This document shows, piece after piece, positions 1 through 52,094 of a stretch of 52,094 bases of DNA (the first letter of the stretch is position 1; the number at the start of each line of letters is the position of its first letter). The notes beneath the pieces were generated by a model, which made no database searches, had not been told where the DNA came from, and was given only the letters and a program-made list of their open reading frames with translations. The DNA comes from Candidatus Omnitrophota bacterium. Lineage in GTDB: Bacteria; Omnitrophota; Gorgyraeia; Aquiviventales; Aquiviventaceae. Both the position numbers and the translations under genes were made by a program. The stretch lies in the NCBI GenBank assembly GCA_023247255.1, contig JAHFGV010000018.1:1-52094 (forward strand), read 5' to 3'.

Positions 1-141
1 CAGACACAGCCGTGCAATCTGGCGCGTGGACAATCGCAACTGCCTGGCGGCTTCGCGCCATCTGAGCTTGCGCTCCAGCACCTGACGGATGAACCGTAAC
101 CGGTCGATCTCCCGTGTCGTTATGGTCAACAACTCCTTCAT
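1..141 (-). CDS. Transposase N-terminus (ISNCY/IS1202-like helix-turn-helix), truncated by window edge
   Basis: Reverse-complement translation from ATG at 141: MKELLTITTREIDRLRFIRQVLERKLRWREAARQLRLSTRQIARLCL, open to the window edge; typical N-terminal HTH of this transposase group. Confidence 0.6.
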   Translation of the reverse strand, partial: MKELLTITTREIDRLRFIRQVLERKLRWREAARQLRLSTRQIARLCL

Positions 142-177
142 GTGTCCCTCCTCTGGAGGGACGTTCTACCAGTTGGA

Positions 178-213
178 CCATGACATTTCTATTGAACGCG
201 ATCATGACATTTT
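178..213. repeat. Duplicated IS-end motif (ccatgacatttct / tcatgacattttaa)
   Basis: Two direct copies of CATGACATTT separated by about 12 bp just upstream of the transposase start, consistent with a transposase-binding terminal sequence. Confidence 0.45.
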
Positions 214-299
214 AAAAAACGCGCGACAGGATTGTCGCAAGCCTTGTGTCGTCTGCGGGTAGGGTTGCTTTTCGACAGGCGGTATGATAAAGTTCTTGC

Positions 300-1175
300 A
301 TGATTCATCCCATCGTCAGGCAAAACAGGCTCAAGGTTTATGTGAGCATGGCCTTGCTTACCTTCCTTTTGGGTCTTGTGGGCACCTTAATCTCTTACGT
401 GTTCCACTGGGGACTCACAGGAACCAGCGTGTTTCTCATCATTTCCGGGATCATCAATTTCATCGCCTTTTATTTTTCAGATCGCCTGATCCTGCGTGTC
501 AGTGGCGCTCAGAGAGTGACTGCTCAGCAGATACCGCAGCTGTTTTCAATAACCCAAGAGCTTTGCCTATCCCATCAGATACCGATGCCTGCCTTGTATC
601 TGGTGAATGAAGACGCGATGAATGCGTTTGCGACAGGGCGAGATCCTGAACATGCGGCGGTCGCTGTCACCAAGGGGCTGTTGGAAAAACTGAAACCCGA
701 AGAGGTGAAAGCGGTCATCGCCCATGAAATTTCTCACATTAAGCATTACGACATGCGACTCATGACGGTCATCTCCATCTTGGCCGGTTGCATCAGCATT
801 CTTGCGGACATCTATTGGCGTGGAAACTTAGCCTCTAAGATTGAGGAAAAAGACCGATCGGGTGTCGTCGCCTGGGTGGGGATTTTGCTTTCTCTGTTCG
901 CTCCTCTAAGCGCGATGCTCATCCAATTGGCGATTTCAAGGAACCGGGAAGGCCTCGCCGATGCCTCCGGCGCTGGGATGACGAATCCTTCTGATCTCAT
1001 TTCTTCCCTCAAGAAAATCAGCATAGATCGCAGACCCCTGGCTGGAGTCAATCGTGCTACAGCCCATCTGTATTTCTCAGATCCTTACAAGATCGCTGGC
1101 TTTCTGGAGAAGCTGTTTTCCACGCATCCACCGCTTGAAGAAAGAATCCGCCAGTTAGAAGCGCTAGGACCATAG
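300..1175 (+). CDS. htpX: HtpX-like M48 family membrane metalloprotease
   Basis: 291 aa; N-terminal TM segments, HEISH zinc motif, SRNREGLAD and FSTHPPLEERI motifs typical of HtpX. Confidence 0.9.
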   Translation: MIHPIVRQNRLKVYVSMALLTFLLGLVGTLISYVFHWGLTGTSVFLIISGIINFIAFYFSDRLILRVSGAQRVTAQQIPQLFSITQELCLSHQIPMPALYLVNEDAMNAFATGRDPEHAAVAVTKGLLEKLKPEEVKAVIAHEISHIKHYDMRLMTVISILAGCISILADIYWRGNLASKIEEKDRSGVVAWVGILLSLFAPLSAMLIQLAISRNREGLADASGAGMTNPSDLISSLKKISIDRRPLAGVNRATAHLYFSDPYKIAGFLEKLFSTHPPLEERIRQLEALGP

Positions 1176-1208
1176 AGACAACGCAACTTCTGTCTCCTGC
1201 CAATCGAG

Positions 1209-1820
1209 ATGGCTAATCCACAGTATCCGGAGCCTATTCAAATAGGCGCCAAAGCAACACAGAGTGTTCCTTGCCAGCAGTGTCAGCAGGAAATCCCGGC
1301 AGGTGAGTACTATTCCTATAGAGGGCAACAAGGCCAAGACATCTTCTTGTGCGCCCAATGCCGGGGAAAAGTGGAAAGTGCGCTGGAGCAAGAGACTCGA
1401 AATCCCCATTTGCTGGGTGCCATCCTACTCGGGTCGTTGGGCGGTCTGGCGGCTGGGATAATCTGGTATTTCATCGTAGTCATTACGCATTATGAGATCG
1501 GATATCTTGGAATCGGAGCGGGGTATTTGATGGGGTGGGCTGTTTGCTTGGGTTCGGGCCACAAGCGTGGATTTTCGCTTCAGATTCTAAGCGCAGCCCT
1601 CACGCTTACCACGCTTCTTGCAGCGAAATACTTTACCTTTCTTCATTTCTTGAGGCAATACCTGCTCGAACAAAAGGTTGAAGGCTATGCGGGACAATTC
1701 TTCTTCATCTCTCCTTTCGATCCCAATTTTCTTCGAAACCTCGTCTCCCCGATCGGGCTACTGATCTGGGCTATTTCTCTCTACGTGGCTTTCTCGATCC
1801 CCAAGCCAAGAAGTTTGTAA
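1209..1820 (+). CDS. Zinc-ribbon membrane protein of unknown function
   Basis: 203 aa; CQQCQQEIPAGEYYSYRG...LFLCAQC-type zinc ribbon followed by several hydrophobic segments. Confidence 0.65.
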   Translation: MANPQYPEPIQIGAKATQSVPCQQCQQEIPAGEYYSYRGQQGQDIFLCAQCRGKVESALEQETRNPHLLGAILLGSLGGLAAGIIWYFIVVITHYEIGYLGIGAGYLMGWAVCLGSGHKRGFSLQILSAALTLTTLLAAKYFTFLHFLRQYLLEQKVEGYAGQFFFISPFDPNFLRNLVSPIGLLIWAISLYVAFSIPKPRSL

Positions 1821-1856
1821 CGCTTTTCCCTCCGACCCGCGAATTCCTTAAATGAG

Positions 1857-2861
1857 CTAACGGACGCTCAGGGTGTCGATCTGTGGGTCTGGGGCAACGG
1901 AGAAGAATTCGGTGAGGCTTTCAAGCGTACCCGTCCAGGCAGGACCGCGTTGGGGAAGCTGCTCCGAAAGCGCATTGGGGCGCAATCCAATAGCCGCTCC
2001 GGTATCGGAATGGACATACCGGACCTTGAGAGAATATCGGCCAGCAGACAACCGTGGATTCGCTAAGGCAGTGGTCAGCTCCCACGACTTCTCAACAGCC
2101 CCTTGTCCATCCAGATAGACAAAGTCTCCCTGAGTCAATGCCGGCGCTGGGGGCAGATCGCGCAGGCGGTGGTAGCTCACATCATGGGCTGCGTGCGTCC
2201 GTAACTCGACGGCAACGTCCGCTTCCCATAACAAACGGCCATTGACCCAAAGATGCGTATCCAAGGTTCCTGAATAGGGGTGGACGTTTTCAAGACGTAC
2301 CGAGATCCAAATGGGCTCACCCACTTTGTAGCGCGATCTGTCCAGCCTCATCGTCAACCTCAAACCTCTGATAGCCTCGGCCCAATGCTTGGCCTTACGT
2401 TCCTCATCGATGATATAACGATCCTGCGCTTCATCCCACGTCACAAAATCCCCGTTCTCATCAAACCACTTCAACCACCCCTCAGGCTCTGAGAGATTCA
2501 GGCCTGTTTGTTCCTGAAGCTTCTGCACGCCGATCTCCTGCTCATGCAGCAGCGTGGAGCGCAGGAACTCCTGCCAATAAAGCAGCGCATCCCGATAGCC
2601 CCGCATCTTTTCAACCCCATTACGCATTTCCTCACCGGACAACCAATAGGGCATGGGTCCATGGTGGCCAAAGATGGTTACAGAAACGACATCGTTCCTG
2701 GCCTCAAACGATCGGACGTTACCGAGCTTCTCATGGTACCAATACGACCGACCGTCAATGTGTGTACCTTTTCCCTGCACAGCCTCAGTCTCGGCTAGCG
2801 CGGATCCCACCCCCATGCTACTCATCATCAGACTCAACAATAACCAGACGTAACGGATCAT
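1857..2861 (-). CDS. Secreted hypothetical protein coupled to the A2M gene
   Basis: 334 aa with N-terminal signal peptide (MIRYVWLLLSLMMSSMGVGSALAE); start overlaps the stop of the upstream A2M gene (2858-2861). Confidence 0.65.
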   Translation of the reverse strand: MIRYVWLLLSLMMSSMGVGSALAETEAVQGKGTHIDGRSYWYHEKLGNVRSFEARNDVVSVTIFGHHGPMPYWLSGEEMRNGVEKMRGYRDALLYWQEFLRSTLLHEQEIGVQKLQEQTGLNLSEPEGWLKWFDENGDFVTWDEAQDRYIIDEERKAKHWAEAIRGLRLTMRLDRSRYKVGEPIWISVRLENVHPYSGTLDTHLWVNGRLLWEADVAVELRTHAAHDVSYHRLRDLPPAPALTQGDFVYLDGQGAVEKSWELTTALANPRLSAGRYSLKVRYVHSDTGAAIGLRPNALSEQLPQRGPAWTGTLESLTEFFSVAPDPQIDTLSVR

Positions 2862-5800
2862 TCCCGATCCTCCACCGTAACGTTGATCTCCTCGCCATTG
2901 CAGCGGATCTCAGGAACGTACATGGCATGGCCCATGACCGGCAGGGCGTGAAACGTCCCGGGAACCTCGGCGCGCAGATCGTAGCGGATTTCCCAAACGC
3001 CTTCGGGCAATGTGTCGATGAAGAGGGCGACCTTGCGATCGCGCAATTCCTGATAGACCCAGCGGCTGCGGTCGGTATAGTCGCTCCCCGCTCCCTCCTG
3101 AGGCACTGGAAGAATCGTGAGTCGTTCTTGGTTGAGTCTGGCAGGCTGCTCTGAGGCAGAGCTGCGAGTTTGGCGTCCATGCGACTCAACGGGAGCTTTA
3201 GCATCAGCCCCAAAGCGTCGAGTCACTGCATCGGCTCTGAGTTCTTTCGCATAGAGCGATTCCCCGCTGCGCAGTTCCACCGCCTCGAAGCCTGCAGGCT
3301 TAAGATCCTCAAAGACGAGATACTCATAGTCGTTCTTGGCTTCGATGGTGATGACGGTTTCAACCCTCTCTCCACTGCTAATCGTATCCCCGTCGTTGAG
3401 CGGTTGCTTGTCATAGACGTAGCCTTTAAGCAGCGTCGGACGGCCAACGAGTTTGGTGTATCGGCGACGCACGAAGATCTCATTGCCCGATGGCGTGACT
3501 GGCTCTTCGAGACTGAAGAACGTTGCCTGTGCGGCAAAGTAAAGCGCGCCTTCACCGGATGTTCGACGGATCAGAATTTCATTCGCGCCATCCCGGATAT
3601 ATTGCCTGTCGATTACGAACAGACTAGGCGCACTCAAGGCTTCCGTAGCCGTTACGCGCTGAGTCACGATTGGGTGGCCATTGACTAACATTTCGTAAGT
3701 CAGATCGGGTTTAAGCTCACCGCTTTTACGCAGATAGTCGTTGAGCGCAAGAACGGTGATCGCCGTATCGCGCGTGTTGCTCCATTGCGCGCCGCGCCGA
3801 TTCTTGATGAGCCAATTTGTGACTGGCTCAATCAAAGCGTTATTTGGATCGACGGCCAGCAAAGCGCGCAAGGCAAAGGCCGTGGCCTCAACGCCTCCAT
3901 CCGACCAGCGCCAATAAATGCCATCTTCTCCCCAATGTGCGGTCCCCATCACGGCTTCGTGGGACCCTTGGACACCACGCTGAACGATGGAAATATCCGG
4001 AGAGTCAACTTTCTTGACCCCGTTTTCAAGATTGCGAATAAGAATATCAGCCTTGTCCGCGTAGCCGAAGGGGTGCGCAGAAAGAAGAAGAAGCGCACGG
4101 GTGTAGGCGTTGAGCTTCTCGCGATTGGCCCATAGGTTGTCAAAGGCCTTGGCCTGAAACTCGCCGACGTCTATCCTTCGCGTTGAAGCATGGTAAGTCG
4201 CAAGCGCATGGAGCATCCAGGCCTGCTGATCGTAGGAGTCTTCTTCCTCGACGATCTCTTGATCGAGATAGCGCACACCGCGCTCCAACACGTCGGACCT
4301 GACTACGATGCCAGCCTCACGCGCCAGCGTCAGTCCCCACACGACGTAAGCACTCATGAAGTGGTCGCTCTCGCCTTCCTTCCACCAGCCCCAGCCGCTG
4401 TCGGAATGTTGGAAATCGTAGAGGCGATTGAGCCCTTCCTTGACCATCTTGTTGAGTTTGTGGAGATCCTGTGTGCCATCAGGATGAGTCTTGTCAATAA
4501 ATTCTGGCTCAATACCTCCAAAAAGCTTTTGTTCAATCGCCTGAGGTTTCAATCCCAGATCTTTAAGCGTCTTAGCCGTGATGACCGCTGGCAGAAACCG
4601 GCTCATCGTCTGCTCGGTGCAACCGTAGGGATAGTCGGCAAGGTAAGGCAGCGCATCCAGCATAGTGACGGCAAGGCTCGGCGTGATCTGGACAGTCAGC
4701 GTCGTCGAGTCGCGCTTGCGCTCTTTTGGAATATCCAACCTCACCGTGACTTCATCGCCGCGCATCTTGCCGGACTCGGAGACAAATTTCTCGATGCCAT
4801 GCTCGTAGACAACGTAGGTCTTCTCCATCGCGTCGGTGTATTGTCCACCGATCGCCGTGACCTTAAGTTTGGTAGTCCCTGGTGCTTGAACACCAACCAT
4901 CCAATCCACCCTTGATTCACTATTGGCTGCCACTGAGGTGCGTAGGTCTGAAAGGGCGAAATACTCATCACTGAGCCTCTTGCCATCACGCACCATACCA
5001 ACGATGTGAATCCGTTCACCATCGACTTCTAATGATGGGGTGATCACCAATGTCTGATCGGTATTGTTGTTGATCACTGCTGATACGGTGACGATGTCCC
5101 CGACGACGAAAAACCGCGGAGCCTGCAATCGAACGATGAGCGGCTGTTTCGTGCGCGTGCTCGCTGTCGCGATGCCGAACTGGTTGTGATGCGATGCAAC
5201 GCGGGCTGTAGCTTTCCAAGTCGTCAAGGAGTCCGGGTAAGTTACTTTCACCATCGCCTTGCCCTCGTAATCGGTCACGATATCCGACTGCCAGAAGGCT
5301 GTGGAGCGAAAATCGCTGCGGACTTGAACGACACCTCCCTGTCCTTCAATGGGGTGAGGAGCAAGACTATCTGCTGGTACTCTGGGACTCTCACGTTTCT
5401 CTCTTTCCAACCTCTTGTCCTCTTTAGCCCCTCCCGCTACCTTCTTCTGAGCGTTTGCTAGTTTGAAGGAGCGCGTGGTTGATTCGCCATTGCTATCCTC
5501 AGAAGAACCCGTCTCGCTCAATGTGCGGAAGGTCTCCTCTCTACCCCCACCCAGCCCACCACCGGTTCTCCCCTCGCCCAAGAGGATTTCCCTCTCGTCA
5601 ACCAGCTCTTTATCATTCTCCACCAGTTTGGCGTAGCCCTTCTGCTGAAAGCTGCTCTGAATCTGGACACGCTGCTGGCGTTTGGTTCCGTAGTAAAACT
5701 GCCGAGGATCGCCGGCATAGTCTTGCTGGATGTACGAGACTGATTCATCGACAAGCGCCAGCGCTACTTCTGCGGAAACCGGTTTGCCTTCGTGGTCGCG

Positions 5801-8800
5801 CGTCGTCAGCGTCAAGCTGCCTGAGTCGCGTGGTTGATACTCTTCGCGATCCGAGCTGACTTCGACCTGGAGAAATTGTTGCACCGGCGGCACGATGACT
5901 TCTTTAGTATCCAGGAAGAGCTGCTGATCGCTGACCATCGCTGCGCTGAGAAAACTGTTGGGAACGTGCTGCTCTTCAATGGCAAGCTCCAAGAGCTTCA
6001 CCGTGCCATCGAGATGGATGAGTCGGTAGCTGTGGAGGTCTTCGCCCTCCACGCTGAAGAGGACGTAGCGGTCGTTGGTCGGAACGCTCAACATCACAAA
6101 CGCCTTCTGCCCGACACGGAAGGTGTCTTTATCCAAGATAATCTCAAGACCGCCGTGCCTTAGCCCAAGCTCTGTCGTCGCGTTGGTTGCAACCCAAACC
6201 GTCGTCTCGACTGTGATCGGCGGACGGCCAGGATCCTGACTCGTCCAGACAACTCGGTAGTAGCCCTCACGCTCCGGGCTAAAGTTAAACTCGGCCTTTC
6301 CTTCAGCATCTGTTTTGACTGACTTTGTAAGAATCTCCTCATGTTCATAGCCTTGGAATTTGAGCGCCCAGGATCGCTTTTCGGAAGATGCGGGCGGGGG
6401 TGGGAAGACCGGGTGTTTGGCGCGGAGGAACGTGAGTTCTTCTCCCCTCACTTCCCTGCCTTCAGGGTTCACCCACACCTCGTACCAGAAATCTCGGGTA
6501 ACCTTCATCATACCTTCAACTCGCACGGGTTGATCATTTGCATCGATCGTCTTGATCTCAACCGTAACCTTATCCTGCGGACGATAGAGGTTGTGTTGCG
6601 CTCGGGGATAGACGTAATATCGCTGACGGGTAACACGGACTGTGCCGTTTCCGATAATTTCTCGTCGAGAAGAATCCGTCACGCGAGATTCGATGCGATA
6701 TTCGAAATCCTGCCCGGCATTGCGGGGCGTTTGAAAAGTCAGGCGCACCTTGCCCGCAGCATCTGTCTTAAGTATCTCGCGCTTAACGATCTGGCCATCA
6801 CCACCCCAGTAGCGGTAATGTTGACTAGACGCATCTTCATAGAACCAGGGAAACTCGAGCGGCGGCTGCCAAGAATGATGGAAAGGATTTTGATAAACCA
6901 AAACTTCAGCGGTCGCGTTGGCGACTGGTCCGCCGAAATAGTACTCGGCTTCTATCTCGACTTCAACCTTATCACCCACACGAAAGGCCTTGGGTTTTCC
7001 TCCTTCTTCAGGGGTGTGAACAGCAACCTTGAACTCGGGCAGCTTGTACTCTTCCAGTCGGAACAGCGTCGCCTCACCGATAGCGTTTCGACTATGGCCT
7101 TCTTGAAAATAGAAGTGAACGCGATATTCACCTAGCGGCATGGACTCGCCGAGACCGAGTGATCCCCAAACGCTGCCAAAGGGGTTTAACATCGTCTTTC
7201 CTTCATCCACTTTCGTACCGTGTGGATCATGAACTTCATACTCGATGATCTCGTGGGAAGGTGTCGAGTAGACGGAGCCATTGTAGCGCCTCGCGATGAA
7301 TTTCCACTGCACATCTTCCCCGGGTCGGTAGGCGCTACGGTCAGTGAAAGCGTAGATGCGCCAAGACTCCGTATCGCTGCTGTCTCGGTAGCTAGAGCCT
7401 GTACTGAAGGCCTGTCGATCCTGACTACGCGCGCTAACGAAAATCTCCCGGCTGTTTCCATCCTCTGTCTCTGTGAGATCAAAGAGCGCAAGCCCCTCTG
7501 CATCGGCCTCTTTGACTTGCTCCCGCCAAACCCATTCATAGCTCTTGCCCACTTGGCCGGAGCGGGTGTAGTAGCGCTCCCATAGGCTTACATAGGCTTG
7601 AGGAATAGGAGAACCGTTGAGGGCGTTGCAGACATAGACGAGTGCCTGCTTGCCAGAGGTCTTGAGCACCAGAGTCGCGTCTGTCACGAGGATTAAGTCG
7701 CGTGCTTTCGCCCCTTGCGCTTGCGCTTCCAGAACGTAGGCTCCCATCGGTAAGGGCTTATCCATGCGCAGGGTTTCCTGTCCGGGCCGATAATCACTTT
7801 TATTCTCAACATCCTTCGACCAGGCTTTTAGTTTGTCTCGCCATGGAAGATCGATCTGTGCAAGCCAACTCCCACTGCCGACATCCTTGCCCTGGAATTC
7901 CACAGTGCGTGTCAAATCGACCTTGTAGAGGGAAAAGTCCACGCGTTTGACGTTGCGCCAGCTGAGGTGATACTGGATCTGTGAGTCGGGAAGGAAGATG
8001 TTGGAGACGCTCACGCCCACGATCGGCTTGGTAATCTCCTCAATCCTTTGTTTCGCATCATCGAAATAGCGAGTCTGGCCTTCTCGGTGTTCTGTGATGA
8101 ATCTCTGGAAAAGCTCCAGGGCTTTGACGTAGTCCGGCTCCTGACGCCACTGACCATCTTCAAGTGGGACGGCACGGCCAGAGCTCGTCATCCACTCGGC
8201 ATAGTAGTAGAGGGCGTCGTCATACCAGTCGGTGGTGTTTCCTGCTGAAAGGGCAGCCTCGAATTCTTCAGGCACACGCACGCGCTGATCCCAATCGCCG
8301 CCCTGATACCGAATCGTCATAGCGATAAGGTAGTGCGCATGAGCCTTGTCGTTGTCGGTCTTGGCGATCTTGAGGAGGTTTTCGAGAATTTCTAGAGGAA
8401 TAATGTTGCCGTAGTAGCCGTAATAGTAATAGGGCTCGGCCCAGTGAGGCTTGGCGATGGTCCAGACAATATGCAGATAGCGTTGGCGCGCTAGCTCGAT
8501 ATCCGCTGCCCCAGCCCACCAGTCCAGCGCCTGCTGATAGTAGGGCGAAGCTGTGGACCAGTTCTTGGAATCTCGACGCGCCCACCAGAAATCGCCCAGC
8601 GATTCCTGAACCTCGGCCCAGACTCGGTCATGATCCTCAACACGCTGAATGTCGCGCACCAACGCTTCCAATCGTTGGCGCGCCTGGTCATAGCGGGTGG
8701 AATCGGCTGTTTCCGTCGCCGCCTGCGAGCGCCATAGAGTATCCGCCAACCGGAAATCCACCCACCGTGCTTCGTCCAGTGGAAGCTCCAGGGCATCCGC

Positions 8801-8986
8801 CTGAACATAGCGCTCATGGGCTAAACGGAAAGAGCCTTCGGCGTAATACTGCTCGGCTTCCTCCTTCAGCGTTTCGTAGGATGGGTTGGATGGTTGGGAA
8901 TGCACTCGGTGGACGGGAATGACCAGGCAGAGGAGGGTATAAACTCCACTTAATAAATAAGTTCGAATTCGTGTGGATCTTCCCAT
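2858..8986 (-). CDS. Alpha-2-macroglobulin family protein with thioester motif
   Basis: 2042 aa, signal peptide, MG domains (AYRPGEDVQWKFIAR), thioester YPYGCTEQTMSRFLPAV, TIDTAITVLALNDYL-like C-terminal helical domain. Confidence 0.92.
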   Translation of the reverse strand: MGRSTRIRTYLLSGVYTLLCLVIPVHRVHSQPSNPSYETLKEEAEQYYAEGSFRLAHERYVQADALELPLDEARWVDFRLADTLWRSQAATETADSTRYDQARQRLEALVRDIQRVEDHDRVWAEVQESLGDFWWARRDSKNWSTASPYYQQALDWWAGAADIELARQRYLHIVWTIAKPHWAEPYYYYGYYGNIIPLEILENLLKIAKTDNDKAHAHYLIAMTIRYQGGDWDQRVRVPEEFEAALSAGNTTDWYDDALYYYAEWMTSSGRAVPLEDGQWRQEPDYVKALELFQRFITEHREGQTRYFDDAKQRIEEITKPIVGVSVSNIFLPDSQIQYHLSWRNVKRVDFSLYKVDLTRTVEFQGKDVGSGSWLAQIDLPWRDKLKAWSKDVENKSDYRPGQETLRMDKPLPMGAYVLEAQAQGAKARDLILVTDATLVLKTSGKQALVYVCNALNGSPIPQAYVSLWERYYTRSGQVGKSYEWVWREQVKEADAEGLALFDLTETEDGNSREIFVSARSQDRQAFSTGSSYRDSSDTESWRIYAFTDRSAYRPGEDVQWKFIARRYNGSVYSTPSHEIIEYEVHDPHGTKVDEGKTMLNPFGSVWGSLGLGESMPLGEYRVHFYFQEGHSRNAIGEATLFRLEEYKLPEFKVAVHTPEEGGKPKAFRVGDKVEVEIEAEYYFGGPVANATAEVLVYQNPFHHSWQPPLEFPWFYEDASSQHYRYWGGDGQIVKREILKTDAAGKVRLTFQTPRNAGQDFEYRIESRVTDSSRREIIGNGTVRVTRQRYYVYPRAQHNLYRPQDKVTVEIKTIDANDQPVRVEGMMKVTRDFWYEVWVNPEGREVRGEELTFLRAKHPVFPPPPASSEKRSWALKFQGYEHEEILTKSVKTDAEGKAEFNFSPEREGYYRVVWTSQDPGRPPITVETTVWVATNATTELGLRHGGLEIILDKDTFRVGQKAFVMLSVPTNDRYVLFSVEGEDLHSYRLIHLDGTVKLLELAIEEQHVPNSFLSAAMVSDQQLFLDTKEVIVPPVQQFLQVEVSSDREEYQPRDSGSLTLTTRDHEGKPVSAEVALALVDESVSYIQQDYAGDPRQFYYGTKRQQRVQIQSSFQQKGYAKLVENDKELVDEREILLGEGRTGGGLGGGREETFRTLSETGSSEDSNGESTTRSFKLANAQKKVAGGAKEDKRLEREKRESPRVPADSLAPHPIEGQGGVVQVRSDFRSTAFWQSDIVTDYEGKAMVKVTYPDSLTTWKATARVASHHNQFGIATASTRTKQPLIVRLQAPRFFVVGDIVTVSAVINNNTDQTLVITPSLEVDGERIHIVGMVRDGKRLSDEYFALSDLRTSVAANSESRVDWMVGVQAPGTTKLKVTAIGGQYTDAMEKTYVVYEHGIEKFVSESGKMRGDEVTVRLDIPKERKRDSTTLTVQITPSLAVTMLDALPYLADYPYGCTEQTMSRFLPAVITAKTLKDLGLKPQAIEQKLFGGIEPEFIDKTHPDGTQDLHKLNKMVKEGLNRLYDFQHSDSGWGWWKEGESDHFMSAYVVWGLTLAREAGIVVRSDVLERGVRYLDQEIVEEEDSYDQQAWMLHALATYHASTRRIDVGEFQAKAFDNLWANREKLNAYTRALLLLSAHPFGYADKADILIRNLENGVKKVDSPDISIVQRGVQGSHEAVMGTAHWGEDGIYWRWSDGGVEATAFALRALLAVDPNNALIEPVTNWLIKNRRGAQWSNTRDTAITVLALNDYLRKSGELKPDLTYEMLVNGHPIVTQRVTATEALSAPSLFVIDRQYIRDGANEILIRRTSGEGALYFAAQATFFSLEEPVTPSGNEIFVRRRYTKLVGRPTLLKGYVYDKQPLNDGDTISSGERVETVITIEAKNDYEYLVFEDLKPAGFEAVELRSGESLYAKELRADAVTRRFGADAKAPVESHGRQTRSSASEQPARLNQERLTILPVPQEGAGSDYTDRSRWVYQELRDRKVALFIDTLPEGVWEIRYDLRAEVPGTFHALPVMGHAMYVPEIRCNGEEINVTVEDRE

Positions 8987-9036
8987 CCCGCAGCTCCTAT
9001 TTACTCAATGAGACACCGCTCGCAGAAAAAAGTTCC

Positions 9037-10425
9037 TCAATCTTGAACCAGTTCCAGAAAGATCGTGACGACTCGGGGCTGCGGTGCGGTAGGACCGGCT
9101 GCTGGGATTGGCGCTGATCGGAGGGATGGCGGGGACAGTATCGGCGCTTGAGTGTCCTTGAGATTCCTCTGAGCCTTGTCAAGAAGCACCTCTGCATTTG
9201 CATTCCTTGATACCGCCTCAGATCGGTTTGAGAATTGCTGCAGAAAAACTGGCAGCTCTGAGTCTGAGAGCTGAATCTCTAGATGGCGTTCATCTGTAAC
9301 CTTGACGAATCCCTGTTTGGCGAGCACCCAATCCTTGACTTGAACGCTGGCCTTCTTAAGATCCTCCACTTGCCACTGGACCTGAAGCGATGGGCTAAGA
9401 CCTTTGGAGTATTCACGGTCGTTTATTGAGACGTTATCCGCATCGCTTGAGGTTGACTTTCCAGAAAGAGTGGGAATTTCGGCAGGTTGGATACGTTTTT
9501 GCTCTTGCTGATTTTTGTCATCGACGAGTCCAGCGGTAACATTGCCTAGAAGCTTTGGGGTCGTCTCTTCGAAGGCCATCTCACGCTTCAAGCCAACCGA
9601 TTGCTCATCCTTTTCTCTTCTAGAACCTGTTTGAAACCCTTCCTCGACCTTAGACTCAAAACCCATGCCCCCCACCCCAGAGCCTTGCGAAATGTCGAAA
9701 TCGTCTCTAGCCTCTAAGCGTCCTTGCGCAAGCTTCGTTTCTGCCTCTTCTTTACCCTGAGCATCTTTTCCCAAAGTACTCAACCGATCCCCGACTGCCG
9801 CTTCTTTTTCATTTTCATTGAAGGATCGAAATGAAGAAGTGGGCGCATCGGCAACGGCATTGGGCTTATTGATTTCTGCACTGCTTTCTATACTATCGAC
9901 AGACCCCGCATCCAAACTTGATCTTTGTTTCTCCTTAGCAGCGTGTAGACTCAGAGAGCCTTCTCTCTGCTCACTCTGTCCCTCCCCACTCACCCGGGGA
10001 CCTGGTTTGGAGAGCGATGTTTGGGTGCCTACATACCGAACACTCACGTCCCTTTTTACTCCTTGCTTGACGACCGACGGAATCCCAATCGCAAGCACGA
10101 GAAGCACCGACGCCGTGGCAAGGGCTAGCCCATGCAGGGGTAAGCTCTGCGGCCAAGGCTCCCGGAAACGCTTAGCCAGAATCTGCCACCCGGAACGTTT
10201 GCGCAAGCGCTCATGAATCACGGGTAAAAGGTCTGGCACCTTGGGAGGCTCGATGCGACGCAGAATTTCGAGCATCTGTTGAAAGGATTGGTATTCCTTG
10301 CGGCAGTCCGCACAAGCGGCCAGATGTTGTTCTAGTTGAGAGCGCAAGGATGTCCCGAGAAGTCCATCGATGTATTCGGAAAACTGCTCTCGGTACGTCG
10401 TACACTGTTTGGTCATTGCTTCCAC
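9037..10425 (-). CDS. Anti-sigma factor with zf-HC2 domain and periplasmic C-terminal domain
   Basis: N-terminus CTTYREQFSEYIDGLLGTSLRSQLEQHLAACADCRKEY (HxxxCxxC), one TM segment, next to an ECF sigma gene. Confidence 0.82.
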   Translation of the reverse strand: MEAMTKQCTTYREQFSEYIDGLLGTSLRSQLEQHLAACADCRKEYQSFQQMLEILRRIEPPKVPDLLPVIHERLRKRSGWQILAKRFREPWPQSLPLHGLALATASVLLVLAIGIPSVVKQGVKRDVSVRYVGTQTSLSKPGPRVSGEGQSEQREGSLSLHAAKEKQRSSLDAGSVDSIESSAEINKPNAVADAPTSSFRSFNENEKEAAVGDRLSTLGKDAQGKEEAETKLAQGRLEARDDFDISQGSGVGGMGFESKVEEGFQTGSRREKDEQSVGLKREMAFEETTPKLLGNVTAGLVDDKNQQEQKRIQPAEIPTLSGKSTSSDADNVSINDREYSKGLSPSLQVQWQVEDLKKASVQVKDWVLAKQGFVKVTDERHLEIQLSDSELPVFLQQFSNRSEAVSRNANAEVLLDKAQRNLKDTQAPILSPPSLRSAPIPAAGPTAPQPRVVTIFLELVQD

Positions 10426-10428
10426 CCT

Positions 10429-11046
10429 TTATAGCTTGCCGTCCAACAATGCCTTGAGCTGCCAACGCGCCCGATTCAAACGCGACTTGACGGTTCCCGC
10501 ACGAATACCCAACATCTGAGCGATCTCTTCGTAGGAGTAACCTTGTAGATCCCTCAAGACAACCACGTTGCGGAAAGGCTCCTCAAGCATCTGAAGCGTT
10601 TTAAGCAACTGCTCGCGCTTTTCACGACGCTCCATCGCCACCGCAGGACCTGGTGTCGGATCGGCAACCTCTTGGATTCGAGTCCCTTCTTCGGTGTCCC
10701 GAGGCGCCTCCAAGGACGTGACGATGAAACGCCTCCTGCGTGCCCACCACCGGCGACGGTTCCGACAGAGATTCAACGTAATCGCAATCACCCACGTGGA
10801 GAATTTGGCATCGTGCCGAAACGTGCCGATGGCCCGATAGGCCCGGATAAAAACTTCCTGGGCGATATCCTTCGCCTCCTCGTCATTGCCTAACATCCTC
10901 AAGGACACAGCGAAGACCTGCTGCTGATGTCGAATCACCAATCGATCAAATGCTTCCAGATCCCCCGCCTGAGCGCGCTCGATGAACCTGGCCTCATCAA
11001 ATAAAGGATCCGCAGAAGAGAAATTCGCACCTACTTGATTAGACAC
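10429..11046 (-). CDS. ECF RNA polymerase sigma factor (RpoE-like)
   Basis: 205 aa; region 2 (FDRLVIRHQQQVFAVSLRMLGNDEEAKDIAQEVFIRAYR), region 4 (YSYEEIAQMLGIRAGTVKSRLNRARWQLK). Confidence 0.93.
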   Translation of the reverse strand: MSNQVGANFSSADPLFDEARFIERAQAGDLEAFDRLVIRHQQQVFAVSLRMLGNDEEAKDIAQEVFIRAYRAIGTFRHDAKFSTWVIAITLNLCRNRRRWWARRRRFIVTSLEAPRDTEEGTRIQEVADPTPGPAVAMERREKREQLLKTLQMLEEPFRNVVVLRDLQGYSYEEIAQMLGIRAGTVKSRLNRARWQLKALLDGKL

Positions 11047-11047
11047 C

Positions 11048-12202
11048 TCAGAACGCTCCCTGTTCCCTCACCGTTTTCTCCGCGGCGGCAATCCGTTTCA
11101 TAATGGCGGGATGGTCGTAGAAAAACCACTCCACCCATCGGGGCGGTGAAGGATCGGCAAGGTTAAGTACCGCGAGTTTGCGCAACGCGCTGGCGAAGGC
11201 TCCCTGCTGAGAAGTCGTGCTGATCGCAAACCGATCGGCCTGCCACTCAAAGTGGCGAGAGATGGCTTGCTGCAGGGGCAGGGTCAATAAACTGAGAAGA
11301 GAGAACCACAAGGCCAGCGTCGGAAAGCCGGCGATATCCGAAAGATCCCTAAGGCCCAGTGGAATAATCCATAGCCCTCCGACAAGAGCCGTCAGACTGA
11401 ACGCAACCCAAGAACCCAAGGTGCTGATGAGAAGGAGCTTGCTGATGTGCCGAAAGCGCTGATGTCCCAACTCATGAGCCAATACCCCCTCAATCTCATC
11501 GGCGCTGAATTGCTCAAGCAGCGTGTCTGAGAGAAGCACGCGTCGCGTCTTACCAAGACCCACCAGAGCCGCATTGGCCTTGCGGGTCTCCACCCCAAGT
11601 TCAAGTCGAAAGACTCCAAGCGCTTGGATACCCACACGCTGACACAAGCTCAACAGACGCTTCGCCAGCGATTCATCCTGCAATGGGGCGATCTTGTAGA
11701 AGATGGGCAAAAGCAGTGTTGGAAACATTCTTGCCAACACCACGCTGAAGGTCACCCAACCGATCGTTGCCCACAATGGCCAAGATTCGGACGCATACCG
11801 CAAGAGCGCGTAGAGTCCTTCCACGAGCAAGGCTCCGAACAGAACACCGATGGCCAGTTGCTTGGCTTCTCGGACTAGCCATTGTTTCAGCGTCATACGA
11901 GAGAGTCCGAACCGATGCTCAAGCAGGAAGGAACTGTAGAAATTCAGGGGCAGAAAGACCATCTCATAAAGAACACCGGCCACCATCCAATAGTCCAGAA
12001 TCACAAGCCACTCGATAGTAGCCCGATCCGTCCACCAGCGAGCGATCGCTTGGGAGAACCCGGAGCCTTGAAAGAGCCCTAGCACAAGCAGCGAGCCGAG
12101 AAGCTTCACAAGCAGCAGCCGATACCGGATGTCGGCGTAGCGTCGAGCGGAATCGGAACTCGCATCCGTAGCCTGTGCGGAAACACGCGCAGCCTCAGTC
12201 AT
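11048..12202 (-). CDS. Ste24/CAAX prenyl protease 1-like M48 metalloprotease
   Basis: HELGHQRF zinc motif, multiple TM helices. ORF track start (12310) overlaps glpD by 116 bp; ATG at 12202 (MTEAARVSAQ) is preferred. Confidence 0.88.
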   Translation of the reverse strand: MTEAARVSAQATDASSDSARRYADIRYRLLLVKLLGSLLVLGLFQGSGFSQAIARWWTDRATIEWLVILDYWMVAGVLYEMVFLPLNFYSSFLLEHRFGLSRMTLKQWLVREAKQLAIGVLFGALLVEGLYALLRYASESWPLWATIGWVTFSVVLARMFPTLLLPIFYKIAPLQDESLAKRLLSLCQRVGIQALGVFRLELGVETRKANAALVGLGKTRRVLLSDTLLEQFSADEIEGVLAHELGHQRFRHISKLLLISTLGSWVAFSLTALVGGLWIIPLGLRDLSDIAGFPTLALWFSLLSLLTLPLQQAISRHFEWQADRFAISTTSQQGAFASALRKLAVLNLADPSPPRWVEWFFYDHPAIMKRIAAAEKTVREQGAF

Positions 12203-13841
12203 CGGAATCCGCAGCGGTCGAAGCGGAAAACACCGGGGATTGGCCTGCTGATGACCGGAAGGACAGACCCCGCGCCAGTTCCGTTTTGTATGCCTTAACC
12301 TGGGCATCAATCGATTGCGGAATGTTTCGCACGTATCGCGTCAGCAACAGCGCGATGGTGGACAAGGCATCCAGACCCTGACAGGAGCTCCAAGCGATCC
12401 GCGTCCGACGGATAAAAACATCGCTGATCGTACAGGCCATTTCCCGCGCAATCGCATGAACCCATTCGGCTTCCAGGTAATCATGGTGGGGACAGACAGG
12501 CTTTGCCAAAGCAGGCTCACGATCGATCAACTGAAGAATGGCGATGGCACGGGTGCCGTAACGAGTCAAGAGCTTGGTCAATAATTCGGGGTCTGTCCGA
12601 TGCGTCAGATCCTTCCAATGATCGAGATTGATGGCATCGGCAGACTCCATCAAATTCACCTGATCCGTCAAGCATCGTTCGGACGTCCATCGATGCATCT
12701 TGAGAATCCAGTCCACCGCTTGGCGAGCCATCAGGCGATAAGTCGTGTATTTGCCTCCCAAGACACTGATGAGCCCTTGAGGATCCTGATCGAGCCGATG
12801 CTCTCGAGAAGCCTGTCTGGCGGATCCGGAAAAAGCCAACAAGGGTCGGGCGCCGGCAAAACTCGCCACCACCTCTTGGATTCCCACACGGCTTCCGGGT
12901 AAGATGCGATTGACTTCTGTGAGCAGATAATCCACTTCCTTGGCATTGGCAGCCAAGCGATCGAGGGATCCGTCCACCGCCGATTCCGTTGTTCCCACCA
13001 ACGTATAATTTCCCCACGGCAACAGGAAAATCCGACGCTGATCTTGCGTCTGGGAGAAAATCCCCTGATGCACCAAGCGTGGCAATACCAGATGAATACC
13101 TTTTGTGGGCGCCAGGCGAGGCTCAGCATCCACCTGGCTCATTTGACGAATACGATCCGCCCACGGCCCGGCGGCATTCACCACGACCTGGGAGTGCACT
13201 TCATGGGTCTTCGCCGTCCAAACATCTTCTACCGCCGCACCACATATTTTGCGATTCGCACTCAGCAGGGTTCGTAACCGGACATAGTTGCAACAGACCG
13301 CACCGAATTCAACGGCTTGGAGAATATTCGCCAGGCACAACCGCGCGTCATCCATCTGGCAGTCGGTGTAGAGCCCCACCGAGCGCAAGCCTTCAACGCA
13401 CAGGCCAGGCTCCAGGCTCGATACCCGACGCCTCGAGAGCATCCGATGGGACGTAAAGGGATCTCCCCATGCCAGAAGATCATAGAGGGAAAGCCCCAGC
13501 TTGATTTTCCAAGGCTCATCGCGATGGCCTTCGTAGGTGGGAAGCAACACAGACACAGGACAGACTAAGGCGGGAGCGATCGTCCGCAGGATCTGCCGCT
13601 CGCGCAGGCTTTCACGAACCAGACGCACCCGCCCCTGCTCCAGATAGCGCAGGCCTCCGTGGATCAACTTCGAGGTTTTGGAACTCGTGCCGCTCGCAAA
13701 ATCCCCTTGCTCGATCAGGGCGACTTTCAGTCCACGCATCGCAGCGTCGCGTGCGATTCCGGCTCCGACGATGCCACCCCCGATGATGAGTACTTGAAAA
13801 CGCTCACGCGTCAATCGGTTAATCAGCTCCGTTCGAGTCAT
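12195..13841 (-). CDS. glpD: Glycerol-3-phosphate dehydrogenase
   Basis: 548 aa; FAD-binding VLIIGGGIVGAGIARDAAMRGLKVALIEQGDFASGTSSKTSKLIHGGLRYLE. Confidence 0.94.
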   Translation of the reverse strand: MTRTELINRLTRERFQVLIIGGGIVGAGIARDAAMRGLKVALIEQGDFASGTSSKTSKLIHGGLRYLEQGRVRLVRESLRERQILRTIAPALVCPVSVLLPTYEGHRDEPWKIKLGLSLYDLLAWGDPFTSHRMLSRRRVSSLEPGLCVEGLRSVGLYTDCQMDDARLCLANILQAVEFGAVCCNYVRLRTLLSANRKICGAAVEDVWTAKTHEVHSQVVVNAAGPWADRIRQMSQVDAEPRLAPTKGIHLVLPRLVHQGIFSQTQDQRRIFLLPWGNYTLVGTTESAVDGSLDRLAANAKEVDYLLTEVNRILPGSRVGIQEVVASFAGARPLLAFSGSARQASREHRLDQDPQGLISVLGGKYTTYRLMARQAVDWILKMHRWTSERCLTDQVNLMESADAINLDHWKDLTHRTDPELLTKLLTRYGTRAIAILQLIDREPALAKPVCPHHDYLEAEWVHAIAREMACTISDVFIRRTRIAWSSCQGLDALSTIALLLTRYVRNIPQSIDAQVKAYKTELARGLSFRSSAGQSPVFSASTAADSDD

Positions 13842-13847
13842 TCCTCA

Positions 13848-13875
13848 CAGACTCCAGACTACAGACTACAGACAA
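13848..13875. repeat. Heptad-phased short repeat array
   Basis: CAGACTC|CAGACTA|CAGACTA|CAGACAA between glpD and glpK. Confidence 0.7.
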
Positions 13876-13881
13876 CAAACC

Positions 13882-15387
13882 TCAGTTCTTGAAATGCCGA
13901 CGTTGGATATCGGCAGTACGAACACGGGAAACAGCCTCTTGCCAACCGGAATAAAGACGTTTGCACTGCGCGGCTTTCATGCGCGGATGGAAGATGCGAT
14001 CCGGACGTCCCATGAATGCACCGATCCGCTCGGACCGCCACCAGCCAATGCCAATCCCTGCTAAGAGGGCTGCCCCCTTAGCCGTATTGGCGATCATCTT
14101 CGGACGCACCACGTCGATACCCAGAATGTCCGCTTGAAATTGCATCAGCCAATCATTCTGCGCCGCTCCCCCATCGACCTGCAAACGCTTGAGCGTGATC
14201 CCACTGTCTCGCTGCATGGCGTCCACGACATCTTTTGTTTGGTAAGCCAGCGACTCAAGGGTCGCTCGAATGATGATCTCACGACTGGTCCCTCGCGTCA
14301 GCCCGACGATCGCCCCACGCGCATTCATATCCCAGTAGGGAGCGCCCAACCCGACGAATGCAGGAACGACAATGACGCCGTCCGTACCCTTCAAACGTCG
14401 AGCGATCGCCTCCGTCTCAGCAGCCGTTTCAATGAGACGCAATTCATCTCGCAACCATTGGATCGCGGCTCCCGCGATAAACACGCTGCCTTCCAATGCG
14501 TAGGCGGGCTCTTTATCCGCTCCCCAGACGAGAGTAGTCAAAAGACCCTGGCGGCTGCGCACACAACGTTTGCCCGTATGCAAGAGCAAAAAGCAACCGG
14601 TCCCGTAGGTGTTTTTGGCGCTGCCAGGAGTCAGGCATCCATGCCCTACCATCGAGGCTTGTTGATCACCGGCGATTCCTGCAATGGGAATCCCAGCAGG
14701 AAGCGGTGAGTGGGCGGCAGTGACTCCAAACAGACCACTGGGAGGTTTCACCTGAGGCAGGAGTGATGGAGGAATGCCGAGGATATGAAGCAACGCCTCA
14801 TCCCAACGGTGGGTGCGGATGTTATAAACAAGGGTGCGCGAGGCGTTAGTGTAGTCGGTCGCGTGTACCTTGCTGCCTGTGAGATTCCACAGCAGCCAAC
14901 TATCGACGGTGCCGAACGCCAAATCCCCACGTTGTGCCCTCTTGCGAAGGCCAGGCACGTGATCCAACAGCCAGCAGATCTTGGTTCCGGAGAAATACGC
15001 ATCGAGCACAAGGCCGGTTTTGGATTGAAAAGCTCGGGAGTAGCCCGTCGCTTTCAGCCGATCGCATAACGCCGACGTCCGACGACACTGCCAGACAATC
15101 GCGTTGGCAACGGGTCTTCCCGTCGCGCGATCCCAGAGAATTGTCGTCTCGCGCTGGTTGGTGATGCCGATAGCTTGGATTCGGCTTGAGCGGATACGTC
15201 CGGCATCGAGTGCCCGTTTAATCACCCATCGGGTGACTGCCAGGATTTCCTCGGGATCATGCTCCACCCAGCCGGGCTTGGGATAGTGCTGCGGGATTTC
15301 TTCGTAGGCGCGCGCCACTACACGCGCCTGGCGGTCAAGAACAAGGACTGTGGTCCCCGTCGTCCCCTGATCAATGGCGAGGATCAT
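13882..15387 (-). CDS. glpK: Glycerol kinase
   Basis: MILAIDQGTTGTTVLVLDR N-terminus, GIAGDQQASMVGHGCLTPGSAKNTYGTGCFLL; start trimmed from 15465 to the ATG at 15387. Confidence 0.95.
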   Translation of the reverse strand: MILAIDQGTTGTTVLVLDRQARVVARAYEEIPQHYPKPGWVEHDPEEILAVTRWVIKRALDAGRIRSSRIQAIGITNQRETTILWDRATGRPVANAIVWQCRRTSALCDRLKATGYSRAFQSKTGLVLDAYFSGTKICWLLDHVPGLRKRAQRGDLAFGTVDSWLLWNLTGSKVHATDYTNASRTLVYNIRTHRWDEALLHILGIPPSLLPQVKPPSGLFGVTAAHSPLPAGIPIAGIAGDQQASMVGHGCLTPGSAKNTYGTGCFLLLHTGKRCVRSRQGLLTTLVWGADKEPAYALEGSVFIAGAAIQWLRDELRLIETAAETEAIARRLKGTDGVIVVPAFVGLGAPYWDMNARGAIVGLTRGTSREIIIRATLESLAYQTKDVVDAMQRDSGITLKRLQVDGGAAQNDWLMQFQADILGIDVVRPKMIANTAKGAALLAGIGIGWWRSERIGAFMGRPDRIFHPRMKAAQCKRLYSGWQEAVSRVRTADIQRRHFKN

Positions 15388-15580
15388 CCCCTCACCTGTG
15401 GAGCCCCACAGGATGAGCCTGTGGCACCGGCAACCCCACCCCGATGGGGGCGACATCCTGCCCACCCAGCCGGCTCTGCACTACCGGGTCGCCCACGGCC
15501 GAAGACCGTGGCGCAATGGCGGGGTTGATTAGCCGAAGGCCGGCCGCTGTCATGATGAAGCAGTTGCGGTGACAACGACC

Positions 15581-15621
15581 GTTTCGCCTTCGCGAGTCGT
15601 AAATCTGTAGAAAGGCGAAAC
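15581..15621. repeat. Short inverted repeat
   Basis: GTTTCGCCTT (15581-15590) and AAGGCGAAAC (15612-15621), perfect 10-bp arms. Confidence 0.45.
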
Positions 15622-15896
15622 CCAACAAGTGGTAGGATCATCAAGACAGAAGTATACCAAAGATGGGATCAATATGTCAGATGTACTGAACGGGGGGGCA
15701 GAGAAGCTGGGGGTGAGGGGATACGTATGAAGCGGAGAGTATTGATAGATCTGCCTCGAATCTGTGCGTTTGAGAAGATCTGGCGGTATTGCCAGGCACT
15801 CTGATATGAACACTTCTGTAGGCTTGCAGCGCTTGAGTCATTCTATTGAGTCTCGCAAATCAGCATGACAGCGTTTCTCGACGGTGAAGCCTGTCA

Positions 15897-16036
15897 TGAA
15901 ATTCCTCGAGCATCAATAGTACCGTCGTTCGTCGTCCATGGATCGTCGTTCGCGAACCACGAACGACGAATCACGAACGACGGTACTTAGGTCCGTAGCT
16001 TTGCGCCCCCACCTTAGCGTGGGTTTACCTTTTCGG
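15897..16036 (-). ncRNA. GEMM (cyclic di-GMP-I)-like riboswitch motif, possibly degenerate or with expanded variable stem
   Basis: Minus-strand CCGAAAAGGUAAACCCACGCUAAGGUGGGGGCGCAAAGCUACGGACCUAAG matches the 5' half of the GEMM consensus (GGCAAACC..GAAA..GG..ACGCAAAGC..CCGGCCUAA); 3' half only weakly recognisable (UGAUGCUCGAGGAAUUUC). Confidence 0.45.
15918..15987. repeat. 70-bp palindrome built of heptad repeats
   Basis: AGTACCGTCGTTCGT ... ACGAACGACGGTACT perfect 15-bp arms, internal GTTCGCGAAC core, right arm CACGAAC|GACGAAT|CACGAAC|GACGGTA. Confidence 0.88.
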
Positions 16037-16118
16037 AGAACGCTTCAGCCTTCACGAATGGTTACCCCAAACATACCCGATCTTCATCTCGGTTGACAAA
16101 TCCGGGAAAACGATCTTT

Positions 16119-16335
16119 CCTTCCAGTATATTACCGCCAACCGTAAAGTGTTATTTCCAGATTCTTGAGGATGCCTTGATTGGGCGGTTCATTCCCGCCT
16201 ATCGAACCCGTCCCAAACGGCGAGTCATTCTGTCCCCTCGTTTCTATTTTTTCGATGTGGGGATTGTTAACTTTCTGCTTAAACGAGGCTCCATTGCTCC
16301 CAAGAACGAAGCGATCGGACGCGCCTTCGAACATT
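16119..16335 (+). pseudogene. Remnant of a DUF4143/AAA ATPase gene (C-terminal fragment)
   Basis: Translation ILPPTVKCYFQILEDALIGRFIPAYRTRPKRRVILSPRFYFFDVGIVNFLLKRGSIAPKNEAIGRAFEH resembles the DUF4143 core of AAA family ATPases; no N-terminal ATPase. Confidence 0.6.
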
Positions 16336-16427
16336 TGAAATGTGTCACGAGCATGGTGGCCGCTACACTACGAATGAATTTTGAGATGACGAAGGTGTAT
16401 AATCAATGCGACTCATCGAGAGGAGTG

Positions 16428-17243
16428 ATGCGGAAGATGGCCTTGACTCATTCGTTGTTAGCGCAATACGCTCGGCAAGCGGAGAAAGCGGCACAACAGG
16501 CCGGTTCGCTTTTGGCTCCGCTGTTAGGTCAGCCAAAGACGGTGAAGACCAAGCGCTCAGCCATCGACCTCGTTACCGAGTTGGACAAAAACTCCGAACA
16601 AATCATCTACCGAATCCTGATGCAAGCCTGTCCGGGATCTGACTTTCTGGGGGAAGAGCGCGGGGGAAATCGCAATGGCTCGCCTTTACGTTGGATCGTC
16701 GATCCCTTGGATGGAACCATGAATTTCGTCCACGGCTTGCCGCTTTTCGGAGTCTCGATCGCTTTGGAATATCAAAGCCGTATCGTGGTGGGTGTGACTT
16801 ACGATCCCATCCGTCGGGAGATGTTCACGGCTGTGAAGAATCGCGGGGCTTTCTTGAATGGCAGACGCATTCACGTATCCAAAACACACAGGCTCTCTCA
16901 GAGCCTTTTGTCCAGCGGCTTTTCAGCTAAGTTCCGCACGCACGCAGCGCCGTACCTGGCCTGGTTTGAGGCGTTTGAATCGCGCTCGCATGCCGTCCGA
17001 CGCATAGGCACTACGGTATTGTGCCTGGCCTATGTCGCTTGTGGACGCATGGAAGGATTCTATGAAAAGGACCTCTGGCCGTGGGATATCGCTGCCGGCA
17101 TGTTGCTCGTCGAGGAAGCAGGCGGGCGGGTAACCAACTTCAAGGGACAAGCGCCGTCGTTAGCGCAAGGACAGCTGGTTGCTTCCAACCGGCACATCCA
17201 TTCCGCCATGCTGCGTGTGCTCCAAAACGCGCTTTCGTCTTAG
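16428..17243 (+). CDS. Inositol monophosphatase family protein
   Basis: WIVDPLDGTMNFVHGLPLFGVSIAL and DLWPWDIAAGMLLVEEAGG motifs; GAGGAG Shine-Dalgarno before ATG 16428. Confidence 0.92.
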   Translation: MRKMALTHSLLAQYARQAEKAAQQAGSLLAPLLGQPKTVKTKRSAIDLVTELDKNSEQIIYRILMQACPGSDFLGEERGGNRNGSPLRWIVDPLDGTMNFVHGLPLFGVSIALEYQSRIVVGVTYDPIRREMFTAVKNRGAFLNGRRIHVSKTHRLSQSLLSSGFSAKFRTHAAPYLAWFEAFESRSHAVRRIGTTVLCLAYVACGRMEGFYEKDLWPWDIAAGMLLVEEAGGRVTNFKGQAPSLAQGQLVASNRHIHSAMLRVLQNALSS

Positions 17244-17278
17244 CCCACCTGGAAGTCGTCTAAAACCCAGTTCTCTTT

Positions 17279-17422
17279 CTAACAGGCTGCGGAAAAACCC
17301 TTCGTGGTTCTTGGTTGAGGGTTCAGGGCAAATACACCACTGCTCGTCGGTGAGACGGGTCCTGGCCCCCAGCCCAGAACCCCGAACCCTGAACCGACTG
17401 GAATTTTTCAGCATCCTGCTAG
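17279..17422 (+). mobile_element. MITE-like element, copy 1
   Basis: Terminal inverted repeats CTAACAGGCTGCGGAAAAA / CTAGCAGGATGCTGAAAAA (rc); near-identical inverted copy at 27506-27656; no ORF of its own. Confidence 0.75.
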
Positions 17423-17427
17423 AGTGC

Positions 17428-18636
17428 CTAACGCGCCAGAACCGTCAGCAGTTCCATGTGCGGGGTCTGAGGAAACATGTCGAAAGCCATAACGTCTGAG
17501 AGACGGTAGCGCGGAAATCCGCAAAGCAAGCCTTGAAGATCACGGACCAATGACTGGACATTGCAGGAAAGGTAGACGATCGCCGCAGGACGAGCAGCCA
17601 GAATCCCATTGAGCGTTTGTGGATGCAGCCCGGCGCGGGGGGGATCGAGGGCAATCACATCAGGCTTGGCCTCTTGGAGCCAGAAGCGACGATCCATTAA
17701 GAGGCTTTCCGTACGCCCCACCCGAAAATCGATATTATTCAAGCCATTGCGCGTCGCATTGATCCGTGCCATCTCCAAATGATGGGGCTCAACGTCAATG
17801 CCGTATACGGTTTGAAAACTCTTTGAGAGATAGAACCCCACCAAACCGATCCCGCAGTAAAGATCCCACGCAACCCGTCGAGAAGTTTCCGGAAGCAAGC
17901 GGTCAATCTGCTCGTACAGGCGATGGGCCTGGGCTCCATTGGGTTGAAGAAAGCTCAAGGGATGGATCTGAAGTCGAAAAGGGCCTAATTCATCTTCAAG
18001 ATACTTCGATCCGCGCAGATGAATCAGTTCTTCCGGAACAGCCACGTCCGCGAGTTTCTGGCTGACGCCCCAATAGACGCTGGCAATGGCCGGTATCCGC
18101 TCCATCAACCTGTCGACGATTTTCTCAACGATGGAACGGTTGCCTGAAGTGGTGATCAGACACAGCAATACCTCTTTCCGGCAGCGGCTGTGGCGGATTA
18201 TCAGATACCGGAAGAAACCCTGATGGGTCTTGGGATTATACGCGGGAAGACCCGTTTGTTCCGCGAGCGTCCGCACCTCTTGAATGACCTGGGCCGATGG
18301 CTCAGGAAGCAAAAGACAGTCTTCTAAATCGACCAGGCGCCAGAAGGAGCGCGCGGCATGATAGCCGAGGGTCATGCGTCCCTCCGAGCAGCCGAACGTC
18401 AGTTCGGCTTTGTTCCGATACCTCCAGGGCTCATCCACAGGAATAACGGGAATCGACGGAACTAAACCCAGACTGCCAAAGGCCCGCTGAATGCGCTGAG
18501 CCTTAAGAGTCAGTTGATCCGCGTAGGAGATATCCTGCAACGAACACCCGCCACAAGTGCCAAAGTAAGGACAGGGAGCCTCTACTGGCGCATAGGGAGC
18601 TTTTTCCTGGAGCAAAAGTTGTTGCGAACTGCCCAT
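17428..18636 (-). CDS. rlmD: 23S rRNA (uracil-5-)-methyltransferase, RumA/TrmA family
   Basis: CPYFGTCGGCSLQDISYADQL, WDLYCGIGLVGFYL, ALDPPRAGLHP, IVYLSCNVQSLVRDL. Confidence 0.87.
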   Translation of the reverse strand: MGSSQQLLLQEKAPYAPVEAPCPYFGTCGGCSLQDISYADQLTLKAQRIQRAFGSLGLVPSIPVIPVDEPWRYRNKAELTFGCSEGRMTLGYHAARSFWRLVDLEDCLLLPEPSAQVIQEVRTLAEQTGLPAYNPKTHQGFFRYLIIRHSRCRKEVLLCLITTSGNRSIVEKIVDRLMERIPAIASVYWGVSQKLADVAVPEELIHLRGSKYLEDELGPFRLQIHPLSFLQPNGAQAHRLYEQIDRLLPETSRRVAWDLYCGIGLVGFYLSKSFQTVYGIDVEPHHLEMARINATRNGLNNIDFRVGRTESLLMDRRFWLQEAKPDVIALDPPRAGLHPQTLNGILAARPAAIVYLSCNVQSLVRDLQGLLCGFPRYRLSDVMAFDMFPQTPHMELLTVLAR

Positions 18637-18724
18637 CGTATCTCCGGAGATAGAAAACTACGTCAGGTGAAAGGTGCGCGGTGTCAGGCCGAGCATCTGT
18701 TCTGCTCTTACCTGTCAGTCGTTC

Positions 18725-19402
18725 CTACCACCGCGGCTTTGAACGCAACCATAGACCGGCAACGATTCCATTCACAAACCCACCGATGTGCGCCCAGAAC
18801 GCCACTCCTCCCACGTCCGCAACCTGACCGATCGCCGTAAACCCGCCCCACCATTGCAGGAGAAACCAAATACCGAGGAAAACAAAGGCCGGCACGTGAA
18901 TCGTTTCCCAAACAATACCCATAGGGACCAACGTCACCACCCGTGCTGAGGGAAACAACATCAAATAGGCACCGAGGACTCCGGCGATCGCGCCACTGGC
19001 TCCCACCATCGGAATCGAAGAACCGGGAGAAGCAAACATCTGAACGATACCCGCCAGGACTCCACTTCCAAGATAAAGCAGAAGGAAACGGATTGGCCTA
19101 AGAAAGTCTTCCACATTATCGGCAAAAATCCAAAGATAGAGCATGTTGCTGGCAAGATGAAAAATCCCGCCGTGAAGAAACTGAGACGTTAGTAGCGTCA
19201 AAAATAGCGGCGGCCAGTCCAACAAGTCACCGGGACCGCTGATCAGCCAATGGGACGGCACCAGACCGAAGCGATAGAGAAACACTTCCCGGTTGGCTCC
19301 CTGCCGGATTTCAACGATGAACAGGACTATATTGAGGAAAATCAACGCCCGGCTCATCCAAGGAATATGCCGGGAAGGTAGCGTGTCACGAATAGGGATC
19401 AT
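18725..19402 (-). CDS. Rhomboid family intramembrane serine protease
   Basis: GASGAIAGVLGAYL catalytic Ser motif, AHIGGFVNGIVAGL His motif, multiple TM; start trimmed to 19402. Confidence 0.88.
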   Translation of the reverse strand: MIPIRDTLPSRHIPWMSRALIFLNIVLFIVEIRQGANREVFLYRFGLVPSHWLISGPGDLLDWPPLFLTLLTSQFLHGGIFHLASNMLYLWIFADNVEDFLRPIRFLLLYLGSGVLAGIVQMFASPGSSIPMVGASGAIAGVLGAYLMLFPSARVVTLVPMGIVWETIHVPAFVFLGIWFLLQWWGGFTAIGQVADVGGVAFWAHIGGFVNGIVAGLWLRSKPRW

Positions 19403-19538
19403 CCCACCACCTACGGCTGCCACGCCTGTGGTGTGGCAATGCAAAACGTCCCCCTTTGTACAATCGCATGGCTATTACCTGTCAGAAAAACATCTTCGGA
19501 TTGCATGGGCTGCCGCAAGCAGCCCGCCGCAGGTGGAA

Positions 19539-19979
19539 TCATGCCGTCAGAACCTCCTGAGCCTTGAGGAGGACCTGACGTTCGTTCTCATAGGTTGCCA
19601 ACGCCAGGGCTTGCTGAAATGGAACCCACCGCGCTTCAATGGCCTCGGCATCACAGGGACCCAATTGTCCCCCGACCGGACGCATGAGAAAGAACGTTAC
19701 AGTCTTCTGATAGCTTAAGCCATCCGCCGGGGTTGTGAACGAATAGCTGATCTCACCAAGCGGACGCAGAATCTGAGCGACCAAACCCGTCTCCTCTTGA
19801 ACCTCGCGCAAGGCCGCCTCTGACGGTTGCTCATTGGATTCCAAATGTCCCTTAGGCAAACACCAGGCGTAACCCTGATGCCGCTGCCGTCGGATCAGGC
19901 AGACTTCATACGCGTTTCCTTGGCCTAACTGAACCACGACCCCACCGGCAGAAACCTGGGGGATAGAAGGAGGATTCAT
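19539..19979 (-). CDS. NUDIX hydrolase
   Basis: GHLESNEQPSEAALREVQEETGLVA Nudix box. Confidence 0.9.
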   Translation of the reverse strand: MNPPSIPQVSAGGVVVQLGQGNAYEVCLIRRQRHQGYAWCLPKGHLESNEQPSEAALREVQEETGLVAQILRPLGEISYSFTTPADGLSYQKTVTFFLMRPVGGQLGPCDAEAIEARWVPFQQALALATYENERQVLLKAQEVLTA

Positions 19980-19997
19980 GAAGGAGGTATCCCGCGT

Positions 19998-20846
19998 TCA
20001 GCGGGTAGAGACTTCGCACGGAAGGCCAACGAGGCACAGCCCAAATCGGTCGGCAATGGGCACAAGCAGGTCACGTTCAAGCAACAGAGTAGTGCCTGCT
20101 TCCACAGCCAAACACGTCCCCCCTGTTCGACTCAACAGCTCAAGGGTGTCTTTTCCAACGATGGGAAGATCAAAGCGACGGTCTTGATTCGGAGAAGCCA
20201 TTTTGATCACCACGAAGTTTCTTCCCGCAACCGAACCCGCCCGTTGAATCGTTGCATCGGTTCCCTCCAACGCTTCGAGGGCAACCACCACTTTCTTCTT
20301 CACCACAACCGTCTGTCCCACGTCAAAGGCTGCCAAGGCCCGGGCCACAGGAACGCCTACCTGAATATCCGCCTGCTCAGCATCTGTCGGTGGCCGACGA
20401 GTCAAAACGCCTACCGGGCATAGACTCGATTGCAGAAACGTCGAGGAATCCAAAAGAGCAATCCCCTCCCGTGCCAGACGTTTAGCCACCAAACCAAGCA
20501 GGCTCGCCACAGACGCATCTTGGGCTTGCGCGAGCAGCTGATACATTTCATTATCCAAACGCGCCTGGGAATCGAATAAAACCTCTTTGGTCACTTTGCC
20601 AGCCATCACCGCTTGAGAAATACCGTGGGCTTTGAGTCGCTCGATCAGAAACTGAAACTGTCCGATCGTCACTTCCTCATAGACCGCAACGGCGCTGGCC
20701 AAACCAGGATCGACCCAACCCTGAATGCCGAATGCAACGACCGATGTGCCTTGACGAGCGGCTTCTCTAGACAACTGAATGGGGAATTGCCCTGCGCCCG
20801 CAATGAGACCGATGCGAGACGGTGGTGGTGTGACTCCAGTAGCCAT
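19998..20846 (-). CDS. lpxI: UDP-2,3-diacylglucosamine pyrophosphatase LpxI
   Basis: RIGLIAGAGQFPIQLSREAARQG N-terminus and NFVVIKMASPNQDRRFDLPIVGKDTLE C-terminal motif; directly after lpxA. Confidence 0.87.
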   Translation of the reverse strand: MATGVTPPPSRIGLIAGAGQFPIQLSREAARQGTSVVAFGIQGWVDPGLASAVAVYEEVTIGQFQFLIERLKAHGISQAVMAGKVTKEVLFDSQARLDNEMYQLLAQAQDASVASLLGLVAKRLAREGIALLDSSTFLQSSLCPVGVLTRRPPTDAEQADIQVGVPVARALAAFDVGQTVVVKKKVVVALEALEGTDATIQRAGSVAGRNFVVIKMASPNQDRRFDLPIVGKDTLELLSRTGGTCLAVEAGTTLLLERDLLVPIADRFGLCLVGLPCEVSTR

Positions 20847-20848
20847 CA

Positions 20849-21700
20849 CTAGGCACGGCACACACCACGCTTGGATTGCCGGATAAAATCAAGCAGGTGT
20901 TCCAGCTCTGGGCAATCGTCTGAAGTCTCACTCGCTGCCTGCTCCAATGCATGGCTCATGGATAGCTGAGAATGGAACAGCAGACGAAAGGCTCGATGAA
21001 GACAGCCAAGCGACGCACTGGGAATGCGTGCACGCTTGAGCCCTTCGCGGTTGAGTCCGAACACCTTGGCCGGATACCCGACGCACGTCGCATAGGGTGG
21101 GATATCCTGAACCACACGCGAACAGCCACCGATCATGGCCAGGGTACCTACCCGAACAAACTGATGAATACCCACCAGCCCCCCCACAATCGCTCGATCT
21201 TCAATCGTAATGTGACCGGCCAGGGCCGCACTGTTGGCAATGACGACTCGATCCCCCAGCACACAATCATGGGCAACATGCGCGTAGGCCATCAACAAAC
21301 AATCAGAGCCAATCACCGTCTTTCCTCCCCCGCCTGCGGTTCCTGGATTGATCGTCACGTACTCACGAATCTTGTTGCGATCACCAATAATGAGCAGACT
21401 TTTTTCCCCACGGTATTTGAGATCCTGCGGGATGCTTCCGATGACCGCTCCGGTAAAGATCTCACATTCCTGGCCGATGGTCGTATGCCCTTCGACCACG
21501 CAGTGGGCACCGATGCGCGTGTGCGCTCCGATGGTCACATCCCGATCGACCACGGTATAGGGCCCGACGATAACGTCTTCATCCAGCCGCGCCTGGGGAT
21601 GGATAATGGCCGTGGGGTGGATACCGTTTTTGTGAGGACTGATTTTCGAAGAACCCGATGGGCCCATTGAGCGAACCGAGGAACGCGTACGTTTCTTCAT
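20849..21700 (-). CDS. lpxA: UDP-N-acetylglucosamine O-acyltransferase
   Basis: Hexapeptide repeats, IHPTAIIHPQARLDEDVIVGPYTVV, AHVAHDCVLGDRVVIANSAALAGHI. Confidence 0.93.
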   Translation of the reverse strand: MKKRTRSSVRSMGPSGSSKISPHKNGIHPTAIIHPQARLDEDVIVGPYTVVDRDVTIGAHTRIGAHCVVEGHTTIGQECEIFTGAVIGSIPQDLKYRGEKSLLIIGDRNKIREYVTINPGTAGGGGKTVIGSDCLLMAYAHVAHDCVLGDRVVIANSAALAGHITIEDRAIVGGLVGIHQFVRVGTLAMIGGCSRVVQDIPPYATCVGYPAKVFGLNREGLKRARIPSASLGCLHRAFRLLFHSQLSMSHALEQAASETSDDCPELEHLLDFIRQSKRGVCRA

Positions 21701-21721
21701 CCCATCACAGCTAGTGTAGAA

Positions 21722-23050
21722 TCATCCGTTGTTCGTATCCACCAAGGCAAACATCAGCTCCCCTTCGCAGACCAGCTTGCCATCGGTGTATGCCCGGGCC
21801 AAGATGACGCCGGTCCTGGAGCGCAGCTTGCCTAGCTCAGCCTCAATGACGAGCTGGTCCCCAGGCACAACAGGCTTGCGGAATTTCACCTTATCGACAG
21901 CCATGAAATAAGCCAGTTTGCCCTGGTTTTCCCGTTTATTCAGCATGATGATCCCGCCGACCTGCGCCATGGCCTCGACGATCAAAACGCCCGGCATCAC
22001 CGGCCGACCGGGAAAGTGGCCCCGGAAGAAATAGTCGTTGATGGTCACGCATTTGATTCCCACCGCCCGGGTCTCGGTAAACTCCACAATCCGGTCCACG
22101 AGCAGGAAGGGATACCGATGGGGCAGGATCTTCTCAATCTGAGTGATGTCCAGTTGCGGCCCGATCATCACCTCTGAAGTAGCCGATTGCAACGAACCCA
22201 ACCGCCACTGCTCGGCTGCCTGGTTGAGCTTCATCAGCAGTTTCACGTTCAAGGAATGTCCGCTTTTGATCGCTACCACATGGGCCCGCAGATGCGCCCC
22301 TAGCAGATATAAATCACCCAGCAAGTCCAAGACCTTGTGGCGGGCGAACTCGTCTTCAAATCGCAGGCGGTTCTGCAACACGCCCTGATCCCCGATGACG
22401 AGGGTGTTTTCAAAATTCGCTCCCTTGCCGAAGCCCTGGGACTGGAGGGCCTCCGCCTCCTGCTGCAAGCAGAATGTCCGAGCCGGAGCGATGGTTTCTT
22501 CAAAGCAGGAGCCGTTTTTGGAATAGGAAACGAATTGGGATTTGAGCGCCGGATGGTTGTAACTGAGTATGTAGGAAACCCGCAGGGTACGATCGGGAAA
22601 TACCGCGATGGAAGACTCGCCCTCTTCTACACACACCGGATCGCGCAGGGACATAAAGCGACGGGGAGAATCCTGCTCCACAACACCCGCTATCTTTAAC
22701 CGTTGGACGATGGGTAATGCGGATCCGTCGAATCCAGGCAGCTCTGAGCCGGTGACTTCGACATAGGCGTTGTCGACGCCCATGCCCCACAAAGCCCCCA
22801 TGAGGTGTTCCACCGTCTGCACCTCAACCCCGTCCTTCGACAGGGTCGTGCGACGGATACTCCTTCCCACATCCACCATTTGAATGGATCGTGCAGGAAT
22901 GACCGGTCGATGGGGCAAATCGGTCCGGATGAAAACGATACCCACATCGGCACAAGCCGGCAAAAGGCGCATCGATACCGCTTGGCCCGTGTGGAGCCCC
23001 ACACCGCTGGCGAAGATCTCACCGGCGATTGTCTGTTGCTGCTCACTCAT
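21722..23050 (-). CDS. lpxC-fabZ: Bifunctional LpxC deacetylase / FabZ dehydratase fusion
   Basis: N-terminal LpxC (ASGVGLHTGQ, EHLMGALWGMGVDNAYVEV, HKVLDLLGDLYLLG) continuous with FabZ (ILPHRYPFLLVDRI, FFRGHFPGRPVMPGVLIVEAMAQ). Confidence 0.93.
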   Translation of the reverse strand: MSEQQQTIAGEIFASGVGLHTGQAVSMRLLPACADVGIVFIRTDLPHRPVIPARSIQMVDVGRSIRRTTLSKDGVEVQTVEHLMGALWGMGVDNAYVEVTGSELPGFDGSALPIVQRLKIAGVVEQDSPRRFMSLRDPVCVEEGESSIAVFPDRTLRVSYILSYNHPALKSQFVSYSKNGSCFEETIAPARTFCLQQEAEALQSQGFGKGANFENTLVIGDQGVLQNRLRFEDEFARHKVLDLLGDLYLLGAHLRAHVVAIKSGHSLNVKLLMKLNQAAEQWRLGSLQSATSEVMIGPQLDITQIEKILPHRYPFLLVDRIVEFTETRAVGIKCVTINDYFFRGHFPGRPVMPGVLIVEAMAQVGGIIMLNKRENQGKLAYFMAVDKVKFRKPVVPGDQLVIEAELGKLRSRTGVILARAYTDGKLVCEGELMFALVDTNNG

Positions 23051-23102
23051 CGTGGATTCCCCATGGCTCGAAGGTCGTGGCCCTATTGACAGGGGTGAGC
23101 TG

Positions 23103-23681
23103 TCAGCGTTTGCCGGCGGATCGGGTCTTTAGCAACTCAAGGATCCCGGTTGTGACATCGGCTGCCTGCTGTCCGTAAAGCAAAGCGCGTTGATCGAGGA
23201 TGAAGGTAAAGCCATTAGCCTGCGCATACTGATCCACCGCTTGTTGAATCTCATCCAAAATTTCTTTGGCAGCCTGATCCCGCTCCTGCCGCAAATCACG
23301 CGCCGTTCGGTTGCGGAATCGTTGAATATCTTCCGCCTTCTCCTCGATCTCTCGAGCCTTGGCCTCGCGAGCCTGTGCGCTCAACAACTCGAGGTTACCG
23401 CGTAGTGTCTGCAATTCCTTGACCCTTGCCTGAAGCTCGTTCTCTTTCTGTTGTCCTTTTTTCTCAAGGACCGAGTCGGAAACCTTCGTGCGTTCATATT
23501 GATCAAAAACCTTGGCTAGGTTCACGTATCCGATCTTCAATTCCTGAGCCTCTCCGACGGGACAGCAGACAGAAAACAGCAGACAGGCAGATATCCCTGA
23601 ACCAATCACGGCTAAGATCAGAAATCTTGTGCGGGGCAATACCCTGCGATGCAACATGGCGTCTGTCTCCTCGTATATCAT
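23103..23681 (-). CDS. skp: OmpH/Skp family periplasmic chaperone
   Basis: Signal peptide, LKIGYVNLAKVFDQYERTKVSDSVLEKKGQQKENELQ coiled coil; next to bamA. Confidence 0.83.
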   Translation of the reverse strand: MIYEETDAMLHRRVLPRTRFLILAVIGSGISACLLFSVCCPVGEAQELKIGYVNLAKVFDQYERTKVSDSVLEKKGQQKENELQARVKELQTLRGNLELLSAQAREAKAREIEEKAEDIQRFRNRTARDLRQERDQAAKEILDEIQQAVDQYAQANGFTFILDQRALLYGQQAADVTTGILELLKTRSAGKR

Positions 23682-23716
23682 GTTCTGTTTCTTTTATTCT
23701 TCTGTTGTCTTATGTC

Positions 23717-26107
23717 TTAAAAACTACGACTGATGTTAAAGTGAAACCTGATTTTGCTATCTTCGCCTTCCTCATTCGTAATAGGAATACCGACGTCCAA
23801 TCGCAGAGGACCGATGGGTGTGGTCACCCGCGCGCCCACACCGGTTCCGGCTTTGAACGACTCGCCGAACTCAGATACCCGACGCCAGACATTGCCGACG
23901 TCCAAAAACACGGAGCCTCGAAGGATGGGCTTGCCCCGGTCGTTGGTCACGAGCGTCGCCACTTCTTCCAGCGAACCCACGAAAATCGCCTCCCCTCCGA
24001 TGGGATCGTTGGAATTGGGATCCAGCGGCCCCACACGGCGTTCACGGAATCCGCGAACGGTCCCGGCGCCGCCACCGAAGAAACGCTCAAAGATCGGCAC
24101 CTCCGAGCTGTCACCATAAGCATCCACCCACCCCGCCTGGACGCGAGATTCAAACACCAGACGCTCCCAATGCGGCAAGTAGTGGCTGGCTACGGTTTGC
24201 AAACGGAAGAAATCACGATCCCCCGCAAAGAAACCACCTGCCATATCCAGATCCGTCCCCAGATAGAATCCCTGCGAAGGATCAAAACGATTGTTCCGTC
24301 GATCCAGGGCTACCGATACACTGCCCATGCTGATGTCGCTACGTCCCTGCTCTGCCAAAAGATCGGCTGAGGCATCCGCAATGATATCGGAGATTTCCGT
24401 CCGAAAAAGCTGATAGCCTAGATTGATCTGCAAAACGTCGTTAAACTCTTTGCCCAGACGCAGACCGCCACCCTGACGTTGCTCCTCAAATGCCAATCCG
24501 AGATTGCGGCTGCGCAATCGCGTGCGGCTATACGCATCGATTCCAAAGGAAAGCGGATGGTCCAAAATCCACGGCTCCGTAAACGAAAGATCAAAGTAAC
24601 GACGCACCGTTCCCGCCTCGATCTTTAACCGAAGATCCTGGCCCGCTCCGGTAAATGTTGGGAAGTTGGTCAGATCAAAATTACGTTGTTCCAACTCCAG
24701 CAGCCCGACCAGCCGATCGACGGAAGAAAAGCCGCCTCCGAAGCTGAAGCTGCCGGTCTTAGCCTCGGTGACGCGCACAATCAGATCTTCCCGATCCGCA
24801 AGGGAGGTGGGTTCTGTCTCCACATTGACTTCCTCGAAATACCCAAGGTTGTAGAGACGATCCACGGATTTACGGATTTTGGCGCCATCAAACGGCTCAC
24901 CGGGATAGATACGCAGCTCGCGGCGAACAACCTTATCTTTCGTCCTCAGATTTCCCCGAACGTCAATGCTATGAACATGCACCAAGGAACCTTCTGTAAT
25001 GTGATAAACCAGATGCACTTTGGGGGGCTGGCCTTCCATGCGCGGATCAGGGCTCACCTCGGCGTGGATGTGTCCTCGATCCCCATAATACTCCTTGATC
25101 GCACGCAGATCTTCCTGAAGCGCCTCGGTATAGTAGATGGAGCCCGGCTTCAACTTCAGTATCTGGAGGATCTCTCTTTCGGGGAAAAGAACCGAACCCT
25201 CCAACGCCACCTGTCCCACGCGGTACTGGTCTGCTTCCTGCACGCTGATGTGGATAATCAGGCCGGCTCCGGATGGATCGCGGTAAATGGCATGGCTCAC
25301 CTGAATGTCCTGATAACCGTGCTTGCGATAGAATGCCCGAACCCGCTCCAGATCTTCTTCAATAACCTGTTGTTGATAAACCCCTGAGTGAATCCAACCC
25401 TTGCGCTTGGTCTTAAGCAGGCTATGGATCTTCCCATCCGAGAAGGATTGATTGCCCTCGACCAGTATCTGCCTGATGCGCATCCGGGGACCTTCGTCAA
25501 TGATCAGAAATAGATTCGCGGTATTAGCCGTCTCATCGACCTGGATGCGACTGATCACCTTGCACTGGGAGAAACCCCGACGTTCATACTCCGCTTGAAT
25601 GCGGTCGATCCCTTCCTTGACATGTGCGGGATTATGGGGGGATCCTACGGTAATTCCAAGCATCGGACGAATCTTTTGCTTGGATAAAGCCCGCATCCCC
25701 TCCAGATCGATCACCAATAGGGTGGGTTTTTCCTTTACCCTAAACACAAGCTTCAGCCCCTCCGGCAGCTTCTCCACCTCGGCTTTCACATCGGTGAAGT
25801 AGCCCAGTGAGAAAATCCTCCGGATGTCCTCACTGACAATAGAATCCTGATAGCTCATGCCGGGTTTGGTCTGCACCTTCGCGAGGATGGTTTCCTTGGC
25901 GATCGTCTTTGTCCCGCCGATCTCGACCCCGATGATGCGTTGGCCCTCCTCGGCCCAGGCCCTTGGTGCCATTAGGCAAACAATCGCTCCAACCACGGCG
26001 ATGCCGATAAACCGGCTTCGCCTGCCCACCCGCGTTGGATGAGGATAATGGACATGGAAATTTCGAATGATGGATTTTGGATTGCGAAACCGCGGCAATG
26101 AAGTCAT
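23717..26107 (-). CDS. bamA: Outer membrane protein assembly factor BamA
   Basis: POTRA repeats and C-terminal barrel (RGFRERRVGPLDPNSNDPIGGEAIFVGSLE, terminal IRFHFNISRSF). ORF-track start 26215 would overlap dnaB; start at or below 26107 preferred. Confidence 0.92.
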   Translation of the reverse strand: MTSLPRFRNPKSIIRNFHVHYPHPTRVGRRSRFIGIAVVGAIVCLMAPRAWAEEGQRIIGVEIGGTKTIAKETILAKVQTKPGMSYQDSIVSEDIRRIFSLGYFTDVKAEVEKLPEGLKLVFRVKEKPTLLVIDLEGMRALSKQKIRPMLGITVGSPHNPAHVKEGIDRIQAEYERRGFSQCKVISRIQVDETANTANLFLIIDEGPRMRIRQILVEGNQSFSDGKIHSLLKTKRKGWIHSGVYQQQVIEEDLERVRAFYRKHGYQDIQVSHAIYRDPSGAGLIIHISVQEADQYRVGQVALEGSVLFPEREILQILKLKPGSIYYTEALQEDLRAIKEYYGDRGHIHAEVSPDPRMEGQPPKVHLVYHITEGSLVHVHSIDVRGNLRTKDKVVRRELRIYPGEPFDGAKIRKSVDRLYNLGYFEEVNVETEPTSLADREDLIVRVTEAKTGSFSFGGGFSSVDRLVGLLELEQRNFDLTNFPTFTGAGQDLRLKIEAGTVRRYFDLSFTEPWILDHPLSFGIDAYSRTRLRSRNLGLAFEEQRQGGGLRLGKEFNDVLQINLGYQLFRTEISDIIADASADLLAEQGRSDISMGSVSVALDRRNNRFDPSQGFYLGTDLDMAGGFFAGDRDFFRLQTVASHYLPHWERLVFESRVQAGWVDAYGDSSEVPIFERFFGGGAGTVRGFRERRVGPLDPNSNDPIGGEAIFVGSLEEVATLVTNDRGKPILRGSVFLDVGNVWRRVSEFGESFKAGTGVGARVTTPIGPLRLDVGIPITNEEGEDSKIRFHFNISRSF
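26056..26085. repeat. Heptad-phased repeat (AATCCAAAATCC type) within the bamA 5' region
   Basis: Minus strand GCAATCC|AAAATCC|ATCATTC|GAAATTT, translated as NPKSIIRNF. Confidence 0.5.
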
Positions 26108-26141
26108 AAGATTTTCGTCAATCCGCGGTCGACAATTTCTA

Positions 26142-27485
26142 TCATACGTGGGCCAGCATCTCGAAGCGCGTGTATTCCTTAATGAAGGCAAGCTTGACCG
26201 TACCCGTCGGTCCATTGCGTTGCTTGGCGATAATCACTTCCGCAACACCGCGATTCTCCTCAGTGGGGTTATAGTACTCTTCGCGAAAGAGCATCAAAAC
26301 CACATCGGCGTCTTGCTCAATCGCTCCCGATTCGCGCAAATCCGACAGCCGTGGGCGGAAGGACTCCCGACGCTCCGGGGCCCGTGAGAGTTGGCTGACC
26401 GCAATGACAGGAATATCGAGCTCCCGGGCTAACGCTTTCAGGCTTCGAGAAATCACAGAGATCTCCTGCTGCCGGTTTTCTGTGACGGCCGATTCGTCCA
26501 TCAGTTGAAGGTAGTCCAAAACCACCAGATGGATGTCGTGTCTGCTTTTCAGCCGACGGGCCTTGGCGCGCAGCTCTAGTATCGAAAGGGAAGGCGAGTC
26601 ATCGATGAAAATCGGAGCTTCGGAGAGCTTGCCGGCCGCTTTAGTCAACGTGGGCCATTCACTGCTGGACAACATTCCAGAACGGACATTATGGGCATTG
26701 ATGCGCCCGTACGAACACAAAAGCCGCTGGGCCAGATGCTCCTTGGACATCTCCAGGCTGAACAGCGCAACCCCCATCTTCTGCGCCAAAGCCACATGCT
26801 CGGCGACACACAAGGAGAAAGAGCTTTTTCCCATCGCTGGACGGCCAGCCACCACAATCAGATCCGCCGGCTGCAATCCTGCCAGCTGCTGATCCAACTC
26901 GACAAAGCCGGTGGGAAGCCCGGTAATCATGCCCTTACGTTGATAGAGCTGATCAATCAACTCAATGGACTGTTTTACAATCTCTTTCATCGCCACCGCA
27001 TCGCGTTTTACCTTCTTGGAGGCAATATCAAAGATGAGAGATTCCGCTCGATCGAGCAAAAGATCCGGCTCGGTCATTCCCTCATAGGATTCGGTGGCGA
27101 TCTGGGTTGCGGCGCGAATCAGATGGCGGAGAATCGCTTTCTGTTTGACAATCCGACAGTAGTGCTCCACATTGGCCGCTGTCGGCACAATGCGGGTGAG
27201 CATCGCCAGATAACTGGCCCCGCCCACTTTCTCAAGCAACTGGCGCTTGGAAAGCTCATCGGTCACAGTCACAAGATCCACGGGGATGTTGTTTCGGTAA
27301 AGGGTGAGCAAAACGGAGAATATCTGCTGGTGGGCTTCGGCGTAGAAGGCCGCTTCCTCTAACAGTTCGGCGGCGTGCACAATCGCTTCGCCTTCAAGGA
27401 GCATCGATCCTAGGACCGCCTGCTCCGCATCCAGATTCTGCGGTGGCAGCCGCTCAATAGTCATCAGATCGGAAAGGCCAGGCAT
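26142..27485 (-). CDS. dnaB: Replicative DNA helicase DnaB
   Basis: PPQNLDAEQAVLGSML, VVAGRPAMGKSSFSL, DLRESGAIEQDADVVLMLFREEYY. ORF-track N-terminus (MRRVLAPSPEPRTLNR...) is translated MITE, so start trimmed. Confidence 0.94.
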   Translation of the reverse strand: MPGLSDLMTIERLPPQNLDAEQAVLGSMLLEGEAIVHAAELLEEAAFYAEAHQQIFSVLLTLYRNNIPVDLVTVTDELSKRQLLEKVGGASYLAMLTRIVPTAANVEHYCRIVKQKAILRHLIRAATQIATESYEGMTEPDLLLDRAESLIFDIASKKVKRDAVAMKEIVKQSIELIDQLYQRKGMITGLPTGFVELDQQLAGLQPADLIVVAGRPAMGKSSFSLCVAEHVALAQKMGVALFSLEMSKEHLAQRLLCSYGRINAHNVRSGMLSSSEWPTLTKAAGKLSEAPIFIDDSPSLSILELRAKARRLKSRHDIHLVVLDYLQLMDESAVTENRQQEISVISRSLKALARELDIPVIAVSQLSRAPERRESFRPRLSDLRESGAIEQDADVVLMLFREEYYNPTEENRGVAEVIIAKQRNGPTGTVKLAFIKEYTRFEMLAHV

Positions 27486-27505
27486 ATTAGAGCAGATGAG
27501 GGGTG

Positions 27506-27656
27506 CTAGCAGACTGCTGAAAAATGCCAGTCGGTTCAGGGTTCGGGGTTCTGGGCTGGGGGCCAGGACCCGTCTCACCGACGAGCGGTGGTGTATTTAC
27601 CCCGAACCCTGAACCCTCAACCCAGAACCACGAAGGGTTTTTCCGCAACCTGCTAG
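27506..27656 (-). mobile_element. MITE-like element, copy 2 (inverted relative to copy 1)
   Basis: Reverse complement aligns to 17279-17422 along its length apart from a 7-9 bp indel and scattered substitutions; termini CTAGCAG...CTGCTAG. Confidence 0.78.
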
Positions 27657-27748
27657 TGCTCCATCCAGATTGAAATGACGGGTTGCCGATACTAAAGCAG
27701 GCTATGAATTGCAGCGGACTATCCATCAGTTCGATGTAGACGGAGCAC

Positions 27749-27833
27749 TTGGTGTGAGGTGTGAATCGGGGACGACTGGATAAGTGTCGGGGGATAGGCG
27801 TGTTGTCCTTTTCACCGCGCACCTCTCACCTAC
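27749..27833. repeat. Inverted pair of heptad-phased arrays
   Basis: GGTGTGA|GGTGTGA and CACCGCG|CACCTCT|CACCTAC flank an approximately 45-bp spacer. Confidence 0.5.
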
Positions 27834-27834
27834 A

Positions 27835-28278
27835 TTACGCCTTCACTACCCAGAGTTTTAGGGTTGCCGTCACTTCGGGATGAACGCGAACCGGAATATC
27901 GTAGATACCCAGCGTTTTGATCGGCTCATCCAGATGGACGGCTGTTTTTTCAAGCTCGATGCCTTCGCGTTTGAGCGTTTCAATCACATCGTGAGAAGTA
28001 ATCGCGCCAAACGGTTTGTCAGCCTCCCCGAGGCTCAGCTTTAAGGTAAGGGAGCGGCCCTCTAGCCGTCGCTTGAGGTTTTCCGCTTGCATCTTCACGC
28101 GCATGAGTTTGCGCGCACGCTGGCGCTTGATCTCTTCCATTTGTCGTACCCGCTCAGGACTCGCGGGTACCGCCAGGGCTCGTGGCAACAAGTAGTTGCG
28201 GGCAAATCCCGGACTCACACGAACCACGGCACCCTCTTGACCTAACCGTTCAACCTCTTTAAGAAGGACTACTTCCAT
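27835..28278 (-). CDS. rplI: 50S ribosomal protein L9
   Basis: MEVVLLKEVERLGQEGAVVRVSPGFARNYLLPRALA. Confidence 0.96.
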   Translation of the reverse strand: MEVVLLKEVERLGQEGAVVRVSPGFARNYLLPRALAVPASPERVRQMEEIKRQRARKLMRVKMQAENLKRRLEGRSLTLKLSLGEADKPFGAITSHDVIETLKREGIELEKTAVHLDEPIKTLGIYDIPVRVHPEVTATLKLWVVKA

Positions 28279-28306
28279 AGAAACGCTCCTCGATCAGAAG
28301 TCCCAC

Positions 28307-28393
28307 GGAAAAATCAGTACCGGTTCTCATTTTTCCCTGTTCTTATTTTTCTTGGCAGCAAAATCAAAAAAGAGAACCGGCGCTGATTTTTCC
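28307..28393. repeat. REP-like hairpin between rplI and rpsR
   Basis: GGAAAAATCAGTACCGGTTCTC (28307-28328) / GAGAACCGGCGCTGATTTTTCC (28372-28393), 22-bp arms with 2 mismatches. Confidence 0.82.
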
Positions 28394-28425
28394 CGATGTG
28401 ATTCGCAAGCTCGATCCCCCTGACG

Positions 28426-28680
28426 TCAAACCGAAACGTAAGGAATGAAGGACATGAACCGCGCGCGTTTGACGGCACGCACCAACAAGCGTTGATGCCG
28501 AGCGCAGTTTCCTGTCAGCCGGGAGGGCAGGATCTTGCCGCGGTCCGTCACGTAACGTCCGATTCGCTCAAGATCCCTATAGTCAATCCGCTCGGCGTCA
28601 TCGCTGCAAAACCGACAGGCCTTCTTGATGAATGGACGCCGAATCACCACCATACCTTTCACTACGCGTTTCTTCTCCAT
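28426..28680 (-). CDS. rpsR: 30S ribosomal protein S18 (Cys-containing, probable Zn-binding form)
   Basis: KKACRFCSDDAERIDYRDLERIGRYVTDRGKILPSRLTGNCARHQRLL. Confidence 0.96.
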   Translation of the reverse strand: MEKKRVVKGMVVIRRPFIKKACRFCSDDAERIDYRDLERIGRYVTDRGKILPSRLTGNCARHQRLLVRAVKRARFMSFIPYVSV

Positions 28681-28740
28681 GTAGCAATCTCTCGTTTAGT
28701 AGGCCACGGAAAAAAACCCCGCTTGCTTAAAGCTCATGAT

Positions 28741-28881
28741 CGGGGGCAAGGGGCACGAGACAGGGGGTGAGGGAGTCAAGACTAGGGGCAAGGGGCGTGG
28801 GGCACGGGAATTGAGCTTGTAATCTGTTTTCCCACGCCCCACGTCTCCCATCCCTGTCTTTAATTCCATTGCCCCGTCCCC
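28741..28881. repeat. G-rich heptad array and its inverted partner
   Basis: GGGGCAA|GGGGCAC..., GGGGCAA|GGGGCGT|GGGGCAC|GGG and opposing CCCAC|GCCCCAC|GTCTCCC|ATCCCTG. Confidence 0.72.
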
Positions 28882-28954
28882 ATACTCATATTTTCAGGAA
28901 AGACGAGTTCTCCAGCATCCGGTTACAGCACCAGGGAGCGTTGTCCCAAAAGGG

Positions 28955-29410
28955 TCAAAAAGGCACTTCAACGTCGGGACTGCTGGCAGTTTCCGGATCT
29001 TCAGCTGGCAGATTTTCTGAACGGCTGGAGGATACCTCATCGACCAGGGGTTCTTCGCGAGCAGTCGCTTGCGAGGCTCCCGGGGGAGGCCCCAAAAACT
29101 GAATGCGATCCGCGCGCACCTCCATAGTGGATTTGGTTTTTCCTTCCGACTCCCAACTCCGATAAATCAAACGGCCTTCCACAAAGATAGGGCGCCCTTT
29201 TTTGAGGTATTGGTTGCAAACTTCCGCCTGCTTGCTCCACACCACAATCGTCACAAAACAGGTTTCATCTTTTTTCTGGCCTGCCTGGTCCTTGAAAGAA
29301 GAATTCACCGCCAGTCTCAGATTAGCCACCGGTGTTCCGCTCGGGGTGTAGCGCAACTCAGGATCGCGCGTCAAGTTGCCGATCAATAACACACGATTGA
29401 GACTCACCAT
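28955..29410 (-). CDS. ssb: Single-stranded DNA-binding protein
   Basis: MVSLNRVLLIGNLTRDPELRYTPSGTPVANLRLAVN; acidic DVEVPF C-terminal tip. Confidence 0.96.
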   Translation of the reverse strand: MVSLNRVLLIGNLTRDPELRYTPSGTPVANLRLAVNSSFKDQAGQKKDETCFVTIVVWSKQAEVCNQYLKKGRPIFVEGRLIYRSWESEGKTKSTMEVRADRIQFLGPPPGASQATAREEPLVDEVSSSRSENLPAEDPETASSPDVEVPF

Positions 29411-29457
29411 GACCGCTCATCTCCTTTCAGTGAGGTGCCGAGCTTTTACAAAAATAG

Positions 29458-29901
29458 TCACTGACTCGAAGGCTTTTCGTAGAATGGGGCAACCGAAGAA
29501 GCCCCGCGTGCCTCGGATGCTGTCGGCACTGTTGAAGAAACACGGGGTACCGCCATTGCTTTCCTTAAGGGGCGTCGCTCGCCAGATGCAGCAGAGGCGC
29601 CTGCGAGTTGCTCATCTTCACTGAGAATCAGAAATCGCAGGATCGATTCCTCAAGATGCAGAAGTCGTTTAAGCTCAACAATGCAATCGGTTTGAGCCGT
29701 AAACCGGACAAGGTGATAGTGTCCTTCCTGCTGTCGCGCAATCCGAAAGGCCAGCCGACGACGACCGATAGTCTGGGTCTGTTCAATCTTTCCGCCGAGT
29801 TTCTTGATCGGCTCTTCAAGACGCGAAACCGACTTGAGCATATCCTGATCGGTACCGACGGCCTTCAAGATAAAAAGGGCTTCGTAATGTCGTTGTCTCA
29901 T
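29458..29901 (-). CDS. rpsF: 30S ribosomal protein S6
   Basis: RQRHYEALFILKAV...LGGKIEQTQTIGRRRLAFRIARQQEGHYHLVRF. Confidence 0.95.
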   Translation of the reverse strand: MRQRHYEALFILKAVGTDQDMLKSVSRLEEPIKKLGGKIEQTQTIGRRRLAFRIARQQEGHYHLVRFTAQTDCIVELKRLLHLEESILRFLILSEDEQLAGASAASGERRPLRKAMAVPRVSSTVPTASEARGASSVAPFYEKPSSQ

Positions 29902-30485
29902 TCTACCTGTGGGGCGTTGTTGTAGCGGTCCATGGCCACACGAATGCCGTCCTTGACCCAGGTCTCACAGGCGTCCGCCGCCCGTTCAATAACCTGTCGC
30001 ACCCGTGCCTGTTCCGAATCCTGAAACGGTTCCAGAACGAAACCGACTAGATCGTGAGGAAGATTTTCTGTCCCAATTCCCACGCGCAGCCGGGCCACCT
30101 GTTGGGTTTGCAAAGCGTCCAAACAGTCTTGCATCCCGTGATGACCCCCGCTGCTGCCTTGGGCGCGCAATCGAAGTCTTCCTAAAGGGAGATTGACGTC
30201 GTCATACACCAAAAGCAGATCTTGCGGATTCGCTTGTACAACATGCAAGATTTTACCAGATTCATTCATCATGACGAGAGGAATTAATAAGCGAACGGCT
30301 CCCTTCGCTTCTTGGCTGTAATCTCCATAGCTGCCCACTCGCTGATGCGTCTGGGAATCGAGGATACTGCAGGCTATGGAAAGGCCGCGGCGTCTTGCCA
30401 GCTCTTCAATGACGCGCACGCCGATATTGTGTCGTGTGTCTTGATAGCGCTGGCCCGGATTGCCCAATCCCAAGATGGTCTTCAC
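29898..30485 (-). CDS. pth: Peptidyl-tRNA hydrolase
   Basis: MKTILGLGNPGQRYQDTRHNIGVRVIEELA, GSSGGHHGMQDCLDAL. Confidence 0.96.
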   Translation of the reverse strand: MKTILGLGNPGQRYQDTRHNIGVRVIEELARRRGLSIACSILDSQTHQRVGSYGDYSQEAKGAVRLLIPLVMMNESGKILHVVQANPQDLLLVYDDVNLPLGRLRLRAQGSSGGHHGMQDCLDALQTQQVARLRVGIGTENLPHDLVGFVLEPFQDSEQARVRQVIERAADACETWVKDGIRVAMDRYNNAPQVE

Positions 30486-31219
30486 TTCTCCTTCTTGGTT
30501 TCCTTAGAAGATTCCTTAGCTTCTGTCGCAGCGGCCTTGGCCCCTTCAGCAGGAGCGCCTGGTGCTTCTTCTTTCTTCTCACGAATCACCTCAGGCTCCG
30601 TCACCGCTGGTGCTACTTCCTCGACCTTCTCTTGCTTCGGTTGTTGTACCGAGGCGATGACGCCCGTGGCATCCGTGGTGATCTTCGCATGGTAAACAGC
30701 CGGAAGATCCGACACATGAAGCGTCTGGCCGATGTTCAGGGCGCTGATATCCACCTCGACATGCGCAGGGATTTCTGTGGGAAGACACTCCACTTCCACT
30801 TCACGCAAGAATTGCTCCAGAATGCCTCCCTCCTGCTTGACTCCTACGGCCTCTCCCTTGAGAACCACGGGAACTTTCACCCGAATGCGCTCTGTCAGGG
30901 TAATGGCCTGGAAGTCAACGTGCAGAATGTGGCCATCGATAGGATCGTACTGGAGGGCTTTAACCAAAGCAGGCGTTTTCAATGACGTGTCCCCTTGAAT
31001 ATCCAAATGAACCAAGGGATGCTCACCCCCTTTGGCGTGGAGCAGATTCATCAAGGCTTTATGCTCAACGCGAATCGGTATGGGTTTTGTAGCCTTTCCA
31101 TAAACGATACACGGAATGACTCCTTCCTCGCGCAAGCGTTTGGTCGAGCGCGTTCCAACCGTTGAGCGCCTCTGGGCCATCAACTCAAGTTGTCCTTGTC
31201 TCTGCTTCGTCACCATCAT
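30482..31219 (-). CDS. rplY: 50S ribosomal protein L25/general stress protein Ctc
   Basis: RLREEGVIPCIVYGKATKPIPIRVEHKAL, VHLDIQGDTSLKTPALVKALQYDPIDGHILHVDFQAI. Confidence 0.94.
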   Translation of the reverse strand: MMVTKQRQGQLELMAQRRSTVGTRSTKRLREEGVIPCIVYGKATKPIPIRVEHKALMNLLHAKGGEHPLVHLDIQGDTSLKTPALVKALQYDPIDGHILHVDFQAITLTERIRVKVPVVLKGEAVGVKQEGGILEQFLREVEVECLPTEIPAHVEVDISALNIGQTLHVSDLPAVYHAKITTDATGVIASVQQPKQEKVEEVAPAVTEPEVIREKKEEAPGAPAEGAKAAATEAKESSKETKKEK

Positions 31220-31554
31220 CCTAATCCGTCGTAGCGATAGGTGGCCTCTATGTGCTGTGTGCTATCTGCCATGTGCTGAATCTTAATGAGCTGATTCTCA
31301 ACGTCATACGTGTACTGGGTCTGCGCGTTGTCGAGTTTGCGCGTTCGTAAAATCAAATTCCCATTCGAATCGTAAGCATACGTGAACGCATCATCCTCAA
31401 GCAAACGGTTGGCGTCGTCATAAGCGTAGCTCGTCGAAAGATGCGACGTCAGCCGATTGCCGATGGAGTCGTAGCTGAAACGATTCTGAGTGCTTTCCCA
31501 CATATCCGTATTGATTACATTACTCATTCTATTTGAATAGGTTGCGTAATACAT
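31216..31554 (-). pseudogene. Rhs core fragment D (YD repeats), truncated at the rplY start codon
   Basis: FSYDSIGNRLTSHLSTSYAYDDANRLLEDDAFTYAYDSNGNLI...YTYDVENQLIKIQHMADSTQHIEATYRYDGLG*, TGA overlapping the rplY ATGATG. Confidence 0.85.
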
Positions 31555-31557
31555 CTA

Positions 31558-31803
31558 CTAAGCCTTGGCGTATTGTGCTAGGGGAACTCGAATCTGAGTC
31601 TTGAACAGCTTTTTATGCTTCAAGAGATCCTCAATGTTCTTGAGCACCTGGGCTTCATAGTAGCGCTCTCCACACTGCTCGCACACACCCGTAGGAACCT
31701 TGTCAACAAGAGCAATCAGCCGATTTCCCCACCAACAGGGTTTCTGAACACGCCTCATCGTCACGCGACCGCCACAATACGAACAGTCATCAAACGCATG
31801 CAT
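31558..31803 (-). CDS. YgiT-type zinc finger protein (putative antitoxin)
   Basis: CSYCGGRVTMRRV...VPTGVCEQCGERYYEAQVLKNIEDLLK, directly downstream of DUF4258. Confidence 0.78.
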   Translation of the reverse strand: MHAFDDCSYCGGRVTMRRVQKPCWWGNRLIALVDKVPTGVCEQCGERYYEAQVLKNIEDLLKHKKLFKTQIRVPLAQYAKA

Positions 31804-31808
31804 CGATC

Positions 31809-32114
31809 TCACCCCCTTGTCTTTGGATCTATCCATCTTGGAGGAGTAGGAATATAGACCGTGATGATACGAAGTGTCTTTGAAGGCGTTTGACCACAAA
31901 CGAGATGAATAGGATAACCCTCCCGCCCATATCCAAGCATCAAACAGCTTGGACCCCGAGGATCATCCCTGTACGTTTCGAGAATCTCTGCGTTGAGCAT
32001 CGCCTGTTCGATTTCCTCAATCGAGATCTGATCTGCCTGCCGTTCCTCATCTGCATGAGATGTCAACTCATAGTCCCCTTTGCGAACCTGGGCCCTTATC
32101 CAGACGATATCCAT
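31809..32114 (-). CDS. DUF4258 domain protein (putative RelE/MqsR-like toxin)
   Basis: 101 aa; YELTSHADEERQADQISIEEIEQAMLNAEILETYRDDPRGPSCLMLGYGREGYPIHLVCGQTPSKTLRIITVYIP. Confidence 0.78.
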   Translation of the reverse strand: MDIVWIRAQVRKGDYELTSHADEERQADQISIEEIEQAMLNAEILETYRDDPRGPSCLMLGYGREGYPIHLVCGQTPSKTLRIITVYIPTPPRWIDPKTRG

Positions 32115-32645
32115 CTATTGACAGTCTATAGGCTGTTTCCAGCAGCCACTTGTGTCATACAAGGCTACGACGTCCTCGTTGTCGTAAACGTATCGAGTGA
32201 TCACACCGTTGACGCTCTTCTCGATTCTTCGTCCTAATCCATCGTAGCGATAGGTGGTCTCTATGTGCTGTGTGCTATCTGCTATGTGCTGGACTCGAAT
32301 GAGCTGGTTCTCACCATCGTAGCTGTACACCGACGAGAGACAAGGGGCAGGGGGCGAGGGGCAAGCAAGCGGACGTTTCTCAATTAGGTTTCCATTGGCG
32401 TCGTAAGCATACGTGAACGCATCATCCTCAAGCAGACGATTGGCGTCGTCATAAGCGTAGCTCGTCGAAAGATGCGAGCTGAGCCGATTGCCCACTGAGT
32501 CGTAGCTGTAGGTCTCGGGAACAAGGCCGCTCAGCGAAGGATGCGTGGCGGCAATGAGCCGGCTAAGCGCGTCGTAGGCAAAGCTGTGAGTCCCAAACCG
32601 CTCGGTAAGATCGTCTACAATTGAAAAATGATAGTGTCTCTGCAT
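32115..32645 (-). pseudogene. Rhs core fragment C (displaced YD-repeat segment)
   Basis: MQRHYHFSIVDDLTERFGTHSFAYDALSRLIAATHPSLSGLVPE...YVYDNEDVVALYDTSGCWKQPIDCQ*, paralogous to the main Rhs protein, ends abutting DUF4258. Confidence 0.85.
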
Positions 32646-32691
32646 GTTACGACCTTAAGAGCAATCGCTGTATCCTGTCACCGTTATTTCC
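32600..32691 (-). repeat. Shared Rhs-cassette 5' junction, copy in fragment C
   Basis: Near-identical to 34468-34560 (1-nt indel plus a few substitutions), ending ...gcaatcgctgtatcctgtcaccgttatttcc; absent from the main Rhs gene. Confidence 0.8.
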
Positions 32692-33049
32692 CTGTCCAAT
32701 TGTCGATTAAGCGATCTATGCCTCTAGAGAAACGCACCATCAGCATCTGATGAGTGGAAATATGCAACACGATAAGTCCAAGAGATATGATTCCAAGTAG
32801 TAACCTACTATTTCTTCTGTTGTTTTTGGCAGTAACAATACAACTCGTTAAAAGAATAAACGTGAGGGAAAAATAGGCTATGCAGCTCACCCAAAGTGCC
32901 CACATAGCGTTGGTCAATGCTAAGGCTAATGAAAGAGGCGCGCTGATGATGTAAAGGATCCATTCCTGATTCAGGAGCAATGCCATCTTTAAAACAAGAC
33001 CTCCAAAAACTGCTCCAGCGAGCATGGACATCGCTAACCATGCTTTCAT
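32684..33049 (-). CDS. Small membrane protein, about 4 TM helices (candidate immunity protein)
   Basis: 121 aa hydrophobic; directly downstream of Rhs tip B. Confidence 0.55.
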   Translation of the reverse strand: MKAWLAMSMLAGAVFGGLVLKMALLLNQEWILYIISAPLSLALALTNAMWALWVSCIAYFSLTFILLTSCIVTAKNNRRNSRLLLGIISLGLIVLHISTHQMLMVRFSRGIDRLIDNWTGK

Positions 33050-33108
33050 ATGCTCATTGCTCCCTGCATCTGCTTGACTGGCTGTATTGGATTTAAAAGC
33101 TACTGAGT

Positions 33109-34200
33109 TTATGGGACTGTTTGTTTGCGACCTTCTACAGCTGCGTCATATCCCTGCAGCAAACGGATTCTCATGCTAGCATCGTCTAATTCTTGCTGTA
33201 ATTTTTGAGCTCGTTTACTTCCAGGTTTTATCTTCATTCTTTGAGTCAATATCTCTTCTAGCTTCTCATCGAATTTCGAACGAAGTTCAGCCCTGCAACT
33301 ATTTGCGATCTCCTTTGCCTGCTCGTTAGTAATGTTCTCATTACCAGCTACGGCTGTTTCGAGCGGGTTCAAGACGCTATCGATCTCTTCTGCAATGATG
33401 TCCAATTCTTCACTTGAAAACCGTTCTCCAAATCCTTCCTGGACTAATTTCTCCTTTATCTTTGATTTCACCATGAATAGACCTAAGGGGTCAATATAAG
33501 TTAGGGGATTATTTTGAACATAAGGGTATCTATTCAAGCTCTTGGGATTCCACTTTACCCCAGCAATCGGATCCTCTTGTATGAATCGACCTGTACGAGG
33601 GTTGTAGTACCTCGCGCGATAATAATAGAGGCCGGTTTCAGGATCGTACTCCCTGCCGGTGAAGAAGTAGAGGTTGCCATAGCCAGACGAGGGAAGGACG
33701 GTGCCATTGGGGTCGGTGATCGTCGGGTTACCGAAAGAATCGTAGACGTAGCGCTCGCGCAGGACGATGGCGCGTTGAAAGCCGGAGGTCTCAGAAAGAA
33801 GGCTCGTGATCGAGCCTAAGGCGTCTGTGTTGAGCACGCGAGCAGGCTCAGGAAAACCTGCAGCGTCCGCCGCGTTGCAGTCGTCGTTGGTGTCCTGGAT
33901 GAAACCAATCGGATCGTCGATCCCTGGACCATGCACAATCGTCTGCTTCCAGCAGCCGGCTTGATCGTAGAGAGCAACTATATCCTCGCTGTCGTAGACG
34001 TAGCGCAGAGAGTGTGGCAAAGTGGCTGAGTGGCTGAGTGGCAAAACACCTTTCTCACTCCGACGTCCAAGACCGTCATAGCTAAGAGCAGTGACCAGTG
34101 ACTCGTGACTCGTGGTCAGTGAGAGCGAACGAATGGAAACTACTGCGGGATTAACTACCAGTAGCCCACTCAGCAGAACATTCACCGTAGAGTAAGTCAT
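33109..34200 (-). CDS. Rhs core with alternative C-terminal tip (cassette B)
   Basis: YDGLGRRSEKG...YFFTGREYDPETGLYYYRARYYNPRTGRFIQEDPIAG...YIDPLGL then unique helical tip FMVKSKIKEKLVQEGF...GRKQTVP. Confidence 0.85.
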   Translation of the reverse strand: MTYSTVNVLLSGLLVVNPAVVSIRSLSLTTSHESLVTALSYDGLGRRSEKGVLPLSHSATLPHSLRYVYDSEDIVALYDQAGCWKQTIVHGPGIDDPIGFIQDTNDDCNAADAAGFPEPARVLNTDALGSITSLLSETSGFQRAIVLRERYVYDSFGNPTITDPNGTVLPSSGYGNLYFFTGREYDPETGLYYYRARYYNPRTGRFIQEDPIAGVKWNPKSLNRYPYVQNNPLTYIDPLGLFMVKSKIKEKLVQEGFGERFSSEELDIIAEEIDSVLNPLETAVAGNENITNEQAKEIANSCRAELRSKFDEKLEEILTQRMKIKPGSKRAQKLQQELDDASMRIRLLQGYDAAVEGRKQTVP

Positions 34201-34300
34201 CTTTTTCCGTCACAAAATAGAACCGTCTCCTTTAGTATCGTTAGTATCGTGCCTTTGCATCTTGTCTCAAAAATAAGAACCGTCCCTCTTTTTACTCAAG
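34201..34300 (-). repeat. REP-like doublet (GGGACGGTTCTTATTTT / GGAGACGGTTCTATTTTGTGACG) interrupting cassette B
   Basis: Minus strand AAAAAGAGGGACGGTTCTTATTTTTGAGAC ... GGAGACGGTTCTATTTTGTGACGG; also TACTAACGATACTAA repeat between. Confidence 0.65.
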
Positions 34301-34513
34301 CAAACGATTGGCGTCGTCATAAGCGTAGCTCGTCGAAAGATGCGAGGACAAGCGATTGCCCACTGAGCCGTAGCTGTAGGTCTCGGGAACAAGGCCGCTG
34401 AGCGAAGGATGCGTGGCGGCAATGAGCCGGCTAAGCGCGTCGTAGGCAAAGCTGTGAGTCCCAAACCGCTCGGTAAGATCGTCTACGATTGAAAAATGAT
34501 AGTGTCTCTGCAT
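34292..34513 (-). pseudogene. Rhs core fragment (5' part of cassette B), interrupted
   Basis: MQRHYHFSIVDDLTERFGTHSFAYDALSRLIAATHPSLSGLVPETYSYGSVGNRLSSHLSTSYAYDDANRLLE*. Confidence 0.85.
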
Positions 34514-34560
34514 GTTACCACTCTTAAGAGCAATCGCTGTATCCTGTCACCGTTATTTCC
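34468..34560 (-). repeat. Shared Rhs-cassette 5' junction, copy in cassette B
   Basis: Pairs with 32600-32691. Confidence 0.8.
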
Positions 34561-34587
34561 GGTACCTGGTACGCGGTACTTGGTACC
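34561..34587. repeat. Heptad-phased array at cassette boundary
   Basis: GGTACCT|GGTACGC|GGTACTT|GGTACC. Confidence 0.75.
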
Positions 34588-34668
34588 AAGGCGCTGCTAC
34601 CTATCAACTCAAAACTGACGGAACACTAGTCATCGCCTCTAATCTAATCACGTCCCCCAAATTCCCCA

Positions 34669-35283
34669 TCAGTAAAACGTGCCCTGCAACTGGGTGAGTT
34701 TCTCAAGTTGCTTCGCCTTGAGGTCCAGCTTGCATAGGTGATATGCAACGTGCTTGGTGAGTTTAACCGTCCCCACTCCTGGCAGGTCAGTGGACATGTC
34801 CGCGGCCTTGGGAAACCCAATGACCGCATAGACACCACGTCCATCCTCCAAAGCCAAGACAAGCGAGCTAACCCAAACTTGGCCTATTCCCACGATGGCA
34901 GCAAGCTGCGTTCCATTCAACACGCCTTGTACTTTACCGTCTCGGAGATCAGCACGATACACGCCAACCCAATCGCCTCCCCAGAGTCCTCCTAGTGACG
35001 GCCTTCCTTTCTTTTTGACCATACCGGCGTTCAACTTTCTATATCGTATGACATTGAAGAACAGAAATGGAGCTGATGTAGCCACCACTGGCGAATCGAA
35101 TGAGATGTTAGCTTGCGGCCTTCCAAGTTGATGGTATATACCTTCGTTGTTTCTCCGCCAATACAATCGAGTAACTGGTGAGGTTTCACCGCGAGGCCGA
35201 ACTGAAACGGCCACCGCTTTTGAGACCGGATTAAAGAGCAGCCTTTTCACCGTGCTTCGCTTAGGAAAACCAAAATCACTCAT
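34669..35283 (-). CDS. Hypothetical protein directly downstream of the main Rhs gene (candidate immunity or effector partner)
   Basis: 204 aa, starts 22 bp after the Rhs stop; no family recognised. Confidence 0.6.
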   Translation of the reverse strand: MSDFGFPKRSTVKRLLFNPVSKAVAVSVRPRGETSPVTRLYWRRNNEGIYHQLGRPQANISFDSPVVATSAPFLFFNVIRYRKLNAGMVKKKGRPSLGGLWGGDWVGVYRADLRDGKVQGVLNGTQLAAIVGIGQVWVSSLVLALEDGRGVYAVIGFPKAADMSTDLPGVGTVKLTKHVAYHLCKLDLKAKQLEKLTQLQGTFY

Positions 35284-35304
35284 CTTTAGCCCTCGTCTCT
35301 GTCA

Positions 35305-38300
35305 TCAGCGTCGGTAGATGATCGTCGGTGGACATGTTCCGCCCAGCCGCTTCCGATTCAGGTTTACAAACCCTCCATCACTGCATTGGTATTGGCAGTT
35401 ATCTTCGCTTTGATCGACAAGGTTACAGACGACTTCTCCTCCTTCTGCCTCATCGGACTCCAGGGGGCAAACTGTTGTGCCCTTCTTGTCTGTCAATGGA
35501 TTCGGAAGTGGAATGTCGACGCCTGGAAGCGGTGGTAAGCTGCTTCCAAATCCAAGGCTCGTTACCCCACACATTAGACATCTACCAAACGGCTGCTCCC
35601 CAAAAGGATCCGTAAAGTTGACGGGATTATTCCGCGCGTAGGGATAGAGGTTTATGTTAAAGACCGGATCCTCCTGCATGAATCGGCCGGTGAGAGGATC
35701 TCGGTAGCGATGACGGTTGTAATACAACCCGCTTTCAAAATCGTACTCCCTACCGGTGAAGAAATAGAGGTTGCCATAGCCAGACGAGGGAAGGACGGTG
35801 CCATTGGGGTCGGTGATCGTCAGGTTACCGAAAGAATCGTAGACGTAGCGCTCACGAAGAACGATGGCGCGTTGGAAGCCGACGGTCTCAGAAAGAAGGC
35901 TCGTGATCGAGCCTAAGGCGTCTGTGTTGAGCACGCGAGCAGGCTCAGGAAAACCTGCAGCGTCCGTCGCGTTGCAGTTGGCGTTGGTGTCCTGGATGAA
36001 ACCAATCGGATCGTCGATCCCTGGACCATGCACAATCGTCTGCTTCCAGCAGCCGGCTTGATCGTAGAGAGCGACGACGTCCTCGTTGTCGTAAACGTAG
36101 CGAGTGATCACACCGTTGACGGCCTTCTCGATTCTTCGTCCTAACCCGTCGTAGCGATAGGTGGTCTCTATGTGCTGTGTGCTATCTGCCATGTGCTGAA
36201 TCTTAATGAGCTGGTTCTCAACGTCGTAGCTGTACACCGTTGACGAGAGACAAGGGGCGGGGGGCGAGGGGCAAGCAAGCGGACGTTTCTCAATCAGGTT
36301 TCCATTGGCGTCGTAAGCATACGTGAACGAATCATCCTCAAGCAGACGATTGGCGTCGTCATAACCATAGCTCGTCGAAAGATGCGAGGACAAGCGATTG
36401 CCCACCGAGTCGTAGCTGAATTGCTCAGGGACAAGGCCGCTGAGCGAAGGATGCGCGGCGGCAATGAGCCGGCTGAGGGAATCATAAGCGTAGCTGTGAA
36501 GGCCAAAGCGATCCGTGAGGTTGACTCGGTTTCCTCTTAAATCATAGCTGTAGCTGAAGGTGTCAATCAAAGTGCTGCCCAGTAGGGTTTGGAGGTGGAT
36601 GAGTTGGCTGGCAGAATCGTAGCCGTAGGTGGTCTCAGCCCCTGCACTTTTGCGGATCAAGCGGCTCAAAGCATCGTATTCGAAACGAGCTCCTACACCG
36701 TTTCGGTCGCTGACTCCAATCACGCGATTGAGAACATCATAGGTATAGGCAGTCTGAATGTTGACAGGACCGAGAAGCAGGGTGCGGTTGCCGTTGGGAT
36801 CGTAAGAGTATTGAAGCTCGGTAACAGGCTGGGCGAGAGAAGGATTGCTGGAATCACCACTCGTTGCCTTGATGAGCCTTCCTACCGAGTCATAGCCAAA
36901 GCGGAGTCTGCTGTCATTGTCCTGCACTAAAGTGAGATTTCCCAAGGCGTCGTAGGTATAGCTGAGGGTATCGGTGAGAGCTGCCGATGAATCGCTAAGG
37001 CGCTTCTGAATGAGCTGATCGGCAGAGTCGTAGAGAAAGTTAATCGTCTGGCCTTTGGGATCGAGGATTCTGACGAGGTTTCGGGAGAGATCGTAGAAGT
37101 ATTGCTTGGTTCTCGCTATCTGCTGGCTGCTGATGAGTTGGTTGAGGCTGTCGTAAGCAAACTGATGCGACGAGGGGCAAGGGGCGGGGGGCGGGGGGCA
37201 TGGAGGGGGACGGACTTCGATGAGATTGCCGGCAGGATCAAAAGCGTAGCGAGTCACATTGCCTTGTGCATCAGTGACGGAAGTGAGACGGTTGAGGGAG
37301 TCGTAGGTAAATTGAGTGGTTGTGCCGAAAGCATCCCGTGAGCTTGCGACGTTTCCAGTGGAGTCGTAGCTGAAACTCGTGCTGCGATTCAATGAGTCGG
37401 TGCTGGAGAGTAGATTGCCCGTGAGTGAATCGTAGCTGAACTGCGTTAGGCTGCCGAGGGCATTCATCGAGGATACTAACAGCCCACGGCTGTCGTAGCG
37501 AAACTGACTCGCGTTTCCTAATGCGTCCGTGATCGTCAGGGGGTTTCCCTGGCTGTCATGGTCGATCGTGGTAACACAGCCATTCGGGCAAACACTGTCT
37601 CTTCGAGCATCAACAATCTTCGTGAGCTGGCTGAACTGCGGCTCGTACTGGAAGCGATATTCCCGCTGCTGAAAGAAGGATGGCATCGAGGAAATAGTGA
37701 CGGTCTCCCGGCTCGAAGAGAGGTTTCCGAGACCATCATAGCCCAGAAAAACCTCGCTCCCATCAGGCCTTGTGATCTTCGTGGGAGAGCCGTTGACGTC
37801 GCGCTGAATGGTGCTCGTGCGGCCGAGAGAATCGACGATCTTCGTCGGGGCTCCGTAAGGATCAGTCAATAACCGAGTGAGGTTTCCACGGCCATCTTGA
37901 AAGAGAGCGAGCGGAATGGGCAGTGCGAAAGAGGGGTTACTGGGTGTGCCTAGCCCTTCGGGGAGCGTGTTGATGAGGCCTTGAACCTCAGAAGGAAGGA
38001 AATCGCGAGTCTCACGCTCTGAGGTGATCTGACCAGTCAAGGGACTCAGAATGTCTCTCGCGGGGGAGAGGACCTTGTCGATCCTTCCCCAAGAGTCGTA
38101 AACGTAGTCGGTGGTGAAGCCGCGCTCATCCGTCTTTGAGACGAGCCGATGCTCGGGGTCGTAGCTGAAGTGCGCCGATGAGGAGCATGGGGCGAGGGGC
38201 GAGGAGCATGGGGGTGGAAGAATCTCAATGAGATTTCCATCAGAGTCGATGGTAAACTGCGTTGCGCGATTCGCAGAGTCTGTAATGGATGCGAGCTTGC

Positions 38301-41300
38301 CTGTCGTGGAGTCGTAGCTAAGATCGAAACGAACCCCACCGGGGTATTCGACTCGCACGAGACGATCCTGGGAGTCGTAGACGTATCGAGTCTCGTTTCC
38401 AGATCGATCCAGAGTCTTCGTGTGAAAGCCTCTCGCGTCAAAGTGCACTCCCGTCCCATCGCTTAGGCGGCGAGTCCAGGTACCGTCCGGATGCTTGCGC
38501 AGAACTGAGAAGTCTCCCGGCAAGCCGCTGAAGATACGGTCGGAATCTCCAGCGCGACTGTCGAATTCTGCCACGGCAATCCCAAATGGTTGACTTCCAA
38601 CCGTCAGACGAAGAAACGGCTGGAACGTCCCATCGCCGTTGCCCAGGAAAACAAAGAAGTCTTGTCCTGCGCCTGAGGCGGCCAGATCGGGATGCCCGTC
38701 TTGGTTGAAATCGGCCACAGTCATATCGCCAGCCACGAATGCTCCAAGTGTCTTGCGCGGAAGAAATGTCCCATCCCCGGCTCCAAAGAATAGAGAGATT
38801 ACCTGGGTCGCTTGGTCGCTCACTGCCACATCCGTCAGACCATCTTCATTGAAGTCGCTCAGCGCCAAGACCGAATTCGATGTCGCGCCAGCCGGATAAT
38901 CGGTGGGTCCCTGAAACGTCCCATCGCCGTTGCCCAGAAAAACAGCAATCCGACCTTGGTTATTCCTGACCATCACCACATCCAGCCGACCATCTCGATT
39001 CAAATCCCTCAGGGCCACCGATCGGGGCTGCATCCCAACGGCGAATGTCTGTTGGGACCCAAACGTGCCATCCCCATGCCCTAATAGAATGGAAAGACTA
39101 TCCCCGGTGATACCAAACGCGTTGAGCTCCCCGCGATTGGCCACCACCAGGTCGAGATAGCCGTCCTGATTGACGTCCCCAACCGCCGCTGACTCAGGCA
39201 GTCGGCCAACCACAACACGACGCTGGCTCTGGAATGTCCCATCCCCGTTGCCAAGCAGGACGGAGACGTCGTTGGAGGTCTGGTTGACCACGACCAGGTC
39301 GATCTGCCCATCTCGATTGACGTCGCCCTCGACGATAAAGATCGGGCCACCCCCCACCTCGAATCGCTGCGGTGGATCAAACGTGCCCCCACGGCCGAGT
39401 AGGATCGCTACCTTCCCTTCAATCAGCACAACGGCCATATCCTGAAACCCATCCTGATTGAAGTCCGCCGCAGTCAGCCAATACGGCACCGAGGAGCCTG
39501 TAGGCGTGGCTAGACTAATTCTCTGCTGAGGCTGGAACGTCCCGTCGCCGTGGCCGGTGAGTAGAGAGACATCGCTCGAGCTGAAATTCGCCACAGCTAT
39601 ATCCAGCATTGGGCCAGCCCGCAAGACGCTAGCGGATCCATCACCGTCTGTCACAAGCACGGTGCCATCGGGTTGGGGGAAGATATGCTCTAGGGTCTTG
39701 AGGTTCCAGCCGGCACCAAACGCGCAAGCACGCTCGTTCACCACGATGGCGCGCCCAGCGATGGAGCGCGTCAGCGGACGTAAATCGGGAGTGGGAATAC
39801 CGCTCGTGCCAAACGTGGTTTGATAGTTGTTCGACAGCTCGATGGTATAAGCATAGGCGCCAGTGGGTACCCACTCGCCACGAGCGTTACGCGCATCCCA
39901 AAGAAACGCCTGGCGCGTCTGGCCAGCCTTGCCGAGAAAGTGAGCCTCAAGCCGTTGGCCTTCGATCTGAAGCATCGTTGAAGTCGTCACCGGCACCAGA
40001 GTGCCAGGATCACCTGGAATGCTGGCAGTGTTGAGCTGGTAATCGGTTCCCACCACGACCGAGGGGTTAGCCCTTAGTGAACGGTAGAGGAACTCTGGAG
40101 CGTGTGATTGGCCAAGGCTGCGTAGGTTTGGCAGCCTATGTGTAATCGAGAGCTCACCGGAGTGCAGGCACACGGATGAGTTACCCGTCACCTGACATTC
40201 CTTGGCGGAATCTATCACCTCAGAAGTGGTCTCTGTGACATCTTCCCAGTCAGGGCTCTTGGACTGTGCTGGAAGCTTTGCGCCCACTCGACTGCAGTAC
40301 CAGCAGAAAAACCGAAGAATCCTAAACTCAACCCACTCTCCATCAGCACTGACTGTCCCAGTCCCAGCATCTAACCATACTTGTGCCGTCTCATCCCATA
40401 AAGTGAGAATCACAGAGAGCCCGGCAGGAAGATGCTTGGTATTGCGATGCTTGAAAGAAACAGGCTGATTGAAGGTCGTAAACCTAGGCTCGAAGTAAAC
40501 CGCCTCGATATGAGCCATGTCGGAAGGGACAGGTCCGGGAAGCTGATGATCTTCATGCAAAGGCGTGATCCGAACCTGAAGATCCAAAGGGGAAGCGCCC
40601 GCAGGAAAGTCGAGCTGAAAGTCCCCGGAGGAATCTGTCGCCTTCCCACCAGAGGCTTGAGTAATCAAAGTCGTCTGCAAATCTAACGGAGTGAGAAAAG
40701 CATCCGCCACTGCCACGTCCCTTCCCGCAAGCACCGAAACAGGCCGTTGAACCGACGTGTAGCCACTCTTTGCGATCTCAACTACATATGAGCCACCGCT
40801 GGGTGTGGAAAGCTGAAAACGTCCGTCGCTGCTGCTGGATTGAACGCTCGTCGTTCCACGAAGGGTTATGGAAGCGCCGGATAAGGGCTGGCTCGTCGAA
40901 GCATCGAACACCTGCCCGTGAATAAAACCGGAATCGGGATTGACCGGCGGCTCGATCAGCGTCTGCACCGTGAAACTAACCGATTCACTCAGGGCGTTTC
41001 CCGCTTGATCGGATAAACTGAGAATGATTGTGTGGAGGCCATCAACAAGCGCTGAAGAAACGATGAATATCATGGAGCTTTCCGTAATCAGACTCTGAGC
41101 GCTTACGTCAGTGCCATCGAGACTCAACGATACCGAGGAAACAGCAACACCACTGAGGGAATCGCTGAAGGATGCAGAGATCGTAGGATGAGCGCTGGTA
41201 ACAATCGAGCCCTGTGAAGGTGAAAGTTCGGTAATGGCTGGAGCATGGGTGTCAACGTTCACCGTGACGTCGGTGCTGGATGAATTTCCGGCTCGATCCA

Positions 41301-42213
41301 TCGCTGTGCCTGAAACAGTCTGATTCAAGCCTTCTTGCTCTACGACCACAGGACTCGGACAGCTTACTACCCCGCTTAAATGGTCTGTACAACTGAAGCT
41401 GACGGTTAGGGGACTATTATTCCAGCCAAAAGAATTGGGGGAGGGATCAAGCTGAGTCGTGATCGCGGGAGGGGTGCGGTCGACGGTGAAGGAAACAACA
41501 CCACTCGATCCTTGAGCCGCTAAATCCGCACCCTCTGCACTGAGGCTGTGGAAACCCTCGGTGAGGGTTAGAGTCCCTCGGAGAATCTGCGATAGGCTGG
41601 CTGTGGCGGGAGGATCGAATGAGGCTAATGCAGAGACGCCATCTAACGTAATGCTCAGACTGCTCGGATCGAGCCCCGATATGTCATCCGTAAGCTGGAG
41701 TGAGGCTGTAACGGTGTCTGTGTTGAAAAACGCTCCCTCAGCCGGGCTTAACCAAGTGAGAATCGGGGGATTCGAGTCTTCTCCAATAATCTCAACGGTT
41801 AGCTGACCCCCTGGCTTGCTGCGTAGCTCGGTCACTATCGTGTTGGAGCTCTGAAGATTGACAGGTGCCTCCAGAAAGCTGACGCTCTGACTAAACTGAT
41901 TGGGCTTAAGAACTTCAACACCGTTGAGGCTGAGCGTCGAGCTTGAGACCTTCTCGACACTTGTGTCTTTGAGGCTTCCGTTGACGGCTCTGAGCTTCCA
42001 GCTCGTTGCGGGATCGAGAACAGAAAAACTCTCGCTCACACTCTGCGGACTGGAAGCCTCCCGAACATAAGCCCTCTTAAACACCGTGAATTCAGCCGCA
42101 AAACCGGGGGGAACGCACTGAAGAGATACAAGGCAGGCCGACAGTAGAACGGACCAGAGAGAGTTAAGCCATCCCCCTACCCCATGTCCCTGCTTCCTTG
42201 ACCTGCGTTCCAT
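35305..42213 (-). CDS. Giant Sec-exported Rhs/YD-repeat protein with Ig-like, carboxypeptidase-regulatory-like and FG-GAP/VCBS repeats
   Basis: Signal peptide after M at 42213 (SD GAGGAAG), [21 protein letters not shown], repeated LGNGDGTFQ...[11 protein letters not shown], many YDxxGN repeats, Rhs core [34 protein letters not shown], variable Cys-rich tip. Confidence 0.93.
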   Translation of the reverse strand: [2302 protein letters not shown]

Positions 42214-42238
42214 CAGATACTTCCTCGTTACCCTCTCA

Positions 42239-43228
42239 TCATCCAGGAATGCCGTCAAACAATACACTCAGAGACTGTTCGTAGTGAATTCGGGAAATCG
42301 CCTCGCTGAGCAACGGGGCGACAGATAACACTTTGATTTTCGGATGCGGATACCTCACGGGAATGGTGTCGCTGACAAACAACTCCCGCAAAGGGGCTTG
42401 CTCAATCCGCTTAAGCGCAGGCTCGGACAGCACCGGGTGCGTCACGCAGGCATAACATTCAATGGCACCGGCGCGCTTAAGGGCCCGCGCGGCTTCCACC
42501 AGGGAACTGCCCGTCGTGATCAGATCATCGACGAGCAAGGAGGTCTTTCCATCGACTTCCCCCAGAATGTGCATGACCTCCGTTGCCTCCGGGCCGTCCC
42601 GTCGCTTGTCCACAATCGCAAGCCCGGCGCCGAGCCGTTTCGCATAGGCCCGTGCCATCTTGATGCCGCCGACATCCGGTGAGACGACCACAAGCGGCCT
42701 CAAACGTTTGCTTCGAATGGTTTGTTCAAAAACGTTGATCGCATAAAGATGATCCAAGGGAATGTCGAAGAAGCCTTGGATCTGCCCCGCATGGAGATCC
42801 ATGGTCAGCACACGATTGGCTCCCGCCGTGGTAATCAGGTTGGCGACCAGCTTAGCGGTAATCGGAACGCGGGGCTGATCTTTGCGATCCTGTCTGGCGT
42901 ATCCGAAATAAGGAATCACCGCAGTGATCCGTCGGGCGGAGGAACGTCTCAGGGCATCGATCATGATCAACAGCTCCATGAGATTTTCATTGACCGGAGG
43001 GCAAGTCGGCTGCACCACAAACACATCTTTGCCCCGCACGTTCTCATTGATCTTGACCCTGATTTCCCCCTCGCTAAACCGACTGACCAGTGAATCCACC
43101 AACCGAACCTTGAGATGGCGACAGATGTCTGTGGCCAGAGACGGATGCGCATTGCCGCTGACAATGGCGATTTCCGAATCCAACGCTTTTCTACGGGATG
43201 TCCGCTGTCGCGGGGACGTCTGTGCCAT
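42239..43228 (-). CDS. prs: Ribose-phosphate pyrophosphokinase
   Basis: VVQPTCPPVNENLMELLIMIDALRRSSARRITAVIPYFGYARQDRKDQPR; start trimmed to MAQTSPRQ at 43228. Confidence 0.96.
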   Translation of the reverse strand: MAQTSPRQRTSRRKALDSEIAIVSGNAHPSLATDICRHLKVRLVDSLVSRFSEGEIRVKINENVRGKDVFVVQPTCPPVNENLMELLIMIDALRRSSARRITAVIPYFGYARQDRKDQPRVPITAKLVANLITTAGANRVLTMDLHAGQIQGFFDIPLDHLYAINVFEQTIRSKRLRPLVVVSPDVGGIKMARAYAKRLGAGLAIVDKRRDGPEATEVMHILGEVDGKTSLLVDDLITTGSSLVEAARALKRAGAIECYACVTHPVLSEPALKRIEQAPLRELFVSDTIPVRYPHPKIKVLSVAPLLSEAISRIHYEQSLSVLFDGIPG

Positions 43229-43232
43229 AATC

Positions 43233-44738
43233 TCAACGACGACGTGCGGTCGTTTTGGAAGCAATCAGGCGTTTAGAAAGGCGCGCCTTCACCGATTTTG
43301 CCATCCGCTGGGTGGATGATCGCCGAACAGAAATTGGGTTTCGATCTGCGGATCGTTTCGTTTTGGCGCTGTCGGTCTTGGCTGAGGCCGAGGCGGCACC
43401 CGCAGCCTTCGGTTCCTTGACTTTCTTGACTGATGCAAGCGTCTCTTCCGATGCCTTGAGGCCATCCATGAGCCGTGCGGGCACGCCGACCACAATGCTC
43501 CGAGGAGGAACGTCATGGGTCTTTGGAATCACGCTACCGGCTCCGGTAATGGCTCCGGGTCCTACCTTCACCGGTGCAATCAGCACTGTGTCACATCCGA
43601 TGAAAGCACCCTTGCCGATGTGCGTCGGATGTTTTTGCTGTCCATCATAGTTGGCGGTCATCGTCCCTGCGCCGATGTTGACTGAATCCTCCACCACAGC
43701 ATCACCCAGATAGCTCACATGGTTGATCCGCACCTCGGAGCCAATCTTCGCGCGAACCAGCTCTACGAAATTACCGATCCGCGTATCACTGCCAACCGTT
43801 ACCCCTTTACGGAGTCGAGCAAACGGCCCGATGGAACAACGCTTGCCAATAGACACTCCGGTTTCGATCACGGTATAGGGATGGACCACCGTATCCGCAC
43901 CGATGGTTACTCCATGGTCGATGAAAGTACTGTGGACATCCTCGATGGTCACGCCGTTATGGAGGTGGGAATCGACGATACGCTGACGAATCACCCCGAT
44001 GGCGCGTGCCAATTCGGCTCGGGTGTTGATGCCGAGCGCTTCCGTGGCTTCTTCCACCCGAGTGGATAGGATCTTGGAGTGCTCCTGACGACTCATCTGA
44101 GCCACCGCGTGGGTCAGATACAATTCCTTCGTCGATGCGGTCGTTTTCACCTCTGCAAGCGCATCCAGCAGCGCTTGCGTCTTCACAATTAAAGGGCCCA
44201 CGTTAATCTCGCGAATCGTGCGTTGGGGTGCGTGGAGCTCCGATTCTTCCATGATGCCGCTGATCACACCTTGCTCATTGCGGATAATCCTGCCATAGCC
44301 CGCCGGATCGGCCAGATGAGCCGTAAGCAGCGTACAAGTCGCGTTTGCCTTGCGGTGGGCCTCAATCAACCGTTGAATCGTAGCCCGTCTGACCAGAGGA
44401 ACATCGGCATAAAGAATCAACAAATCCCCGACAGTAGTTTCTAACGCCCGCTTGGCCATCAACACCGCATCGCCGGTTCCCAGACGCTTGGGCTGAATGA
44501 CCGCCTTGGCTTCCTTGGGCAAGTGCCCTTTGACCACATCCGATCCATGTCCAATAACTACGATGGGGCGCGTGACCCCGGCTGCAGCTACCAAATCTAA
44601 CATATAAGCAATCATCGGTCGGCCGCAGATGGAATGAAGAACCTTGGAGACCTCGGACTTCATCCGTGTGCCTTCACCCGCCGCTAAGATAATTGCTTGG
44701 AGTGTGGTTATGCTCGTTTTCCCCATGTTCCTCGCCAT
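43233..44738 (-). CDS. glmU: Bifunctional N-acetylglucosamine-1-phosphate uridyltransferase/acetyltransferase with long basic C-terminal tail
   Basis: LQAIILAAGEGTRMKSEVSKVLHSICGRPMIAYML; LbH repeats (NIGAGTMTANYDGQQKHPTHIGKGAFIGCDT); Lys/Arg/Ser-rich tail. Confidence 0.94.
   Translation of the reverse strand: MARNMGKTSITTLQAIILAAGEGTRMKSEVSKVLHSICGRPMIAYMLDLVAAAGVTRPIVVIGHGSDVVKGHLPKEAKAVIQPKRLGTGDAVLMAKRALETTVGDLLILYADVPLVRRATIQRLIEAHRKANATCTLLTAHLADPAGYGRIIRNEQGVISGIMEESELHAPQRTIREINVGPLIVKTQALLDALAEVKTTASTKELYLTHAVAQMSRQEHSKILSTRVEEATEALGINTRAELARAIGVIRQRIVDSHLHNGVTIEDVHSTFIDHGVTIGADTVVHPYTVIETGVSIGKRCSIGPFARLRKGVTVGSDTRIGNFVELVRAKIGSEVRINHVSYLGDAVVEDSVNIGAGTMTANYDGQQKHPTHIGKGAFIGCDTVLIAPVKVGPGAITGAGSVIPKTHDVPPRSIVVGVPARLMDGLKASEETLASVKKVKEPKAAGAASASAKTDSAKTKRSADRNPISVRRSSTQRMAKSVKARLSKRLIASKTTARRR
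44675..44707 (-). repeat. 33-bp direct repeat, copy within glmU 5' coding region
   Basis: cacccgccgctaagataattgcttggagtgtgg identical to 45197-45229. Confidence 0.92.
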
Positions 44739-44794
44739 TTGTCCCCTTACTGAGGTTTTGCAAAATGAACAAGATTAGTAGCAGCGCTCACGTC

Positions 44795-44908
44795 TGTGTC
44801 ATAAGTCATGTGTCAGGTGTCATGAAAAAGCAGAAAACAGGCATCTCAGGCATGGCCAAAGGGCTCCTTTTGCTTTCCATGACTCATGACACATGAAACA
44901 TGACACAA
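44795..44908. repeat. Inverted pair of heptad-phased TGTGTCA/CATGACA arrays
   Basis: TGTGTCA|TAAGTCA|TGTGTCA|GGTGTCA ... CATGACT|CATGACA|CATGAAA|CATGACA. Confidence 0.8.
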
Positions 44909-44984
44909 TACTTAAGTCAACGCGTTGGCAATTTTTGCAAAAGCCTAGCCCTTGTAGATATCCCCCCGATAGGGATTTCCGATT

Positions 44985-45134
44985 GGAAGACTGATCTTCA
45001 ATCGAAAATCGACAATTCCATCGGCTCTCTTGATTGAGCTCTGCGCCCTCCGCTCCTAAGCAATCATGAAACAGCCTGGGAATTTTCGATTGTCGATTTT
45101 GGATTGAACGGCCGTCTTCCAATCGACAATTCCC
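44985..45134. repeat. Inverted and direct heptad-phased AATCGAAAATCGAC repeats
   Basis: ggaagactgatcttcaatcgaaaatcgacaattcc (44985-45019) vs ggaattttcgattgtcgattttggattgaacggccgtcttcc (45079-45120); a third ATCGACAATTCC at 45122, each followed by ctcttgattgagctctgcgccctccgc. Confidence 0.75.
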
Positions 45135-45196
45135 TTGGCCCTCTTGATTGAGCTCTGCGCCCTCCGCCCTCGCTTACGCTCGGGCTCCGGGTCGGC

Positions 45197-45229
45197 CACC
45201 CGCCGCTAAGATAATTGCTTGGAGTGTGG
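45197..45229 (-). pseudogene. Orphan duplicate of the glmU 5' end
   Basis: Identical 33 bp to 44675-44707, preceded (minus strand) by AAGGTGGTGA and ATGATGTCC, giving MMSTLQAIILAAG. Confidence 0.75.
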
Positions 45230-45269
45230 ACATCATTCACCACCTTGTTGAGTTTCTCCCTTTGTTACT

Positions 45270-45384
45270 AATACGAAGGAACTAAGTCTTGCAACCATTC
45301 CCCTCACCTGTTTCCTCTCCCCGTAGGGGAGAGGGGTGGGGTGAGGGAGCGTTGGAATGACATAAAACTAATTTCCTTTGTATT
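45270..45384. repeat. Long imperfect palindrome with CCTCTCCCCGTAGGGGAGAGG core
   Basis: Outer arms AATACGAAGGAA / TTCCTTTGTATT, inner CCTCACC...CCTCTCCCC-GTAG-GGGGAGAGG...GGTGAGG. Confidence 0.75.
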
Positions 45385-45504
45385 TAGAGGTATTAGACGC
45401 TGGAAAATACATTCGGCCACTGCGATACCATACCCTTCGCTTCAACAACCACGAAGTAAAGATTCTTCAACTGTTGCATTCGAGTCCTGACTCACGACTC
45501 CAAA

Positions 45505-45523
45505 ACTGGGGAGCCAGGGATCG
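45505..45523. repeat. Duplicate of the tRNA-Gln 3' end
   Basis: actggggagccagggatcg identical to 45732-45750 within and at the edge of the tRNA gene. Confidence 0.8.
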
Positions 45524-45598
45524 GCGCCTCCGTCCCCAACGCGCAGCGATGCAAAGCGAAGCACTGGGGACTTCGGTCGGCCACCCACCCTTCAAAAA

Positions 45599-45691
45599 AT
45601 GTGTCATGTTTTATGTGTTATGTGTCATGGGGAAAGTAAAGAGCGGCTTCTTTCCACTTCATAACACATGACACATGAACCATGACACAGA
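45599..45691. repeat. Inverted pair of heptad-phased ATGTGTC/TGACACA arrays
   Basis: ATGTGTC|ATGTTTT|ATGTGTT|ATGTGTC|ATGGGG ... TAACACA|TGACACA|TGAACCA|TGACACA. Confidence 0.8.
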
Positions 45692-45733
45692 TGAAAGTCG
45701 GCGCTCCGTTCGATTCCTTGCTCAAGCACATAC

Positions 45734-45803
45734 TGGGGAGCCAGGGATCGAACCTGGATACTCAGATCCAAAATCTGATGGCTTACCATTAGCCGACTCC
45801 CCA
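45734..45803 (-). tRNA. tRNA-Gln (anticodon TTG)
   Basis: TGGGGAGTCGGCTAATGGTAAGCCATCAGATTTTGGATCTGAGTATCCAGGTTCGATCCCTGGCTCCCCA folds into a cloverleaf; anticodon loop TTTTGGA. Confidence 0.95.
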
Positions 45804-45818
45804 ATCACACACAGCCCA

Positions 45819-46766
45819 TCAATCCACCCCATGATGCGGTGAGGGGGGCCTGTACTTTTCCGAACAACAAGACGCAACGCAATGGCTTAAACGCAATAAG
45901 CGCGCATCTGTTTGGGCTATCTCAATCCGCCACGTTGGCACAGCGGCAGCCTGAAGCTGGTGTACGATCTGCTGCGCTTGAAGGAGATCCCGACACAAAC
46001 CGATTACGGTAGGACCGCTGCCCGAAACCCATGCGGCAAGACAGCCCAAACGCACAAGCCGTGTACGGAGAATCCCACTTGAGGGACAACGTCGGATCGC
46101 TTCAGGTTCAAGATCGTTCCATAACCCTAAAGCGAGCTCGTCCAGCGAGCCGTTGGCTAAGGCGTGTCTGACCATGCTAAGGGAAGGCTTCGACTGTGTC
46201 AAGTCAAATTGTGCGAATTCATAGACCTGCTGGGTAGACAGCGCAAGGGCTGGATTGACCAGGACATAGATCAAGCGGAGCTTGCTTGAAACTTCCTCGC
46301 AACGCTGTCCCCTGCCCCGCCCGATAGCGAAGGCACTCGAACAGAGAAAAAAAGGAACATCCGACCCCAGCTGACTCGCCAACTCGATGAGCGTGGGTCG
46401 GGTAAGTCCCAGTTCCCAAAGCTCGTTCAACCCAAGGAGGGTGGACGCCGCATCAGAAGAGCCTCCCCCCAGACCAGCAGCAATCGGAATGCGCTTGGTC
46501 AAGTGGATGCTAGCACCTTGGCGCGTAGCTGTCTTTGCCTTGAGTAGACAGGCCGCTTTTATAATCAGATTGTCCTCGGCGCAGGAAAGGTCCGGATCAG
46601 AGCAGGTGAGGATTAACTCGCTGGGATGGGATTCAAAGCTGATCTCATCGGCCAAATCGATGCGTTGAAAGAGGGTCTCAATTTCATGGTAGCCGTCGGC
46701 GCGTCGGCCTAACACCCGCAAATAGAGGTTTATTTTCGCCGGCGCACGCAGAAGAAATGCTTTCAT
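45819..46766 (-). CDS. ispE: 4-diphosphocytidyl-2-C-methyl-D-erythritol kinase
   Basis: RAPAKINLYLRVLGRRADGYHEIETLFQRIDLAD, IPIAAGLGGGSSDAASTLLGLN. Confidence 0.94.
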   Translation of the reverse strand: MKAFLLRAPAKINLYLRVLGRRADGYHEIETLFQRIDLADEISFESHPSELILTCSDPDLSCAEDNLIIKAACLLKAKTATRQGASIHLTKRIPIAAGLGGGSSDAASTLLGLNELWELGLTRPTLIELASQLGSDVPFFLCSSAFAIGRGRGQRCEEVSSKLRLIYVLVNPALALSTQQVYEFAQFDLTQSKPSLSMVRHALANGSLDELALGLWNDLEPEAIRRCPSSGILRTRLVRLGCLAAWVSGSGPTVIGLCRDLLQAQQIVHQLQAAAVPTWRIEIAQTDARLLRLSHCVASCCSEKYRPPSPHHGVD

Positions 46767-46859
46767 GAGATTCCAAAAATGTGGGGGTATCGGGGAACGT
46801 TAGCACACAAAAGACTCTAGCGTCAATAGAAGCAAATGGGCGATAAGTGTGACACGGGT

Positions 46860-49800
46860 TCAGACCTGCGAACGCACCAGGCGTTGAGCCTTGAATTGTT
46901 TGTCGATACTATGGAGGAGGCGACCGGCTTCACCTGAGCGTGGAGGGATGATAAGGATGTCTGGGCCCTCTTGTATCGCCGGGACATCATTTTCTACCGT
47001 GTGCTTAAGCCCTGGACCCTCAAGCTCGGCAGATGTTTGTTTCGATTCACTCAAGACTGTCAGTGTGCGCATGACCGCGGTGGAATAATCCGCAACGGCC
47101 GGCTCATCGACTCGTATCGGTGGCTGCACCCAGACATGCCTTGTGTCTTCGAGCAGCGTATGAAATATCCACTGCTCGTCTGCGTGGCTGGCAAGAGTGA
47201 CGGTGTTCTCATGACTCAGCCCTTGAAGCGGTTTGACTTCAGCATCCTGTCCTGTCCGTGTTCGGTAAGCCTGCCGGTATTTCTTTAGGTTGGCAGTCAC
47301 GGTTTGTAAGATCTGCTTTCGGAGCGCCTGGGTGAGGCTACTGCGTATAACGCCATCTGTTTCTTGCACCACGGGCATTCCATCAAACGTCCCATCGAAG
47401 AGTTTTTCAGCATCGATCGGGAGTCGCTCAAACAACTCCGCCTGTGACAGCGTTGGATCCGAATGAACGTAGAGGATATTCACCAGCTTATCGGTTTTTG
47501 AGGCGGTAATCTGGTCTCGAAGAGTCACCAACGTCGCAAGCCCGGTCACAGTCTTGATGGCCTCGGTTCCCACCAGATACACCAAAGGACGTTTGCCTCC
47601 CTCAGTAGCTTTCTCCAACAACCCTGCTCCACTGCCTGCCAGTTCTCTTAGAATCGGATCGTGCTGGAATACAGAAAAGACCAGTTGTTCTGGGACAGTT
47701 TTTTCTGCCTCGGCGGGTTGGGTCGATAGACCCTGGCTACCGCGAGGCTCGCCCGCATGAAGGGGATCGCGAGTCTCAGGGATGCTGGCATCTGCGCCGT
47801 CTGCTTGTTGCGGCTCTGAAGGAGCCTTCTGTCGAGTCGCAACAGACGTTCCACCAGCGTCTGCGGAAGAAGGGGGAACCGTTTGAGCAAAAGCCTTCAG
47901 GGCATCGACGTGACGGTAGCCGGCTAGAAGCACGATGTGTTGCACCTGCGGATACTGTTGCTCGATGATTTGTTTGAGGGCGTCATGCGTCAGCCGATCC
48001 GCCACTCGAACCGAGTATCCAGCGATCTGCTGCGCTTTACGCATCTGTTCGTCATGCGAAAGGGAGTTAAACTGTTGAAAGGCTGCTAAAAGCTCCCCTT
48101 GTGTCAGCGTCCCCCACGTACCTGCGATGCGGCGAGCGGCTTCCCGAACATTCCCATGAGTCAACTGGTAAGCGGTCGATCCCACGTAATAACCAGCAAC
48201 ATCCTCCAATGAAAACTCTCCAGTACCTTTTCCTTCCTGAATCACTTCACGGATCACGTTCCAATGGCTTGGATTAGAAATAGGATTCACCACAGGAATA
48301 TTCAACGTGCCCGCAAGCCTTACGGCTGTCTGTCCTGCCTCACCCGCGAATTCCTGCTGCATGGCAAGGCCGGCCCCCTCAACAGCAAAGAGCACGTGAG
48401 CTGCCCGGGCTTGTTCCATGAATGACGCTCCGCCTAACTCCATACGGCTGATCTGCTGAAGCAAGTTCAACGCATAAGGATCTTGATGAATCTCTGCAAT
48501 GCCCATGACACGATGACCAAGGAAATCAAAGGTCTCAAGATGCGAGCGGCCGATGTGGCTCGGATCTAAAGAGCCTGGATGAACCAGGCGCGCTTGCTGA
48601 AAAAGTCCTTCAATCAGCGGAGGCAAGCTGACAGGTACTTCCTTTTCTGGCCTTGGTGCAGCAATCGGATGAGATGCAATGAAGCTGGCAACCGAACCTG
48701 TGTGGGAGCTACCAGCGATGATGAGAATCTTCTGCTTCTGGGCATTTGCATGAAGAACATTTTCCAGGGCTTGCCGTGTAAACCGATTAGAAACCGCCGT
48801 CAGGAAATTCATCCAGAATTGGCGCAACCGCAACGCCCCTTGAGGATCGCGGCGTTCCAATTCAAGGGCGTCTTGCGCTGCTTGTCGAAGCGTCTGTTCG
48901 TCAACGTTCCAGCGACGAGCGGTCTGCTTGATTAAAAATTCGCTTTGTTCATCAGTAGGATCTCGATGGGTCTTTTCTTGAGTGTACGCCTGATGATCCA
49001 AAAAGGCTGCTTGGAATGCATGCTGGGTATCAAAGCCTTGCCCTGCTGCATACTCAAGAACCCGTCGATCATGAACACCAAGGATTGGGCTTACCACAGG
49101 AATCCCCCATAGGCGCCCCAGCTCCTCAGCAAAGGAGGCTTCCGCAGGCATCCCTGTTTCACCCACAAGGCCAGAAAGATCTTCCGTGATCCGACGGTCC
49201 TCCTCAGAAGGCATCTCAACGATGAAGAGCCACTCCTCAGGATGCTCACGCACAAAAGGAGCGATCGAATCGTGCAGCACCCTCAAGGCCCTCTCAGAGC
49301 GATGCTCCAGACTCAACCCATGAACCTCAACGCCTGGCAATGGGAATTGTCCATAGCCTGCACGCGCCCCCGGGACAAGGACAGATGCCCTGAGCAGACG
49401 GACAAACAAAGCGTCAATGGGATCATTCGCTGTGGGATCAGCAGGAAGCTCTAAAGGACCGACCAACAGGCCCGGCTGATTCAGGAATTGCTGGATGAGA
49501 TCTCGATGAGGACCTGCGAAGAAACTCAGGTTTTCAAGATCCCTGGCTGTGCGCTCATCGGTATCGGCCTCAGAACCAAGGCCGGGCAACTCGTGAGCGC
49601 CCCACTGGTGGGCAAATGCAGTCAGTAAGAGACTCCGGACGATGGCGCGAGCCTGTGGGGAATATTTTCCAAACTGGGTATCCGCATCGGTGAAATTCCG
49701 TCGGTGGAGGATCACGCCATCGGCTGTGTGATTGCCTGCCAGGTATTCGTATTCGTCAGCGAGAAGAATCGTAAGCGGCTTGTGTTGGAGATTCTGGATG

Positions 49801-52094
49801 GAAATCTGTGGATCGCGCCGATGCTCGCGTGCCAGAGCCTCGGCCAACAAGGCCAACAGGGCATCCTGCGAGATGTACTCTAAAAATCCAGGGTCTATGT
49901 AAACAGAAAGACGCAACGTCTCGGGAAGCCCGTACAACTCAAGCAGATCCGCAGGGATGATCACAGGCTGCTGGACGACCTGACGCACCTGCGCGGCGGC
50001 CGTCTTAATCGCATCGGTCTCCGTTGGAAAATTCAAAGCTCGAATATCCTGACGAGCAAAAGACCCTGCGTCAGCAAGTTTGAGGAATCGCGGCCGGATC
50101 TGTGTCTGGCCTCCTGCGCTACCTGAGCCTGCCTTTTGCGAAACACCGGATGCTTGATCTGCTGCCTGAAGCAACCCTTTGGCCTGACTGAGAGAATCGC
50201 TCAACTTCGCAAGGGCATTCTCTGCCCACCTCTCCCGCGTCTTCGGATTCTTCCAGCGCTGATACAAAACCTGTTGGAACCGTTCCCCCTGTTGAATGAT
50301 CTGCGGCCGTTGATCTTGTGGCGCTTGCCCAAGCTGCTGGAGAAAGTGCTCCAGTTGATCCTCCACCCACCGTCGATTCCCATAGTCTTCTTGAACAGAA
50401 AGCACTCCTGTTTTCGGCTCCCCCACGTGGATCGGATCGCGCCGCTCATCCGTGCGATCGAGAAGCCCGCTTAAAATGGCTCGGATTTCTCGAAATGTTT
50501 CCAACTGTCGAATCAGCCGGCAATGGGGTGTGTCCTTGGCTTCCTGAAGATGGATGAGCAGACGAGCATGAAGGGAATCGGATGGATTTTGAAGGACGCT
50601 GTGGATGACGCCAAGCAGCCGGTTACGATCGACTCGCCCGCTGGCTAATAGATTCTCCAGAACAAAGGGTGAAGGCCACACAGCCAGGATTTTCTCAAGC
50701 AGGAACCGATGGGCTTCGTCTTCGCTTAACCGCCGTTGTCGCTGGGTGCTAATCTGAGCCAATTCCTCGTTGACCATTTGCAAAACCGGCGCCAGGCTGG
50801 ATCCGATTTGCTCGACGGCAATCAGACGAGTCGCTTTCGCCCAGTGCTGCCAGGCCGCTGGGAAATCGTTGCGGAATCGGCACAGACAGGCCAGATGAAA
50901 CTGACGCATGCCTTGGACATTTTGGGGAGCATCGGGCTGTTGCACGAGAATCCATTGCACCTGCTCAACGGTTTGATCCAAAATCCTCCGAACCGCTTCC
51001 GGAGCAGTCGCTAGTCTCTTTTCCACGATCACGACGGCTAATGAAGCCATGAAGGCTGTCGCTTGCTCCCTCAACTTGAGGCTGTTACGTTTCGATGTGG
51101 CAATAGCTCTTAGCTCTTCAAACGTCCGTAACACCTCACTCGGATTAACCGAGGCTTTCTCTCTGAGCAATTGGACCGCAAGCCGTTCGGCCTGTTCCAA
51201 ACTCCTGTGGGCCTCTGCCTCAGCCTTGTCTTGCCCTCGTCGTTCCCCGGCATGAAGGGGATCGCGAGGGCTGAGCCTTTGATCCAGTTGCATAATTTTC
51301 TCAACGAGCGAATCTATAAAGGCTGGCTTAAACCATTGGAGATCGCCCTGCGTACCTCGACTTCCGACTTCTTCTGCCACTATAGACCTGACCCAATCGC
51401 GAAACGCACCCGCATCATGGCTCGCTGTATAATCGTCCCGATTCCGGAAAATCTTGGCCATCCAGAGAAACCGGGCGAGGTCTTCAAGCAGACGCTCTTT
51501 GATTTCACCGGGCTTTCGTTGGCCGTCTGATTGCAGGGCATGGTCAAGCAGGAATTGGCTGGCGAAATAGGACTGGCTGGCCAGTTGGTGTTTGATGTAC
51601 TGCCTCAGACTCTGCTCAATGTCATCGGCCGAAAGCTGCTCAAGCTCAGTCGGCGTAAATAACTTGTCTCGCAAGGCATCTTTCTTAGCCTCGAGAGAAT
51701 CGCGTTGTTTGGCGGCCCAGCGTATCCGAGCCTGTTCAATACGAAGAAGAGAAGCGATCAGTGTCCTGGTTTCGGCATGCCCTGGACTGGAATCGGCTCG
51801 ATACACAGAACTCAGCATCTCGGCGAAATGCGTATAAAACCCCAGCTCCCCCTCTGCCACAGCCCAGCTTCCACCGAGTTGCTTCGGTTGAATCATATCG
51901 ATCCACACAAGCCCCGGAGCCTGCGGGTTGTCACGGATGCGCAGCTTCGTAAAGCCCGCCTTGCTGAGCTCTTCCTCAAACATCCGGGCAAGGTCTTGGT
52001 TTCCAAAGATCCCAACAAGCGAAATCCCTTCGTGCAGCCCACCAGGAACCTCAATAATCGCTACCTTCGTGCCTTCCCCCGCGTGGAGCGGGTC
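46860..52094 (-). CDS. Giant protein of unknown function (over 1744 aa, 5' end outside window) with DPLHAGE motifs
   Basis: ORF track reports 1707 aa from 51983, but the frame is open upstream to 52094 (DPLHAGEGTKVAIIEVPGGLHEGISLVGIFGNQDLAR-MFEEEL...). Confidence 0.8.
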   Translation of the reverse strand, partial: DPLHAGEGTKVAIIEVPGGLHEGISLVGIFGNQDLARMFEEELSKAGFTKLRIRDNPQAPGLVWIDMIQPKQLGGSWAVAEGELGFYTHFAEMLSSVYRADSSPGHAETRTLIASLLRIEQARIRWAAKQRDSLEAKKDALRDKLFTPTELEQLSADDIEQSLRQYIKHQLASQSYFASQFLLDHALQSDGQRKPGEIKERLLEDLARFLWMAKIFRNRDDYTASHDAGAFRDWVRSIVAEEVGSRGTQGDLQWFKPAFIDSLVEKIMQLDQRLSPRDPLHAGERRGQDKAEAEAHRSLEQAERLAVQLLREKASVNPSEVLRTFEELRAIATSKRNSLKLREQATAFMASLAVVIVEKRLATAPEAVRRILDQTVEQVQWILVQQPDAPQNVQGMRQFHLACLCRFRNDFPAAWQHWAKATRLIAVEQIGSSLAPVLQMVNEELAQISTQRQRRLSEDEAHRFLLEKILAVWPSPFVLENLLASGRVDRNRLLGVIHSVLQNPSDSLHARLLIHLQEAKDTPHCRLIRQLETFREIRAILSGLLDRTDERRDPIHVGEPKTGVLSVQEDYGNRRWVEDQLEHFLQQLGQAPQDQRPQIIQQGERFQQVLYQRWKNPKTRERWAENALAKLSDSLSQAKGLLQAADQASGVSQKAGSGSAGGQTQIRPRFLKLADAGSFARQDIRALNFPTETDAIKTAAAQVRQVVQQPVIIPADLLELYGLPETLRLSVYIDPGFLEYISQDALLALLAEALAREHRRDPQISIQNLQHKPLTILLADEYEYLAGNHTADGVILHRRNFTDADTQFGKYSPQARAIVRSLLLTAFAHQWGAHELPGLGSEADTDERTARDLENLSFFAGPHRDLIQQFLNQPGLLVGPLELPADPTANDPIDALFVRLLRASVLVPGARAGYGQFPLPGVEVHGLSLEHRSERALRVLHDSIAPFVREHPEEWLFIVEMPSEEDRRITEDLSGLVGETGMPAEASFAEELGRLWGIPVVSPILGVHDRRVLEYAAGQGFDTQHAFQAAFLDHQAYTQEKTHRDPTDEQSEFLIKQTARRWNVDEQTLRQAAQDALELERRDPQGALRLRQFWMNFLTAVSNRFTRQALENVLHANAQKQKILIIAGSSHTGSVASFIASHPIAAPRPEKEVPVSLPPLIEGLFQQARLVHPGSLDPSHIGRSHLETFDFLGHRVMGIAEIHQDPYALNLLQQISRMELGGASFMEQARAAHVLFAVEGAGLAMQQEFAGEAGQTAVRLAGTLNIPVVNPISNPSHWNVIREVIQEGKGTGEFSLEDVAGYYVGSTAYQLTHGNVREAARRIAGTWGTLTQGELLAAFQQFNSLSHDEQMRKAQQIAGYSVRVADRLTHDALKQIIEQQYPQVQHIVLLAGYRHVDALKAFAQTVPPSSADAGGTSVATRQKAPSEPQQADGADASIPETRDPLHAGEPRGSQGLSTQPAEAEKTVPEQLVFSVFQHDPILRELAGSGAGLLEKATEGGKRPLVYLVGTEAIKTVTGLATLVTLRDQITASKTDKLVNILYVHSDPTLSQAELFERLPIDAEKLFDGTFDGMPVVQETDGVIRSSLTQALRKQILQTVTANLKKYRQAYRTRTGQDAEVKPLQGLSHENTVTLASHADEQWIFHTLLEDTRHVWVQPPIRVDEPAVADYSTAVMRTLTVLSESKQTSAELEGPGLKHTVENDVPAIQEGPDILIIPPRSGEAGRLLHSIDKQFKAQRLVRSQV

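Follow-up and report, generated by a model that had tools for sequence, protein, structure and literature searches.

An Rhs locus with a partly decayed orphan array inserted between prs and rplY in an Omnitrophota genome

Introduction

Rhs polymorphic toxins are a known kind of antibacterial weapon, and Rhs arrays are usually regarded as accessory islands under their own control. Orphan toxin/immunity modules are known from both Rhs and CDI loci (Poole et al. 2011, PMC3150448; Koskiniemi et al. 2014, PMC3967940), and the CDI orphan region of E. coli EC93 has been reported to be co-transcribed from upstream (PMC3150448). In the T6SS clusters of Vibrio cholerae, immunity-gene arrays are formed by effector displacement (Kirchberger et al. 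2017, PMC5361080). We found no description of an Rhs locus within a ribosomal operon, which is not proof of absence, and only one passing mention of Rhs genes in Omnitrophota. The locus described here is ordinary in kind, an Rhs gene with orphan modules, and unusual in place.

Results

Genomic setting and empty sites

The window, i.e., the entire 52,094-nucleotide stretch of DNA that was analysed, corresponds to the whole of contig C35 of a 2.18-Mb genome that is 90.7% complete and comes from an uncultured bacterium. Named relatives recovered through rplY are for the most part Candidatus Omnitrophota MAGs, which makes an Omnitrophota origin most likely. The minus-strand gene order is ispE, tRNA-Gln, glmU, prs, an 11-kb interval, rplY, pth and rpsF, followed by ssb, rpsR, rplI and dnaB. 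Domain matches (Pfam/NCBIfam) identified ispE, glmU, prs, rplY, pth and dnaB, while ssb, rpsR and rplI are given as listed in the initial annotation. All flanking genes confirmed in this way (Prs, L25/TL5, Pth, GlmU, IspE, DnaB) lie on the minus strand, and the tRNA-Gln gene (45732-45804) has glmU on one side and ispE on the other. ORF and DNA reading, along with the Pfam and NCBIfam matches, confirmed the annotated co-directional arrangement, with an Rhs block between prs and rplY. The annotation erred in assigning only Rhs-related genes to the interval, which also holds a DUF4258 gene, a YgiT-type zinc-finger gene and two non-Rhs ORFs. A 1707-aa ORF upstream of ispE (window 46860-51983) has no significant Pfam/NCBIfam match.

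The flanks and junctions comprise the following features:

42239..43264, minus strand: prs, left flank, intact (Pfam Pribosyltran_N and Pribosyl_synth; C-terminus LFDGIPG, as in relatives)
42214..42238, minus strand: 25-nt spacer with GAGGAAG, like the rplY leader of relatives (sequence, relatives' spacers, joined flanks)
42210..42215, minus strand: TGATGG, left copy of a 6-bp direct repeat at the insert ends (shuffle p 0.12; may be chance)
31213..31218, minus strand: TGATGG, right copy, at which rhs identity stops exactly (sequence comparison)
30482..31219, minus strand: rplY (L25/TL5), right flank, intact (PF01386, PF14693)

In the same family, prs and rplY adjoin in all assessable genomes (25/25), 24 of which were compared as loci while one (G015) is adjacent by coordinates; a 26th, with rplY broken at contig ends, was left out. 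In these 24 genomes, no more than 136 nt separate the prs stop from the aligned part of rplY. In the rest of the class, among the matches listed, the two genes are adjacent in every genome that has both placed on one contig, where adjacency means one read-through match or matches less than 400 bp apart and covers only part of 147 genomes. Among assessable genomes, a distance of about 11 kb is found only in the genome of the window. Because prs-rplY adjacency holds in all assessable relatives, the 11-kb gap needs an insertion. Empty sites, which the initial annotation had suggested seeking in relatives, therefore exist, and a lack of adjacency in relatives is ruled out. As judged by sequence comparison, insertion of the Rhs locus into a conserved co-directional operon core, the flanks of which are intact, is confirmed. 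The empty sites and the Rhs domains also support the view that a polymorphic-toxin-like locus sits within a translation/nucleotide operon.

Junctions and ends of the insert

The prs stop codon (TGA, 42241-42239) follows the C-terminus usual in the family (...LFDGIPG). The ATG of rhs, at 42213, lies 25 nt past this stop, rather than the 26 bp first annotated, and is preceded by GAGGAAG. At the other end, the TGA of the last Rhs fragment (F4) overlaps the rplY ATG (31219-31217) by 4 nt (ATGA), in agreement with the earlier observation that this fragment ends on the rplY start codon. When the flanks are joined in silico, 25-30 nt lie between the two genes and include a normal Shine-Dalgarno sequence, as in relatives. 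The 42214..42238 spacer would hence be the ancestral rplY ribosome-binding site, now located before rhs.

It is extremely improbable that the contig is a chimera in which an Rhs block from elsewhere was wrongly joined between prs and rplY. A chimera would need two false joins that happen to bring the ancestral neighbours back together exactly and in the right orientation; the insert ends share only 6 bp, and the 16-mers spanning each junction are unique within the window and the own-genome loci compared. Moreover, the same Rhs type is present as fossils in the genome. Such an error is suggested by the difficulty of Rhs repeats for short-read assembly, the longest exact repeat within the array being 91 bp, and by the many contigs of relatives that end within Rhs genes. 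Misassembly was rejected on the logic of the empty sites and the unique junction k-mers; assembly errors inside the repeat array are possible.

Alternatively, an element with defined ends, either transposon-like or integrative, could have brought in the insert and made a target-site duplication. The 6-bp direct repeat flanking the insert, with rhs identity ending exactly at its right copy, would fit such an element, as would two Rhs copies in the genome whose right ends match within 15 nt. However, the left ends of these copies are offset by about 100 bp, the insert ends carry no terminal inverted repeats above those of shuffled sequences, and no transposase or integrase domain was found in the ORFs scanned (Pfam, NCBIfam). 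The 6-bp match, moreover, sits at two start codons and is within chance (shuffle p about 0.12), and on account of its length and p value a target-site duplication is not claimed. We regard this origin as very unlikely.

The main rhs gene

The first gene of the insert and its tip are as follows:

35305..42213, minus strand: main rhs, 2302 aa (Pfam; NCBIfam TIGR03696 and TIGR01643; solved Rhs and teneurin-like relatives)
35305..35595, minus strand: CT1 tip, 96 aa, Cys-rich, after DPFGE (follows the Rhs core end at residue 2223)

Residues are numbered from a GTG-start ORF of 2,320 aa; the protein has 2,302 aa from the likelier ATG. Its start, judged by eye, resembles a signal peptide (LLSACLVSLQCVPPGFAA). 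The protein features Ig-like and carboxypeptidase-regulatory domains, seven FG-GAP stretches, 12 RHS stretches and an Rhs core that ends at residue 2223. Membership in the Rhs/YD family is evidenced by PF05593 (250 bits, 12 stretches) and by TIGR03696, which scores above cut-off both in the main rhs and in the downstream fragment F2. The two proteins carry a DPFGE (main rhs) or a DPLGL (F2) motif, each followed by an unrelated tip, and neither CT1 nor CT2, the tip of F2, has relatives among the Rhs loci compared.

The GC content (0.552) and GC3 (0.60) of rhs are host-like, while the values of the tip and of the immunity-like ORFs are lower (0.42-0.51). Three F2/F3 segments compared with the main rhs gave dN/dS values of 0.18-0.26, and the divergence of the Rhs paralogues is of the purifying type. 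The T6SS sheath gene VipB/TssC (PF05943) is absent from the 90.7% complete genome, while an E. coli control gave a match. The lack of a PF05943 match speaks against delivery of the protein as a T6SS effector.

The downstream array

Between rhs and rplY, the following features were identified:

34669..35283, minus strand: 204-aa ORF, putative immunity gene (by position only), 21 nt after rhs (no Pfam, NCBIfam or PDB match)
34292..34513, minus strand: F1, decayed Rhs fragment ending in TAA within the core (80% aa identity to residues 1916-1980, internal stop; repeats)
33109..34200, minus strand: F2, orphan Rhs fragment that has a complete core and a tip of its own (TIGR03696; 88% nt identity to the main rhs over 300 nt)
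33109-33477, minus strand: CT2, tip of F2, after DPLGL (follows the F2 core)
32684..33049, minus strand: 121-aa hydrophobic ORF, putative CT2 immunity gene (by position only; sub-threshold Pfam match only; GC 0.42)
32115..32645, minus strand: F3, truncated Rhs fragment with a 5' leader common with F1 (89% aa identity to residues 1916-2078)
31809..32114, minus strand: DUF4258 protein, probably the toxin in a TA-like pair of type II (PF14076, 77.7 bits)
31558..31803, minus strand: YgiT-type zinc-finger protein, probable antitoxin (TIGR03831 above cut-off)
31216..31554, minus strand: F4, last of the Rhs fragments, truncated at residue 2044 (overlaps rplY by ATGA)

The fragments F1-F4 show 71-89% aa identity to the main core (tblastn), and F2, with a tip of its own, has the make-up of an orphan module. 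DNA segments shared by F2-F4 and the main rhs are mostly 78-93% identical; F1 is more decayed. Small ORFs follow both tips, CT1 and CT2. Neither the tips nor the neighbouring small ORFs contain a recognised toxin or immunity domain (Pfam, NCBIfam and, for the 204-aa ORF, a PDB search), and the structure prediction for the 204-aa ORF is uninformative (mean pLDDT 33.8).

The DUF4258 and YgiT genes are 5 nt apart, an adjacency consistent with a type II toxin-antitoxin arrangement. The pair (window 31558-32114) is located between two Rhs fragments, two genes upstream of rplY. The DUF4258 protein has no significant match among PDB sequences, and we found nothing in the literature naming DUF4258 and YgiT with toxin-antitoxin. 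In the 11-kb interval, a main rhs is followed by an orphan array that has partly decayed, an arrangement documented before. Given the partial decay, present function of the array as a whole is doubtful.

Rhs copies elsewhere in the genome and in relatives

Two further copies, both decayed, mark this Rhs family as resident in the genome. One is a fossil (L092, G000:C27, 8232-9738, minus strand) that is 88% identical at the nucleotide level over 478 bp and then continues as scattered pieces. It sits between thiE/tRNA-Gly and a LysM/M23 gene. In relatives, thiE, tRNA-Gly and the LysM gene are close neighbours, so that this site, empty there, marks a second insertion. At this site, the 3' end of tRNA-Gly and about 70 bp downstream are repeated once, between the tRNA and the rhs remnant. 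The other remnant (L152, G000:C16, contig 42578-42969) starts at the stop codon of a gene for an NAD-dependent epimerase-like protein and retains part of the N-terminal domain along with a stretch resembling a signal peptide. Other, shorter Rhs-core genes are found in the same genome (L095 and L125 on G000:C17, L094 on G000:C31); those on C17 encode about 430 aa and lie beside small lipoprotein-like ORFs.

The N-terminal domain of rhs occurs in 6/246 genomes of the class. In all nine loci of the same Rhs type, three in the genome of the window and one each in G010, G022, G027, G038, G049 and G107, rhs lies on the strand of the upstream gene; for G022, the assignment rests on a similar start and core instead of the N-terminal search. 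In three relatives, the upstream gene is roughly 57-94 bp from rhs. In G022, a c-di-GMP-I-GGC riboswitch (L099, G022:C170, 5879-5954; 72.4 bits) precedes the Rhs gene, making control of Rhs by c-di-GMP possible, and in G010 a 226-bp spacer lies ahead of rhs. Since this riboswitch and this spacer are present, control of its own before rhs exists in some relatives.

By sequence comparison, the window and the thiE-LysM site are the only cases in which a conserved gene run is shown to be interrupted. That this Rhs type interrupts operons as a general rule was not upheld: in G049, rhs follows pgpA, but the gene after pgpA is convergent or variable in most class members examined, so that no interruption emerges there. 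In G038, the gene after the pilQ/gspD-like gene differs among relatives and paralogues. In G001, a genome of a related genus (L105, G001:C29, 1-3669), a different Rhs type and a 165-aa ORF lie just upstream of ispE-glmU-prs-rplY, in the same direction; the prs operon drew another Rhs locus there.

Expression of the locus

Promoter-like sites in the region number 7, vs 10.9 expected from shuffled sequence, and terminator-like sites 17, vs 15.3 expected. The counts give no sign of separate units and are compatible with read-through, of which they are no proof.

The locus may be a neutral passenger that landed in the spacer, is decaying there in the manner of the other two copies and plays no selected role, the downstream genes being served by an internal promoter without meaningful co-expression. 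F1, F3 and F4 are truncated or contain stops, and both other copies are fossils, as this account would predict. The main rhs, however, retains an intact frame of 2302 codons with host-like codon usage and a dN/dS near 0.2 against its paralogues, and the ORFs from DUF4258 to rplY are tightly packed, with ATGA-like overlaps. We therefore consider a purely neutral history rather unlikely.

The reading that we favour, and hold to be likely, is that the Rhs locus stands behind prs, encodes a Sec-exported protein and probably uses the ribosome-binding site that once served rplY, with the remaining operon genes left downstream. A resident Rhs locus, comprising the main rhs, a putative immunity gene, a series of displaced orphan tips and the captured DUF4258/YgiT pair, would have been copied or recombined into the short prs-rplY spacer. 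Lacking a promoter of its own, rhs would be transcribed from the prs operon and probably translated from the former rplY ribosome-binding site. Translation of rplY would be coupled, through the ATGA overlap, to the last Rhs fragment, and the downstream ribosomal and replication genes would be expressed by read-through or from internal promoters. The exported protein would act on neighbouring cells through its C-terminal tip, and the orphan modules may serve as a reserve of tips and immunity. Both co-transcription of prs, rhs and rplY and toxin activity of the locus are inferred from the DNA. The reading is favoured by the empty sites, the unique junction 16-mers, the normal leader obtained on joining the flanks, the other Rhs copies in the genome, the dN/dS values, host-like composition and domains of rhs, the counts of promoter- and terminator-like sites and the strand shared with the upstream gene in all nine loci. 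Telling against it are the control elements ahead of rhs in G022 and G010, the partial decay of the array and the lack of a recognised toxin or immunity domain.

A broader proposal is that a promoterless class of Omnitrophota Rhs genes spreads by inserting right after the stops of expressed core genes, whose signals for transcription and translation it captures. In the window, it would have locked a toxin/immunity/TA array into a ribosomal-protein operon, such that essential genes downstream would suffer if the array were lost or transcription stopped within it (addiction by operon embedding). We deem this proposal unlikely.

Discussion

Ribosomal and replication genes are now downstream of toxin genes in this genome. 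A comparatively proven empty site, together with copies of the same family, offers a direct case in which to study how toxin arrays spread inside a chromosome. The prs-rplY locus likewise lends itself to the questions of how expression of a toxin array may become tied to growth genes and of how an essential operon tolerates an 11-kb insertion.

Solved structures provide one point of comparison. A bacterial teneurin-like YD-shell protein (PDB 9pt5, 9ifo) and Rhs proteins (7q97, 8qja) are similar in YD-shell sequence to the window rhs, and the teneurin-like chain aligns with residues 1256-2205. The similarity is confined to the shell and leaves the N-terminal half of the protein and the tip uncovered.

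As in the V. cholerae arrays, old modules are kept downstream of the current effector gene, in line with successive replacement. In contrast to those arrays, another secretion system is involved, the fragments keep pieces of the Rhs core, and ribosomal genes directly follow the array.

The closest likeness in organization is to the Rhs/CDI orphan loci, in which a full-length main gene is followed by core-keeping fragments with a DPxGL-type boundary, unrelated tips and small downstream ORFs, and in which, as here, repeats make recombination between main gene and orphans possible. The window locus departs from them in that its tips and immunity-like ORFs match nothing known and a DUF4258/YgiT pair is embedded among its modules. 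Its Rhs protein, moreover, has a Sec signal-like start together with Ig-like and FG-GAP domains, in a genome without a T6SS sheath gene. Finally, unlike the described orphan loci, the whole array lies inside a housekeeping operon.
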